From Triglochin maritima (taxonomy: Eukaryota; Streptophyta; Magnoliopsida; Alismatales; Juncaginaceae): a stretch of DNA of 64,000 nucleotides. The stretch covers positions 11,318,501-11,382,500 of the forward strand of contig OY821775.1 of NCBI GenBank assembly GCA_963682175.1, read 5' to 3'. Positions 1-64,000 of this stretch are shown piece by piece (position 1 is the first letter of the stretch; every line of letters begins with the position of its first letter). The position numbers and the translations under genes were made by a program. The notes beneath the pieces are model-generated. The model was not told where the DNA came from. It ran no database searches and saw only the letters and a program-made list of their open reading frames with translations.

Positions 1-1138
1 CACATAACTGGTCGAACGCACGCAACTACAAATGGTCGAACCAAGGTCAGGGGCGGTCGACAGTTTAGAAGGTCAACTCCTAAGGTGGTCTACGAGCTGC
101 TGCTCAATCAATACAATACAAATCAAATAAACATCTCATCGGTCGAACAAATGCATCGTTCGACCGAAACCATGGATTTCTGATGTTTCCTCTAAAGCAA
201 CACCGGTTGACCAAAAATACCACCGGTCGAACCAATTATAAGTTAACTCAAACCACCGGTCGAACCAGAGTCAATAGATGGTTCACGCTTTGTCCAAACC
301 AGTCCACAAAGCAACGGTCGAACAAATCAAATAAGTGGTTGACCGTTTAGAAAGTCTAGGACCTAACCGACTTGCTACATGTATAGCTGGTCGAACGGAT
401 CTAAAGGCGGTTTACCGTTTTAATGGTCTATGCCCCTAACCGACTTACCAATAGTGTAACCGGTCGAACGGCAAAGGGATCTTGTTCGACCAAAAGATAA
501 TAGAGCTTGCCTAAAACACACAACTGGTCGATCACCCAAAGGCATCATTCGACCGTTGCAAGGTAGAAACCCACAATTACACTAGCATCGGTCAACCAAA
601 GCACAAGACGGTCAACCGTTATTCAGCAGCATCCTGCTGCACTTCCACCTCCGATGAGCCAAACGGCTACCGTTGGCTAAAGCCATCACTCACACACATT
701 GGGTGAGTCCTAACGAGAAGCTTGACATACCTTTAAGGCTTGAAGAAACCTTAGAAGATCAACTGTGAGTGCTTCCATGCCAACGAGCTTCCTCCGACGA
801 ACTCTAAACCCGAGTGACGATCACGAGATTTCCGACAACTTCACTGAGTTCTTCCTCACTTGCCTTGCTCTCCAACACTCGAGCTTCCAAGAGAGCTAAG
901 AGAGAAACGGATTTAAGGGAGAGATGAGAAAGAGAAAAAGAGAAACGAGTCAAGGGTTTGCTTTTGAACCTCCCCTCACCTCTCATCCAACCAATCACAC
1001 CAAGACACCTATTCCACAACCATCAAATCCAACTTTCCCTCAGCCAATCACAAATCTTCAATCTAACTATTAACTCAAAGATTAGGATTAGTAATAAGAA
1101 CTCAATTAGCCTAATCTAATTAGGATTAGGTTCTTACA
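1..1138 (-). repeat. Truncated gypsy-type LTR with palindrome array
   Basis: This is the end of an LTR lying in antisense orientation and cut by the left window edge. On the minus strand it begins TGTAAGAACCTAATCC at 1138, resembling the TGTTAGATCCTAACCC and TGTTATACCCTAATCC starts of the other gypsy-type LTRs here. A minus-strand AAAGGTATGTC motif at about 722-733 matches the conserved splice-donor-like motif of those LTRs. Positions 1-620 carry many GGTCGAACC, GGTCGACCG and GTTCGACCG variants. No coding sequence is visible. The other end and its target-site duplication are outside the window, so it could be a solo LTR or part of a larger element. Confidence 0.65.
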
Positions 1139-1325
1139 GCAAGTGCAATATCATGTTATATAACCAACAAGTATGAGTCGGCCCAAATGAAAATGTGATT
1201 TCAATTCGTGAACAGAATCACAATCGAGAGGCAAAAGATTCCCACAAGGGAAGCAATGAGTGTGACAATTAAACTTATACTACACTAATTACGCTACTAC
1301 TACGCTCACACACAAAGATGCCTGA

Positions 1326-3092
1326 TGTAACGTCCTCAAACACAGCGGAAAATTTCAATTTAAATCATACAATCAACGAGGACATTACAAAAAGAAATAC
1401 ACACACCGGTGCACCAACATATAATATATATATGTGAATGAGTTTACAAAAGAATGTGATTACATCAAAAGATCATATACATAAAATATACACAAGTAAT
1501 CAGAACCACCTCCAAAGATAAGGAAAGCAGGATCCGGTCTCGAGCGCTCCCTCCGCCACCATCACCACCCACCTAACCTCACTCTCGGCCTGAAAGCAGA
1601 CAATGAATGCCTAAGTTTCCGGAAGGAAACCCAGTATCCCAAACCCTAACACATATATGGACAAAATGAAATATCCAAAGAACCATAAATATCACAACTG
1701 AAACACCCGCTAAGTTCCCGGGACCTCGCTCCCAGCCATAGCCAACAACAACCCGGGTCTCAAGGGTCCTCTCACCCCAACCCCTCAAACACTCGTGCGC
1801 ACAAGGCACCGCCGGTCCAAATCACGGCCAAACAACCCCTTTCTTGCCTCAGTGTTACCGGAGCCACGATTTTGCATCATTCGCTGGAGCCACGACTTTG
1901 CCTCAATTGCCGGAGCCATGGTGACAGTTATCACAACAACCTCCACGTGTCACTACTAATCACTATAGGGCCGGCCTGTCGGTCCGTCGCCCCAAAAGGG
2001 CCGGTGAACCCGTCACCTTCTAGCCAATCAATAGTAACACACACACACACACCAAAACAGTGCAAAACGGTCGAACCAAATCTGTCTTTCGGTCGACCGA
2101 TCCTCACCTAGAGAACTGACCTAACCGAAAAACCCGCCAAACGGTCGACCGACAAAGGGGGCCCGGTCGACCGAAAAGCACCAGTAGAAAATCATTTTCG
2201 CAAACCAAGTTCAAACGGTCGGACGACCCAGCATCTCCGGTCGACCGAAAACCTCGAGTACAAAACCTCCAACAAATCACATTACACGGTCGAACCACAA
2301 AACACTATCGGTCAACCGAAATCCACCAGTGCAAATCCTTCGACCAAAACATTCTACACGGTCGACCGAATCCTCACTTCGGGTCGACCGGACATTAAGT
2401 CACTTAAGTTATCGGTCGGAAGAGTCAAACTGGCGGTCGACCGTTTAGATGGTCAACGCCCCAACCGACCTACAACAGTACTTTCGGTCGACCGGCAAAG
2501 GGTCCCGTTCGACCGAAAATACCCAGAGCCTCAATCTCTCGATAGACTTGTACCACCGGTCGACCACCACGAAGGTAGCGTTCGACCGGTGCGAGAGATT
2601 TTGCCCAAAATACACTATAACCGGTCGACCGAACCCATACACCGGTCGACCGTTTACAGTTCAGAAACTGTTGTGCAGGTCCGACGAGCCAATTGGCCTA
2701 CCGTCGACCGCTCCCACTCCCACACTAATAATAGGTGAGCTTGAAAGCAAGCTTGACATACCTTAAGGCTTGAAGAAGCTTTCGAAGAAACCACGGCGAG
2801 CGCTTCCTCGCGAAACCTCTTGCAACGACGATCCTCGCTCCTCCGGCGACTCCAACAACAACTCTCGTGCTCTCCGATCACCACCCAACGCCGACCTTCC
2901 ACTTGCTATCGAGAGAGACGAGTCTAGAGAGAGAGAGAGTGAGTGAGAGTGATGAAATCGTGAGAGAGAGAGAGAGAGTAAAACCCAAACCTTATATACT
3001 TTTCTTCCACTCGATCTCAGTCGTCCATCTCAATCCATCACTAATCCTCCCCTAAACACAATTAAAACATAAGTAAGGATTAGGGTATAACA
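1326..3092 (-). repeat. Solo LTR, gypsy type (copy 1), with target-site duplication
   Basis: The LTR is bounded by TGTAACGTCC on the left and GGTATAACA on the right, giving TG...CA ends on either strand. It is flanked by the direct repeat CCTGA (1321-1325 and 3093-3097), so it is a complete solo LTR of 1767 bp. Read on the minus strand it has a TATA-like box (plus-strand CCTTATATA, about 2991-2999). It also has a donor-like AAG|GTATG (GT at 2760-2761) and an acceptor-like TTTCAG|G (AG at 1590-1591). A dense array of CGGTCGACCG-type palindromes lies at about 2065-2710. It is close to the solo LTR at 50948-52755 and related to the LTRs of the intact element at 17920-25682. Confidence 0.9.
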
Positions 3093-4256
3093 CCTGAACT
3101 AAACAATTATGAAAGCCCCCAAAGGAGTGGAGCAACGACCAACAAGAATATTGTAAGATACGATGAGTATGTCGATTAAGAGTGGTGAGTGAGCATATGT
3201 TGCATGTATATGCACATGTGAGTAGGAAGAAGCATGACAGATGTGGCAAATATTTATCAAACTAAAACTAACATCATCCAACAATTTGCTTCCATTATCC
3301 ATACAAATTTACATCTTTGTCCAATTAAGCCTGGGTGCGTCTAGTCTAAAACGTGGGGCAAAACTTATCAAAAAGTAGAGCAACAAGTTCAATTACATGA
3401 ATCACACATACAAGCACAAGCAATTCCATATTAAACAAGTAGAATGAACTGCAAATACTAAGCCTAAGAAACATACAAGGTGAAAGATTATCAAAACATG
3501 CAAGCATCAAACTTAAACCTTGATCTATGCATATCCATATGAAACCCAACACACCAAAACTAAGATTCACACACATAATAAACATCACTTGTGGAACCTA
3601 ACATACCAACATTACGATCTACATCACTTGTGGTTGTGGTGTACGTGCTCGATAGTTCGAACCAGTCACATAGCTTTCAATATTTTTGTATACGGTGGAA
3701 TTTGTAGTTACAAATTCTAATTTTCGTCTGGCCTTAGTTTTGAGTTGCGCAACGTTCTGATAAATAGAAAGATTAATTATAGTTTATCTCCCGAACTATG
3801 TTGTAATTTCACGGGACTATTTTGGTTCGAATGACAAGGTTCATTCATATATGTTTTAAATTTCAGATGAACAAGACGTCCCAACTTCATACACCAAATT
3901 ATAGAGGTAGATACAAATATATGTGAAATTAGTTCCATATTGGAAGAAATAATATACAAAACATACAAGAACAAGAAAGGTTCAACGTTTCCATGCCAAA
4001 GATTAGTGGGAGGTTTGTTGGCTCTATCCTGCAACCACCACTTGTCTCTGTCTTTCCCTCCAGCAATATCAGATGAGAACAAACCTTGGAGAAACATAAA
4101 CAAATTAACAAAAGACACAGTGTGATGTAATCATATCATCATGACTGCATAACTCCACTGCAATCATTCACTCGCATCTGCCAATCGGCAATAGGGAACA
4201 AAACTTTATGGGAAATCAAAGATGAAAGAACCAATCGTCATCTTCATCTTAAAAAA
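3093..4256. other. Intergenic DNA downstream of UGT-A
   Basis: No gene is recognised. The part from about 3860 resembles the 3' flank of UGT-B (about 26210-26720). Shared blocks include a stretch ending TTTCAGATG plus A, and a stretch containing GAGAACAAACC followed by AAACATAAACAAA. This marks the downstream side of the segmental duplication that made UGT-A and UGT-B. Several short open frames on both strands look accidental. Confidence 0.5.
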
Positions 4257-5013
4257 TAGTTATTTGTTGTTGGAATTGGAATTGTGCGTCTTTCGACTAT
4301 TTACTTAAGTGTACCTACATGTCGATGTTATTTGTTTGGGTACACATCTGTTATCAATGAGACTTACTCCGTTGTAACCACTCTGTTATGAATTTTGCAA
4401 TTTACCCATTTTAAATATAAAAATATCTTTAATGTTAAATAAAAAACACAAAAACTGAAAACATCTTTCCCTTTCTCTCTCATGTTCTCTCTCTCCTCTC
4501 TACAAATCTCACTTTCTCTCTCTAGTCTCTCCCTTCAGTCCTATCTCTAGTCTCTCATTGTCTCTCTTCTCTCTCTCCTCTCTCTAGTCTATTTGCTTTC
4601 CACAATTTTCTCCTCTTTCTTTGGTCCACTCTCTCACTTCAGTCTCTCTCTTCTCCTCACTTTTCTCCTCTCTCTCTGTAGTGAAGAAGATAGGTTAGAG
4701 AGAGAGATTTGGAGAGAGAAGATAAAGAAAAGAGAGAACGGTAGAGAGAGAGGAGAAAGAAAGAGAGATTTGGAAAGATGAGAGAGAAGGGAGAGAGAAA
4801 GGGAGAAAGATTTTCATTTTTTATTTTTTATTTAACATTAAGTACATCTTTAAAATTTTATGAGGTAAATTCTAAAATTCATAACTATACGGTTACGACG
4901 TTATAACGGAATGAGTCTTATTGACTTACCCAAACAAATAACATTGACATATAGGTACATTCAAACAAATAGTCAAAAATCAGGTACAAAACCAAATTAC
5001 CCAACGAACACTA
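4257..5013. mobile_element. Fold-back MITE with CT/GA-rich core
   Basis: The outer arms (about 4257-4445 and 4840-5013) are imperfect inverted repeats of each other. Both carry ATGTTATTTGTTTGGGTA-like and TTTAATGTTAAAT-like blocks in opposite orientation. The core is CT-rich at about 4470-4590 and becomes GA-rich at about 4690-4815, so the whole element can fold on itself. The UGT-B 3' flank has the same surrounding sequence without this DNA (about 26700-26725), which is an empty site. A-rich flanks make the exact ends and target-site duplication uncertain. It has no coding capacity. Confidence 0.7.
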
Positions 5014-5170
5014 GAAAAACAAACACTATTTATTCATGATTGCAAAACTTTCTTGCATATTTACCGTCCTTTTAACGTAGTACAGCTGCAACCACACTTG
5101 TTGAAAACTTAAACAAACCGTCATCAAATTATTAATACTAAAAATGACAACAACTACAAACTTGATCATT

Positions 5171-6583
5171 TCATACAGCATGAGAATTGGATATCCATTT
5201 GGTGACAACCTCATCAAGGGCAATGGAGGAAGACCCACCTTCTCCTAATGCCTTGGAAGCTTCTTCCTTCAGCTCTTTCACTTTGGCTCTAATCTTCTTC
5301 CCTTCTTCTCCCTCCATCAATTCCTTCACTACTCTTTCCACCTCTTCTTTCTTAACTAATCCTTCTTCCTCCTTCACTCTTATTGCAACCTTTGCGTCCT
5401 CAGACAAAAGAACAGAGTTCATCTTCTGCTCCGCGTATAACGGCCACGCGATCATCGGCACACCATGCACTACGCTCTCCAACGTCGAGTTCCACCCGCA
5501 GTGGGTCAAGAATCCCCCGGTGGCCTCGTGCTTCAGCACGGCCACTTGTGGAGCCCACGACGGAACTACCATCCCAACTTCTTTGGTTCTCTCGAGGAAA
5601 CCCTCAGGTAAGAAAGCGAAGGGGTCTTCCTTGCTCATGGGGCTGAAGAACGACTCGTCCGTCTTGCTCGGGCTTCGAACCACCCACAAGAATCTGCATC
5701 CGCTCGACTCCAGACCGTTGGCCAACTCGGTAAGTTGGACAACCGAAAGGGTCCCACCACTTCCGAAAGACACGAAAAGCACGGACGACCTAGGTTGCCT
5801 GTCAAGCCAACCCAGACATTCCGAGTCGGACTCCTGATCGGAACCGGATCGGATAAGCGGTCCAACCGGGTAAATTCGCGGACCGTTTTGACCCGGCTGG
5901 GTCAGTGCTTGGATGGCTCCTGGCTCTATCGCATTGAAGCTATTCTCCAGTATTCCCTCCGCCAGAGGATAGCGGCCCATGTGGTGTACGAGCCACATGT
6001 GGGCGTCGTTCTTCCGGTCCTGCGCCGGGTCTAAGAGCTCGCTCCCGTGGATGGGGACACACCCTGGGAGTCGAATCGGCTCGGGAAGGTCCCTGTATTC
6101 GGAGTCTGTGCTCCTCATGATTGGCGGCAAGTGATGGAAGAGACTCAAACACATGGCGGTTGACGGGAAGAATATGTAGTGTGGGACCCCGAGCTCCTTC
6201 GCCACGTCAAACGCGTCCGTTCCGAAAAGGTCAACAACAAGAGCCACTAGTCGTTTGTTGCGTTGGAGATCGGACACGACATCGCGAAGAGCAGGAAGAG
6301 AGCGGAGGACGACGTGAGACACGATGGTCTCTACCTTGGCGGTCGAGGGGAGGTCGTGGAGGTCGGGTGTGGGGAGTTGAACGCTTTGGATGGACTCGGG
6401 TAGGGAGTCGAGGAAGATTTTGACTTTTGGGGAGGTGTCGGTGACGAGAAAGGTGACGGTGAAGCCGTAGCGGCTGGCGAGGAGCTTCGCAAACTCGCTT
6501 AGGGGGATCAGGTGGCCCATCCCCGGTGAGGGGAGGATGGCCACATGAGGTGCCACAGATGGTTGGAGTTTTTGTCCTTCCAT
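5171..6583 (-). CDS. UDP-glycosyltransferase, UGT72B type (UGT-A)
   Basis: A 470-residue, intronless family 1 glycosyltransferase, expected to move glucose from UDP-glucose to phenolic acceptors such as monolignols or hydroquinone-like compounds in the cytosol. The N-terminal acceptor domain has PSPGMGHLIP, with the likely catalytic His24, and VVDLFGTDAFDVA with its partner Asp near residue 123. The PSPG sugar-donor box runs from W343 to Q386 (starts WAPQVAVLKHE, contains HCGWNST, ends YAEQ). I chose the ATG at 6583 because UGT-B and UGT-C start at the same point and a TATA box lies about 90 bp upstream. No signal peptide or membrane segment is visible. The 3' 650 bp appear identical to UGT-B, suggesting recent gene conversion. 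The family is certain, the acceptor is not. Confidence 0.95.
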   Translation of the reverse strand: MEGQKLQPSVAPHVAILPSPGMGHLIPLSEFAKLLASRYGFTVTFLVTDTSPKVKIFLDSLPESIQSVQLPTPDLHDLPSTAKVETIVSHVVLRSLPALRDVVSDLQRNKRLVALVVDLFGTDAFDVAKELGVPHYIFFPSTAMCLSLFHHLPPIMRSTDSEYRDLPEPIRLPGCVPIHGSELLDPAQDRKNDAHMWLVHHMGRYPLAEGILENSFNAIEPGAIQALTQPGQNGPRIYPVGPLIRSGSDQESDSECLGWLDRQPRSSVLFVSFGSGGTLSVVQLTELANGLESSGCRFLWVVRSPSKTDESFFSPMSKEDPFAFLPEGFLERTKEVGMVVPSWAPQVAVLKHEATGGFLTHCGWNSTLESVVHGVPMIAWPLYAEQKMNSVLLSEDAKVAIRVKEEEGLVKKEEVERVVKELMEGEEGKKIRAKVKELKEEASKALGEGGSSSIALDEVVTKWISNSHAV

Positions 6584-6670
6584 AGTGGAGAAGTGAATCG
6601 AATTCGGTTGATAATTGAGGTGGTGGTGGTGGTCAGGTGGGGGTATCTCTACGTTAAGGGAGGTGTTCAA

Positions 6671-6678
6671 TATATATA
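6671..6678 (-). promoter_or_regulatory. TATA box of UGT-A
   Basis: TATATATA lies about 90 bp upstream of the UGT-A start codon on the minus strand. The same arrangement, followed upstream by a GAGAAGTTGAC-like block, is found at about 31312-31335 for UGT-B, where transposons now separate it from the gene. The conserved position supports a real core promoter. Position 6654-6656 (TTA) is the empty counterpart of the Harbinger insertion site in UGT-B. Confidence 0.75.
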
Positions 6679-6727
6679 GAAAGAAAAGAGAAGTTGACAG
6701 CGATGTTTTTAGTTTATGCAGAACCAA

Positions 6728-8594
6728 TTTTTGAATTTGATTGGTAGCTAGAAAGCCAACATGGAGATACTGATGGTTACGTAACCAAAAAAATCCAATT
6801 AAAATTTGCTTCTGGTCGGTTTTTAATTACAATATTTCGTTTGGAGTCTAGTACGTACCCATTCCCAGGAGAAGAACTTCAATTTAGTGGGCAAACTCTA
6901 CCTTATATTTCATTTACATCATGCAGTCTTCCGAATCTTGACCTGTAAATTGGGGAAAGGTTAACGTTCAATTTTAAAAGTTGAACTTATACATGAAAAA
7001 ATGGAACCAAATTTAAATTATTTATTTTAGCTTGTTATGGGTTTGAAGTTCTTTGTAAATCAGCTTAGTTACTACCAAATTCTTGATTCCAAATGGAAGT
7101 AGGTAGACATGTCTCCAAATTTCTTCTCCTCGATATCTACCGGTCCTTTTAAGTTCTAGAACACTTGACTTCACGTGGAAATCTAGAAGACCTTGATTGA
7201 TTGGCCGGCGAGGAGCATCAGAAGATGCTGCAATAAGAGAGAAATTGAAGGCCCTCCGAGTTAGACTGTACTTCTGAAATTTTTAATGTTTTGTTTTGGT
7301 AGTCCAAGGTATACTCATGTGGCTGAATTGTTTAAGCTGTGATTGAGTTTCTAGAAGGCCTCCACAATAAATTCCTTCGAGGGGTGACTGCATTTTTAAG
7401 CTATGAATATGTAGGTGTCCTTGGCTCTTGCTGATAAATCCCTTTGAGGCCGGGTTAAATGTTGCGATCCTAAGATGAAATTATTTGTTGAGCTGTAGTA
7501 CGATTCTCAAGTCTAGCTTATACATATCATATCTTTACTTAACTAAACAAAGAACATTTACAACCCCAACGTTATATTCGATCATAATATACTTAAACAT
7601 AGTACAACACAAGTCACTAACTCAAAGAAGAGATCATTTTCCATAATTAGAACTAAAATTTGACATATTTCTTTCATCATCTTTCTTCATTCTTTGTAAT
7701 GCATCTTGAAATGTCTTACCTGGCGAGAAACCTCAACCCATTTTATGTTCCATCACTAGGATCCACATCTATGTGATAGCATAAATGTAATCAATAACAA
7801 TTATAATTATCATTTGTCGCAGAGCCTCGTAAAACAATTACTTAGAGTTAGGTTGCTTAATTTATAGATGCAACTACCTATGAATTGCCGACATAATTCG
7901 TATCACCTCTAGTATCTTATGTGACTTGAATGAATTACCGATATAACATGTATCCTTTGAATTAAGGACATCATTCACGATTCGAGATTCTAGATATGGC
8001 TCACAAGTCACATGCACCCAAGGGGTGTAGCAGTTTGTTCCATCGTCAAACAAGATTGTAGAGGTAGCTCCTTACTAATTAAGGATGTAGCACTAAGTTC
8101 CTGTAAAGTATTGACGTTTTCTTTTAACTTTGGGGTTATTTTTGATATCACCCCCCCCCCCCCCCCCCCCATTTGCTCAGATAGTTTGGGGGTACTCTAA
8201 CCCTACATTTGGTTGCCCCCTTTTGGTAGTGAAGAGTGTGTGAGTGGGGGAGAGAAATGAGCTCATTGGATCCTCACCGTAGCTTTACGGAGCCTCGCTG
8301 GAGCTAGTCTAAGCTCACCGGAGCAAGTTGTGGGTCCGTCGGAGCTCACTAGGAAGTTTCATCGGAGTTTGTATCAAGCTTGGAGAGGAGTGTTTGGTTT
8401 TTTCCTAAGGTATGCCTTGGGTCTCACTAGAGTCAACCTCTTCTTGGTTTCTTGATTCAAAGGAATAGATCTTATAGGAGTTAAAGAAGCTTTGGAAGTT
8501 CTTATACCTTGGATTTCAAGTTGACAGTGATTTCAAGTTGAGATTTGGAAGGGGATGACCTTTACGTGCTTTTCCTTGTGTGAGTTTTATGGAT
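6728..8594. other. Intergenic DNA upstream of UGT-A
   Basis: No gene is recognised. The first roughly 130 bp resemble the displaced UGT-B upstream region near 31380-31510. A run of 20 C residues lies at 8151-8170. From about 8220 the sequence becomes less AT-rich and contains CTAAGGTATGCC at about 8405. That is like the donor-like motif of the gypsy-type LTRs, so a fragment of such an LTR may lie here, broken by the gag-only retrotransposon that starts at 8600. That last point is weak. Confidence 0.4.
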
Positions 8595-8599
8595 GAGAG

Positions 8600-10142
8600 T
8601 GTTGGCTTTTTGGCCTTAATCTATGTTTTGATGATTTAATTAACCTAATCTTAATTATGATGATGTAGAGTAGCACACATATTGCATTGCATATATATAG
8701 TATTGTGCTAACCTCTACAGGTGATCAAGACTCATGGAAGGAAGGAAATCAAGTCAAGATTTGTAATAAAGCTAAATGAAAACTTGTAATCTTGATTTTA
8801 TTTTGAGTCTTAGGAACATGTGTAAATTGAGCATACAAGAGTTGAAAACCAATCACATACACAATAGGTTCCCTATAGAAGTCACACACGAAATTTCACA
8901 TTATTTGGACTTCATTAGATCACCCAAACCTTAGTCGGAAATCACTTATAAACTTAAACCCAGATTTCATGTGTGAACCGGTCGACCGAACCAGTTCTCA
9001 GTTCGACCGGTTTATAACAGACTCTCCACAGTGATTTTACCGAACTCTACCGGTCGACCGGCTCTACCTTTTCGGTCGACCGATCCCGGATTTTAATATG
9101 GCCGTTTTTCTTGTCGTATTCCTATAACGGTCGTATTCGTATAAAACAAAACTTAACCCCAAAAAACATTCGGTAACCGGTCGAACGAAGACCTTGTTTC
9201 GGTCGACCGGTTGAACATATTTTCAGAAACCAAATTCCCTGCTATCGGTCGACACATTTCTCGTTCGACCGATTGACCTTTGTCTCAACCGAATCCCCTT
9301 ATCGGTCGACCGCCCCATACTTTGGTTCGACCGATTCACTTAAGTAGAGTTAAGTTCTAGCTCGTTTGTCCGACCGAATATTCTTTTGTTCGACCGTTCT
9401 CTTTGAAATCATGTCAACGGTCGACCGGTTTACTAGTTTCGGTCGACCAGTTCTGGACAGATTTGCAGCCCGATTTTCTGCTTTGTGTATCTTGCACAAA
9501 ACCCAATCAAATCTATCCCCAACGGCTAGAATACCTTAGGAGCTTATAAATAGAGGATCAAGACTTGTTGTTAAAACAACTCTCCAACTCCAATTGTCCC
9601 AACTCATTAGAGAGAAACCTCAATCCTCAAAGCTCCCATTTCTACACTCTTTAAGCCTAAACTTCACACATTTGATCATATACTCATCCTACTCAAAGTG
9701 TGCTCAATTAGAGAGTGAATCCCACTCAAGGTTACATTTGTTGTAAAGAGAGCAAGGGTCTTGGTGAAAGCCCAAGACAAGAAGCAAGGATTTCGGTGAA
9801 AGCCCGAAGTGATTCTCTCGGTTTGTGAGAGGTGGTGCCAAGCTCGGCGAGGGTTGTTCGCGAGCTTGAAGACTTGTAAACGGCGTTGCTCCCGGCCCGG
9901 AACGGGGAGGCATAGTGAAGACGCAAGAGGGGCTCGAACGGAGATTCGAGAGGGGCTTGCAAGAGAGGACGTAGGCGCGGCCGAACCTCTGTAAAACCGA
10001 CGTGTCTTCTTTGTGGTTTGCATTACTTTCTACTTGTGTTTGATTTAGTTTAATTTCCGCTGCATTTCTTTGATCGATCAACCAAGTAGTTAATTAGGGC
10101 TTAAATAGTGATTAGTGGACCCATAACCCACACGATCCTACA
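8600..10142 (+). repeat. 5' LTR of the gag-only element
   Basis: The LTR runs from TGTTGGCTTTTTGG to ATCCTACA, 1543 bp. The U3 part has about 14 copies of the GGTCGACC-type palindrome between 8979 and 9445, mostly in pairs about 21 bp apart. A TATA box (TATAAATA) follows at 9545-9552. The region after the TATA box has open frames of 115-125 codons on the minus strand. They are repeated exactly in the other LTR and I do not consider them genes. Confidence 0.93.
9545..9552 (+). promoter_or_regulatory. LTR promoter TATA box
   Basis: TATAAATA followed by GAGG lies about 100 bp downstream of the last palindrome of the array. The same box is in the 3' LTR (12937-12944) and in the related solo LTR (47351-47358), so the order palindrome array then TATA box is conserved in this family. 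Confidence 0.7.
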
Positions 10143-10144
10143 TT

Positions 10145-10156
10145 TGGTATCAGAGC
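10145..10156 (+). other. Primer-binding site (initiator Met-tRNA type)
   Basis: TGGTATCAGAGC lies two bases after the 5' LTR and is the usual plant retrotransposon priming site complementary to the 3' end of initiator methionine tRNA. The same motif is found after the 5' LTR of the gypsy element at 20048-20059. Confidence 0.88.
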
Positions 10157-10193
10157 CTTGTTCGTTAATTTTGTTCTTAATCGATAAATTAAC

Positions 10194-11363
10194 ATGGCTC
10201 TTAATGCATCCACACCTTTAGAATCTTGTAAACCACCACACTTTGATGGAAATAATTTTGTTTCATGGAAAAGTAAAATGATATCATTTATTAAATCCAT
10301 GAACATTAACATGTGGTTTATGATTCAAACTCCATATGAATCACCTAGATATGATTTTAGTAAATGGAGTTTAGAAGATGAAAAAAATGCATTCCTAAAT
10401 GCTAAGGCTATGAATGTCATATTTTGTGCATTAGGAGATGAACTTTTTAATGTTGTTTGCTCATGTGATAGTGCTTATTCAATATGGCAAACATTAGAAA
10501 AGAATTTTGGTGAAGGAGATTCACCAACCGGGAAGAAGGGAGAAGCAAATCCTAAGGATGTAGCTCAAGCAAAGAAAATGGAGATTAACTCAACATCTTC
10601 ATCATCATTAAGCTCATCCGATGGAGAAAGTGAAGATGAGGTATCCTCTAGCTCTTCTTCAAGTAGTAGTTCAAAAGATAATGCCCATGATTTTAATGAA
10701 CTACAAAATGCATTTCAAAGATTATTTGAAAAATATAAAGAACTTCACAAGACTAATCAATTAGCAAATGAGCAAATCCATGATCTTAAATGTCAAAATG
10801 CATCTATCTTAGATGATAAAGTTGATTTGCTTGCTAAAATTGAAGTTCTAACTTTAGAGAATGCATGCTTGAAGGAAGAAAATTTAAATGTTAAGAATAC
10901 ATCATCTCATGCAATTGATAGTCATATGCTAGAAATTGACACTAATGACTTGCTTATTAAACTTGATAAATCTCATTTAGAAAGCAAACAATTATTACAT
11001 GACTTAAATTGCATGAATGAAAAGGTTGCAAACTTAGAGATTCACATGCTTAACATGAATGAAAAGCATAATTCTATGATTAAAAATCTAAATTGCTTAA
11101 ATGAATCTCTAGCAACTAAAAACAGTGAACTTAATGTCTTAAATGAAAATTTGTCAAATAAATTGCATAAGTTCACACATGGCAATAAAAACAATTTTTA
11201 TGTTAAAAACTTTCCTATTCAAATTAATGTTAAACATAATTTTGCCATGAAAAAGAAAGTAAGTGTAGAGGTACCAAAATCAACTTGGATTTGGGTACCA
11301 AAAGCTAAACTTAATGGACCCAAGCAAAAATGGGTACCAAAATCTACACTTGTAGGAGCTTGA
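10194..11363 (+). CDS. Gag-like protein of copia type, pol-less element
   Basis: A 389-residue protein starting 52 bp after the LTR. Residues 10-105 resemble the gag N-terminal domain of plant Ty1/copia polyproteins (PHFDGNNFVSWKSKM, then SIWQTLEKNFGE). A serine and acid-rich stretch follows (about 133-160), then a long stretch likely to form coiled coil (about 165-330), then WIWVPK and QKWVPK near the end, as found in copia polyproteins before integrase. The usual CCHC zinc knuckle is absent, and the frame stops before any protease. The protein may assemble particles or carry the RNA for an autonomous partner. The open frame in a young element suggests it was functional until recently. Confidence 0.82.
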   Translation: MALNASTPLESCKPPHFDGNNFVSWKSKMISFIKSMNINMWFMIQTPYESPRYDFSKWSLEDEKNAFLNAKAMNVIFCALGDELFNVVCSCDSAYSIWQTLEKNFGEGDSPTGKKGEANPKDVAQAKKMEINSTSSSSLSSSDGESEDEVSSSSSSSSSSKDNAHDFNELQNAFQRLFEKYKELHKTNQLANEQIHDLKCQNASILDDKVDLLAKIEVLTLENACLKEENLNVKNTSSHAIDSHMLEIDTNDLLIKLDKSHLESKQLLHDLNCMNEKVANLEIHMLNMNEKHNSMIKNLNCLNESLATKNSELNVLNENLSNKLHKFTHGNKNNFYVKNFPIQINVKHNFAMKKKVSVEVPKSTWIWVPKAKLNGPKQKWVPKSTLVGA

Positions 11364-11980
11364 GGAAGAGATTGGTGGTGACCGGGTGAGCCAAAGCGTC
11401 GAATTCGAATCCGGTTGCATCACCAAATCAAGATTGGAGCTATTCAAGATTCAAGTTTGGTATAAAATTTCTATCTCTAAAATTTCTGAAAAATAGCTCT
11501 AATCTAGTTTATATGCTAAATTGTCATATCTTTAGAAGTTCAATTCATTGCAAATCATATACCCTATTCATTGAAAATCATTTATCACATCCATTGATTC
11601 TAAATGTCAAATTTTAAATGGATGTTAGAATAAGGCTTAAGTTGAAACTTAAATGAACTTAACTTGAATCATACTCATCGTTTCCATTTAGCCTTATTGA
11701 TAGGGGGAGCTTAAATGTTATATCTTTTATTAGAGTAATGAAGTGCAAAATTTAGGGGGAGCAACTTCATTACAAGACATCCAAATTCTATGCTTAAAGT
11801 CATATTTTTTATTTTTGATGGATGTCAAAGGGGGAGAGATAATTAAGGGGATAACTTGGAATTTGGCATAAAATTGAACAAAAACTATGCACATCCATAG
11901 GGGGAGCATTAATATGCATAGTTTACATATACAAATTCCATGTATTTAGATAGAATTAAGATATAGGTTGTCATCATCAA

Positions 11981-11990
11981 AAAGGGGGAG
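11981..11990 (+). other. Polypurine tract
   Basis: AAAGGGGGAG lies just before the 3' LTR and is the expected plus-strand primer. Several similar GGGGGAG blocks occur upstream at about 11700-11910, common in plant copia 3' leaders. The stretch 11364-11980 between gag and this tract is AT-rich with no coding sequence. Confidence 0.75.
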
Positions 11991-11992
11991 AT

Positions 11993-13534
11993 TGTTGGCT
12001 TTTTGGCCTTAATCTATGTTTTGATGATTTAATTAACCTAATCTTAATTATGATGATGTAGAGTAGCACACATATTGCATTGCATATATATAGTATTATG
12101 CTAACCTCTACAGGTGATCAAGACTCATGGAAGGAAGGAAATCAAGTCAAGATTTGTAATAAAGCTAAATGAAAACTTGTAATCTTGATTTTATTTTGAG
12201 TCTTAGGAACATGTGTAAATTGAGCATACAAGAGTTGAAAACCAATCACATACACAATAGGTTCCCTATAGAAGTCACACACGAAATTTCACATTATTTG
12301 GACTTCATTAGATCACCCAAACCTTAGTTGGAAATCACTTATAAACTTAAACCCAGATTTCATGTGTGAACCGGTCGACCGAACCAGTTCTCAGTTCGAC
12401 CGGTTTATAACAGACTCTCCACAGTGATTTTACCGAAATCTACCGGTCGACCGGCTCTACCTTTTCGGTCGACCGATCCCGGATTTTAATATGGCCGTTT
12501 TTCTTGTCGTATTCCTATAACGGTCGTATTCGTATAAAAAAAACTTAACCCCAAAAAACATTCGGTAACCGGTCGAACGAAGACCTTGTTTCGGTCGACC
12601 GGTTGAACATATTTTCAGAAACCAAATTCCCTGCTATCGGTCGACACATTTCTCGTTCGACCGATTGACCTTTGTCTCAACCGAATCCCCTTATCGGTCG
12701 ACCGCCCCATACTTTGGTTCGACCGATTCACTTAAGTAGAGTTAAGTTCTAGCTCGTTTGTCCGACCGAATATTCTTTTGTTCGACCGTTCTCTTTGAAA
12801 TCATGTCAACGGTCGACCGGTTTACTAGTTTCGGTCGACCGGTTCTGGACAGATTTGCAGCCCGATTTTCTGCTTTGTGTATCTTGCACAAAACCCAATC
12901 AAATCTATCCCCAACGGCTAGAATACCTTAGGAGCTTATAAATAGAGGATCAAGACTTGTTGTTAAAACAACTCTCCAACTCCAATTGTCCCAACTCATT
13001 AGAGAGAAACCTCAATCCTCAAAGCTCCCATTTCTACACTCTTTAAGCCTAAACTTCACACATTTGATCATATACTCATCCTACTCAAAGTGTGCTCAAT
13101 TAGAGAGTGAATCCCACTCAAGGTTACATTTGTTGTAAAGAGAGCAAGGGTCTTGGTGAAAGCCCAAGACAAGAAGCAAGGATTTCGGTGAAAGCCCGAA
13201 GTGATTCTCTCGGTTTGTGAGAGGTGGTGCCAAGCTCGGCGAGGGTTGTTCGCGAGCTTGAAGACTTGTAAACGGCGTTGCTCCCGGCCCGGAACGGGGA
13301 GGCATAGTGAAGACGCAAGAGGGGCTCGAACGGAGATTCGAGAGGGGCTTGCAAGAGAGGACGTAGGCGCGGCCGAACCTCTGTAAAACCGACGTGTCTT
13401 CTTTGTGGTTTGCATTACTTTCTACTTGTGTTTGATTTAGTTTAATTTCCGCTGCATTTCTTTGATCGATCAACCAAGTAGTTAATTAGGGCTTAAATAG
13501 TGATTAGTGGACCCATAACCCACACGATCCTACA
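11993..13534 (+). repeat. 3' LTR of the gag-only element
   Basis: A 1542-bp copy of the 5' LTR with the same palindrome array, TATA box (12937-12944) and ATCCTACA end. The differences noticed are a few single bases and a one-base change in an A-rich run near 12536. It is followed directly by the target-site repeat GAGAG. Confidence 0.93.
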
Positions 13535-13556
13535 GAGAGGCGACATAACAACCATG

Positions 13557-14715
13557 TGATGAGAATTAAATTTATACCGCAAGTGCACGACGTCAATGAA
13601 GACGTGACAAGTACGGGTCGAACAGAAGGAGGGAGAGATATTGTTATTTTTGTGATTTTCGATTTAGGAAAGAAAGAGAGAAAAATAAGGTTTGGTTTGA
13701 GATTTTTGGTTTTTTAATTTTCTAAAGCAAGAACAACAAAAGAAAAACTAATAGGAAAACAAATATGGATGAGAGTCCAGCGGGTGGGGGATTAGATATC
13801 GGGTTTTGTTTAGAGAATTCTGAAACTTATAATAAATCACATTAGTTATAAAGCATTACATGATAAATGACTCAACATAAACTCAAGTAATCAAAATATA
13901 CTAACACGAAATTAAAATAATAACGTAATATTCTTCTCATCACCCTAAATCCGTCACCCGCACCCTTTCGAGAGATTTGGAAACTCATGGATGGAGTGAA
14001 GGAGAAGGGGTCCTAGAGAAACTACAAAAGAAAACTAAAAATAAGAATTAAAAGAACATAATTTTATTACTAAAATATGGAACAAAAACTAAGACCCTTT
14101 ACAACAATGTTTCGGGGCTATTTATAGCCGATACAAGGAACCTAAGTATAAAATAAGAAAGTACACGCGTCAAAACATGACTGGACAAAATCCGGAGTCA
14201 CGGATCGCAAGGGGTGCGGCAGAATCGCCGCACTTTTGACTCAGATTTAATCCGGATTTTTCCTGTGTGTTTATGGTATGATTTAGCTGTCCTTTGCGCG
14301 TCTGGATTGATTATTTCCTTTCTTTTGAGCTCCGACTTTATTTCTTCATATATTTGGAGATCCAAATTGATTTTTCTTTAGAACTTCTCCAAAATAATAA
14401 AAGCTACTCGTAATTTGCAGTTGGGTCCTCGGCCTTTTGCAATTAAGTCCCTGGCTACTTTTGTGCTTAAGTCCTTGGCATTTTTATAATTAGGTCTTGA
14501 ATGCTTTTATGCTTGGATGAACTTCAATTTGAATCCCGATAATCTTGAACTTGGTAGAAATGAGTCTCTTGCACGCGTTTATGCTCAGGACATGGGTAAT
14601 TTGCATTCGGACCCCTGTATTCTGTAAATCAGACTAAACACATACCTTAGTAGCATTTAATGATATAAAATTAATCTAAATGAAAGACATATGATGCAAT
14701 GTATGCAATGCATCA
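13557..14715 (-). repeat. Solo LTR, second family (copy 1)
   Basis: This 1159-bp LTR runs from TGATGAGAATTAAATTT to CAATGCATCA and is flanked by CCATG on both sides (13552-13556 and 14716-14720). A TATAAATAG box is on the minus strand (plus-strand 14118-14126), so its transcription direction is probably minus. A GTGCGGC...GCCGCAC hairpin lies at about 14214-14233. There is no palindrome array like those of the other LTRs. It matches the LTR at 15397-16594, but each has its own target-site duplication, so they are two separate solo LTRs. Confidence 0.85.
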
Positions 14716-15396
14716 CCATGCCATGTCCTCTGTTTGGAATGGCACCGTTACCATGGAGTTTAAGACTTTTGGTCCATCTGACCTTGGTGTGTTGACCTTG
14801 GTGTAGTGTACGCATTTGGATCATGGTTTTAGACTTTGATTGGTTTGGATTTGATAAACCATTTCAGTCTTAGGCTTAGTTTGGATGCAACTTCCAAATG
14901 TCAGCTTCTGGGAATGTGGATCCAAGAGCAGCTTTTTCTTGAATGTTGAGAGTTGTTTGGATAGGTAGAAGGCTTCTGGTAGTTCTTGTTAAAGGAAATT
15001 CCTAAATTGCCCTCAAGCTTTGATTAAATAAAAATTCATTATAAACTCATTGCAATAGAGGAACTTTGGTTTTCAATTCAACATTGCTTTCGAAAGTCTT
15101 ACCATGGTGGAATTCTCTAGTTGATTCGCAGGCAGTGGACATAGGAGTGTTCCTGAAATCCAATATATTTTCTCTTGTTAACCATAGGGCACTCCTTCTG
15201 TGATCTTCTGGACGACTGTTGCTTGTCCTAGGTGTTTGGTTTCCTGGACTTCCGAGTTGTGAGTGTCTTTCCGTTGGGGGATGTGAGTGTGTGAGCGGCC
15301 AGTCTTCACCTTCTCAGTTTCCGTCTTCATCACCTAAGTTCACGGCAGGATCGTCATTCACACAAAGCTCGTACTCATTCAGTTGGTGGGGGACAT
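14716..15396. other. Spacer between two solo LTRs
   Basis: No gene or element is recognised in this 680-bp stretch. It is not the internal region of a retrotransposon, because the LTRs on either side carry different target-site duplications and there is no primer-binding site. Confidence 0.6.
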
Positions 15397-16594
15397 TGGT
15401 GAGAATTAAATTTATAACGCAAGTGCACGGTGTCAATGAAGACGTGACAAATACGGGTCGAACACAAGGAGGGAGAGATATTGTTATTTTGTGATTTTCG
15501 ATTAAGGAAAGAAAGAGAGAGTAATATGTTTGGTTTGAGATTTTTGGTTTTTAATTATCTAAAGGGAGAACAACAAAAACAAATTAAAAATGAAGTAAAG
15601 ATGGATAGGAGTCCAGTGGGTGGAGGTTTAGATATCGGGTTTAGATTAGAGAATCCTGAAACTTATAATAAATCATATTAGTTATAAAGCATTACATGAT
15701 AAATGACTCAACATAAACTCAAGTAATTAAAATATACTAACACGAAATTAAAATAATAAATTTATTCTTCTTCTCATCACCCTAAATCCGTCACCCCCAC
15801 CCTTTGGAGAGAGTTAGAAACTCATGGTTGGAGGGAAGGAGAAGGGGTCCTAGAGAAACTACAAAAGAAAACTAAAAACAAGAAATAAAAGAAAAGAATT
15901 TTATTCCTAAAATATGGAACAACAACTAAGACTCTTTACAACAACGTTTCGGGGCTATTTATAGCCGATACAAGGGACCTAAGTATAAAATATGAAAGTA
16001 CATGTGTCAAGACACGACTAGACAAAATTCGGAGCCACAGATCGCAAGGGGTGCGGCATTTCCGCCGCACAATACATGTAAGATGCGGCGATTCCGCCGC
16101 AATATCTGCTCTGATTTAATCCGGATTTTTCCTGTGTGTTTATGGAATGATTTAATTATCCTTTGCGCGTCTGGATTGATTTCTTTCCTTTCTTTTGAGC
16201 TCCGAATTAATTCCTTCATATATTTGGAGATCCAAATTGATTTTTCTTTAGAACTTCTCCAAAATAATATTTTGGTACTTTAATTTGCATTCGGGTCCTC
16301 GGCTTTTTGCAATTAAGTCCCTGACTACTTTTGTGTTTAAGTCCTTGGCGTTTTTGTAATTAGGTCTTTGAATGCTTTTATGCTTGGATGGACTTCCATT
16401 TGAATCCCGATAATCTTGTATTGGTCTTTATGATAGAAATGAGTCTCTTGCACGCATGTATGCTCGGGATATGGGTAATTTGCATTCAGGTCCCTGTATT
16501 ATGTAAATAAGACTAAACACATACCTTAGTAGCATTTATTGATATAAAATTAATCTAAATGAAAGACATATGATGCAATGTATGCAATGCATCA
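15397..16594 (-). repeat. Solo LTR, second family (copy 2)
   Basis: This 1198-bp LTR runs from TGGTGAGAATTAAATTT to CAATGCATCA and is flanked by GACAT (15392-15396 and 16595-16599). The minus-strand TATA box is at plus 15955-15963. It carries two adjacent GC-rich hairpins (about 16048-16110, GTGCGGC...GCCGCAC and TGCGGCG...CGCCGCA), where copy 1 has one. Confidence 0.87.
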
Positions 16595-16990
16595 GACATC
16601 AACTTCAACATTGTCTTCAGGGACAACTATCTCACCCATGGTAGCCGTGGGATCTGTTGGGGGTACAAAAGTCTCAACCTCACTCATAACTTCTCCGATA
16701 AAGTTGGGAATGGCTGACGCTTCAACAAGTACGTTCTTTTTAATTGGAGTGACACATAAAGAAATATTGTCCTGTAATATTTCAGAGATGAAGAAACGAA
16801 CGTCATAATCGTATGTAATTACAACATGTCTCAATTGGTGCCCTAGTGTTCTATAAGGGGCCTCCACTAACTGCTCATACTTCAACTTATCCACACCAAA
16901 CGCCTTATGCAAAATTTCAAGTAGTTGAAGGTATGTTACATCTTTTTTTATCGTGATCTCTTTACTCTTGCCATCCTTGAAAAATCATTT
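16595..16990 (-). pseudogene. Possible MULE transposase N-terminal fragment
   Basis: On the minus strand the stretch encodes a ubiquitin-fold-like pattern: ITIKKDVTYLQLLEILHKAF, then KYEQLVEAPYRTLG, VVITYDYDVRFFISEI and ISLCVTPI. This resembles the N-terminal domain of Mutator-like (MuDR) transposases. A stop codon lies upstream of this segment and the solo LTR truncates the other side. No catalytic region is visible. I am not sure of the family; it could be another captured domain. Confidence 0.35.
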
Positions 16991-17914
16991 TCTACCATCC
17001 ATTTCTCAAACACCATTGTACGCAGCCAAAACGTAACAATCGTACCTAATACGTCAAGTAGACTCAAGAACAAACTAGTTCAATCGAACTCCAATCAATG
17101 ATAACAATCAAGCATTCACATCGACTCACACTATCGCGAAACCGTCGAGTAGACTCTATTTGAATCGAGCTTCAAAACAATTTCAATTATTGAGGAAACA
17201 CATCAAGCCTATCTATCGCGTATCGCCGAGTACGATCGAGTATCGTCTGCCATCCCCTTCAACCATCACAAATGTTCATTCGTCGAGCACTACCGAGCGC
17301 GATCGAGCATAACACCTGCACAAAAGGTAGATTCAAACAAAACTTGAACAAACAAAATACATCGACACGTTGGCTGATGAAAATGGAAAGAAAATGCAAC
17401 AAAGTAACACCCACATCATTTTTTCACAATTTCACTTACCAATTCTCTTTGTTGACCGGTTTCTCCACCAAGAATACTAAAACAACTTCTGCATTCCGGT
17501 GGGAGTCTGCCGGAAGGCCGAAGGGGACGATATCACTTATATAACGACTATTGTTGCCTCGATCTGGTCTTCACTACCAACTTAAAAATCTAAGCTCGAT
17601 GCGACTGAAAGAGAGAAAGAAAGAGAGTTCCAAGGAGAAAGGAAGAAAGAGGGGAATTGTCGATTTAGGCAGGGGTATCTTGGAGAGAAGTGGAAAAATA
17701 AACATATTTTCAGAGGAAGTCAAAATGAATGTTCTTTTTCAGAAGTTGAGACACTTTATACATAGAAACTCAAATTTGTCTTTACTATCTACTAAAAGAA
17801 AAATTACCCGAATCAGATAGGAGAATAAAAGGTTACAAACTAAACAATAAGCAGTGAATGATAGTATGGGCCGTACAAGTTTATATAAATCTTTCACATG
17901 CCACAACTATTACA
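16991..17914. other. Unassigned stretch left of the gypsy element
   Basis: No gene recognised. Between about 17100 and 17300 there are several short CGAGTA/CGAGCA-containing phrases (ATCGAGC, GTCGAGTAGAC, GAGTATCG) that look like degenerate repeats. A purine-rich stretch is at about 17600-17660. The open frames are short and look accidental. Confidence 0.4.
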
Positions 17915-17919
17915 TAAGT

Positions 17920-20044
17920 TGTTAGACCCTAACCTAGGGTTAGTAGACTTTTGTTGGTTAGAGTGTGGTTTGCATGGGGAAATGGGGTTGCAGGTGGGTG
18001 CATGGGAAGGGGAAGAGGCGGGGTTACTGTAGCATCCGAGTTAAATAGGGCTTTTCTTCTTCTTTCTTCTCCTTTCTCATTTCTCCTTCCTCATTTCTTC
18101 CTTCCCTTCCTTGCTGGTGCGTGTGGTGGCAAGCAGCTGAGGAGGAGACCGGAGATCGCGCGGCGTGAGGCGTGCGGAGTCGAGCGCGCGGGGAGATCAC
18201 CGGAGGCGACGTGCGTGAGCGGAGCTCCGGCGTTTCGTCGTCGTGGTTGAGGTATGCCGCTCCTTAGTGTGGTTTGTTTATTACCCTCATGTGAGGGATG
18301 CGTTGGTCGAGTCGGGGGAGGTCGGAGACCTCTCCGGCGACGCGTTTCTTCTAAAATCCTCGGCTGGCGCGAGGTTGAAGACGACCAACGGTCGACCGGA
18401 CCCTTCGGGCGGTCAACCGTTTTAGCACTGTTTGCCCGACTTTAACCTTCACCGGTCGAACGATGCCTTGGTGCGGTCGACCGGTAGCGCATTATTGCTG
18501 GTGAGTTGGGATTTTCTACCTGTTGTCGGTCGACCGGTCCTTGTTGTGTTCGACCGGAACTTAAGTGTACCTGTTAGTTTGCATGTTTCGTTCGACCGAT
18601 CGATTGTTGTTCGACCGATTATATGACTTAGAATAATAGGTTGACCCTGTCTGTTTTCGGTCGACCGAGACCCCTGAGTCGGTCGACCGATAGAGTGGAA
18701 TTTAGTGTTGACCAGACTCCGGATTTTGACCTCGTTCGGTCGACCGGTTTTAGACCCTTGTTCGACCGTTGGGGGGTTCTGTTATGAGCGCAGCGGTAGA
18801 CCGTTTTAGGAGTACGGTCGACCGATTCCTTTCTGGAACCGGTCGACCGAATCACCTCTTCCGGTCGACCGTTTGGGCCCAGGACAGAATTCCTGGTTCC
18901 CTTTTTGGACACCAACTTTGCCACGGAAACCCGTGTCCTCGCCTTGTGCGTGAGCCGGGAGGTGACGGTGGGCGCGTGATGCGTGCCTACCCAGGGACCG
19001 CCGTTGGGAAGAGTGTGGGTGTTCGGGACGCGTCACCTCCATGTATGGACCGTGACCTTTGAGTTGTTTGGACTTATTGTAGTATAGCAGGCCTGAGGGA
19101 TCGCGGATCCCAGTGTTGATGTTGTGCGGGCACGCAACTGGTGTTGGGTGAGGTGACTACCGGCCCACGGGCTACGGAGGTTGCTACCCTGCTGTTATAG
19201 CGGCGCTGTTGGTGTTCGCGGCTCGAGGAGCCTGATGACCTGGCAGACTTCGGTCTGGTTTTGTCCGATGCTGTGCCGGACTGTTGTGATGGACCACCGA
19301 TGCTGTGCCGGTGATGCCGCCGAGGTTGTGCCGGCGATGGTGATTGTTGAGCCGAGGCTGTTCCGGCTATGTTGTTTTCCTCGGCTGGGCACCTACCGAG
19401 ATGTTGTTGTTATACCTTCCGGGCGACGGCCCCGTTGGTCCCTGTGGCTCCGACCACTGAGATTTGCAGATCTGTATTCTATCGGCCCGCAGGCGTGACA
19501 GAGGCTCCCTGCCGAACCCTTGAGTAGTGTAGCTGCGTGTGGGGGGTGCGATGTCGCGTGCTGTAAGACTGCATGTGCCTGCAGTAGGTCTCCTCGGGAG
19601 ACTCGTTGTTGATTGTCGGACTGATGTCCTGTTTTACCCTTCGGGGGGACTGTTTTACTTTCTGTTGATGCCATGACATGCTACTAGTATGATAGGTTCA
19701 TTGTGTAATGCATGCATATATAGGTGAGTTGGCATACGGAGTTTCCTTCTGGAAACTCAGGCATTGTTGTTATATATTTTCAGGACCGCAGTAGGTCCAG
19801 TGGGGTGGTGATCGGCGGGCGCGCGCGTTTGGAGTCGGATCCTCTAGTCAGACCACTGAGGTCCACATGATTACGTTTATCTTCCCTTGTCGTTTTGTTG
19901 TAATCATGTATTCATTTTGGCAAACTCTGATGTATTATGGTGCACCGCCTATTTATTTATGAAAAGTAACAGTCCCGCCTTGATTATTGTGCTCTTGATC
20001 TTGTTTATGAATTTTTAAATTTTCCGCTGTTTCGGGATGTTACA
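17920..20044 (+). repeat. 5' LTR of gypsy element, full length with palindrome array
   Basis: The 2125-bp LTR runs from TGTTAGACCCTAACC to GGGATGTTACA. A donor-like GAG|GTATGCC (GT at 18252-18253) and an acceptor-like TATATTTTCAG (AG at 19782-19783) could remove a 1.5-kb leader intron. The CGGTCGACCG-type array (about 18388-18872) lies inside it. Positions 18208-19271 are absent from the 3' LTR. Confidence 0.9.
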
Positions 20045-20047
20045 ACT

Positions 20048-20059
20048 TGGTATCAGAGC
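20048..20059 (+). other. Primer-binding site of gypsy element
   Basis: TGGTATCAGAGC starts four bases after the 5' LTR and matches the complement of the 3' end of initiator methionine tRNA. Confidence 0.88.
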
Positions 20060-20170
20060 GGTCGATTCCTATGCGGTTCCCAATGAAATCACCCTTGTAG
20101 TAATAGGAAGCATGCATTTTATCTTTTAGCATGCATACATGGCTGAAGTTGTGATTGTTTCTTCTGTCAG

Positions 20171-23100
20171 ATGGCACCTAGGCGCGTGAGGAGTTCTACA
20201 CGCGATCGTACTTCCAGTGACGACACATCTGGTGCCCATTGGGACAGGTTGGGTGAGTTTCTGGAGCGTCAGGCAGCTCAGAGCGCCCAAGGCGGAGTGG
20301 GAGCTGAGCACGATCGGTTCATGCGTCAGCACCCGCCGACTTTCGATGGCAGGAGGGCCCCAGAGGTCGCAGAGGACTGGATCTTCCGTATGGAGAAGAT
20401 CTTCCGTGCTATTGGAGTAGCACCTGAGAGGATGGTGGAGCTGGCCACCTATGTGTTTGACGGCGAGGCCGCCAACTGGTGGAGGTCTACGTCCACAGTT
20501 CTGTTTGAGGATCGTGTGGATGTGAGCTGGGAGGAGTTCTTAGAGGTGTTTCATGAGCAGTACTTTCCCCAGCATGTCAGAGATCAGAAGAGGGAGGAGT
20601 TCATGTCGCTCGAGCAGAAAGAGATGACTCTGGCGAGCTACATCAGCAGGTTCAACGCCTTGGAGCGTTACTGCCCAGAGATTTGTGTGACCCCAGAGCA
20701 GCGGGCGAGGAAGTTCGTGAAGGGACTGAGACAGCCGCTTCGTTCTCGGGTGATCAACAGCATGCCGCGGACCCTTGCAGATGCGGTGAAGCACGCTACG
20801 ATCATCGAGCAGGACCAGAGGGAGTGTAATCAGGAGGCGCGGAAGGCGCCAGTGAGCACAGTTAGCAGGGCAGCTGATCGTGGGGCAGGAAGACCGGGTA
20901 AGAGACCCAGGTTCGATGGAGGAGGAGCACATCAGTCAGGGGCGTGCACTTACTGCGGGAGGTTCCATCCAGGGCAGGAGTGTCCCCGTCGGACTGGAGT
21001 GTGCATGGGTTGTGGTCAGATGGGACACTTTGTCCGTGACTGTCCTCAGAGGCAGGGCGAGCCGAGCAGGAGGCCAGGACCACCAGTAGTAGGCAGAGGC
21101 GGAGGCAGCCGGCCAGTTGTTCCGCCGGGCCAGAGCAGGAGGACCGGGCGGGTCTTTACTATCCAGGCTGAGGAGGCGAGGGACTCCAACACCGTCGTGG
21201 AAGGTACGCTTTCAGTTTCTGGTTCTGTAGCGCGCGTGTTGTTTGATTGTGGCGCCACTCACTCCTTCATTTCGGAGAAGTTTGCTGGCGAGTTGGGTCG
21301 GACCCCTGTGCGGCTGACTGATGTTTTGGAGGTCAGCACGCCCATGGGAGAGGTGGGCACTGTGGGGAGCTATTTCCCCGGCACCACAGTGGCTTCGGGA
21401 GACCAGGATTTTCCGGCAGATCTGGTCTTGTTACCGATGGTGGACTTCGACGTCATACTGGGGATGGACTGGCTGTCACAGTACGACGTGCGAGTCTTTT
21501 GCCGTGAGAAGAAGATCCTAATTCCGATGGAGGGTGTGCCAGATGTTCTGATAAGAGGTGCGAGGAGCAGAGGGGGTCGTCTGATTGTGTCTGCGGTTAA
21601 GGCACAGAGACTGTTACAGCAGGGATGCAGAGCGTTTGTGGCCACGCTAGTAGTCCCTGATCCTGAGACAAGGAGGCTGGAGGATATAGAGGTAGTGCAG
21701 GAATTTCCAGACGTTTTTCCAGCAGAGATTCCAGCGTTACCACCGCACCGAGAGATTGAGTTCAGCATCGAGTTGGTTGCGGGTACGACACCTCAGTCGA
21801 AGGCACCTTATCGGATGGCACCTGCTGAGTTGACGGAGCTGAAGAAGCAGTTGCAGGAGTTGATGGAGTCCGGGTTCATTCGACCGAGTGTTTCTCCATG
21901 GGGAGCGCCCGTGCTCTTCGTGAAGAAGAAGGATGGATCGTTGCGGATGTGCATCGACTACAGGATGTTGAATAAGGTTACCGTTCGGAACCGGTACCCT
22001 TTGCCCAGGATTGATGATTTGTTCGATCAGTTGCAGACGGCGAGAGTGTTCTCGAAGATCGATCTGCGTTCGGGCTACCATCAGTTGCGGATCAGGGAGG
22101 CGGATGTTCAGAAGACAGCCTTCCGGGCGCGGTACGGCCACTATGAGTTCTTGGTGATGCCTTTTGGACTGACGAATGCGCCTGCGGCATTCATGGATCT
22201 GATGAATAGGACCTTCCAGCCGTACCTTGACAAATTCGTCGTGGTGTTCGTGGATGACATTTTGGTATATTCGCCTGACAGGGAGCAGCATCGAGAGCAC
22301 CTGAGGATTGTGCTGGGCATCTTGAGGGAGCAGCAACTTTATGCCAAATACACGAAGTGTGAGTTCTGGTTGGATCAGGTGGCTTTTCTGGGGCATATTG
22401 TGTCAGCAGATGGGATTTCAGTGGATCCGGCGAAGGTCGAGACAGTGACTCAGTGGAGAGCCCCGACGAGCGTGACTGAGATCAGGAGTTTCGTAGGTCT
22501 GGCAGGGTATTACAGGCGGTTTATCCAGGATTTCTCCAAGCTTGCGTCACCGCTGACAGCATTGACGCAGAAGGGCGTCAAGTTCGTTTGGTCCCAGAAG
22601 TGCGAGGACAGCTTTCAGGAGCTAAAGAGGCGTTTGACGTCAGCACCTATTCTGACACTACCGAGTGGCAGTGGAGGCTACGTGATTTACAGTGATGCAT
22701 CAGGAGTAGGCTTGGGTTGTGTCCTGATGCAGCATGGGAAGGTGGTCGCGTACGCTTCGAGGCAGCTGAAGGCGCATGAGAAGAACTACCCTACGCATGA
22801 TCTGGAGTTGGCGGCGGTAGTTCATGCATTGAAGAGCTGGCGGCACTATCTGTATGGCGAGCAGTTCGAGGTCTTCACCGATCATCAGAGTCTGAAGTAC
22901 TTGTTCTCTCAGAAGGAGCTGAACATGAGGCAGCGCAGATGGCTCGAGTTCCTTAAGGACTACGACTTCACCATTTCCTATCACCCGGGGAAGGCGAATT
23001 CGGTTGCGGATGCACTGAGCAGGAAGGTGGAGGTTTCTGTTGCGAGTCTGTGCATCCAGGAGTGGAGGCTACTCGAGGCTTTGTCTGAATGGAGTCCATT

Positions 23101-24610
23101 CACCGAGGGTTCAGAGGGAGCAGTGGTTGCTGGGCTTCGGGTGGAGCCGCAGACTGTCTCACGGTTGGTTCAGGCTCAGCAGGGGGATGATGAGTTAGCT
23201 AGTCTGCTGCAGTTAGCTTCCAGAGATGGATCAGACTTCAGTGTGGGGGTTGATGGTGGTCTGAGGTTCAGGAGTCGGATCTGGGTGTCGAAGGTTGATG
23301 GGCTGAGAGATGACATCATGGAGGAGGCACACAGATCTAGATACACCATTCATCCGGGGAGCACAAAGATGTATAAGGACCTGCAGCGGAACTTCTGGTG
23401 GAAGGGTATGAAGAAGGACATTGCGGAGTTTGTGGAGCGATGCTTAGTCTGCCAGCAGGTGAAGATTGAGCATCAGAGGCCGGCAGGACCAATGCAGAGT
23501 ATTGAGCTTCCTGAGTGGAAGTGGGAGCACGTGACGATGGATTTTGTCACGGGTTTGCCGAAGACGAGGAGGTTCCACGACGCGATTTGGGTGATAGTCG
23601 ATCGACTGACCAAGTCGGCGCACTTCTTAGCGATCCGGACCACGTTGCCTTTGGAGGGTCTAGCTAAGTTGTGCGTGGAGGAGATAGTCAGGTTGCATGG
23701 AGTGCCGGTGAGCATCATCTCAGATCGAGATCCTCGTTTCACTTCCAGATTTTGGGGGAGTCTGCAGCAGGCGTTGGGGACGCGTCTGAAGTTCAGTACA
23801 GCATTTCATCCGCAGACAGATGGTCAATCCGAGAGGACGATTCAAACCCTGGAGGATATGCTTAGAGCATGCACACTGGATTGGGCCGGGCACTGGGATG
23901 AGCACTTGCCACTGATAGAGTTTGCCTACAACAACAGCTACCACTCGAGTATTGGGATGGCACCGTACGAGGCGTTGTACGGGAGGCCTTGCAGATCACC
24001 GGTATGCTGGACTGATGTGGGCGAGAGGCAGTTAGTGGGGCCAGAGATTGTGCAGATGTACTCAGAGAAGGTGGATGTGATCAGGAGGAGACTGACCACA
24101 GCACAGAGCAGGCAGAAGAGTTATGCTGATCGACGAAGGCGGGTATTGAGTTTTGAGGTGGGCGATCACGTGTTTCTGAAGATTTCCCCAGCCAGAGGTG
24201 TGATGAGGTTTGGGAAGAAGGGGAAGCTCAGTCCGAGATATGTTGGACCATTTGAGATCCTCGACCGAGTTGGAGAGGTTGCCTACCGGATTGCCTTGCC
24301 GCCACAGTTTTCGGGTCTGCATAATGTCTTCCATGTGTCGATGTTGAGGAAGTATGTGGCAGATCCGTCGCACGTTATTGAGATAGCGGTGCCAGAGATT
24401 CAGCAGGACTTGTCGCTCGAGGAGAGACCAGTCGAGATTGTTGATCGCATGGATCATCAGCTCAGGAGGAGGACCATTCCAATGGTTAAAGTCAGGTGGC
24501 AGCATCACAGCGAGCGCGAGGCCACTTGGGAGGTCGAGGAGGATGTCAGAAGGCAGTATCCAGAGCTTTTCGGTGAGTGTTTGCTTGATTTCGGGACGAA
24601 ATCCTTTTAA
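20171..24610 (+). CDS. Gag-pol polyprotein, Ty3/gypsy chromovirus
   Basis: An uninterrupted 1479-residue polyprotein starting at an ATG. Domains in order are: gag capsid (about 50-210); a CCHC-type zinc knuckle in [14 protein letters not shown], preceded by another Cys/His cluster (258-292); aspartic protease with DCGATHSF (D359); reverse transcriptase with FVDD (693-696); RNase H with SDASG (D842) and TDHQS (D904); and integrase with the zinc-binding H...CLVC module (to 1094). The DDE catalytic triad is near D1124, D1185 and E1221. A C-terminal chromodomain-like module follows (about 1420-1466, with ATWEVEEDV). All key residues are present. It would make particle, cDNA and integration enzymes for its own element. 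Confidence 0.96.
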
Positions 24611-24621
24611 GTTGGGAGGAT
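24611..24621 (+). other. Polypurine tract of gypsy element
   Basis: GTTGGGAGGAT lies between the polyprotein stop codon and the 3' LTR and is the likely plus-strand primer. The gag-pol frame ends immediately before it. Confidence 0.65.
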
Positions 24622-25682
24622 TGTTAGACCCTAACCTAGGGTTAGTAGACTTTTGTTGGTTAGAGTGTGGTTTGCATGGGGAAATGGGGTTGCAGGTGGG
24701 TGCATGAGAAGGGGAAGAGGCGGGGTTACTGTAGCATCCGAGTTAAATAGGGCTTTTCTTCTTCTTTCTTCTCCTTTCTCATTTCTCCTTCCTCATTTCT
24801 TCCTTCCCTTCCTTGCTGGTGCGTGTGGTGGCAAGCAGCTGAGGAGGAGACCGGAGATCGCGCGACGTGAGGCGTGCGGAGTCGAGCGCGCGGGGAGATC
24901 ACCGGAGGCTGTGCCGGACTGTTGTGATGGACCACCGATGCTGTGCCGGTGATGCCGCCGAGGTTGTGCCGGCGATGGTGATTGTTGAGCCGAGGCTGTT
25001 CCGGCTATGTTGTTTTCCTCGGCTGGGCACCTACCGAGATGTTGTTGTTATACCTTCCGGGCGACGGCCCCGTTGGTCCCTGTGGCTCCGACCACTGAGA
25101 TTTGCAGATCTGTATTCTATCGGCCCGCAGGCGTGACAGAGGCTCCCTGCCGAACCCTTGAGTAGTGTAGCTGCGTGTGGGGGGTGCGATGTCGCGTGCT
25201 GTAAGACTGCATGTGCCTGCAGTAGGTCTCCTCGGGAGACTCGTTGTTGATTGTCGGACTGATGTCCTGTTTTACCCTTCGGGGGGACTGTTTTACTTTC
25301 TGTTGATGCCATGACATGCTACTAGTATGATAGGTTCATTGTGTAATGCATGCATATATAGGTGAGTTGGCATACGGGGTTTCCTTCTGGAAACTCAGGC
25401 ATTGTTGTTATATATTTTCAGGACCGCAGTAGGTCCAGTGGGGTGGTGATCGGCGGGCGCGCGCGTTTGGAGTCGGATCCTCTAGTCAGACCACTGAGGT
25501 CCACATGATTACGTTTATCTTCCCTTGTCGTTTTGTTGTAATCATGTATTCATTTTGGCAAACTCTGATGTATTATGGTGCACCGCCTATTTATTTATGA
25601 AAAGTAACAGTCCCGCCTTGATTATTGTGCTCTTGATCTTGTTTATGAATTTTTAAATTTTCCTCTGTTTCGGGATGTTACA
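24622..25682 (+). repeat. 3' LTR of gypsy element, internally deleted
   Basis: This 1061-bp LTR matches the 5' LTR at both ends. It lacks the segment equal to 18208-19271, joined at a GC dinucleotide shared by both breakpoints (at about 24908-24909). The missing part holds the donor-like site and the whole palindrome array. Since both LTRs are copied from one template, the loss probably happened after insertion, unless it is an assembly artefact. Confidence 0.9.
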
Positions 25683-25888
25683 TAAGTGCTTCTAAAATTA
25701 TAACACGTTACCAAAACGTATTCTGATGATGGATATTACATTATGTGGATAAATCTGGATCAAATTAAATCGATTACCAAACTAATTGTAATGGTATTAT
25801 TAAAATTTGAAAAATTGTAAGTAACATTGTTGATTTAATCGTCTCCCAACTATAGAGATAATATTTAAATTTTTAAGAATATATATAT

Positions 25889-26101
25889 ATAGGGGGTCAA
25901 GCTCTAGTGAGCTCAGGGCTCATCAAATTTAGTTTAAGCCCCCTACAATCTCATCATTTGATCTTATTTACAGTTAATCTCACCAATCATTAGCATAACC
26001 GTTTTTTTCTTAATCTACCTTACATTTTGAAATGAGTGGTGAATATTGTGGGGGCTTAATTTAGAAAAATTAAGCACTGGGTTCACTTGAGAATTCCTGT
26101 G

Positions 26102-26105
<4 letters not shown>
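25889..26105. mobile_element. Possible MITE in a TA microsatellite
   Basis: The stretch from AGGGGGTCAAGCTC to about GAATTCCTGTG lies between TA repeats (before 25890 and 26106-26144). Its ends are imperfect inverted repeats: CTCTAGTGAGCTCAGGGC against the complement of GCACTGGGTTCACTTGAG. There is no coding sequence. The TA-rich target hides any target-site duplication, so this is tentative. Confidence 0.45.

Positions 26106-26144
<39 letters not shown>
26106..26144. repeat. TA dinucleotide microsatellite
   Basis: An uninterrupted run of about 20 TA units directly follows the possible MITE. Confidence 0.9.
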
Positions 26145-26149
<5 letters not shown>

Positions 26150-26884
26150 CGTTAGAATCAGATCGTGCGAGCAAGTACTTTTTTATCAAAACTAATTTCT
26201 TTTCTGAATTTCAGATGGACAAATAGCTGTACCAGTGGTTTGATCAAGTTGGTTCACGGGGCTAGTTTGTTCCAAGGTCAAGGTTCGGATATCTTATCTT
26301 TTGTGATGAGCGACATGTACGTTCCTACTAAAACACAAATAATAGAGTTAACTACAAACATATATACATGCACTATTTCCTTTTGGAAGGATATAAAATA
26401 CAATTTATACACAAGAAAGTTATATATCACCTAGGCTTTTCAACATTTCCATGCCCAACATTAGTAGGAGATCATTATAAAACAAAAAAAATCTGTGGGA
26501 GCTATATTATAACAAAAGATAAAGAATATTAGTTGGAGGTATATTGGCTCTTTAATTTATGCCAACTCCCCATCCTTCCCTCACAAATCGTGAAATGAGA
26601 ACAAACCATGGAAAAACATAAACAAACAAAAGACACATTGTGATCTATTAATATCCACCAACATGGAAGCAAATCTTTTGGAAAATCGAAGAACCAATCA
26701 TCTCTTCATCACTAAAAACAATCACACTATTCATGATAATAAAAGTCTCTTGTATAACCTTTTATTTTGAACCGAACTTTATTGCAAACTCAAACAGGCA
26801 TTCATGCATACCCTCGCAGTACAATTACGTAAACACAATGGAAGACAATTAACTCAAATTTTAACAATGGTCAGTCTGACCATT
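26145..26884. other. 3' flank of UGT-B
   Basis: No gene. From about 26210 the stretch resembles the 3' flank of UGT-A (3860-5160), including the empty site of the fold-back MITE near 26713-26722. Confidence 0.55.
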
Positions 26885-28297
26885 TCACACAGCATCAGAA
26901 CTAGATATCCATTTGGTAACGACCTCATCAAGGGCAATGTAGGAAGACCCACCTTCTCCTAATGCCTTGGAAGCTTCTTCCTTCAGCTCTTTCACTTTGG
27001 CTCTAATCTTCTTCCCTTCTTCTCCCTCCATCAATTCCTTCACTACTCTTTCCACCTCTTCTTTCTTAACTAATCCTTCTTCCTCCTTCACTCTTATTGC
27101 AACCTTTGCGTCCTCAGACAAAAGAACAGAGTTCATCTTCTGCTCCGCGTATAACGGCCACGCGATCATCGGCACACCATGCACTACGCTCTCCAACGTC
27201 GAGTTCCACCCGCAGTGGGTCAAGAATCCCCCGGTGGCCTCGTGCTTCAGCACGGCCACTTGTGGAGCCCACGACGGAACTACCATCCCAACTTCTTTGG
27301 TTCTCTCGAGGAAACCCTCAGGTAAGAAAGCGAAGGGGTCTTCCTTGCTCATGGGGCTGAAGAACGACTCGTCCGTCTTGCTCGGGCTTCGAACCACCCA
27401 CAAGAATCTGCATCCGCTCGACTCCAGACCGTTGGCCAACTCGGTAAGTTGGACAACCGAAAGGGTCCCACCACTTCCGAAAGACACGAAAAGCACGGAC
27501 GACCTAGGTTGCCTGTCAAGCCAACCCAGACATTCCGAGTCGGACTCCTGATCGGAACCGGATCGGATAAGCGGTCCAACCGGGTAAATTTTGGGCCCCA
27601 GTCGACTCGGCTGGGTCTGCGCTTGGATAGCCCCCGGCTCAATTGCACTGAAGCTATTCTCCAGTATTCCCTCCGCTAGAGAGTAGCGGCCCATGTGGTG
27701 TACGAGCCACATGTGAGCCTCATCGTTCCGGTCTTGAAACGTATCAACGATCTCGCTCCCGTGGATTGGGACACACCCAGGGAGTCGAATCGGTTCAGGA
27801 AGGTCCCGGTATTCGCAGTCTGTACTCCTCGCAAGCTCCGGCATGTGACAAAAGAGACTCAAAGACATGGCCGTGGACGTGAAGAATATGTAGTGTGGGA
27901 CACCGACCTCCATCGCCATGTCAAACGCGTCCGTCCCGAAAAGGTCAACAACAAGAGCCACTAGTCGTTTGGTGCGTTGGAGGTTGAACAGGATATCGCG
28001 GACGGCAGGAAGAGAGCGAAGGATGACCTGGCACAGGATGGTATCTTTCCTTGCAGTCGGCCGGAGATCGTTTAAGTTAGGTGGGGGGAGTTGGACACTT
28101 GTGATTGATACAGGGAGGGAGTCCATGAAGGTTTTGGCTTTGGGAGAGGTGTCGGTGACGAGGAAGGTGACGGTAAAGCCATACCGGCTTGCGAGGAGTT
28201 TCGCAAGCTCGCCTAGAGGAATCAAGTGGCCTATTCCCGGGGAGGGGAGGAAGGCTACGTGAGGTACCACAGATGTTTGGAGTTTTTGTGCCTCCAT
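26885..28297 (-). CDS. UDP-glycosyltransferase, UGT72B type (UGT-B)
   Basis: A 470-residue, intronless paralogue of UGT-A with the same predicted cytosolic UDP-glucose-dependent reaction. The PGIGHLIP motif near residue 24 supplies the catalytic His, and LFGTDAFD the Asp. The PSPG box (WAPQ...YAEQ, residues 343-386) is complete and identical to that of UGT-A. Residues 1 to about 235 differ from UGT-A at many positions. The remaining sequence matches at the DNA level from 26941 to 27590 (UGT-A 5227-5876), so it was probably homogenised by gene conversion. The ATG at 28297 lines up with UGT-A. The reading frame is intact, but its TATA box now lies about 3 kb upstream beyond two Harbinger insertions, so expression may be altered or lost. 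Confidence 0.94.
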   Translation of the reverse strand: MEAQKLQTSVVPHVAFLPSPGIGHLIPLGELAKLLASRYGFTVTFLVTDTSPKAKTFMDSLPVSITSVQLPPPNLNDLRPTARKDTILCQVILRSLPAVRDILFNLQRTKRLVALVVDLFGTDAFDMAMEVGVPHYIFFTSTAMSLSLFCHMPELARSTDCEYRDLPEPIRLPGCVPIHGSEIVDTFQDRNDEAHMWLVHHMGRYSLAEGILENSFSAIEPGAIQAQTQPSRLGPKIYPVGPLIRSGSDQESDSECLGWLDRQPRSSVLFVSFGSGGTLSVVQLTELANGLESSGCRFLWVVRSPSKTDESFFSPMSKEDPFAFLPEGFLERTKEVGMVVPSWAPQVAVLKHEATGGFLTHCGWNSTLESVVHGVPMIAWPLYAEQKMNSVLLSEDAKVAIRVKEEEGLVKKEEVERVVKELMEGEEGKKIRAKVKELKEEASKALGEGGSSYIALDEVVTKWISSSDAV

Positions 28298-28712
28298 TTT
28301 GGAAGGAAAAAAAAAAGTCAATCGAACGTGGCTTATGATTGAGGTGGTGGCATGTGTATACGTTAGAGCATCATTAACGGCCACGTAGTTCCCGGGCGTC
28401 CTGCTTTCTCTCTCAGCCACGTCAGCTTCTCTCTCTGCTACGTCAGCACAAACCAACCCCCCTACAAAATCCTTAACCATTACCCAATCCACCCAGTCAC
28501 GCTACAGTATTTGTTGCCACGTCATTATTTTTATTCTTCTCTCCAAAACTCTTTCAACAATCAACAAAATATATTAATAATCATTATCGTAATTATTTAA
28601 CATCAACAATTCATTCGTTTTTAATTAACATTTAATTAAAAAACACGAAAAAATTATTAAAATTAAGAAAACCACAAATTAATAAATTTAAAATCTAAAA
28701 TTTAAAATTTAG

Positions 28713-28999
28713 GACCTATAGTATGCGCGTGACTCAAAAAAGACGAGATGATTGGATCGAGGCTTGGACTTCTCAGTCATCGAGGAGATACAGTATGCGC
28801 GTGACTCACAAAAGACGAGACGATTGGATCGAGGCTTGGACTTCTCAAGCATCGAGGACCTACAGTATACGCGTGACTCACAAAAGACGAGACGATTGGA
28901 TCGAGGCTTGGACTTCTCAAGCATCGAGGATCTACAGTATACGCGTGACTCACAAAAGATGAGACGATTGGATCGAGGACCTACAGTACGCGCGTGACT
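28713..28999. repeat. 72-bp tandem repeat in Harbinger element
   Basis: There are nearly four copies of a 72-bp unit that includes GCGCGTGACTCACAAAAG and GATTGGATCGAGG. The last copy is shortened. The unit is a multiple of three with no stop codons in at least two forward frames and one reverse frame, so it produces repetitive open frames on both strands. These are not convincing genes. Confidence 0.9.
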
Positions 29000-30261
29000 A
29001 CTTCAATATATATACCACAACCACCTCTATTCCAATCTTACTCTACTCACCTCTACTCTCTACTCACAATATCATCTTCAGAAGGCAATGGTTCACCAGA
29101 TTACCGACGATATCCACGTCGTCCACCCCCAAGCCAACACTTTTTCCCTTACCAAAATGTTCCACAACCAGGATTCCGCCCGTTATACCAAAGCCAATTT
29201 ACCCCACAACCAGGATTCCACCCGTCCCACCAAAACCAATTTTTACCACACCCAGGGTTCTACCCACACAATCAATACCAACTGCCAACTCAGGAAGAAG
29301 GGCAAACCCAATTCCCAATGGGTATGTATACTCGCCTCTTAAGTGGCGAAAGTAGTGGAAATGCAAGCCGCTATACAACTGATGTGCATGACGAAACCGC
29401 GACCCAGGGAACACGCAAAACCGCGACGATGAGGTCGCAAAAAACGTGGTCCGCACAAGAGGATCAACGACTTCTCTCGGCTTACATGGTTGTTAGTGGC
29501 GATGCTGTGGTTGGGACAAACCAAAAAATGAAGTCCTTCTGGAAACGTGTGGAGCGCATCTACAATGACTCAAGCGAGCCAAGTGTAGTAGAGCGTAACG
29601 ATGAATCATTGAAGGGGCGATGAAGGCGTACATTGCCATCTGTGAACCAATGGGCCGGTTGCTTCGACCAGGCGGTGCGGAGGAAGAGAAGCGGTTACAA
29701 CGAGGACGATATCATCAATGAAGCGCACATCATCTTCGAACGAACACACAACGCCAAATTTCAGTTCATGCATGTTTGGCTTTTGTTACGCAGGTATCCT
29801 AAATGGGAGTCTGTTGCGCTTGGAAATACCACCGGAAACGTCGCTGCAGAAAGTCCGGAGAGTTTTACCAGCGGGAAAAGAAAAAGCACTAACGACGATG
29901 GGAGTAACGCAACACCGTCAGCAGATGAAATGGTGTACGAAACATGTGCTCGTCCTGAAGGTGTTAAAAAGCCAAAAAGAAGAAGGGGAAACAACCATTT
30001 CAGGCACAACTTGATCCTGAGATGTTAGAACTCGGGAAACAAATTGAATATAGCGCAAAAGTAAAAGAGGCAAAATATTTGCGTTACGAAGAACGGCTGG
30101 AGAGGAAACGCATCGAAGCTGAGGCGAATTTCCAAAGGGAACTGAACAGCAAGAAACTTGATGTCCTCTTCGCTCTAATGAAGAAGGAAAACAAGGACGA
30201 ATTCGATAAAGAAACACTTGCTGAACTCAAAGAGTGGGCTAAAGCACAAGGATATCTGTAG
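28994..30261 (+). pseudogene. Harbinger ORF1-type (Myb/SANT-like, NAM-associated) protein, broken
   Basis: This is the DNA-binding partner protein of PIF/Harbinger transposases, not the transposase itself. The first part has four QPGF(R/H/Y)P-like repeats and then a SANT-like trihelix (TWSAQEDQRLLSAYM, FWKRVERIYN). The second part has GCFDQAVRRKRSGYNEDD and FMHVWLLLRRYPKW, typical of the NAM-associated C-terminal family. The last part is a charged helix ending EWAKAQGYL. A TGA at 29621-29623 replaces the expected Trp codon, and a one-base shift lies at an A-rich run near 29965-29972. No in-frame ATG is clear, so the start given is only the open-frame limit. Such proteins are often misannotated as glutathione S-transferase T3-like. 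Confidence 0.8.
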
Positions 30262-30772
30262 GTGTTTATGTTTTCAATATGTCTGTGGTAGTTTATCAGT
30301 ATTTCGTATTATGTATTTGTATCCGTAGGAGGACTGTATTTCCTTTCTTTATTTCTGTTGTATTTCGTATTATGTATTTGTATTGTATTTTGTTTCCCTA
30401 ATGTATGAGTATTGTACTATTATTTCTTAATTTTTTATTATTTTTTTATTTTTAAGTAAGTCAAAAAAAAATTAATTAATTATAAAAAAAATTCTAATTA
30501 TTTTATAATACCTAATTAATTAAAATCTATTTACCTATTTAATACATTATCCTAATTATATATAAATAATCTTTATTTTAAAAAAAAATTAAAAAAAAAA
30601 TCTGGGACGAATGGGGGGGGGGGGGGGACGTGGCCCCCCGCCCGGGCGCCCAGGGCGGATTCCCGGGCGGACCCAGGGCGCCCCGCCCTGGGTGCGCCCT
30701 CCCGTTAAGGGAGGGCTTCCCGGGCGCCCCGGAGGGCGCCCGGGCAAAGAGCACCCGTTAAGGGTGCTCTTA

Positions 30773-31289
30773 GAGCACCATTAACGGCGCCCAGGCAGTT
30801 CCGGGCGCTCTGCTTTCTCTCTCAGCCACGTCAGCTTCTCTCTCCGCCACGTCAGCTCAAACCAACCCCCTAAATTTTTCTTAACCACACCCAAAAACAA
30901 CTCAAGCGTCCTACATTCTCTCCCCTACACGTCATTTCGGGATCAATTTTAGGCAAAACACGAAAAATTATCAAAAAATTCTAGAACATATAAACAAATA
31001 AAAAACTTATTTTCATAAGAAAATATTTGAAAAAACGATTTTAAATGATTTTAAAAATATTTTCTAAACACAAAAACACAAAATAAAAAAATAAAAAAAA
31101 GATGACCAATGGTGGGGGACACCTGCCCCCCACCAAACACATTCTCCACACGCCTGGGGTGGAATTTCAGGCGGATGGGCGCCCGAAATTCCACCCGGTT
31201 GGTTGGTTACGATTTTTTTATTAATATAAAATCTGAGGTGTCGGGTGGTTTCTTGGGCGCCTGGATTTTTTATATGGTTAAGGATGCTC
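30773..31289. mobile_element. Harbinger-type MITE abutting the larger element
   Basis: A 517-bp element from GAGCACCATTAACGG to GGTTAAGGATGCTC, flanked by TTA (30770-30772 and 31290-31292). Its left 90 bp closely match the left end of the 2.4-kb element. The TTA between the two is shared, so one inserted at the target of the other. It has no coding sequence. Confidence 0.82.
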
Positions 31290-31510
31290 TTAAGGGCGGG
31301 GAGGGGCTTAATATATATAAAAGAGAAGTTGACTTTAGATGTGTTTTGTTTGTGTGAAAAGTGAAAACTAGTTTGAAATTGACCGGTAGGAAACTAACTG
31401 ATTTAAAAAAAATCGTAGAAAATTAACCATCATTTTGTTATGTTTGCGGAAAAAAAACACATTTAATTTGCAAGTTGGTTGTTACATTATTTTGCTTGGA
31501 GTGAGCAACG
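31290..31510 (-). promoter_or_regulatory. Displaced promoter region of UGT-B
   Basis: The stretch matches the UGT-A upstream region (6654 to about 6870): AGGG..GAGG, a TATATATAA box at 31312-31320, GAGAAGTTGAC, then looser similarity to about 31510. It lies about 3 kb from the UGT-B start codon because of the two Harbinger insertions. Transcripts starting here would need to cross or splice out the insertions. Confidence 0.72.
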
Positions 31511-33595
31511 CAAATGAGAGATTAATTAGTCGGCAAAGTTCTCTACCTTATTTTACACTAGCAAAGCAAGAATACTGCACGATCTCTTTCTCAAAAGAAA
31601 TCGTGAACTACAAAATAAAAGGTCAGTATTCGTGTGGTGGTTACAATAAAATAAATTGAAGTGTTTCTATCAACAAATTAATTATTGAATAGATCAATAG
31701 AACTTGCAAGACGTGTTAAATACTGTAAACTACTTATAAAGTCATCAAACCAAAAAAAATCATAAATTCTATGCAATAAACATTGCAAAAGACATGGGGA
31801 TCTGACATTTTCAGGAAATGGCCTACACTTGAGCATTATATCAATAATCTCTATTATTTTGTTGTCTATGCGATTGACTTGATTCCTGCTACGTCCAATC
31901 ATAACTAAATGGTTCTGCGGGATCGAGTGCTTTGTTATGTCGAACCTGAACCAAAAACAAAAACTATCGTTAATAAGTTTAAATCACGTCAGTAGAAAAT
32001 CATGTTTCGCTGACAGATTTTGATCCGTCGGTGCACTATCTGTCGGAATTATTCGTTAGTGGTAATATATAATGACAAATATTCTAATAATTAACACCGA
32101 CGAAAAACATACCTCGGACAATATTTTCATATCTTCCGTCAGATCAACATCATAAACTGATGAATATATATCGTCGATGTCTGTTCCTGAAAAATTAGGC
32201 AGTGGATAAATAAATCCTTTGGCGCAAAAGACAATACCGACGGGTAACTTTCAGATTACCGAAGAAAATATCCATCGCTCGTTACAAACGACCATACATC
32301 GATGGTGCATCGTTTTTTGAAAATTATCCATTGTGAACTTAATTCCCTTATAGGTACTGACGGGCAGTACAAATAATCACTGACAGATATCTTCTATCGA
32401 TGAAAGTTTATATCAGTAGCAAAAATAGAGCTTCCCTTCACTCTTCAATTATTTCCCAAACCCTAACCCCTCTCCCGCCGCTCACCCCTCGCTTGCAGCG
32501 ACCCCGCTCGCTGCTTCCCTCGCCTCCCATGCTGTTGCGATCCATCACCCCTCGCGCCGCCATTAGAGTTGTAGATATGGCGGGTTTGACCGGCTGCCCC
32601 ATCCCGCACCGCATAACTTGCAACCCGCAAAATCCAATAACTCATACCTATGTTTGCCTTGTATTTAGCTTGGATAATTTTGTATTTAGCTTTGATCTTT
32701 TTGTAAATAGATTTAAAAACATACATCGATTATTATTTTTCTTGATTTTTGTATATAACTTTAATCAAAATGGAAAAATGTTAAGAAAAATTGATTGATA
32801 TTTTGTATTTAGTTTTGATTAAAGAATAACTCGCATAACTTGCCCTGCCTATTCCACCCTTAGGCGGCTTGTAGCCTTTTTTTTTTGGCCCCACCCGGTC
32901 TCGGTATCCAACTTAACTTAAGTGGGGTGGGTAGCGGTGGGGCAAAATCCGCCCCACTTACACCCTTAGCCACCATGACCCCTCTCCCACCGCACTGCTA
33001 TGGCCTCTCTCCTCCCTAGCAACCCCTCGAAACCGCACCATCAAATTCTTGGTATTATTCTTTGGTTTTTTCATGGTTTTTTTTGTTAAAATGTGATCTT
33101 GTTTGTCTTTGCTAAAATGTGTTGTTGCCTTGATGACACCAAGAAAAAAACAACAACATTAATAATTTGTTGTTCGTTCTTGCAATTGTAGAAACTACTG
33201 GATGAGTAGTGCTATTGTTCATTCTTTGTTAAAATGTGATGTTACCTTGATGGTCATTTATAGAATCATAGATCAATTAACATAACGGGGAAAGATCTGT
33301 CAAACGACTTTGTGTGAAGTTAACTAGTTTTGTCGAACGAATCCATGATTGAGACATTCTATTCTAGATATAAGTAAAAAATGCGCAACAGGATATATAA
33401 TAAATTGCCTTGAGGGAAAAAATATAATTTTGAATTTATTCGTCGTAATATATGTGTATACGTGGAGTAATGAACATGTTTAGTAGTAGTTAACAAGTAA
33501 TGTGTGGGGATCCTCATTTTGTTTAGCACCAATTATTTTTATAGTTTATAATTACCATCATTTTCTTAAGTTCTTCGCTTCGTATTTTTATGTGA
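31511..33595. other. Unassigned region with possible decayed CACTA sequence
   Basis: No gene is recognised. Between about 31985 and 32400 many short CGACGG, GTCGG, CGTCAG and CTGACAG motifs occur in both orientations, like the sub-terminal repeats of CACTA (En/Spm) elements, but I found no CACTA end. GC-rich stretches at 32455-32640 and 32870-33030 include GGCGGATTTTGCCCC-type text in inverted form, suggestive of decayed hAT-like ends. Both assignments are weak. Confidence 0.35.
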
Positions 33596-33600
33596 TTTGT

Positions 33601-33961
33601 TGTTACAACCGTCCACTCTGGAACATCAAGCGTTGCTCTTGGACGAGTAAGAAGGTTGGTGAAGGCTCCATCAAGGCTGGATCTTTGAATTCGGTGTCTA
33701 GAAAATGCTATTTCTATTTTTAGATACTTTAATGTCATTTAACTTGTTTCCTAGAATAGTCTATCGTGACGTACGTACGTTTCTTGGTTAAATTGTTTCA
33801 GTTATTATCCACGTTGTAAGCCTATAAAAGGCAGTCATATGTCGTTGATTAAGGATATAAAAACTTGAAGTCTTCTATTCTTCTCTGAAATACTCTTCCA
33901 AACTCTCTACCTCTTGTCTAGTCTGCCAGGAGATTTGCTCATCTCAAATCGAGCTGTTACA
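33601..33961 (+). repeat. 5' LTR of the small gypsy element
   Basis: A 361-bp LTR from TGTTACAACCG to GAGCTGTTACA, with a TATAAAA box at 33823-33829. TTTTGGTGCTTTCATTC follows it and is the probable primer-binding region. I could not assign the tRNA. There is no palindrome array. Confidence 0.92.
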
Positions 33962-33998
33962 TTTTGGTGCTTTCATTCATCCTCATCGATAATATAAG

Positions 33999-36900
33999 AT
34001 GGCGGATGGAACTCGTTTCAAAACAATGGAAAATCATCTCGCCGAGCTCACCCAACAACTTGCCCAGTTGACAGCAAGAATCGGAGAAGTCGTTACGGTC
34101 GTAGGTGAAATAGATGGACGGCTCACCTCCCTAGAAGAGCAACCACCACCACCTCCACCACTTACCAACCAAACTGCCCCTCGTGTTAATCTCAAATTTC
34201 CAAAGTTCACCGGAGAAGACCCCGAAGGATGGACCTTTCTATGTGAACAATACTTTGACTACCACAACATTCCCGCCGATCGCCAAGTCCGTCTTGCATC
34301 CTTTCATCTATCAGGTGAGGCCTTGGGGTGGTTTCGGCATGAAAATAGATCTACAACATTCGTCACTTGGGCCGCCCTCTCCGCCGTGGCCATTTCCAGA
34401 TTCAACCTCAAACCTTTTGCTGGAGCTTATGGATCATTTTCTCGTGTCCAGCAAATAACAACGGTTAGAGCGTACATTCAGTTGTTCGAAGAAAAATCTA
34501 ACCACACGGATAACTTGCAGGTGGAAATGTACCTCGAGAATTTCATCGCTGGCTTGAAACCGGAGTTGGGAAAAATTGTTTGGGGACTTCGACCTTCGAC
34601 ATTAAACGATGCGAAGGAGCTCGCCTTGCTGCACGAACCCTCCACATTAGACCAATATTGTCGCTCATCATTCCGCCTTCGACAGTCCGAAGGTATTTTG
34701 CCTCTTCCATCCCCATCACAGCGTGTTCCACAAGGTTTCCGACCGTTATCCAAGGACGAATATGCAAAGAAACGAGAATCGGGACAATGTTTTCATTGTG
34801 AAGAGAAATGGCAGCGAGGCCATGTCTGTCGCAACCGCTCCCAACCTCTCCTGTTGTTTGACGATGCGGCCACGGACGATTCTAGCGCCAACGAGGACCA
34901 ACCAACCGACCCCGATCCTCTGGAGCTTTCGTGCCTCACCCTTCATGCATTATTCGGGGACGATGCACCAAAAGTTTTTCGTCTTGATGGTAGCATCCAC
35001 TCTACGCCACTTCAACTCCTCGTTGACTCAGGTTCGACCCTCAATTTCATCCATGCAAGTTTGGTCCCTAAACTGAAATTGCAGATAGACGAATCTAAAA
35101 GCTTCCAAGTGACTATCGGAAATGGACAACAAATTAGATGCACAGGTCTCTGCGCAAATGTTCCGGTCAACATCAGCGGTCTCTCCTTCAACATAGACTT
35201 GTACGTCATCAACTTTCACGGGTCTGATTTGGTACTTGGCATTCAGTGGTTGCGCACGTTGGGTTCGATCGTCATCGACTACGACAAGATGATAATGAGC
35301 TTTGAAACCGCTGACGGTAATACTGTCACTCTCGCCGGCCAACCTCCCTCAGCTTCTGAAATCTCCGCCTCTCCGTTGCGCAAGTCAGTCGACAATAAGG
35401 AAGCATTCTCTCTTCTGTATTTACGTATGGAACTTGTTTCCCACTCAGATGGGTCGTTGGATGTCCATCCGGATTTTAAATTAATCCTTGAAGATTATTC
35501 TGATGTCTTTCAAGCTCCAACCCAGCTACCTCCTTCTCGTGAGAGTGACCACAAAATTATTTTGAACCCTGGAGCGGGTCCGGTAAGAGAACGACCTTAT
35601 CGTTATCCGCATTTTCAGAAACAGGAAATATCTAAATTAGTGCAGCAAATGTTGTCTGAGGGAATTATTAGACCAAGTCGAAGTCCACACTCTTCGTCGG
35701 TTATTTTAGTAAAAAAGAAAGATGGATCATGGCATTTTTGCGTGGACTACAGAGCGCTCAATGCTATTACCGTGAAAGATCGATTCCCTATTCCAACTAT
35801 TGATGAATTATTTGATGAATTACGTGGCTCACGCTTCTTCTCCAAAATCGATCTTCGTTCGGGCTTTCATCAGATCCGCTTAACCGATGATTCAATAGAG
35901 GCGACAGCTTTTCGTACGCCTGATGGTCACTACGAGTTTCTCGTTATGCCATTCGGCTTAACAAATGCTCCTTCTACGTTCCAGGCAACTATGAACAATA
36001 TCTTCCGTCATTTGTTGCACCAGTTCATATTGGTATTCTTCGACGACATTCTTATATACAGTCCTAGTTGGTCGACCCATCTGCTCAATGTCAAAGAGGT
36101 ACTCACCGTCTTACGTACTAACTCACTGGCAGCCAAGCTCTCCAAATGCAGTTTTGGCCTTTCTAGCATTGCTTACTTGGGGCATATTGTTTCTGCCGAT
36201 GGTATTATGGAGGACCCCTCCAAAATCGCAGCAGTTGTTGATTGGCCCTTACCAACATCTGTCAAGGAGTTGAGAGGATTTTTAGGTCTTGCCGGCTACT
36301 ATAGACGTTTTGTGAAGAATTATGCAACTATTGCTGGTCCGTTGACTTCTTTACTTTGTAAAGACAACTTCAACTGGACATCGGAGGCTTTGTCAGCATT
36401 TGATTCTCTCAAGCTTGCATTAACTTCCACAGCAATTTTACAACTTCCAGATTTTCTGTCACCCTTCACAGTCGAGACAGACGCATCAGGTGTGGCGATG
36501 GGAGCCGTTTTGAGTCAACATAACCGACCATTGGCTTACTTTAGTAAGAAATATTCTCCTCGTATGATGGGCTCTTCAGTATATGCCCAGGAGATGGAAG
36601 TCGTCGTCCAAGCTGTCAAGAAGTGGCGACATTATCTACTTGGACGAGAGTTTATTATCCTTACAGATCATAGGAGTCTCAAACATCTCTTATCTCAATC
36701 AATTTCAACTCCAGACCAACAAAAGTACCTTCGCCAACTGTTGGGCTATTCATATGTTATTAAATTTCGGCCAGGTCAACAAAATTCTGCAGCCGACGCC
36801 TTATCACGTCGTGAGGACATCCAACTCAATTTTCTCACCGCCCCATCTTCTGCAATTTTGGAAGAAATCAAGGAAGCTTCTTCCAGCGATCCCGAGTACC

Positions 36901-38147
36901 AAGCAAGTTGGAGCGACGCCCTTACTTCGACTTAGCCATCACGTTTCACCATCCACGGCAACTTTCTTCTCTACGACAACAGAATCGTCATCCCAAACAA
37001 CACTCTTATCCGGCGACGGGTTTTCGACCATTGCCATTCCTTGCCAATGGGGGGGGCATTCAGGCGTGAAGGCAACTTTAGCAAGGTTGTTACGATCCTT
37101 CTATTGGAAGGGAGTACATATGTCGGTTCGAAATTGGATCCGAGCATGCCCCATTTGTCAAGCCACGAAAAGTCCAAACACACCTCCACAAGGACTCCTT
37201 CAACCATTGCCACAACCAGCTCAGATCTGGGAAGATCTAACAATGGACTTTATTGTTCGTCTACCTACTTCCAACAACAAGGACATTATTCTAGTTGTTG
37301 TCGATCGTTTGACCAAGGGCGCACACTTCATTGGATTGACTTCACCAATTTCTTCTCATGTTGTTGCTCAGGCATTTTCAAAGAATGTTGTTAAACTTCA
37401 CGGCATGCCACGTTCGTTGGTGTCCGATCGTGATCGCATTTTTATGAGCAAATTTTGGACTGACTTATTTCGTATGCAAAGGACATCTTCACATAGGAGT
37501 ACTGCCTATCATCCACAATCCGATGGACAGACAGAAGTTGTCAACAAATGTTTACAACAATACTTGCGATGTTATATGATGGATAGACCAAAACGTTGGT
37601 TCGACTTCTTACACCTCGTTGAATTGTGGTACAACACCTCCACCCATTCGTCTATTGGGATGTCGCCTTTCGAAGCTACATATGGTCGAAAACCACCATC
37701 AGTGGTTGATGAAATTCTGGGTCACGATTTATGCCCAGAGGCTTTAGCTTCCGTTCATACACGACTAGAGCTACTGCAGGAACTCAAATACAACCTCCAT
37801 AGAGCTGTTACAAGAATGACCAAGGTTGCAAATAGCCATAGAGTGGATGTATCTTTTGCTGTTGGCAACTATGTGCTACTAAAGTTACAGAAATATCGAC
37901 AACACACGGTGGCCTATCGTTCATCCAATAAACTCGAAAAAAGATTTTTTGGCCCATTCAAAGTTGTCGAACATATTGGACAGGTAGCCTATCGTTTGGA
38001 ACTTCCCCCACATGCCAAAATTCATGATGTATTTCATGTTTCAGTTCTCAAGAAGTTTATAGGCAATCCAACTCAAGCTCCCTCCACAGAGTTACCCCCA
38101 GATTTGCACGCAATCGAGGGCGATCTGCGTTCTCAAGGGGGCGGGAA
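33999..38147 (+). pseudogene. Gag-pol of small Ty3/gypsy element, nonsense and frameshift
   Basis: The first frame (33999-36935) encodes gag with a short coiled coil and proline run (residues 10-55), a capsid (about 60-215), a CFHCEEKWQRGHVC zinc motif (264-277), protease with VDSGSTLNF (D343), reverse transcriptase with FFDD, and RNase H with ETDASG and TDHRS. It ends at a TAG (36933-36935). Translation in the same frame stays recognisable to an eight-G run at about 37049-37056, where one extra base moves integrase into another frame. Integrase (to about 38130) keeps the zinc-binding C-x2-C and the catalytic-core motifs TMDFI, VSDRD and DGQTE. The C-terminal chromodomain expected of this group is missing. 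The G-run change could be a sequencing error, the stop less so. Confidence 0.9.
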
Positions 38148-38508
38148 TGTTACAACCGTCCACTCTGGAACATCAAGCGTTGCTCTTGGACGAGTAAGAA
38201 GGTTGGTGAAGGCTCCATCAATGCTGGATCTTTGAATTCGGTGTCTAGAAAATGCTATTTCTATTTTTAGATACTTTAATGTCATTTAACTTGTTTCCTA
38301 GAATAGTCTATCGTAACATACGTACGTTTCTTGGTTAAATTGTTTCAGTTATTATCCACATTGTAAGCCTATAAAAGGCAGTCATATGTCGTTGATTGAG
38401 GATATAAAAACTTGAAGTCTTCTATTCTTCTCTGAAATACTCTTCCAAACTCTCTACCTCTTGTCTAGTCTGCCAGGAGATTTGCTCATCTCAAATCGAG
38501 CTGTTACA
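38148..38508 (+). repeat. 3' LTR of the small gypsy element
   Basis: This 361-bp LTR matches 33601-33961 with about five substitutions, with its TATA box at 38370-38376. The open integrase frame runs into it with no real gene content. Confidence 0.92.
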
Positions 38509-39091
38509 TTTGTTGAAATAAGCAGATGGTGAGGCATTAGCTTGATTCTTGCTTGATTATAGTTTTGATAATATATTAGTGTTGTTCTTAGTTAGTTCTT
38601 ACACCAAACCAAGTCATGGTTCTTGATATTTTGCCACACAAATTGACGCTAAGAAATTTCTTGTAGAAAAATGTTTTCAATAACCTTCCTTCAAAATTAG
38701 ATGTTTTCGTTAACTAATTACTTTTATGAAGCAATATGTAAGGGTTCTATTTTTTTTTTAGGACAGGGGGAAGATATACTTGAAAGTCCATGTAGCCCAA
38801 GTTGTAGTTGTAAGAAAGATGGGAAAGACTAGAATTAGTGAAATTATTTATTAGGCAGTACACTCACGGTGGTACCTCTATTGCTAATTTTTCTTGCTTG
38901 AGCAATGTGAAACTATAACTAGGGATATTGCAATCTACTTAGTTTAAAATATGACATAGTATCTCATAGTAATCACCGTCAAAGATGTTGTTCTTCATAT
39001 ATAGCGTATAACTGTTTGATGATGGTGTTGTTCATTTTGTCCATTAAAATGTGATATTGTCAATATTTTAAAATATATTTGTAGGAATAGT
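38509..39091. other. Spacer between gypsy and CACTA elements
   Basis: No gene or repeat recognised in this AT-rich stretch. AGT at 39089-39091 is the possible 3-bp target of the CACTA element. Confidence 0.5.
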
Positions 39092-40734
39092 CACTAGTGC
39101 AGAATTGTTCATACCCGTCGGCAAATAGACGTCGGATATATTAACGATCGACGACTATAGGTATAGACGTCGACTGTTAATACATTCGACATCTATTGTG
39201 TGCCATAGACGTCGGTTGTTGATACACCCGACGTGTATACCCCGACATCTATTCTCCACCTATATCTGTCGAGATATACACTTCGGGTGTATCAACAACC
39301 GACGTCTATGACACACAATAGACGTCGGTTGTATTAACAGACGACGTCTATAGGTCTTTAATTGCAGTCAGGTTATGTTTTTTTCATTTGTTCCAGATCA
39401 CAAAACCCCCGACCGAACCCTCCTCTGCGACCGATCTCCGACTGATCTGCAGCAACCTCCGGCACTGCAGCGACGTCCCAACCTCTCCTCCCGTTCTCCG
39501 GCCCTCTCCTCCCGTCCTCCATTCTCTCCTCGACACTTCTTCTTACGGTAACACTTCTTCTTCTTCTTGGACTTTGTTTTTTAAACAAAACATGGTTTTA
39601 GGTTGTTTGATCTCGTTTCTTAGAAATCAATACATTTTGGTAACCAATTTGAATAATGTATTTCAGAAAACACAGAATTGCATATTGTATCTTTTTTATT
39701 TGAAAATGACGATTTTGGATGAGAATTGTGGTTTTGTTAAAACATTAGGGATGAAGCAGAGACAATGTAACTCATTTCTTGAAAAAATGTATTTTCAGCA
39801 AACAAAAGTAATGCATTTTTTAGGTTATTGAAACACCATTTTAGGTTTAAAATTTTTATTTTCTAAAAATGCAGCTTTTGTGGAAGACCATGTTATTTTT
39901 TGACCATCCAACTGTTTTGGTTTGGAGGAAATGTGGATTTTTTTTAAAGAGTTGGGTTGTTTGGTTCGGTGGGGTTTGTTGGTATTGTGGGAAGTCAACA
40001 CACACAAAATTGCATTTAGTGTTCACTAAATAACAGTGACAATTCAAACTCGATATGGAAATTAATTGTCATGGTTTATATGAATTGTCAATAATCTCTT
40101 CAGTCATAAAAACAACTTTAAACGAAATGGTTAAATTATAATGTGTAATCTATGTTTGTTGCTGTTAAGAAATGTCAAGAGTATTGTTTATTTTGCATTG
40201 ATCTTAGTCTCAGTCTATTTAGTTAAATATTTATAGCACCTTTTTGATTTATTTTATTTAGTTAAATGTTTATTTATGCTTTAGAGATTCTTTTATTTAG
40301 AAATGTTATAATGTTTAACTCATTGACCCTGTTAAGCAACTTGACCTTTAATAACCTAAAACAAAAGATTAGACAATATTGCTAAGTCATTCATCATATA
40401 GGATTTGCATTAATCGTATTTATTATTTATTTTATGATTTCTATCGTAGATTGCTGGCGTAAGGTACGTAATCTCTTTCACTCATCATTCATTAGAAAAC
40501 ACGCATTAGTTAGTAGGACTTGCTTTGGAACAAGAGTGACGTGAGTGTTTGTTTGGTGTGTTGTTTGTTAGATTAAGGTATGAAAAACACTTAGGGGCAG
40601 TCACCTATATGAGATGAGGTGAGGGATTTCATCACCCTTTCCTTGACCCAAAAACCACTTAATAAAAGAGTCTTAATAAAATCAATTAGACGTTGGCCCC
40701 TAGGATTCCGGACGCATTAAGGAGAGGAAATCGT

Positions 40735-40932
40735 TTAAGACTGTTATGGCCTGAACGTCGTTGCTCATCTAGTCTCCCTGAGATTTTAGGAACCTCCGGG
40801 TTCTTACCTACAGACTAGTGGTCCTCGATGTTTAAGACCGTTTCGGCCTGAACGTCATTGCCCATCTTGTCTCCCTGAGATTTTAGGGACCTCCGGGTTC
40901 TTGATTTCCTACAAACGAGTGGTCGGTGGGAC
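40735..40932. repeat. Two-copy tandem repeat of about 98 bp
   Basis: Two diverged copies, each containing GGCCTGAACGTC, GTCTCCCTGAGATTTTAGG and ACCTCCGGGTTCTT, lie head to tail. They are inside the CACTA element upstream of its gene and have no coding signal. Confidence 0.75.
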
Positions 40933-41186
40933 CTCGAAGTTAGGGGTCGTCTAGTACTAAGGACCTATAGTGGACTTTAGGCTTGTTTTGGCTTTGATTG
41001 TTAGTTAGGTTTCTAACATTCCTTATTCCCACGATAGATTAATGACTTCATCTCCTCTCCTTTGAGTCATTCTTTTCTCATCTTAATGTCTCCGAATCTT
41101 CTCATCTACGAACACATTCTTTTAAATTGAAATTTTATTTATTTCCTTCAATAATAACTATCATTTTTGTTAATGTTTAGATTGAA

Positions 41187-42171
41187 ATGGATCGAGAGTG
41201 GATTCTTTCAAACAGATTTTGTGATGAGTATGAGAACAGTGTGAATATGTTCTTAGAGGTTGCCAAATGTGCAAAATATTGTATCAATGTATGGTTGGTA
41301 GGGAATCACAATCCTTAAGTAGCTGGGATTTGGAGGAGGGGGATAAAGGGTTTCCTTCGGCTTTGTACGTCACCAAAGAGGGTATCATGCAGTTCTTGGA
41401 GATAGATTCATTGTGTATCATGATTATCAACGTACAAGTAAGTATTTTCTTTGGTATAAAATGAAATGTATTGAATAATTTTATCGTAATTGTAATAAAG
41501 TGTAATTTTTACTCTTGTAGACATCTTTATGACGTCAGAAGGCCAGTCTTTCCCAAAGATCAAGTATTTGGATTTATCAGTCCATCTACATATATATACG
41601 GGAATGACGATAAATCGGGTCAGTTTGGGACTCTCACGAAAGAAGAAGACAAAAGATATTATCTGCTCCCTTATCATGAGAGGTAAACTTTGTAATTCAA
41701 AGTGGAACTTTATTTTGTAATAAGCTTCTAATTATATATATAACAGGGCTCATTAGATGTTTGTCGTTGTATGCCCCACGACTAATTTGGCATGTTGGTT
41801 TGATCCGTTGGGGTCGAATAAACCAAGGGACTCCACAAATAAATTTCTAAATCTGTAAGTTTGTTTTAACCATCGTATTTGTAATTCGTGGATTTTTATT
41901 AGTATTATTGAATGAATATTTTCAATAACTTGTGCTACTCAGGGTAATTAAGGTTTACAGAGCGTTAAGTGGCATGAGAACAACCACAAAAGCGGGAATA
42001 ACATGGCATGGAATGAGAGTACGTTCTTTCTCCCATATTTGTTAATTAAGTTAGGAACATATATTTAACGAATTTCTATGTTTGTAGTACCGGATGCAAG
42101 TTGGAAATACGGGATGTGGTTACTACGTGATGAAATACATGGAGGAAATCGTTGTTGGACTTTACTGGAAC
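41187..42171 (+). pseudogene. Transposase-associated domain plus Ulp1-like cysteine peptidase, broken
   Basis: The first segment starts at ATG 41187 with MDREWILSNRF and NSVNMFLEVAK, matching the transposase-associated domain of CACTA proteins. After about 41265 the frame shifts. Later exons follow the C48 (Ulp1, SUMO peptidase-like) pattern: FGFISPSTYIYG and YYLLPYHE (about 41520-41690), then the catalytic His and FVVVCPTTNLACWFDPLG with the Asp (from 41748), then TTTKAGITWHG and VGNTGCGYYVMKYMEEIV with the catalytic Cys (to about 42171). A TAG at 41754-41756 directly follows the His codon, where Trp is usual. Introns with GT/AG ends separate the pieces. Captured Ulp1 domains are known in plant CACTA and Mutator-like elements. 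Confidence 0.72.
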
Positions 42172-42249
42172 TGACAACATGTGCAGTTACTCATCTTGTA
42201 ACTGCTGATTCATAGTTGGTAAGACTAGTTAAACCAATAAAACCGAAGC

Positions 42250-45079
42250 CTTACTTTTGGGAACACAATTTGATCAAAAGGATGCGGATTCCGGTCGGCA
42301 TCCTCGCTTCAGAGTTTAGTTGAGTAATTGAAAAACTTTCATCTGCCGGTGTGCAAAATTTCACACTAGTTGACTTCTGACATCAATTCGATCAGTTCAT
42401 CAAGGAATAGGAGAGGATTGTCACCCCTACCTTCCGACAGAGACACCCAATTACCGATGTCTACCATGTGCCTGAATAAACATGATGATGCTCCATTTAT
42501 CTATTCGAACGACATAACAGACTTCCCTTGATGTCTACACTGGAGTTCAAACCTCCTTTGTAAAATGTCAGTTAGAGATGGTAGTAACTTTCCCCGTGTA
42601 ATGGGATTTTGGGGTAAGATTGGATTATAGGCGAAATATCGATGTAGGTTGTATTTACAAGTTATTTAGGGTGTAGATTTGATGTTTGTAATGTTTATTC
42701 AGGTTGTATATGCATGCAAAATGCAATACATTGTAAATGTGTATTTTTTCTTGTCAACCAATAGATGAGAAGATTTTTACGTAGCTATTTTTCAAGGGAA
42801 GTTCTACCAAAATTTCTATAGCATTATAATTCCAAATGTTATTAAAATACAAATAGTTAGTTGACAATGAGTTTGATGTGCTTAGGGTTACATTTAGGAT
42901 TGGATTTTGAATTAAAATTTTGGATTAGATTTTGGATATAGGATTCAGATTTATGATTGAATTTTGGAATTATGATTGATTTTGGGGTTTTGGATTTACG
43001 ATTTACGATTTGATTTATGATTTAGGATTGCATTTAGGACTTTGGTAAAGATTAGTCTTACGATAAGTTGGAAACAAGATTTGGGCAAAGGTTGAATGGT
43101 TGGATAATGAGGTAAGATTGGATTATGGGTGAAATAGCGATGTAGGTTGTAATTACAAGTTATTTAGGGTGTAGGTTTGATGTTTGTAATGTTTATTTAG
43201 GATGTATATGGATATGAAATGCAATGGACATTGTAGAAATTTTCTTGTCAATCTAGGGATTTGAAGTTTTTTTTGTAGTAAATTTTTAGGAGTCAACCGG
43301 TGGAAATGATAGGGACCATCCATTAGCGGACACGAAGAAGTTACATCTGGTCGAACCACAACTTTTTGTGCACAAAACCTGTATAAGCATCTTTGGGGTT
43401 CTAGACGATGGTCTGAAACTGTTTGAATGTTCTTTTTTGCGTCTCTGAGAGAGATAGCCTGTGAATCATTTCCTAAACACACACGTCCAGACGATGCATG
43501 AATTAATACCAAACAAACATTATGTCAATTACAACAACCATATATGAACCTACGACCACATATTCGACGTGCCCGACGAGATACGTACGAATCCCATCAT
43601 TATTAATTAAATTAACCATCACTTATCAAAACACATTTTAAACCTTTTTTTGGATAAGTAGGTAAGCAACATTTTAAACCCAAATTACTAACAAGATTAC
43701 AAAATTAAAGACTGATGACCAAATAGGTAGATCTGCCATTTAAAATTAATTATAAAAAATGAGATCCAGTTGTGGAGTTGTATGGGCATAAATAAATAGG
43801 GTGCTGATACACGGACGTTGTGCATCACAGACACGCTCCACGACACTGACCACATTAGCAAACATGTGAAATCTTCTCATAAAGGAGAATCATCAACAAT
43901 TTATGATTCCCGACAAAAGTAAACAGTTTATTTCCAAATAAAATGGATTTCCAAAAAAAGACACGACTATTCACATTCAAGTCCAGAATCAGTCCAAAGT
44001 TAGTCTAGAATCGTGTCCAGAGTCAGTCCAGAATCGTATCCACAATAGACACATTATGGACACATTCTGGACTGATTCTGGACACATCATACTGCTAGGA
44101 TTTTGTCCCGTTGTAGTTGGTGTTGATGGTGGTGGTAAGTAGATCGTGTAAAATTGTGTTTTATTTATCAGGTTAGGATCTCCACACTTTACATCCACAC
44201 CATTCTTTACATCCAACATCAACAGAAACATTACAAACATAATGTTGCTGGAAAAAATGACAAATCACTCATAACTCTTGCAAAAGGCTACAAAATATAT
44301 AGTTATCAAGATATATAAATAACAAGACAGACTTTTTGAACAAGCTTCGACATGTTTATTCCTGGACACCTAACGTAACAATCATTTCAAGCGTGGTCAA
44401 TCCTTTACAAGTGTTTCTTCCAAAATCGGGACGACCCCACTCTACACATTGCAACATCTTGTATTTCTCCTGGAATTATTGAGCAACTGGTTTCTCTATC
44501 TCCATAAAATGGAGCACCATTCGAAAATTCCTTAATTATTTCAAGATTTTGGAGATTAAATTCTTAGGGAGCATAAATGGGTAATTAGCTATATTCTAAC
44601 CTTGATTTAGATATTGAATTAGCTAGCTTCTTTCTCTCAAATTTTGTTTAGCGTTTGGTAAACACTTAAAGGCAAATCGGCGGGCGATTCAACGAGCGGT
44701 GCAACTCCGGATCTTCATAAAACATTTAGAGAACCTTTGGGTATGATCCTCTTATATTTGTTTTAACATATATTGATTATATGATATTAGAATAAATATA
44801 AACTGATGTACATGAAATTGTTGAAATTTCATGTATGCATGTATTAAAATTTTAAAATATATACATACATAGGGGCACAAAATACTACAGATCTGACCAC
44901 ACACCGTCACAGCAAGCCTTCCATTAACGGTCGTTCATTAGCATTTCTTGCCGCTCACTAATTGTACCCGTCATATTTCCACCACTTCTTCACCAGACAC
45001 ACACTCTTCCTCTCATCTCTTCTCAACCAAACCCTTTCTCTTCCTTTCATCCATCTTCCTCCTCTCACCCTCCGTTGAC
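42250..45079. other. Unassigned region with direct and inverted repeats
   Basis: No gene is recognised. Blocks at about 42613-42712 and 43106-43206 are a direct repeat of about 100 bp (both contain GATGTAGGTTGTA and ACAAGTTATTTAGGGTGTA). Between them, 42890-43040 is a low-complexity stretch of GGATT/TTTGGATT phrases. A palindromic stretch is at 43981-44086. The end may be the promoter and 5' leader of the GRF gene (CT-rich at about 44990-45075). Confidence 0.5.
43981..44086. repeat. Palindromic repeat of GTCCAGAATCAGTC phrases
   Basis: The left half has GTCCAGAATCAGTC and GTGTCCAGAGTCAGTCC; the right half has the reverse complements, including GACTGATTCTGGAC. It can form a long hairpin. It may be a small fold-back element, but no target-site duplication was found. 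Confidence 0.6.
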
Positions 45080-45308
45080 ATGGCTGACAATGGTTTTGTT
45101 CCCTCAAACAGCAACGACAACTCAATACCGGTGGTCAATCTTGTCTCCACCTCCAACCCTGTGAACCCCCACACCGGTTGTAGCTACCACCCCATTGACA
45201 CCGACACGACCACCTACTACAGCGGCACTCCCATAGAGACGTCGAAGACCCGGTACATATCCGACATGTCGGTCCCCTCCAAACTAAAATGTGTATGCAG
45301 GTTGCCTT

Positions 45309-48300
45309 TGTGAGATCCTAATCCTTTATTAGTGTTTTAATTGTGTTTTGAGGTGTGATGTTGTGATTGGTTGGGAGAAAAGAATTAAAAAGGGAGAACC
45401 CTTCTACTTTTCTTCACTTCACTCATTTCACTCACTCACTCTCTCTCTCAGCTCTTTGAGCGTCGGCGACATGGGGTGATCGGCGAGCAAGACTGAGCAC
45501 GGTGGGCGTGATCGGAAGTGGCGCTCGTGGTTGGGTGATATTGGTGCGAAGTGTGCCAGAGATACGTGGAAAGCGAGAAGGTGTTCGCCATGGTTCTTCA
45601 GAGGCTTCTCCAAGCCTTAAAGGTATGCCAAGTTCCTTATTGATACTCACCCAAGGAGTGTGAGATGGTCGGATTAGTCGTCTATGGCAGAAGGTCTAGA
45701 GGAAGATCCCGATGTGTTTTTCGGTCGACCGCTCTTTGTGCAATTGTGAGTTTTTGTCTTGCACTGGTCCAACGATGCCCTTGGGCAGTCAACCGGTTGA
45801 TCGAGCATATCTGGTGAGAGGAAGAAGACTCTGTTATTTTCAGTCGAACGGGTCCACTATGTCGTTCGACCGGTTGCACTGTTAGTAGGTCAGTTGGGGG
45901 CATAAACCATCTAAACGATCGAACGCCTTGAGATATGTTTGACAGATTGTACCTGTAGCTAAGTCGGTTGGGTCCTAGACCTTCTAAATGGTCGACTGCC
46001 TATATGATTTGTTCGACCGATAGCTTAAGTTAACTTATAAATTGTACAACCGATTGTGTGTTGGATCGACCGTTGATTTATGATCCAAATGGTGGACCAC
46101 CGGGTTGTTGGCTTTTTGGCTAATAATCCTTAATCAGTTTTGATAATTAATTAACATATCAATAAACATATGTATCAATTAAAGATCATTGCTTGCATAT
46201 ACTTGTATTATCTAACGTTTCAGGAACCAAGTTTGAGTTGAATTGAGAGATGAAGATTGAAGCGTAGCTAGGTTTAAATTCCATGTATTTAGGTTACAAA
46301 TGTAACTTGAAATCTTTGATTCATTGCATTGCATGACACTTAGAAAACCTATAGAAGTCTCACGTAACATTCCAATTATCTTTAGACTTCAATATAAAAT
46401 CATCGAAACTAATTAGAAACCTAGAACAAGATTTCTGCACTCAAACGAACGACCGGTAGAACCATTTGGTTCGACCGGATTTAAACAGACTATCCCAGAA
46501 AGCTTATTTTGTCCAAAACGGTCGACCGACTTACATTTCCAGTTCGATCGTTCCTTCAATCTGTTTTGCATGTCTGAAATCGGTCGACCGACATACCCAT
46601 TAAGTTTGATCGTTCCTTCAATCTATTTTTCCTATCTGAAGTCGGTCGACCGAAATACCTATTTTGTTTGACCGTCTCACCTTGTGACTGATGTGAATTA
46701 TTTCATCCTATACAAATCCTCCAGCCTATCAGTTGTCGACACATGCCTGGTTAGTAAGACTTTTGGTCGACCGAAACTTAGTTTTTGTTCGACCGATTGC
46801 ATTTCTGTATTCGTATTAAATATGACTATTATACTGGTTGTATACTCCAATGGTCGTATACACATTTCTCACCTAACCCCTCTTTTGGATTTTGTCTTCC
46901 GGTCAACCGAACTTTGCTTAACAGTCGACCGAATCTAGAAAACTTCCCAGACCCATTTACTGAGAGTTTTTGGTCGAACCCTCAATTCATTCTGTTCGAC
47001 CGATTGCAGTTGGCTTTATCCGATCTGTAATCCAACACGTCAAACGGTCGACCGAAACTCTCTTCGTGGCTGACCGATACTTGCATCTTTTCCAGATCAA
47101 GTCCTACTGGTCGTTTTTGGTCAAATTGGTAGTCCAATCCGTTCGACCGATCACTTAAGTTCTAGCCCAATTGGACCAACTGTTTGCATCTTCGCTCGAC
47201 GAAGCATTTAGTGTTGCATTTTGGTCGACCGAGTAACACTATCCGGACGACCGTTAGCGTCCTGAAATATGTCATGTCACTTCCTGACTTGTGTTTTTTT
47301 GCACAACCTTTTACCATTTCAATCCCAATGGCTAGAACTAGTTTAGAGATTATAAATAGAGCCGAGAACACTCTTCTAAGGTGACCAATCTTTCTTTAAG
47401 ATCAAATCTCATTACTACTATCATATTTGCTCTAAACAGTTGTACTCACATCGTCTCACTTGAAATCACCATCCTTTGATTGCATCATCCATTTCAATTG
47501 CTCAAGATTAGTTGCTAAAGTAAAGTCTTCAATAGTTGTACTAAGCTTCCGGAGTGAAGATCTTCTCGGATTGTAAGAAGGTGGTCCAAGTTAGGCGAGG
47601 GTGTTTGCAAAGCTTGTGGTGTAAAGGCGTGATATCGGTCCGCAACGGAGATCAAATTAATGGAGGACGCAAAGTTGCTCGAGTAAGAGCAATTCGTAAG
47701 AGAGGACTAGGATCCGGTGGTTCGATCCAAACCTCTATACATTCGGTGTTGTGGTTTGTTGTTCTCTCCTTCATATTAATGTTCTTAGCTTTTAATTTGA
47801 CATAGTTTGTTAAACAACCTATTAGTCTATTCACCCCCCCCCCCCCTTTAGACTAAGATTAGGGGCTAGTAGATCCTACATGTGACATTAAGTCGACCGG
47901 TAGAAGGTGAATTTGAAGAGTTAAAGACGATGATATTTTTGGTCGAACGGGACCCTTTGCAGTTCAACCGGTTGGTAGTTAAGTTGGTTGGACGCGGGCG
48001 TTGACCATCTAAACAACCGAATGCATATATGATTGGTTCGACTGAATTCTTCTTTTACATTGGACTAGCTAGGTGACGGTTGAACTCTTGCATATTTCTG
48101 GAGGGAGTCGGTCGACCGGTGTGCCTTGTTCGATCGACCGTTGTTTCCCTGTTTGTGATTGTGGTGTGTGTGATCAACTTTGAGGGCAACGGGTCCCCGA
48201 CCTTTTAGGGGCGACGGAACGGACATTGTCGGTCTGATAACAATCGATGGCTCTGGATGTGGGAGCAGGTTGTGGCTCTAGATGTGGGAGCGTGTTGTGG

Positions 48301-48835
48301 CTCTGGATGTGGGATTAATCGTCCTTGTGAGGCGGGGTTTGTTTGCCAACTATGTTCCAGCAGTGGTGCCTTGTGTGCACTTGTGATGTGAGGGTTGGGT
48401 GAGAGAATCCTAGAGTCCTATTGTGAATCGTATCTGTTGTAGTTGGGAGAGAGGTTCATGGAGCCCAGTATTGACGACGATGTTTACTATTATTTATTGT
48501 CCATGTTATGCATGTTAGTTGTTTTTCATATATGTTAGGGGAGTTTGGCATACGGGGTTTCCTTATGGAAACTCGGGTATAGCTTTATGTTTATTTTTCA
48601 GGCTGTGAGCGACAGTAGGGGTGGTGACTGAGGAGGAACGCATCAGTGATCGGATCCTCCAGTTTTCCCTTTTGAGGTTGATATGATTACATGTATATGT
48701 TTAGTATCTATTTTGTTGTAATCATACTTTTGAAACTCTGAATTATACGTGCACCTCTTGATATATATGTGGTTGGTAGCATGATTTGATTATCTTTTAA
48801 AGTTTAAAACTTTTCGTTGTTTCGGGGATATTACA
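45309..48835 (+). repeat. Solo LTR, gypsy type, interrupted by another LTR
   Basis: It runs from TGTGAGATCCTAATCC to GGGGATATTACA with flanks GCCTT (45304-45308) and TCCTT (48836-48840), a 4 of 5 match. It has the donor-like AAAG|GTATGCC (GT at 45623-45624) and the acceptor-like TTTTTCAG|G (AG at 48600-48601). Palindrome variants occur at about 45720-46100 and 47890-48135. The 46106-47880 segment is a later insertion. It is inserted in the coding sequence of the GRF gene. Confidence 0.82.
46106..47880 (+). repeat. Nested solo LTR related to the gag-only element
   Basis: This 1775-bp LTR starts TGTTGGCTTTTTGGC and ends GATCCTACA, as in the LTRs at 8600 and 11993. It has the same order of palindrome array (about 46450-47255) and TATAAATA box (47351-47358). 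A C13 run lies at 47834-47846. The five bases on either side (CGGGT, TGTGA) do not match, so its target-site duplication is lost or the LTR arose by recombination between elements. Confidence 0.8.
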
Positions 48836-49180
48836 TCCTTGTAGAGTGTACACATCAAAGAGGGAGTGGTCACATGGTCGTTTGTTTTTTAGTTGCCCCA
48901 ACTACTGGAAGGTGTTCATTCCCCTAATAGCAAATCACTTACTTCTTATTTTTGTTGTCAACTCACTATTTGATGAAATGTGTAGCAGCTCGTGTGCAGG
49001 AAATGTGGATTTTCCAGTGGATATATGAGAATGAAGCTATTGCGGTTGATATGAGGTTGCATGTTAAGAGATTCCACGAGATAATGTTATAGAAGTATGT
49101 TGAGCTAGACATAAAGGTCGAAGTGTTGAAGCATCATGTGGGGGAGAACAATCTTCTTTTGCTAGAGATGAGGTCCTCAG

Positions 49181-49647
49181 TAGGGGTGCAAATGGTTACC
49201 AAGTATCCGAGTATCCGATTCGAAAATTTCTATTTAGTTGGTATTTGGTTTAAAAAAATTTACCAATTAGAATTCGGATACGAATTTGGTTTAAAAAAAT
49301 TTACCAATTAGAATTCGGATACGAATTCGGATACAAGCTATTTAATATTCGAATTATCCGAATTATCCGAATTATTCGAATACATGGTCAAATACACAAA
49401 TTAGTATTCCAAAATTTAGTATTCTAAAATTTTAATACGAAAATTTAGTATTCGGATTCGGATAGTTCTACTGAATTCGGATTCGAATTCGGATTCGGAT
49501 AGTTCTACTGAATTCGGATTCGGATTCGGATTCGGATAGTTCTACTGAATTCGGATTCGAATTCGAATTTGGTAATGGAATATGGTATTCGGATTCGAAT
49601 TCGGATACAGTTGGTATCCGAGTTATATTATCCGAGTTGCAGCCCTA
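49181..49647. mobile_element. hAT-type MITE in the GRF gene
   Basis: A 467-bp element with terminal inverted repeats TAGGG(G/C)TGCAA and a perfect 8-bp target-site duplication GTCCTCAG (49173-49180 and 49648-49655). The inside is made of ATTCGGATTCG-type phrases. These include two copies of a TTTGGTTTAAAAAAATTTACC block and three copies of a unit with GGATAGTTCTACTGAATTC. It has no coding sequence. Confidence 0.92.
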
Positions 49648-49771
49648 GTCCTCAGTTCATGACCTCAAACAATTCATGGTTGAATACAAGGTTTTCATGA
49701 ACAATGTGGACATTGTGATCAACATTTGTGCCTTCATGGTGATTAGGCTCGTTTTGAAGTGGCTAATTTAG

Positions 49772-50616
49772 GAGTTGTGGAAGTGGTACAATGTTTGTTA
49801 CGGTGAATGTCTTGGTTATCTGGTGTGTGTTTTGGTTAAGGTTTACTATATGTTTTGGTTATGTTTACAAAAATAATTTCATATTACATACTTTAAATTG
49901 ACTTGATTATCAATAACAAAAATTACTGGCAAAAACGATCATCATTGTAACAGAAGATAAGTGTTTTCATATCAATATATGACCAAACTTGCAATAAATG
50001 GGTGGGAAATTTAAGCAGGAAACCAAACTGCAAATCATTTCTTCGCATGATGTAGACCTAATCTGCATTTTAAACCAAGTAGGCATGTGTCCCAAACTTG
50101 AGTCAAAAGAGGCATCCGCCTCTCAACACACTTAATGAACAGTATTTGTTGAAATCAAATAACTAGAGAAAAGAGACATGGGTTAGAACCACTAAATCTA
50201 TGTCAAGCCGACTCGTAGAGACTTCTCTTGAAGAAAATATCACTCATACGTACCAACACAAAAGATCTGACAATCTACTCCTAAGATAAAACGACAACAA
50301 TGTCGAACCGGCACATCTTGGTGTAGATGCACCTTGAAAGCAACTTGAGACCTACAACAAGGAGGAGCACAAGAAGAACACGAACTCGCGGAACACTGAT
50401 GGCAGTGGAAACCCCTAATAAAAGTTGCATGTCTCATGTTATCATTTCCTATTTATAGGCCATGAATCTGTTAAACTTATTGGTTTACCGGATGTGGCGC
50501 TAGAGTTGGGATTCAACGTTCAATAATTGATATTCCCTTGTGTGAAATACAATCAATAATTGATTTACCTATAAATATCGAATACTATCCACAATTGATT
50601 TTCCCATGTATGGAAA
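49772..50616. other. Intergenic stretch
   Basis: No gene or clear repeat recognised. It begins as the 3' flank of the broken GRF gene. TTGATTTACCTATA- and TTGATTTTCCCATG-like phrases repeat loosely at about 50530-50610. Confidence 0.45.
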
Positions 50617-50853
50617 TATCCAGATGCTTACGCCGGATGGAATGCTCTGAGCAGTTTCGGCTCTTATATATCCGTAGTTGGAATTCGTTGTTTCTTCGTG
50701 GTCGTCACAATCACTTCAAGCAGTGGAAAGAACAAAAGACGTGCTCCAAGTCCTTGGGCTGTTGAACAGAATCCAACCACACCAGAATGGATGGTACAAA
50801 GTCCTCCAGCCTTTCATACTTTTGGAGAACTTCCAGCTATCAAGGAAACGAAA
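50617..50853 (+). pseudogene. Nuclear copy of the 3' end of mitochondrial cox1
   Basis: One open frame encodes the C-terminal end of plant cytochrome c oxidase subunit 1: [21 protein letters not shown], then PSPWAVEQN and [20 protein letters not shown]. The frame then runs on into unrelated residues and stops at about 50914. Only about 80 residues of a protein of over 500 are present, with no start and no upstream gene, so it is a mitochondrial DNA fragment moved to the nucleus. Two Pro codons (NPTTPEW) stand where I expect Ser and Leu in the edited protein, which would fit transfer as DNA rather than edited RNA; that comparison is from memory. Confidence 0.85.
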
Positions 50854-50947
50854 AACAACCCTAAGAGACCCACGGGGGGTTCTGTACTTTTTGGAGGTCT
50901 GGTACTTGTTCTATAAGAGAACCTGAGGAGGCCTTGTACTGACTTGG

Positions 50948-52614
50948 TGTAACGTCCTCAAACACAGCGAAAAATTTCAAATTTAAATCATACAATCAAC
51001 GAAGACATTACGAAAGAAATACACACACTGGTGCACCAACATATAATATATATATATATATATGTGTATGTGTGTGTGTGTGTGTGAACGAGTTTACAAA
51101 AGAATGTGATTACATCAAAAGATCATATACATAAAATATACACAAGTAATCACAACCACTTCAAAATATAGGGAAGCAGGATCAGGTCTCGAGCGCTCCC
51201 TCCGCCGACGCCACCCACCTAACGTCGCTCTCGGCCTGAAAGCAGACAATGAATGCCTGAATTTCCAGGAGGAAACCCAGTATGCCAAACCCTAACACAT
51301 ATATAGACAGAATGAAATGTGCAAAAAAACGTAAAACACCACAACTGATACACCCGCTAAGTTCCCGTGACCTCTCTCCCGGCCATAGCCCAACAACACG
51401 GGTCTCAAGGGTCCTCTCACCCCAACCCACCAACACACGTGCACACAAGGCACCCCCGGTCCAAAACACGGCCAAACAACCCCCTCATTGCCTCAGTGTT
51501 ACCGGAGCCACGGTTTTGCATCATTCGCCGGAGCCACGGCTTTGCCTCATTCGCCGGAGCCACGGCCACAAAATCACAATCCACCTCCACGTGTCACCAC
51601 TAATCGCTATAGGGCCGGAATGTCTGTGTCGTCGCCCCAAAAGGGTCGGAGACCCGTTGCCTTCTAGCCAATCAATAGCAACACACACACAAAAATAGTA
51701 CAAAACGGTCGAACAAAAACTGGCTTCCGGTCGACCGATCCTCACCCAGAGAACTGGCCAAACCGAAAAACTCGCGAAACGGTCGACCGACAAAGGGGTC
51801 CCGGTCGACCGAAAATCACCAGTAGAAAATCCATTTTCGCAAACAACAGTAAAACGGTCGAACAACCGAACCCTATCGGTCGACCGAAAACCTCCAGTAG
51901 AAAACTTCCAATAAAACACAATTACACGGTCGAACCACACACACTAGCGGTCGACCGAAATCCACCAGTGTCAAACCTTCGACCAAACCATACACACGGC
52001 CGACCGAAACCTCACTTCGGGTCGACCGGACATTAAGTTAACTTAAACGTCGGTCGAACGAGTCAAACAGGCGGTCGACCGTTTAGATGGTCAACGCCCC
52101 AACCGACCTACAACAGTACTTTCGGTCGACCGGCAAAGGGGTCCCGTTCGACCGAAAATACCCAGGACGTTTTCTCTCGCGAAAATTGCACAACCGGTCG
52201 ACCGCCCAAAAGGGCATCGTTCGACCGGTGCGAGGGATTCTGCCCCAAATACACTATAACCGGTCGACTGAACCAAAACACCGGTCGACCGTTTATAGTT
52301 CAGAAACGGCTGTGCAGGTCCGACGAGCCCGAAACGGCCTACCGTCGACCGCTCCCACTCCCACACTAACAATAGGTGAGCTTGAAAGCAAGTTTGACAT
52401 ACCTTAAGGCTTGAAGAAGCCTTTGAAGAACGACGGCAAGCTTTTCCACGATAAACCCAAACTCCGGCGAACACAACGATCTCTACGACGAGTCCGGCGA
52501 ATCCAACACTCCGATCCTCGCCTCCGCCAACGCCGAAGAACCATAGAGGGAGAGAGAGAGACGAGTCTAGAGAGAGAGAGTGAGAGAGAGAGAGAGATGC
52601 AAACGAGAGAGAGA

Positions 52615-52652
<38 letters not shown>

Positions 52653-52755
52653 CATTTATATACTTTTCTCCGACTCGATCTCAGCCGTCCATCTCAATCC
52701 ATCACTAATCCTCTCCTAAACACAATTAGCACATAAGAAGGGTTAGGATCTAACA
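50948..52755 (-). repeat. Solo LTR, gypsy type (copy 2), with target-site duplication
   Basis: This 1808-bp LTR is bounded by TGTAACGTCC and GGATCTAACA and flanked by CTTGG (50943-50947 and 52756-52760). It is closely similar to the solo LTR at 1326-3092. The minus-strand donor-like GTATG begins at 52402 and the acceptor-like AG is at 51236-51237, with the palindrome array (about 51705-52350) between them. A long GA repeat lies at about 52548-52650. Confidence 0.93.
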
Positions 52756-52991
52756 CTTGGACCCTAAGTTCAATATTTTATATGCCAACAACTTCTTCTA
52801 ACTTACCATTGAGAGTTTGATTTTATATCAAATTCGTATACTTGCAATTTCATTCGTGAATTGTCTCCATACGAGCATCATGAGCAAAAAAACATAATAG
52901 CAACAAAAAAAATGTATTATAAAGACAATAGAAGATTAAAATCTTACAAATAATATGAATGTCTTTTTAAGTACAATAAAACACACATTAA

Positions 52992-53139
52992 GGTCCTATT
53001 TGGTTGTTGTAATTGACGATGTAATACATTACACTGATGGTTATAATGCAATGTTCGGTTGAAAATATTCAACTTCAAAACCACTCCGTAATCAAATTAT
53101 ATTCCATAAATTTCAATTACGTTGAACCAAACATGACCC
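52992..53139. mobile_element. Short MITE downstream of UGT-C
   Basis: The roughly 150-bp stretch has inverted ends: GGTCCTATTTGGTT on the left and AACCAAACATGACCC on the right, with TGTAATTGA/TCAATTACG further in. The target-site duplication is unclear (possibly AAG). It has no coding sequence. Confidence 0.6.
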
Positions 53140-53399
53140 AAGGGTAGTACCAAGTAATATATGGAAAGCGAGGCTATTTTTTGAAATACAAGATAAATGG
53201 AGGACATTTAATAGAAAACAAATGTAATAATATAACTGAATCATGTTTACATGCAAGACCAAACATCAAATCTTTCATTTGCATAGTAAAATTTGGTAAA
53301 ACAATTAAAGTAAGATTCTCACATGCAATAGAGGAAACTTTTGAACTCTAACAACGAGCAATTGAACCAATTGACACAACATCAACAGATACAAACTAC

Positions 53400-55798
53400 T
53401 CAGCAGTTGAATTTCCACTTTCTAACTACCTCATCAAGGGCCATGTAAGAAGACCCACCTTCTTCCAAAGCCTTCGAAGCTTCCTCTTTCAACTCTTTCA
53501 CCTTGTTCCTTATAATCTTCCCCTCATCTCCTTCCATCAACTCCTTCACAACTCTCTCCACCTCTTCTTTCTTAACCAACCCTTCCTCCTCCTTAACTCT
53601 TATGGAAATCTTCACGCCCTCCGACAACATAATTGCGTTCATCTTCTGCTCCGCATACAACGGCCAAGCGATCATCGGAATGCCATGCATGACACTCTCT
53701 AGCGTCGAGTTCCACCCGCAATGAGTCAAGAATCCCCCGGTCGCCTCGTGCTTAAGCACGGCTACTTGTGGGGCCCATGATGGCACCACCATCCCGACAT
53801 CTTTGGTTCTCTCGAGGAAGCCTTCGGGTAAGAAGGCAAGAGGGTCTTGCTTGCTTATGGAGCTAAAGAAGGCGTCGTCCTTCTTACTCGGGCTTCTTAT
53901 CACCCATAAGAATCTACACCCGCTCGACTCGAGGCCAATCGCCAACTCCTCCAGTTGAGTCAACGAGAGCGTACCACCACTCCCAAATGAGATGAAAAGC
54001 ACAGACGAAGTCGGTTGCTTATTGAGCCAAGCGAGGCAGTCGGACTCGGACTCCTGGCTTGTCCCGGACCGGATTAGGGGACCGACTGGGTAAACTGGAG
54101 GGTGTAGTTTACTTGGTTTGGTTAATGCCTGTATGGCCCCTGGCTCGATTCCGCCGAAGCTATTCACTAGTATTCCTTTAGCTAGAGAGTATCGCTCCAT
54201 GTGGTGTATAAGCCACCTGTGGTAAGTTAAGATTTAGGAATGACACTACACTAATAAGCTTAATCTTATTTTATTAGCTTATAAAAAGGATGTCAATTAA
54301 AATTATTCAAAATTTGCCTTTATTGAAACAATCAAATATTATCTGTATTAATAAGTTACAGTCGTAATTAAATTTATCCAAAAGATTCTTTTATAGGTAA
54401 ATGAAATTTTAAAAGAAGTAAACCACAATAAATATTTTATGTTAGCTACCTAAGACAGTACGGCTTGAAAATCATGAGAGAGAAATATAAAAAAATACTC
54501 CAAATAATTCAAAATATCGTTAATATCCTTCAAGTTCTTGTAAATTGTAATGTCGTATTTGATAAAAACTTAGAGCCATGTAAGATATAAAGAAAAATTG
54601 AAGAATATTGGACTATTGGTAGTGTTTTGAGTTATTTGAAGAGAATATTAAAACTTACCCTAAAGATTAATGGGTACAAAAATGACACGATAGAACCCCA
54701 ACTTATTGTAAACACACTGACCGAGAAAATTGCATAGGTCACTAGTACGTATGACACGCTGATTTATTAGAACCAACTTAAAAAAACATGCACACATGTT
54801 CGCACCACACTGTAAACCATCCTCAATTACGTGTTACATTTGTCCTTTTTTCCCAACGAGAAGAAATGTCTACGTTAACAACAATATTTCATTGACTAAT
54901 GTTATCTCTTGGAATTTTTTTAAACATCGGTCACATGGTTGTACCCGTCCAACTACCCGCACGTGTCCATAACAATCGTATTCTTAATTATAAAAAAGGT
55001 TAATTACAGATTGATCCACCTAATTACGTCTCGATATCAATTTAACGGTTATTATTTCTAAATTTACGATTCTTTTTATTTTTATTTCTAGTATATTTTT
55101 AAACTTATATTTACGTGAAAATTAAAATCCAAATGGAATTTAGTTTTTTGGTTAGGAATTTAGATCGAAAAATTATTACGGAAGAATTATAAAAACCATA
55201 AACAACCCTACCTGTGAGCATCATCTTTCCGGTCCTGCGTCGGGTCCAAGAGCTCCCCCCCATGAACCGGGACGCACCCCGGGAGCCGAATTGGCTCCGG
55301 TAGGTCCCGGTATTCGCATTCCGTGCTCCTCGCCAGTTCCGGCAAGTACCGGAACAGACTCAAACACATGGCCGTGGTCGGGAAGAACAAGTACTGCGGG
55401 ACCCCGAACTCCGTTGCCACCTCAAATGCATCCGTTCCAAAAAGATCAACGACAATAGCCACAAGCCGTTTATTTTGCTGGAGATCCGACACCACGTCGC
55501 GAAGGGCGGGAAGGGAGCGGAGGGAGACGAGGGACATGATTGTCTCGATCTTAGCTGTCGAGGGAAGGTCGTTTAGGTCGGGCGGGGGGAGTTGGACGGT
55601 TTGGATGGACTCAGGGAGGGAGTCTAGGAAGAGTTTGGCTTTCGGGGAGGTGTCGGTGACGATGAAGGTGACGGTGAAGCCGTAGCGACTAGCGAGGAGC
55701 TTCGCGAGCTCGGTTAGAGGGATCAAGTGGCCCATCCCCGGCGTGGGGAGGATGGCCACATGAAGTGGTCCAGTTGGGTGGAGTTTTGGTGCTTCCAT
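53400..55798 (-). CDS. UDP-glycosyltransferase, UGT72B type, two exons (UGT-C)
   Basis: Third paralogue of the cluster. Exon 1 (55212-55798) encodes the acceptor-binding half with PTPGMGHLIP (catalytic His) and VVDLFGTDAFEVA. Exon 2 (53400-54216) encodes the donor-binding half with a complete PSPG box (WAPQVAVLKHE...YAEQ). The 995-bp intron (54217-55211) has CAG|GTAGGG and TTACCACAG|G ends. It is in phase 2 within the codon before WLIHHM, where UGT-A and UGT-B read straight through. The spliced product is 467 residues, close to the 470 of its paralogues. The ATG at 55798 matches theirs, and a TATAAATA box lies about 73 bp upstream. Predicted role: cytosolic UDP-glucose-dependent glucosylation of phenolics. 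No defect is visible. Confidence 0.92.
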
Positions 55799-55870
55799 TA
55801 TTGACAAGTACGGATTGGATTGGATTGATAATTGTGATCGTGGATGGAGAGTTTGGTTTGGTTTGGTGCG

Positions 55871-55878
55871 TATTTATA
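55871..55878 (-). promoter_or_regulatory. TATA box of UGT-C
   Basis: TATAAATA on the minus strand lies about 73 bp upstream of the UGT-C start codon, similar in spacing to UGT-A. No transposon separates it from the gene. Confidence 0.7.
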
Positions 55879-55989
55879 GAATGCAGATCGTGTGGTTGTG
55901 TGTCGTTTGTGTTGGAAATTGGTTTTAGGTGTCGTGTGAGGTTTAATTGTAGTTAAGTATGTGTCTAGACTTCTATATGGATGGCTCAC

Positions 55990-58121
55990 TAAATTTAACA
56001 AATAGGAGTCGAATACTATGGTTGAGTCGTGACGTTAGAATGATGTCGGCACTACGTAAGCAGGTTTTGGAGAGGTGGGGATTTTAGGGGAATCATTCGC
56101 TGATAAGATGTCAATTTTTTCTGAGTTGTTTGTTGATGTGTATTGTCGTCAGCGTTTATGTCATGGAATCAGTGGAAGGTGATAATAGCGACGCTTCACT
56201 TTTTAAAAAAAAAAATAGCGACGTCCCGACGTATATGAAGTCTGGACTAGCTACGGCCTACGTTTGTTGCCTATTAATTTATTTCTGGTCAATTTCGAAT
56301 ATTTCCTCCCTTTTTTTGTTGTTGTTGTTGTTGAAATCCTCGTTTGTTATCTATGTTCTAAGGCATTTTTGTATTTACGTAGTTGCACAAATCTCAAAAA
56401 CATTTAGTCTACTGTCGGGTCTGCCAATGCAATCCAAATATTGCCAACAAATTGGTCCTTCGGATTAATCAAAATGGAGTGGTAGAATTGTCAAAGGCCG
56501 GGGATTGTGCTTATGGTTTGATTAGCTGCATATTTGAAATTGATTTTATAAAATGTCAATTTGTATATCAAGTGAAATAGAAGACTACTCTCTCTTTCAA
56601 GTTGCATAAATGTCAACCTAATCGTATCAACATTTTCTTTTTTCACCACCTCATCCTGAATTTTTTCGTTCTTTCTATTGTTGACATCTTAACCACAACT
56701 CACCCATAAATATCAATTTAGTCACATCAACGCTCTCTTCCTTTCATCTAATTTATTTTTCCTCATTTTTAGTTTTCCACAAGTCTAATTAATTATATCG
56801 TATAATTTATTTATCATAAATTATTATAATTAAATATGAATATTTACGTATAATCGAAAGTAAATTTTATTAAATATTAAATGTGTGTTACAACAACTAG
56901 ACTTCGAAATTAAAATAAAACATAATTAGGAAAATATTGAAATTTGATACTTCTCTAAATTATAATAATTAACCAAAAATAAATTAGCAAAAAATAAATT
57001 TTATTTAAAATTGTGTAAGTAATTAACATAATTAAACTAAACTTAATTAAAGCAATTAACAATATTTATTTAGTTAAAGTAATTAACAAAATCAATTTAT
57101 TTAAAAAATACTCATTATTTACAAATTAAAAATAATTCAAAACAAAAATAACAAAAAAACACAAAAAATACAACAAATGGGTGGTGGCCTCCACCTAGGT
57201 GGGAAAACCAGGAGCCCCAGCGTCTGGTCACGCACCCATTGAGTGTCAATCCGACGCAAATTTCAATCATATTCGATCTCCGTTTCGATCCAAACTTTCA
57301 CGTAAATATAAGTTTAGGAGTGTATTATGATACAACAACAAAATTGGGAAAAACGTCGAGTGTGTGTTAAATAATGAATTTTTAAAACTCAGTGGAAAAG
57401 TGTTACAAAATGAAAGTTCAGGAGACATAACTGTTAACTTTGAAAATTCAGATGTACATAATAATACCAATGCATAATTGAGGGGAAAACTGTAATTAAC
57501 CTATTGTTTAAAAAACATGTTTGGTTGGTTTTCTTTCGAAAAGATGGAATTCAAAGGACATGTTTAATTTGTTAAAGTCGAAAAAATTGGGCACATTATA
57601 AGTGGAGTCCACCTCTAGATGAATACCAACTATCTATTTTATAAAAGAGTTGACTGCTTTTTTGCAAGTTATTTTGTATTTAAATAATTTCACGAATACA
57701 TTATCTGACTATCAATCAAGTTACCAATAATGGTGCCAAGCAAATTGTTCCTCGTGCGCAGGCTTCGTTTGCAAACCCTTGACATTTGACGTTTACCAAA
57801 TGGAGTACGAATATTGATTGTCGTTGATTAAGGCGATTAGCCATTCAAATGTTCCTTGAGTTTTATGTTTATTTCTTATATTATATTAAAGTAAAAGCCA
57901 TAAAACCCATTCTTATAAGAGGAGAGATCTCCACTGTCTTTAAAAGTGTTAATATAAATTTGTCAACCTATTATTAACTTAAAAAATTTAGTTGAAATTC
58001 AAATTTTAAACTGCATATCTTATTTTATTACACATTATTAATATGCACGTTATAAAATATAAAATTCGAATGTGATTTTATATATAATTAAGTGATGTTG
58101 AATTCATAATAAATCTTGTCA
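55990..58121. other. Upstream region of UGT-C, AT-rich
   Basis: No gene recognised. From 56780 to 57180 the DNA is very AT-rich. A GC-richer island lies at about 57177-57250. Open frames are short and lack family motifs. Confidence 0.5.
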
Positions 58122-58507
58122 GGGATATGAAAAGCTGGGTACTGGCTCGGGAGGCTAAACGGGTCGGGCCTTCCCAGGGATCGGGCTCGGGCCTGGCGGG
58201 TAGAATCAGATCGGGTTCGATTTCGGTTGGGTTCAGGTTCTTGTCGGTCAGATTTGTAGGGTTATTTTCTCGTATTAGATATATTCATATACCCGTAACT
58301 TATAAAGTTTCCATTAAAAATATTATCAAATTAGGATTTCAACAAAATAATCATTTCATCAACGTCATTGCCTCACCAACTACCACATCTACCCATCCCA
58401 ACCGATATTGAAATTTTATTAAGTAAAATAAAATTTACAAATTACATACAATGATACACTTTCTAATGTATTAAGTATTAAAATTGCAAATTACAATTCT
58501 AGATAGT

Positions 58508-58720
58508 TTATTCACCTTCGTCGTTCTTCCGTTGATTTGCATGTTCTGCATTCTCCCTTCCGCGTCCAACCGGCCAATTCTTCAAGCAAACACTTGTCTC
58601 TCGTGATCTAGCGGATGTGTTGCGCCTCTTGTCGGTCAAGACATGTTTACCTGCGCTAAATGCAGTCTCAGGCGCCACAGTTGATGCTGGAGGAGTTAGT
58701 AAATCACGTGCTAATAAAGA
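58508..58720 (-). pseudogene. hAT transposase C-terminal dimerisation fragment
   Basis: The minus strand encodes LLARDLLTPPASTVAPETAF, then SAGKHVLTDKRRN and ETSVCLKNWPVG, ending at a stop at 58508-58510. This is the hAT family dimerisation domain. The usual ESAFS motif reads ETAFS. Nothing of the catalytic domain is present upstream, so it is a remnant inside a deleted element. Confidence 0.78.
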
Positions 58721-58826
58721 AAACTATTAGAAATCTAGCATAGTTAGATTTTCATCAGTTTAAAACATCAAAAGATTTACAATTTGCAGCACTTAAGTAC
58801 ATATCTAAGAGCCGTTGAGCCATTGG

Positions 58827-59991
58827 AAGGGTTGTAAACGAGGTGGGTAATACCAGTATACCCGCCCTGGTCGGGTACGGGTACAAAATCTCGTACCTGT
58901 TTAAAATTTTATACTCGTTAACTCGTACTCGTTTATCCGTTTGATAAATGGGTCGAGTACGAGTATATGCGTTACCCGTACCCGTATACCCGTTATAAAT
59001 ATATTATATATATATATATATATATATTTATATTAAATACCTGATACTACAAAAACCAAAGACAAAACAAAAATCCACTCTCCTACTGTCGCCTCAACCC
59101 AAACCCTAACCATATCCTCCAACCTAAACCCACTCCACTCCTGCTACCGCCTCGCCTCCTGTCGCCACCTCCTCTCTACGACCTCTTACAACATCCTTCT
59201 CTCCACCCACCTCCACTCCAACAACCTCTTACAACATCCTTCTCTCCACCAACCTCTACTATCGCGACCTCCACTCTGCCCTCCTCCTCTTCTCCCTCAT
59301 CCCCTCCCTCAACGAGCCAAAACCTCGCCTCCTTCAACCCCCTCCAGGACCCTTTTTGTGGTGATTATGTTTATCTTTGATCAACCAAATCATCTAATCT
59401 AGGACCCTTTTTTATTTCTCATTTTTTTGTAGTCATGTTGTTGTCGGTATCTTCGTTCGTGGACGAGTGTTTCATCATGCTTGGGGAACTAGGGCACTTG
59501 AGAAACAAGTGGAGTGACTACCTTTTCTCATTTGTTCTTGAGCATTCAGTTCCCATCTTCTGCATTTCAGTATTTAACTACAACTAAACATGTTGTTGTT
59601 GTGTTGTTGATATTGTTTTAACTATAAATGTTGAGGGCAGATTGATTTGCAGATGTATCTTCCAAACATGTAAATTTGTGGTCGTACCTTTGTGATGAAT
59701 TGATGATACTACCTGATGTTTCACATTCACATTCTTTAGCCCATGGACCGACATTTGTTTGTATTTGTTAGACATTTGTTTGTGATTTTTAATTTTTACG
59801 ATATTTTCAGAATTTTTTAATGGGTTATAACCACTTACCTGTTTACCCACCACCCCGTACTCGATATCTAACGGGTACGGATCGGGTACAGGTAGGTGAG
59901 TATTGGGTCGGGTATCTACCCGTGCCCGTACCCGTTAATTTAGTCAGGTATGAGTACAGGTAAGAGCATACCTGACCTGTTTACAGGCCTA
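58827..59991. mobile_element. Nested non-autonomous hAT element
   Basis: This 1165-bp element is flanked by GCCATTGG (58819-58826 and 59992-59999). Its ends AGGGTTGTAAACGAGGT and the complement of ACCTGTTTACAGGCCTA are imperfect inverted repeats. The sub-terminal regions on both sides repeat CGGGTACGGGTA and TACCCGTACCCG phrases. The inside includes a TA repeat (about 59005-59030) and a CT-rich stretch (59090-59340). No transposase frame is visible. Confidence 0.85.
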
Positions 59992-60102
59992 GCCATTGGA
60001 TAAACAGGCCTGAAGGGCAAACCCAGTCTGTTAGTTTTGTCCAGGCCCGGCCCGGTGGCCCAAAACGAGTCGGGCCACCTGGTACCCAACATTAGGGATA
60101 TG

Positions 60103-60652
60103 TTCATAAAATATCATATAAAGCGACTTATAAATTTTATGTTTTTCAACATACATATCGCAATGAATTCGATGATTTCACTTTCAATTTCAACATCTTC
60201 CTTCCACAAAAACTTGCATTTCAACGTCATCTTTGTAGCAATTCAATCGCACCTAAAAAAAGTCAATTTCCTGAGCTTGTTCAAATGTACAATGAACGAA
60301 ATTCAATTTTTAGCATAATTTTATAACGGATATAGGTATAGTGTTGTGGTTTGGGTTAACCAGTTAACTTTATTTTGGCGTGGATGAAGATAAATTTACA
60401 CATAATTTTAGTTAGTAGTAAAAAGCTCGTTACATTTACAAATTATATAAAAAAATTATAATTTGCAGACAAATTTCTAAACAAGTATCGATAAGAATTT
60501 TATGTACATCTATCCCATTCAGCTGTTAGGTTTAAAAAATAAGATTTTTTCCGGCCCACTATGAAATGGGCCTTAACAGCCCATCAAGAAAACCTGAAGA
60601 ACTTTCTTCAACACTCCCACGGTCACCGCTTCCTCCTCCGCCGACGAAAACC
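60103..60652. other. Spacer and leader before the complex I subunit-like gene
   Basis: AT-rich with no gene. The last roughly 100 bp become GC-richer and are probably the 5' leader of the next gene. No clear TATA box is seen. Confidence 0.45.
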
Positions 60653-60983
60653 ATGTCGGAGCCACCACCACCTCCGGCGTCCCACCAATCCGGAGCTCCG
60701 AAACCGAACCCACCGCCGTCGGAGCCGTGGAAGGGATCGGCGCAGCCGCACAAGTACCCGAACCCGCCGGACGCGGTGAACCCCGACGCGGTGACGCTGC
60801 GCGACCAGTGGCGCTACGCGACCAGTGGCGCTACGCCAGCAGTACAGCCGCTGGTACTCGTCGGCGTGGGGCACCGCCATCCTCGCCGGCGCCGCCTTCT
60901 TCGCGCTCGGGTGGATCGTCAAGGGTGAGAACCCGCTCCCATCTAGGGCTCACGAGGACAAGAAAGAGGAGAAGGAGGATTGA
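60653..60983 (+). pseudogene. Small complex I subunit-like gene (ESSS/NDUFB11-like), frameshifted
   Basis: The frame starting at ATG 60653 encodes a proline-rich N-terminus, then PWKGSAQPHKYPNPPDAVNP and TLRDQWRYA. At that point a 17-bp unit (CGACCAGTGGCGCTACG) is present twice in tandem (about 60802-60835). After it, a different frame (from 60840) encodes QYSRWYSSAWGTAILAGAAF, then FALGWIVKGENPLPS, a single membrane segment, and a charged tail ending at TGA 60981-60983. Joined, the parts would resemble a small plant mitochondrial protein that I recall as the ESSS subunit of complex I, but the name is from memory. Removing one unit does not alone restore the frame, so a further small loss is present. 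It may be a pseudogene, a recent null allele or an assembly error. Confidence 0.62.
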
Positions 60984-61995
60984 ATTGGAAAGGAAAGGTA
61001 CGATCTTTGGAATTAGAAGTTAGTTTGTGGTGGTTTTTGTTTATTAGAATAGAAGAAAATAAAGTGTGGTTTTTTTTTCAGAATCAGGAGGAAGTACTGA
61101 TTTTTTTGTGGAAGTTGTGTTTTTTTATAGTATCTGATTTTGGGTTGGAGGTTAGCTTCTGGTTTTTTTTTACTCAACAGAGCTTTTTGGAGTGAGATTG
61201 GACGAGCTTAAAGGTCTCAGTTGAGGATTTGTGGCAACAGAATGTAATGTTAGGAGGAGTTTGCAGTTTTGTATCAAGTCAAATAAATAAGCCGTGCTTG
61301 TAAATTATAACTCTGACAGTCTGACTAGTTTGTATGTCACAGGAACGTACATTATGGGAATTTTTGCATCAAACTGTGTAAAAACCCTTTTCTGTTGTAT
61401 TTTTATACGAAGTGCATTATTTAGTATGTATATAATTATGTGCGTGGAAAATGTTTATGACCGTGAGCTTTTCTGGGCGAGCGAACGTTGGTGCATATTT
61501 GGTGATGCAATATTGAACACATTGTCTAGTAATGAATTATATTTTATTTTTATAAGGTTAATCTGTTTACTTACAAACTCTAATTATATTGTATTTCAAA
61601 AGGTTAATTTGCTTATTAGAGTCAACTCTAATGGGTACTTGGTTAATAACTCTAACGGGTGCTTGGTTAATTTGTTTATACTCTAATAATGGGTGCTTGG
61701 AGAGCACATTGTATAGTAATTATGTAAATCGTGTGGAGTTAATGAGAAACTGCTAGAAGAAACCTAACAGTGTTACCAACATGAATATGAGCGCAACTTC
61801 TGTCATAGTGTCATTGCTTGAGAAGTTGGAAGGAAGAAACCAATTTAACATTGTTAATTTAAACAATAAATTGACAAAAAAAAAGCAACTTCTGCCGCAG
61901 CCTCAAAATAAGGAACTAATGGGAGATTTAAATCTTTCTGGGTTTGAATGGTGTTCAATACAGGAAATTGAACACAGCAAAACACTACTTATTGC
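60984..61995. other. Intergenic stretch between two convergent genes
   Basis: No gene recognised. The stretch is T-rich at first, probably the 3' part of the small gene. Short repeats CTCTAA(T/C)GGGTGCTTGG occur at about 61625-61700. The last part is probably the 3' leader of the HMG-box gene on the minus strand. Confidence 0.5.
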
Positions 61996-64000
61996 TTAGA
62001 GGTTGTCTTCCTTGGCTGCTATTGTCTTGTTGTACTCTTCCATTTCCTTTTTGTATTCTACCATTGCTTCAGAAGCTTTATCGTTCCAGTGTTGTTTCTC
62101 TGAATCACTCAACTCCTTCCATTTCACTGAGATCAGTGCATTGATGGTGGAGTTTGGCACATCAGGCTTTTCCTGCTGCAAAGACTTCCTTGTTTCCTTG
62201 CTGCAAAAGTTTTAATTGCTTTAGCTCAATTTGTAAAACCCACCAGGGAAAATCGTTTTAGAGATCCTCATTTAAATCTAGTTTACCTAAATAGCAGGAA
62301 AGAAGAAGCAGGTTTCTTGGGTTTGTTGGGATCTGATTTCTTCTCTTCCTTCTGTTTCTTCTTCTTCTGGAGATTCTCTTCTTTGGATTTCTGTTACAGT
62401 GACAATGAAAGTTTGTTTGTTTGTTGGACTGAATTAATTACTTAAAGTTTCAAGTTGAGGTTTAATAACAACATACCTTGATTATGTTTTCTGTTTTCTC
62501 CTTCTTTTTGAGTAACTGAAGTGCTTCCTGCTGCAGAATTTTTTTCAGTTCATCCTTCTCTTTCTGCATGTTGTCAGCTTCCTGGTTTCATGTTTATAAC
62601 ATTATTCATCTTTGCCACAATCACATTTAAGGCTATCAGATTTTCTATCTTTGTGCATTACCTCTACTTTCTTGTGGTTGTAGAGCTCCATTTGTTGGAC
62701 ATATTCTTCCTTCAGTTTCCTTGCAGCCTGCAGAAAAATATCCAAGACATCCTTTACCTTTCGATTCTAAGTTCCTCTCTACTCGATGAAAACCAAATTT
62801 ACACAAACCTCTTCATAGGGTGCTCTCGTCTGTGGACTCATTTTCTTCCATTCTTCTCCAGCAATCTTTGCAATCTACAAGAACAAGCTCAATGAGTTCG
62901 CGAGTATTTGTTATTTTGGAATGGAAAATTTGAACAACATTGACTTGCAAGCACCTCAAGAACACTCTTGTTCTCAGCTCGAAGTGCCGTCCGTCGTTCG
63001 GCGGAAAAGATGAAGAAAGCAGACATGGGTTGCTTAGGTTTCAAAGGATCTTTTTCCTTCCTGCAATGATGAAGAATAACCATAACCATCAAGAACAAAT
63101 TCAGAAGATGCAACCTTCTTCAGAGAAATTGTGCTTACTTGTTGACCTTGTTGATTTCCTTCTCAGCTTCCTGAGACAACAACAAAAACATTAGGATTTG
63201 GTAAAATAAAGTGTATAATTGAAACTTGAATTATGTTTTGCTGGATTGTTTTCAAGTTCATACTTGTTTGAACTGAATGTATTGTTCCAGCAACTCCATT
63301 GCAGTCTTCTGCATCTGCTCTTCCTCAAGAAGCTTGAGAGCTTCCTTCTCGCGCTTTTCCTTCCCAACAACTTGCAGGTATGCTTCCTTATTCTGCTGGT
63401 ATTTCTCCTCATAAGGTTGTTTCTCCTCAGCACTAAGACTCTTCCATTTCGCTCCCACGATGTTCGAGATCTCGCGGAACGCTACTTCTGGTTTCTCCTT
63501 TTTGATCTCATTCCAGTGCTCCTTGCAGTAAAGGATATAAGCAGGACTTGGCTTCTTTATTTCTTTGGAATCCTTCTTTTTCTTCAACTCCTTGCCCTGC
63601 TCCTCTCTCAGGGATTGAACAAGTGGAATGGTCTGAAAAACAACCAAATACATATCACTTAATAATTTTTTTTAAGTAACAATACTGTATATTCTTGTAA
63701 CATAAAGAAAGAAGGTTATTTTCTCTCTGAGTTTGTCTAACAAAATTTATTGCTTAGTGATTATATGACATTTAGTATGCTCCTTGTGTAATTAATTGAA
63801 AGCTAATACTTCTTTTTTACCTCTTCTACTCAAACAAGAAAAAATATTTTATCTTACATTAATCTTACTTAAGCTATCTAAAAATTACAGAATATATATC
63901 CAAGGAAACAGAAGAATACCATGGTGGGCTTGAACTCCTTAACCTTCTGGAGCTTCTTAACCTCCTTCTGCAGCTTCTCCTGCTCCTTCCCCTTCTCCTC
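61996..64000 (-). CDS. 3xHMG-box chromatin protein (5' end outside window)
   Basis: Ten exons are visible, with GT/AG junctions: 63920-64000 (partial), 63264-63632, 63139-63170, 62955-63060, 62809-62874, 62662-62727, 62477-62581, 62287-62390 and 61996-62200 give nine clear coding blocks, plus the upstream part beyond the edge. HMG box 1 is in 63264-63632 (KKPSPAYILYCKEHWNEI, ISNIVGAKWKSLS). Box 2 spans 62809-63060 (PKQPMSAFFIFSAERR, IAGEEWKKMS). Box 3 spans the last two exons (PKKPASSFLLFSKE, ISVKWKELS). Lysine and glutamate-rich helices link them. This is the plant 3xHMG-box family, DNA-bending proteins that bind chromosomes around mitosis in Arabidopsis. No frame break is seen. Confidence 0.93.

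Follow-up and report, generated by a model that had tools for sequence, protein, structure and literature searches.

Short repeated boxes in the non-coding DNA of transposons have been described in several systems. The LTRs of Tnt1 and Tto1 contain short repeated protein-binding enhancer boxes that drive transcription, which are similar to the arrays considered here in being short boxes repeated within an LTR, although the sequences differ; to our knowledge, two-turn mirror pairs common to different superfamilies are not known among enhancer boxes of this type. The VANDAL/VANC system of Arabidopsis is based on sequence-specific anti-silencing motifs, and its protein VANC acts on DNA transposons. 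The likeness lies in clusters of short motifs in transposon non-coding DNA that are, or in the present case may be, read by a protein, whereas VANC is encoded by the element itself and no common element protein is apparent here. In addition, a palindrome-rich cis-region of maize Sirevirus LTRs was reportedly linked to hairpins and small RNAs by Bousios et al. in 2016; this region also consists of palindromic arrays in the regulatory part of the LTR, whereas the arrays reported below show no conserved pairing of left with right sites.

The closest described feature, reported by Bousios et al. (2010, PMC2829016), is the group of palindromic CGG-CCG repeated motifs (RM) that Sirevirus LTRs have upstream of their TATA box. 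In the available portion of that article, an RM is a CGG-CCG palindrome present in eight or more copies, and the RM of a Vitis Sirevirus is CGGTCGACCG, with 12 copies, 10 of which are in the LTR. According to the same portion, RM clusters define predicted CpG islands, RM are called Sirevirus-specific by comparison with classic Ty1/copia elements, and their function was left open, with promoter tests called for (PMC2829016).

The Sirevirus array resembles the Vitis RM, as presented in the available text, in that the 10-mer is the same, most of its many copies are in the first LTR half and upstream of the TATA box, CpG is abundant and flanking sequence is divergent. The first-pass annotation of this DNA was aware of no described system with such a layout, which is wrong for the Sirevirus element since CGGTCGACCG has been published for a Vitis Sirevirus LTR (PMC2829016); the Sirevirus array is a new member of an already known feature. 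In that portion, RM are treated as single boxes, with no mention of fixed pair spacing, inner/outer asymmetry or helical phase, and gypsy LTRs are not part of the account, whereas here the sites form mirror pairs and gypsy LTRs have arrays, within a predicted intron. Neither the arrays of gypsy LTRs nor the mirror-pair rule nor the phasing appears in the available parts of PMC2829016 and PMC3414828, which represent a partial check of the literature, and they may be in print elsewhere, possibly in Bousios et al. 2016. As far as this has been partly checked, gypsy arrays in a predicted LTR intron, the mirror-pair unit and the slower change of sites go beyond the available text of PMC2829016.

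Palindrome arrays and the LTRs that contain them

The window, i.e., the whole stretch of 64,000 bases that was analysed (42% GC), contains UDP-glucosyltransferase genes and LTR retrotransposons, a content that we read as that of plant DNA; no tRNA and no Rfam family at gathering score were found in it. Three related UDP-glucosyltransferase gene copies are located at 5171-6727, 26885-28492 and 53400-55843, the third in two pieces approximately 1 kb apart; the Pfam run among these copies covered the second (26885-28492). A tandem repeat with a 72-bp unit (28711-28978) is found near a glucosyltransferase gene. The LTRs and arrays are as follows.

1-776, minus strand: diverged gypsy LTR truncated at the window start; contains array A0 and a conserved donor block whose GT is at 730
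1326-3092, minus strand: solo Ty3/gypsy LTR containing A1, flanking repeat CCTGA
2068-2710, minus strand: array A1, within predicted LTR intron 1590-2761 (donor AAG/GTATGT, acceptor TTTCAG/G)
8600-10142, plus strand: 5′ LTR of the Sirevirus-type, gag-only element at 8600-13534, which has GAGAG as its flanking repeat
8979-9449, plus strand: array A2, 13 sites with up to two mismatches, forming seven pairs with a weaker site, upstream of a TATA box
9545-9552, plus strand: TATAAATA box, 96 bp past the last base of A2
11702-11990, plus strand: five copies of the polypurine octamer AGGGGGAG, starting at 11702, 11754, 11829, 11899 and, for the terminal copy, 11983
11993-13534, plus strand: 3′ LTR of the gag-only element, 99.6% identical to the 5′ LTR over the aligned 1548 bp
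17920-25682, plus strand: chromovirus-type Ty3/gypsy element with gag, RT and chromodomain matches, flanking repeat TAAGT
18389-18871, plus strand: array A3 in the chromovirus 5′ LTR, within predicted intron 18252-19783
45311-48835, plus strand: diverged gypsy LTR, interrupted by the Sirevirus-type solo LTR nested in it; intron predicted at 45623-48601
45722-46072, plus strand: array A4, the portion of the split gypsy array to the left of the nested LTR
46106-47880, plus strand: Sirevirus-type solo LTR, with TATAAATA at 47351 and a run of 13 C located 34 bp from the end
46446-47253, plus strand: array A5, 14 sites, 98 bp upstream of its own TATA box TATAAATA
47890-48140, plus strand: array A6, the portion of the split gypsy array to the right of the nested LTR
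50948-52755, minus strand: solo Ty3/gypsy LTR containing A7, flanking repeat CTTGG, 83% identity to the A1 LTR
51706-52351, minus strand: array A7, within predicted LTR intron 51236-52402

All 46 exact copies of CGGTCGACCG in the window are inside LTR arrays. When up to two mismatches are allowed, 123 of 133 sites fall within nine array regions (a tally that takes in the copy of A2 at 12350-12850), and the remaining 10, none of them exact, are spread over the other 58,942 bases. Dinucleotide shuffles of the arrays (20 per array) produced on average 0.1-1.35 sites, against 4-19 observed. Each of the four copies of two other repeat families (33601/38148 and 13557/15397) is devoid of sites, as is the interior of the gag-only element, and the chromovirus interior has two inexact ones.

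Among the eight arrays, with sites of up to three mismatches and the near-identical copy at 12350-12850 excluded, 52 of 123 neighbouring gaps measure 20-23 bp, whereas 2000 trials of random placement gave 12.5 such gaps on average and never more than 25. With sites of up to two mismatches, such gaps account for 17 of 35 in A1/A7, 4 of 14 in A0, 3 of 11 in A4/A6, 7 of 15 in A3, 5 of 12 in A2 and 4 of 13 in A5. The presence of paired palindrome arrays in these LTRs is confirmed. The earlier count of approximately 14 sites in seven pairs at 8979-9445 holds if the weaker site at position 9363 (three mismatches) is added to the 13 better ones; the spacings of the seven pairs are 21, 22, 22, 16, 21, 24 and 22 bp. 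Every other range named in that annotation indeed has an array, but 46446-47253, which had been assigned to the gypsy type, belongs to the nested Sirevirus-type solo LTR.

Sirevirus-type elements

Judged by its non-coding hallmarks, the element at 8600-13534 is a Sirevirus. Several polypurine tract (PPT) octamers AGGGGGAG before the 3′ LTR, the terminal one followed by AT and then by the TG of the LTR, are characteristic of Sireviruses in the available text of PMC2829016, and the element has five copies, with the terminal AGGGGGAG at 11983 followed by AT and TG. The same text mentions an inverted repeat with arms averaging 28 bp, one next to the terminal PPT and one in the 3′ LTR; here, ATCATCAAAA before the PPT and TTTTGATGAT in the LTR make a 10-base match, identified by eye. 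The end of a Sirevirus LTR reads CA / ATTGG / TATCAGAGC in that source, and CA TTTGG TATCAGAGC is found at 10141-10156, with an exact primer-binding site (PBS) and one of the five intervening bases different. A C-rich integrase signal near the LTR end is a further hallmark (PMC2829016); the A2 LTR has no long C run. The RM themselves, defined there by copy number and by position upstream of the TATA box, have their counterpart in the 13 sites of A2 and the 14 of A5, each upstream of a TATAAATA box. The 3′ LTR contains the same array as A2, at 12372-12841. With regard to coding capacity, a copia gag domain (PF14223) was detected at 28.9 bits against a cut-off of 27, and no pol ORF of at least 200 aa is present in the element.

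The solo LTR at 46106-47880 is a diverged second LTR of the Sirevirus type, which interrupts the gypsy LTR's own array. No flanking repeat or obvious target-site duplication was seen for it, and no matching flanking repeat was seen for the gypsy LTR at 45311-48835.

Ty3/gypsy LTRs

Although RM were called Sirevirus-specific, the same arrays are found here in Ty3/gypsy LTRs, and the gypsy arrays are therefore classed as working alike, not as Sirevirus RM. The chromovirus assignment of 17920-25682 is based on matches to PF03732, PF00078 and PF00385 (the chromodomain, 26.8 bits against a cut-off of 25.1) on three ORF pieces. Its 3′ LTR (24622-25682) is without the 1,059-bp segment 18208-19266 of the 5′ LTR (17920-20044), outside which the two LTRs are over 99% identical, and it has no array because of this deletion. 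Such a loss of the entire array from one recent 3′ LTR weighs against the regulatory reading given below. Splicing was considered as the origin of the shortened 3′ LTR and rejected, the missing segment not matching the predicted splice sites.

In the LTRs of A1, A7, A3 and A4/A6, the order of features is the same: promoter-like sequence, pyrimidine-rich leader, donor-like site, array, short hairpin and acceptor-like site. The donor-like sites read AG/GTATGT or AG/GTATGC and the acceptor-like sites TTTCAG/G in all four; no acceptor was found in the A0 piece (1-776). A1 and A7 have a clear TATA-like box (TATATAA) and A3 and A4 weak ones (TTAAATAG and TTAAAAAG), and the gypsy arrays are downstream of this box. 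On the strength of these splice-like signals, the gypsy arrays are predicted to sit in an intron of the LTR leader. The LTRs of A0, A1, A4/A6 and A7, together with the more distant A3, are related, and their arrays are not fully independent of each other.

The hairpin, GTTTCC-N4-GGAAA(C/T), is located shortly before the predicted acceptor in these four otherwise differing gypsy LTRs (GGAAAT in A7):

1614-1631, minus strand: hairpin, A1 LTR
51260-51277, minus strand: hairpin, A7 LTR
19740-19757, plus strand: hairpin, A3 LTR
48556-48573, plus strand: hairpin, split LTR

Organization of the mirror pair

The unit of the arrays is a mirror pair, CGGTCGA(C/A)C...G(G/T)TCGACCG, whose inner sides are more variable than its outer sides. 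This was examined in 50 pairs spaced by 19-24 bp, with no more than three mismatches in either site, a count that overstates independence because of the common ancestry of the gypsy LTRs and the presence of some alignable gypsy spacers. Variation is greatest at base 8 in the left site, where C was found 31 times, A 18 times and T once, and at base 3 in the right site, with 31 G, 18 T and one A; the corresponding outer positions vary in 3 of 50 each. The end bases also vary, in 10 (left first), 14 (left last), 15 (right first) and 4 (right last) of 50, so that inner ends are more variable than outer ones. Since the variable positions are mirrored, the pair is a dyad of the half-site G(G/T)TCGACCG. 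The inner variants (A at left base 8, T at right base 3) occur 36 times per 100 sites, compared with 5 per 100 for their outer equivalents (p = 4e-8). In A2, A3 and A5 combined (20 pairs) the figures are 12/40 and 1/40 (p = 0.0015) and in A5 alone 5 and 0 (p = 0.04), while the test in single arrays is not significant for A2 (4 vs 1, p = 0.32) or A3 (3 vs 0, p = 0.22). Mismatches as a whole follow the same trend, with 33 of 500 bases in outer halves and 86 of 500 in inner halves.

When the pair pattern was searched in the window with spacers of 5-40 bases, 25 of the 29 matches had 13 or 14. Gaps of 25-119 bp lean to multiples of 10.5 bp (R = 0.43, n = 54), a tendency that is strongest in A5 (R = 0.87, n = 8), present in A2, A3 and A5 combined (R = 0.49, n = 21) and weak in A3 (R = 0.28, n = 7); for adjacent gaps in A1 or A7 alone, the best period is 8-9.5 rather than 10.5. 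The strengths of the two sites of a pair are not coupled: both are exact in 5 pairs, with 6.5 expected, and the numbers of mismatches on the left and right are uncorrelated (Spearman -0.03). A likeness of the sites to the tRNA B box or the WRKY W-box was unsupported and was dropped.

A scan of IMG/VR for the pair pattern with 11-15 spacer bases returned 36 stretches, in which the spacer has 13 bases in 18 cases, 11 in 7, 12 in 6, 15 in 3 and 14 in 2, a few of these being repeats of one sequence; the 13-base spacer (21 bp spacing) is thus common there as well. Five or fewer sites per 500 bp were present in 33 of the 36. The three denser stretches, namely L007 (a CGGT simple repeat), L010 (a GC-rich contig with mixed palindromes) and L021, were inspected closely, and the layout of the window is absent from them. 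The scan is uninformative on plants. In L010, CCGACCGGTCGG and CGGTCGACCGGTCGG palindromes are clustered at positions 8250-8660, in an arrangement that differs from the plant one.

Conservation of sites and spacers

Comparison of the A1 and A7 LTRs revealed differences at 11 of 201 bases in sites and 68 of 439 in spacers (p = 2e-4), with 164 of 1117 outside the array; in this one LTR pair, sites are approximately three times slower to change than spacers. With three mismatches allowed, the contrast is smaller (23/264, or 8.7%, in sites; 208/1339, or 15.5%, in spacers; p = 0.003) and the value outside is 7.8% (12/154), because stray matches then widen the array. The possibility raised earlier that sites evolve as fast as spacers is contradicted by the A1/A7 figures. 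The claim that sites and spacing are conserved is upheld, for the sites in this LTR pair and for the spacing in the sense that it is constrained and partly helically phased.

For spacers, sites were masked and the LTRs of A0, A1, A2, A3 and A5 were used as queries against the masked window. No spacer match was found between A2 and A5, between A1 and A3, or between gypsy and Sirevirus LTRs in either direction. The only match of A1 to A3 is just before the acceptor, and those of A2 to A5 are outside the arrays. A1 matches the split LTR at the promoter, donor and acceptor and at two smaller places, one of which is an 18-base spacer of array A6, and A0 and A4 have 116 bp of array in common (76%). 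The statement that DNA between sites is unlike between families is therefore accurate for gypsy vs Sirevirus, A2 vs A5 and A1 vs A3, but not for the 116 bp shared by A0 and A4 or the 18 bp shared by A1 and A6.

These comparisons bear on two alternatives. One is that a single array moved between families through recombination or nested insertion, the layout then reflecting ancestry rather than convergence, and the Sirevirus-type LTR lying within a gypsy array (A4/A5/A6) does show a route by which arrays can be brought together. However, none of the five masked queries gave a spacer match between gypsy and Sirevirus arrays, so that block exchange between the two, which had been named as a possible refutation, was rejected and is considered very unlikely. 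An old exchange whose spacers have since turned over is compatible with these results, and would in itself be a sign that the sites are under selection.

The other alternative regards the arrays as a neutral by-product of tandem duplication or mutation bias. Some traces of duplication do exist, including one 28-bp internal duplication in A5 (offset 62), unmasked self-matches in A1 and A7 at offsets of 71-74 bp, and peaks of z ~3 in the masked ungapped test (A3 at 72, A5 at 102) among approximately 155 offsets. Nevertheless, the A1 units do not match each other once masked and the masked search gave one 28-bp duplication, in A5, on which grounds tandem duplication was rejected as the main cause of the layout; in addition, the rate of change in sites, for all their CpGs, is about a third of that in spacers, and the same dyad is present in separate families. 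The chance that a neutral process is responsible appears next to negligible.

RNA folding and CpG content

If array transcripts folded as hairpins feeding small RNAs and silencing, stable folding would be expected, and A1, A2 and A3 do fold more stably than mononucleotide shuffles (z -6.7 to -9.4, 25 shuffles each); the location of the gypsy arrays downstream of a TATA-like box is also compatible with this idea. However, the extra stability is mostly lost when sites are kept and only spacers are shuffled (z -0.5 to -2.1), which indicates that most of the folding strength stems from the palindromes themselves. Moreover, selection for hairpins predicts an excess of complementarity within pairs, and none is present: left and right sites form 7.88 Watson-Crick pairs of 10, compared with 8.09 for shuffled partners, and 99.1% of 5000 shuffles were at or above the observed value (50 pairs). 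In A2, A3 and A5 combined (20 pairs), the values are 8.05 and 8.14, within chance (83.9% of shuffles). The joint pairing variant was observed 4 times, with 6.5 expected, and no excess of compensatory changes between arms was detected in the 50 pairs. The lack of covariation between the two sites of a pair argues against conserved RNA pairing as the force that maintains them, and the paired structure proposed in the first-pass annotation is disfavoured as the selected feature. The small-RNA explanation is quite improbable, and the hairpins may be a by-product.

Each exact CGGTCGACCG contains three CpGs, and the five arrays measured are enriched in this dinucleotide (observed/expected 1.39-1.89, against 0.89 for the window); for spacers alone the ratio is 0.48-1.20, the highest being that of A2. 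Between A1 and A7, the sites retained 49 of 56 CpGs, the array spacers 11 of 18 and the sequence outside the array 35 of 71. In a logic comparable to that of the VANC/VANDAL motifs, the sites might be bound by a methyl-CpG-dependent reader or by a factor that keeps the LTR unmethylated, which would be in keeping with the CpG content and its retention in sites. Nevertheless, the CpGs of array spacers are kept about as poorly as those outside, and nothing points to a broadly protected zone, with the possible exception of A2. A role in silencing or anti-silencing is regarded as unlikely, albeit less so than the small-RNA explanation.

A candidate cis-regulatory code

The reading that we prefer, with a probability of roughly 60%, is that the arrays are cis-regulatory DNA of the retrotransposons, made of composite mirror-pair sites for a putative host DNA-binding protein and enhancer-like in action. 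The composite site would span approximately 32 bp and comprise CGGTCGA(C/A)C and G(G/T)TCGACCG, separated by a spacer that is mostly 13-14 bases long. Two protein units, or two dimers, would sit on one face of the helix as mirror images of each other, at a distance of two turns. Several composite units would jointly act in an enhancer-like manner on the promoter of the LTR; in Sirevirus-type LTRs they would do so from a position upstream of the TATA box, and in gypsy LTRs from the predicted first intron of the LTR. From sequence features, we infer the binding of a protein to the pairs, activation rather than repression, and the reality of the intron. The protein is taken to be the host's because the gag-only element and the chromovirus have no obvious candidate in common, and activation is favoured because a selfish element would benefit from keeping such sites. 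A host protein that recognizes mirror pairs on one face of the helix would account for the orientation, spacing, base tolerance, phase, lack of covariation and position independence. The dimeric or tetrameric host factor on one helix face that had been suggested before fits best with the spacing, partial phasing and conservation.

A broader version, which we put forward tentatively and consider somewhat short of an even chance, is that one host transcription or chromatin factor controls retrotransposons of two superfamilies in this plant by reading a fixed code of mirror pairs at two helical turns, that the two superfamilies have converged on this code from different positions, upstream of the promoter in Sireviruses and within an LTR intron in chromoviruses, and that the CGG-CCG palindromes of Sireviruses in other plants are host-specific versions of it.

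A composite site defined by orientation, spacing, tolerated base and phase, and present in two superfamilies, offers both a probe for the factor and a search rule for genomes. If it is true that one host factor controls several retrotransposon superfamilies, the code would represent a lever on the relationship between the plant and its most abundant DNA.
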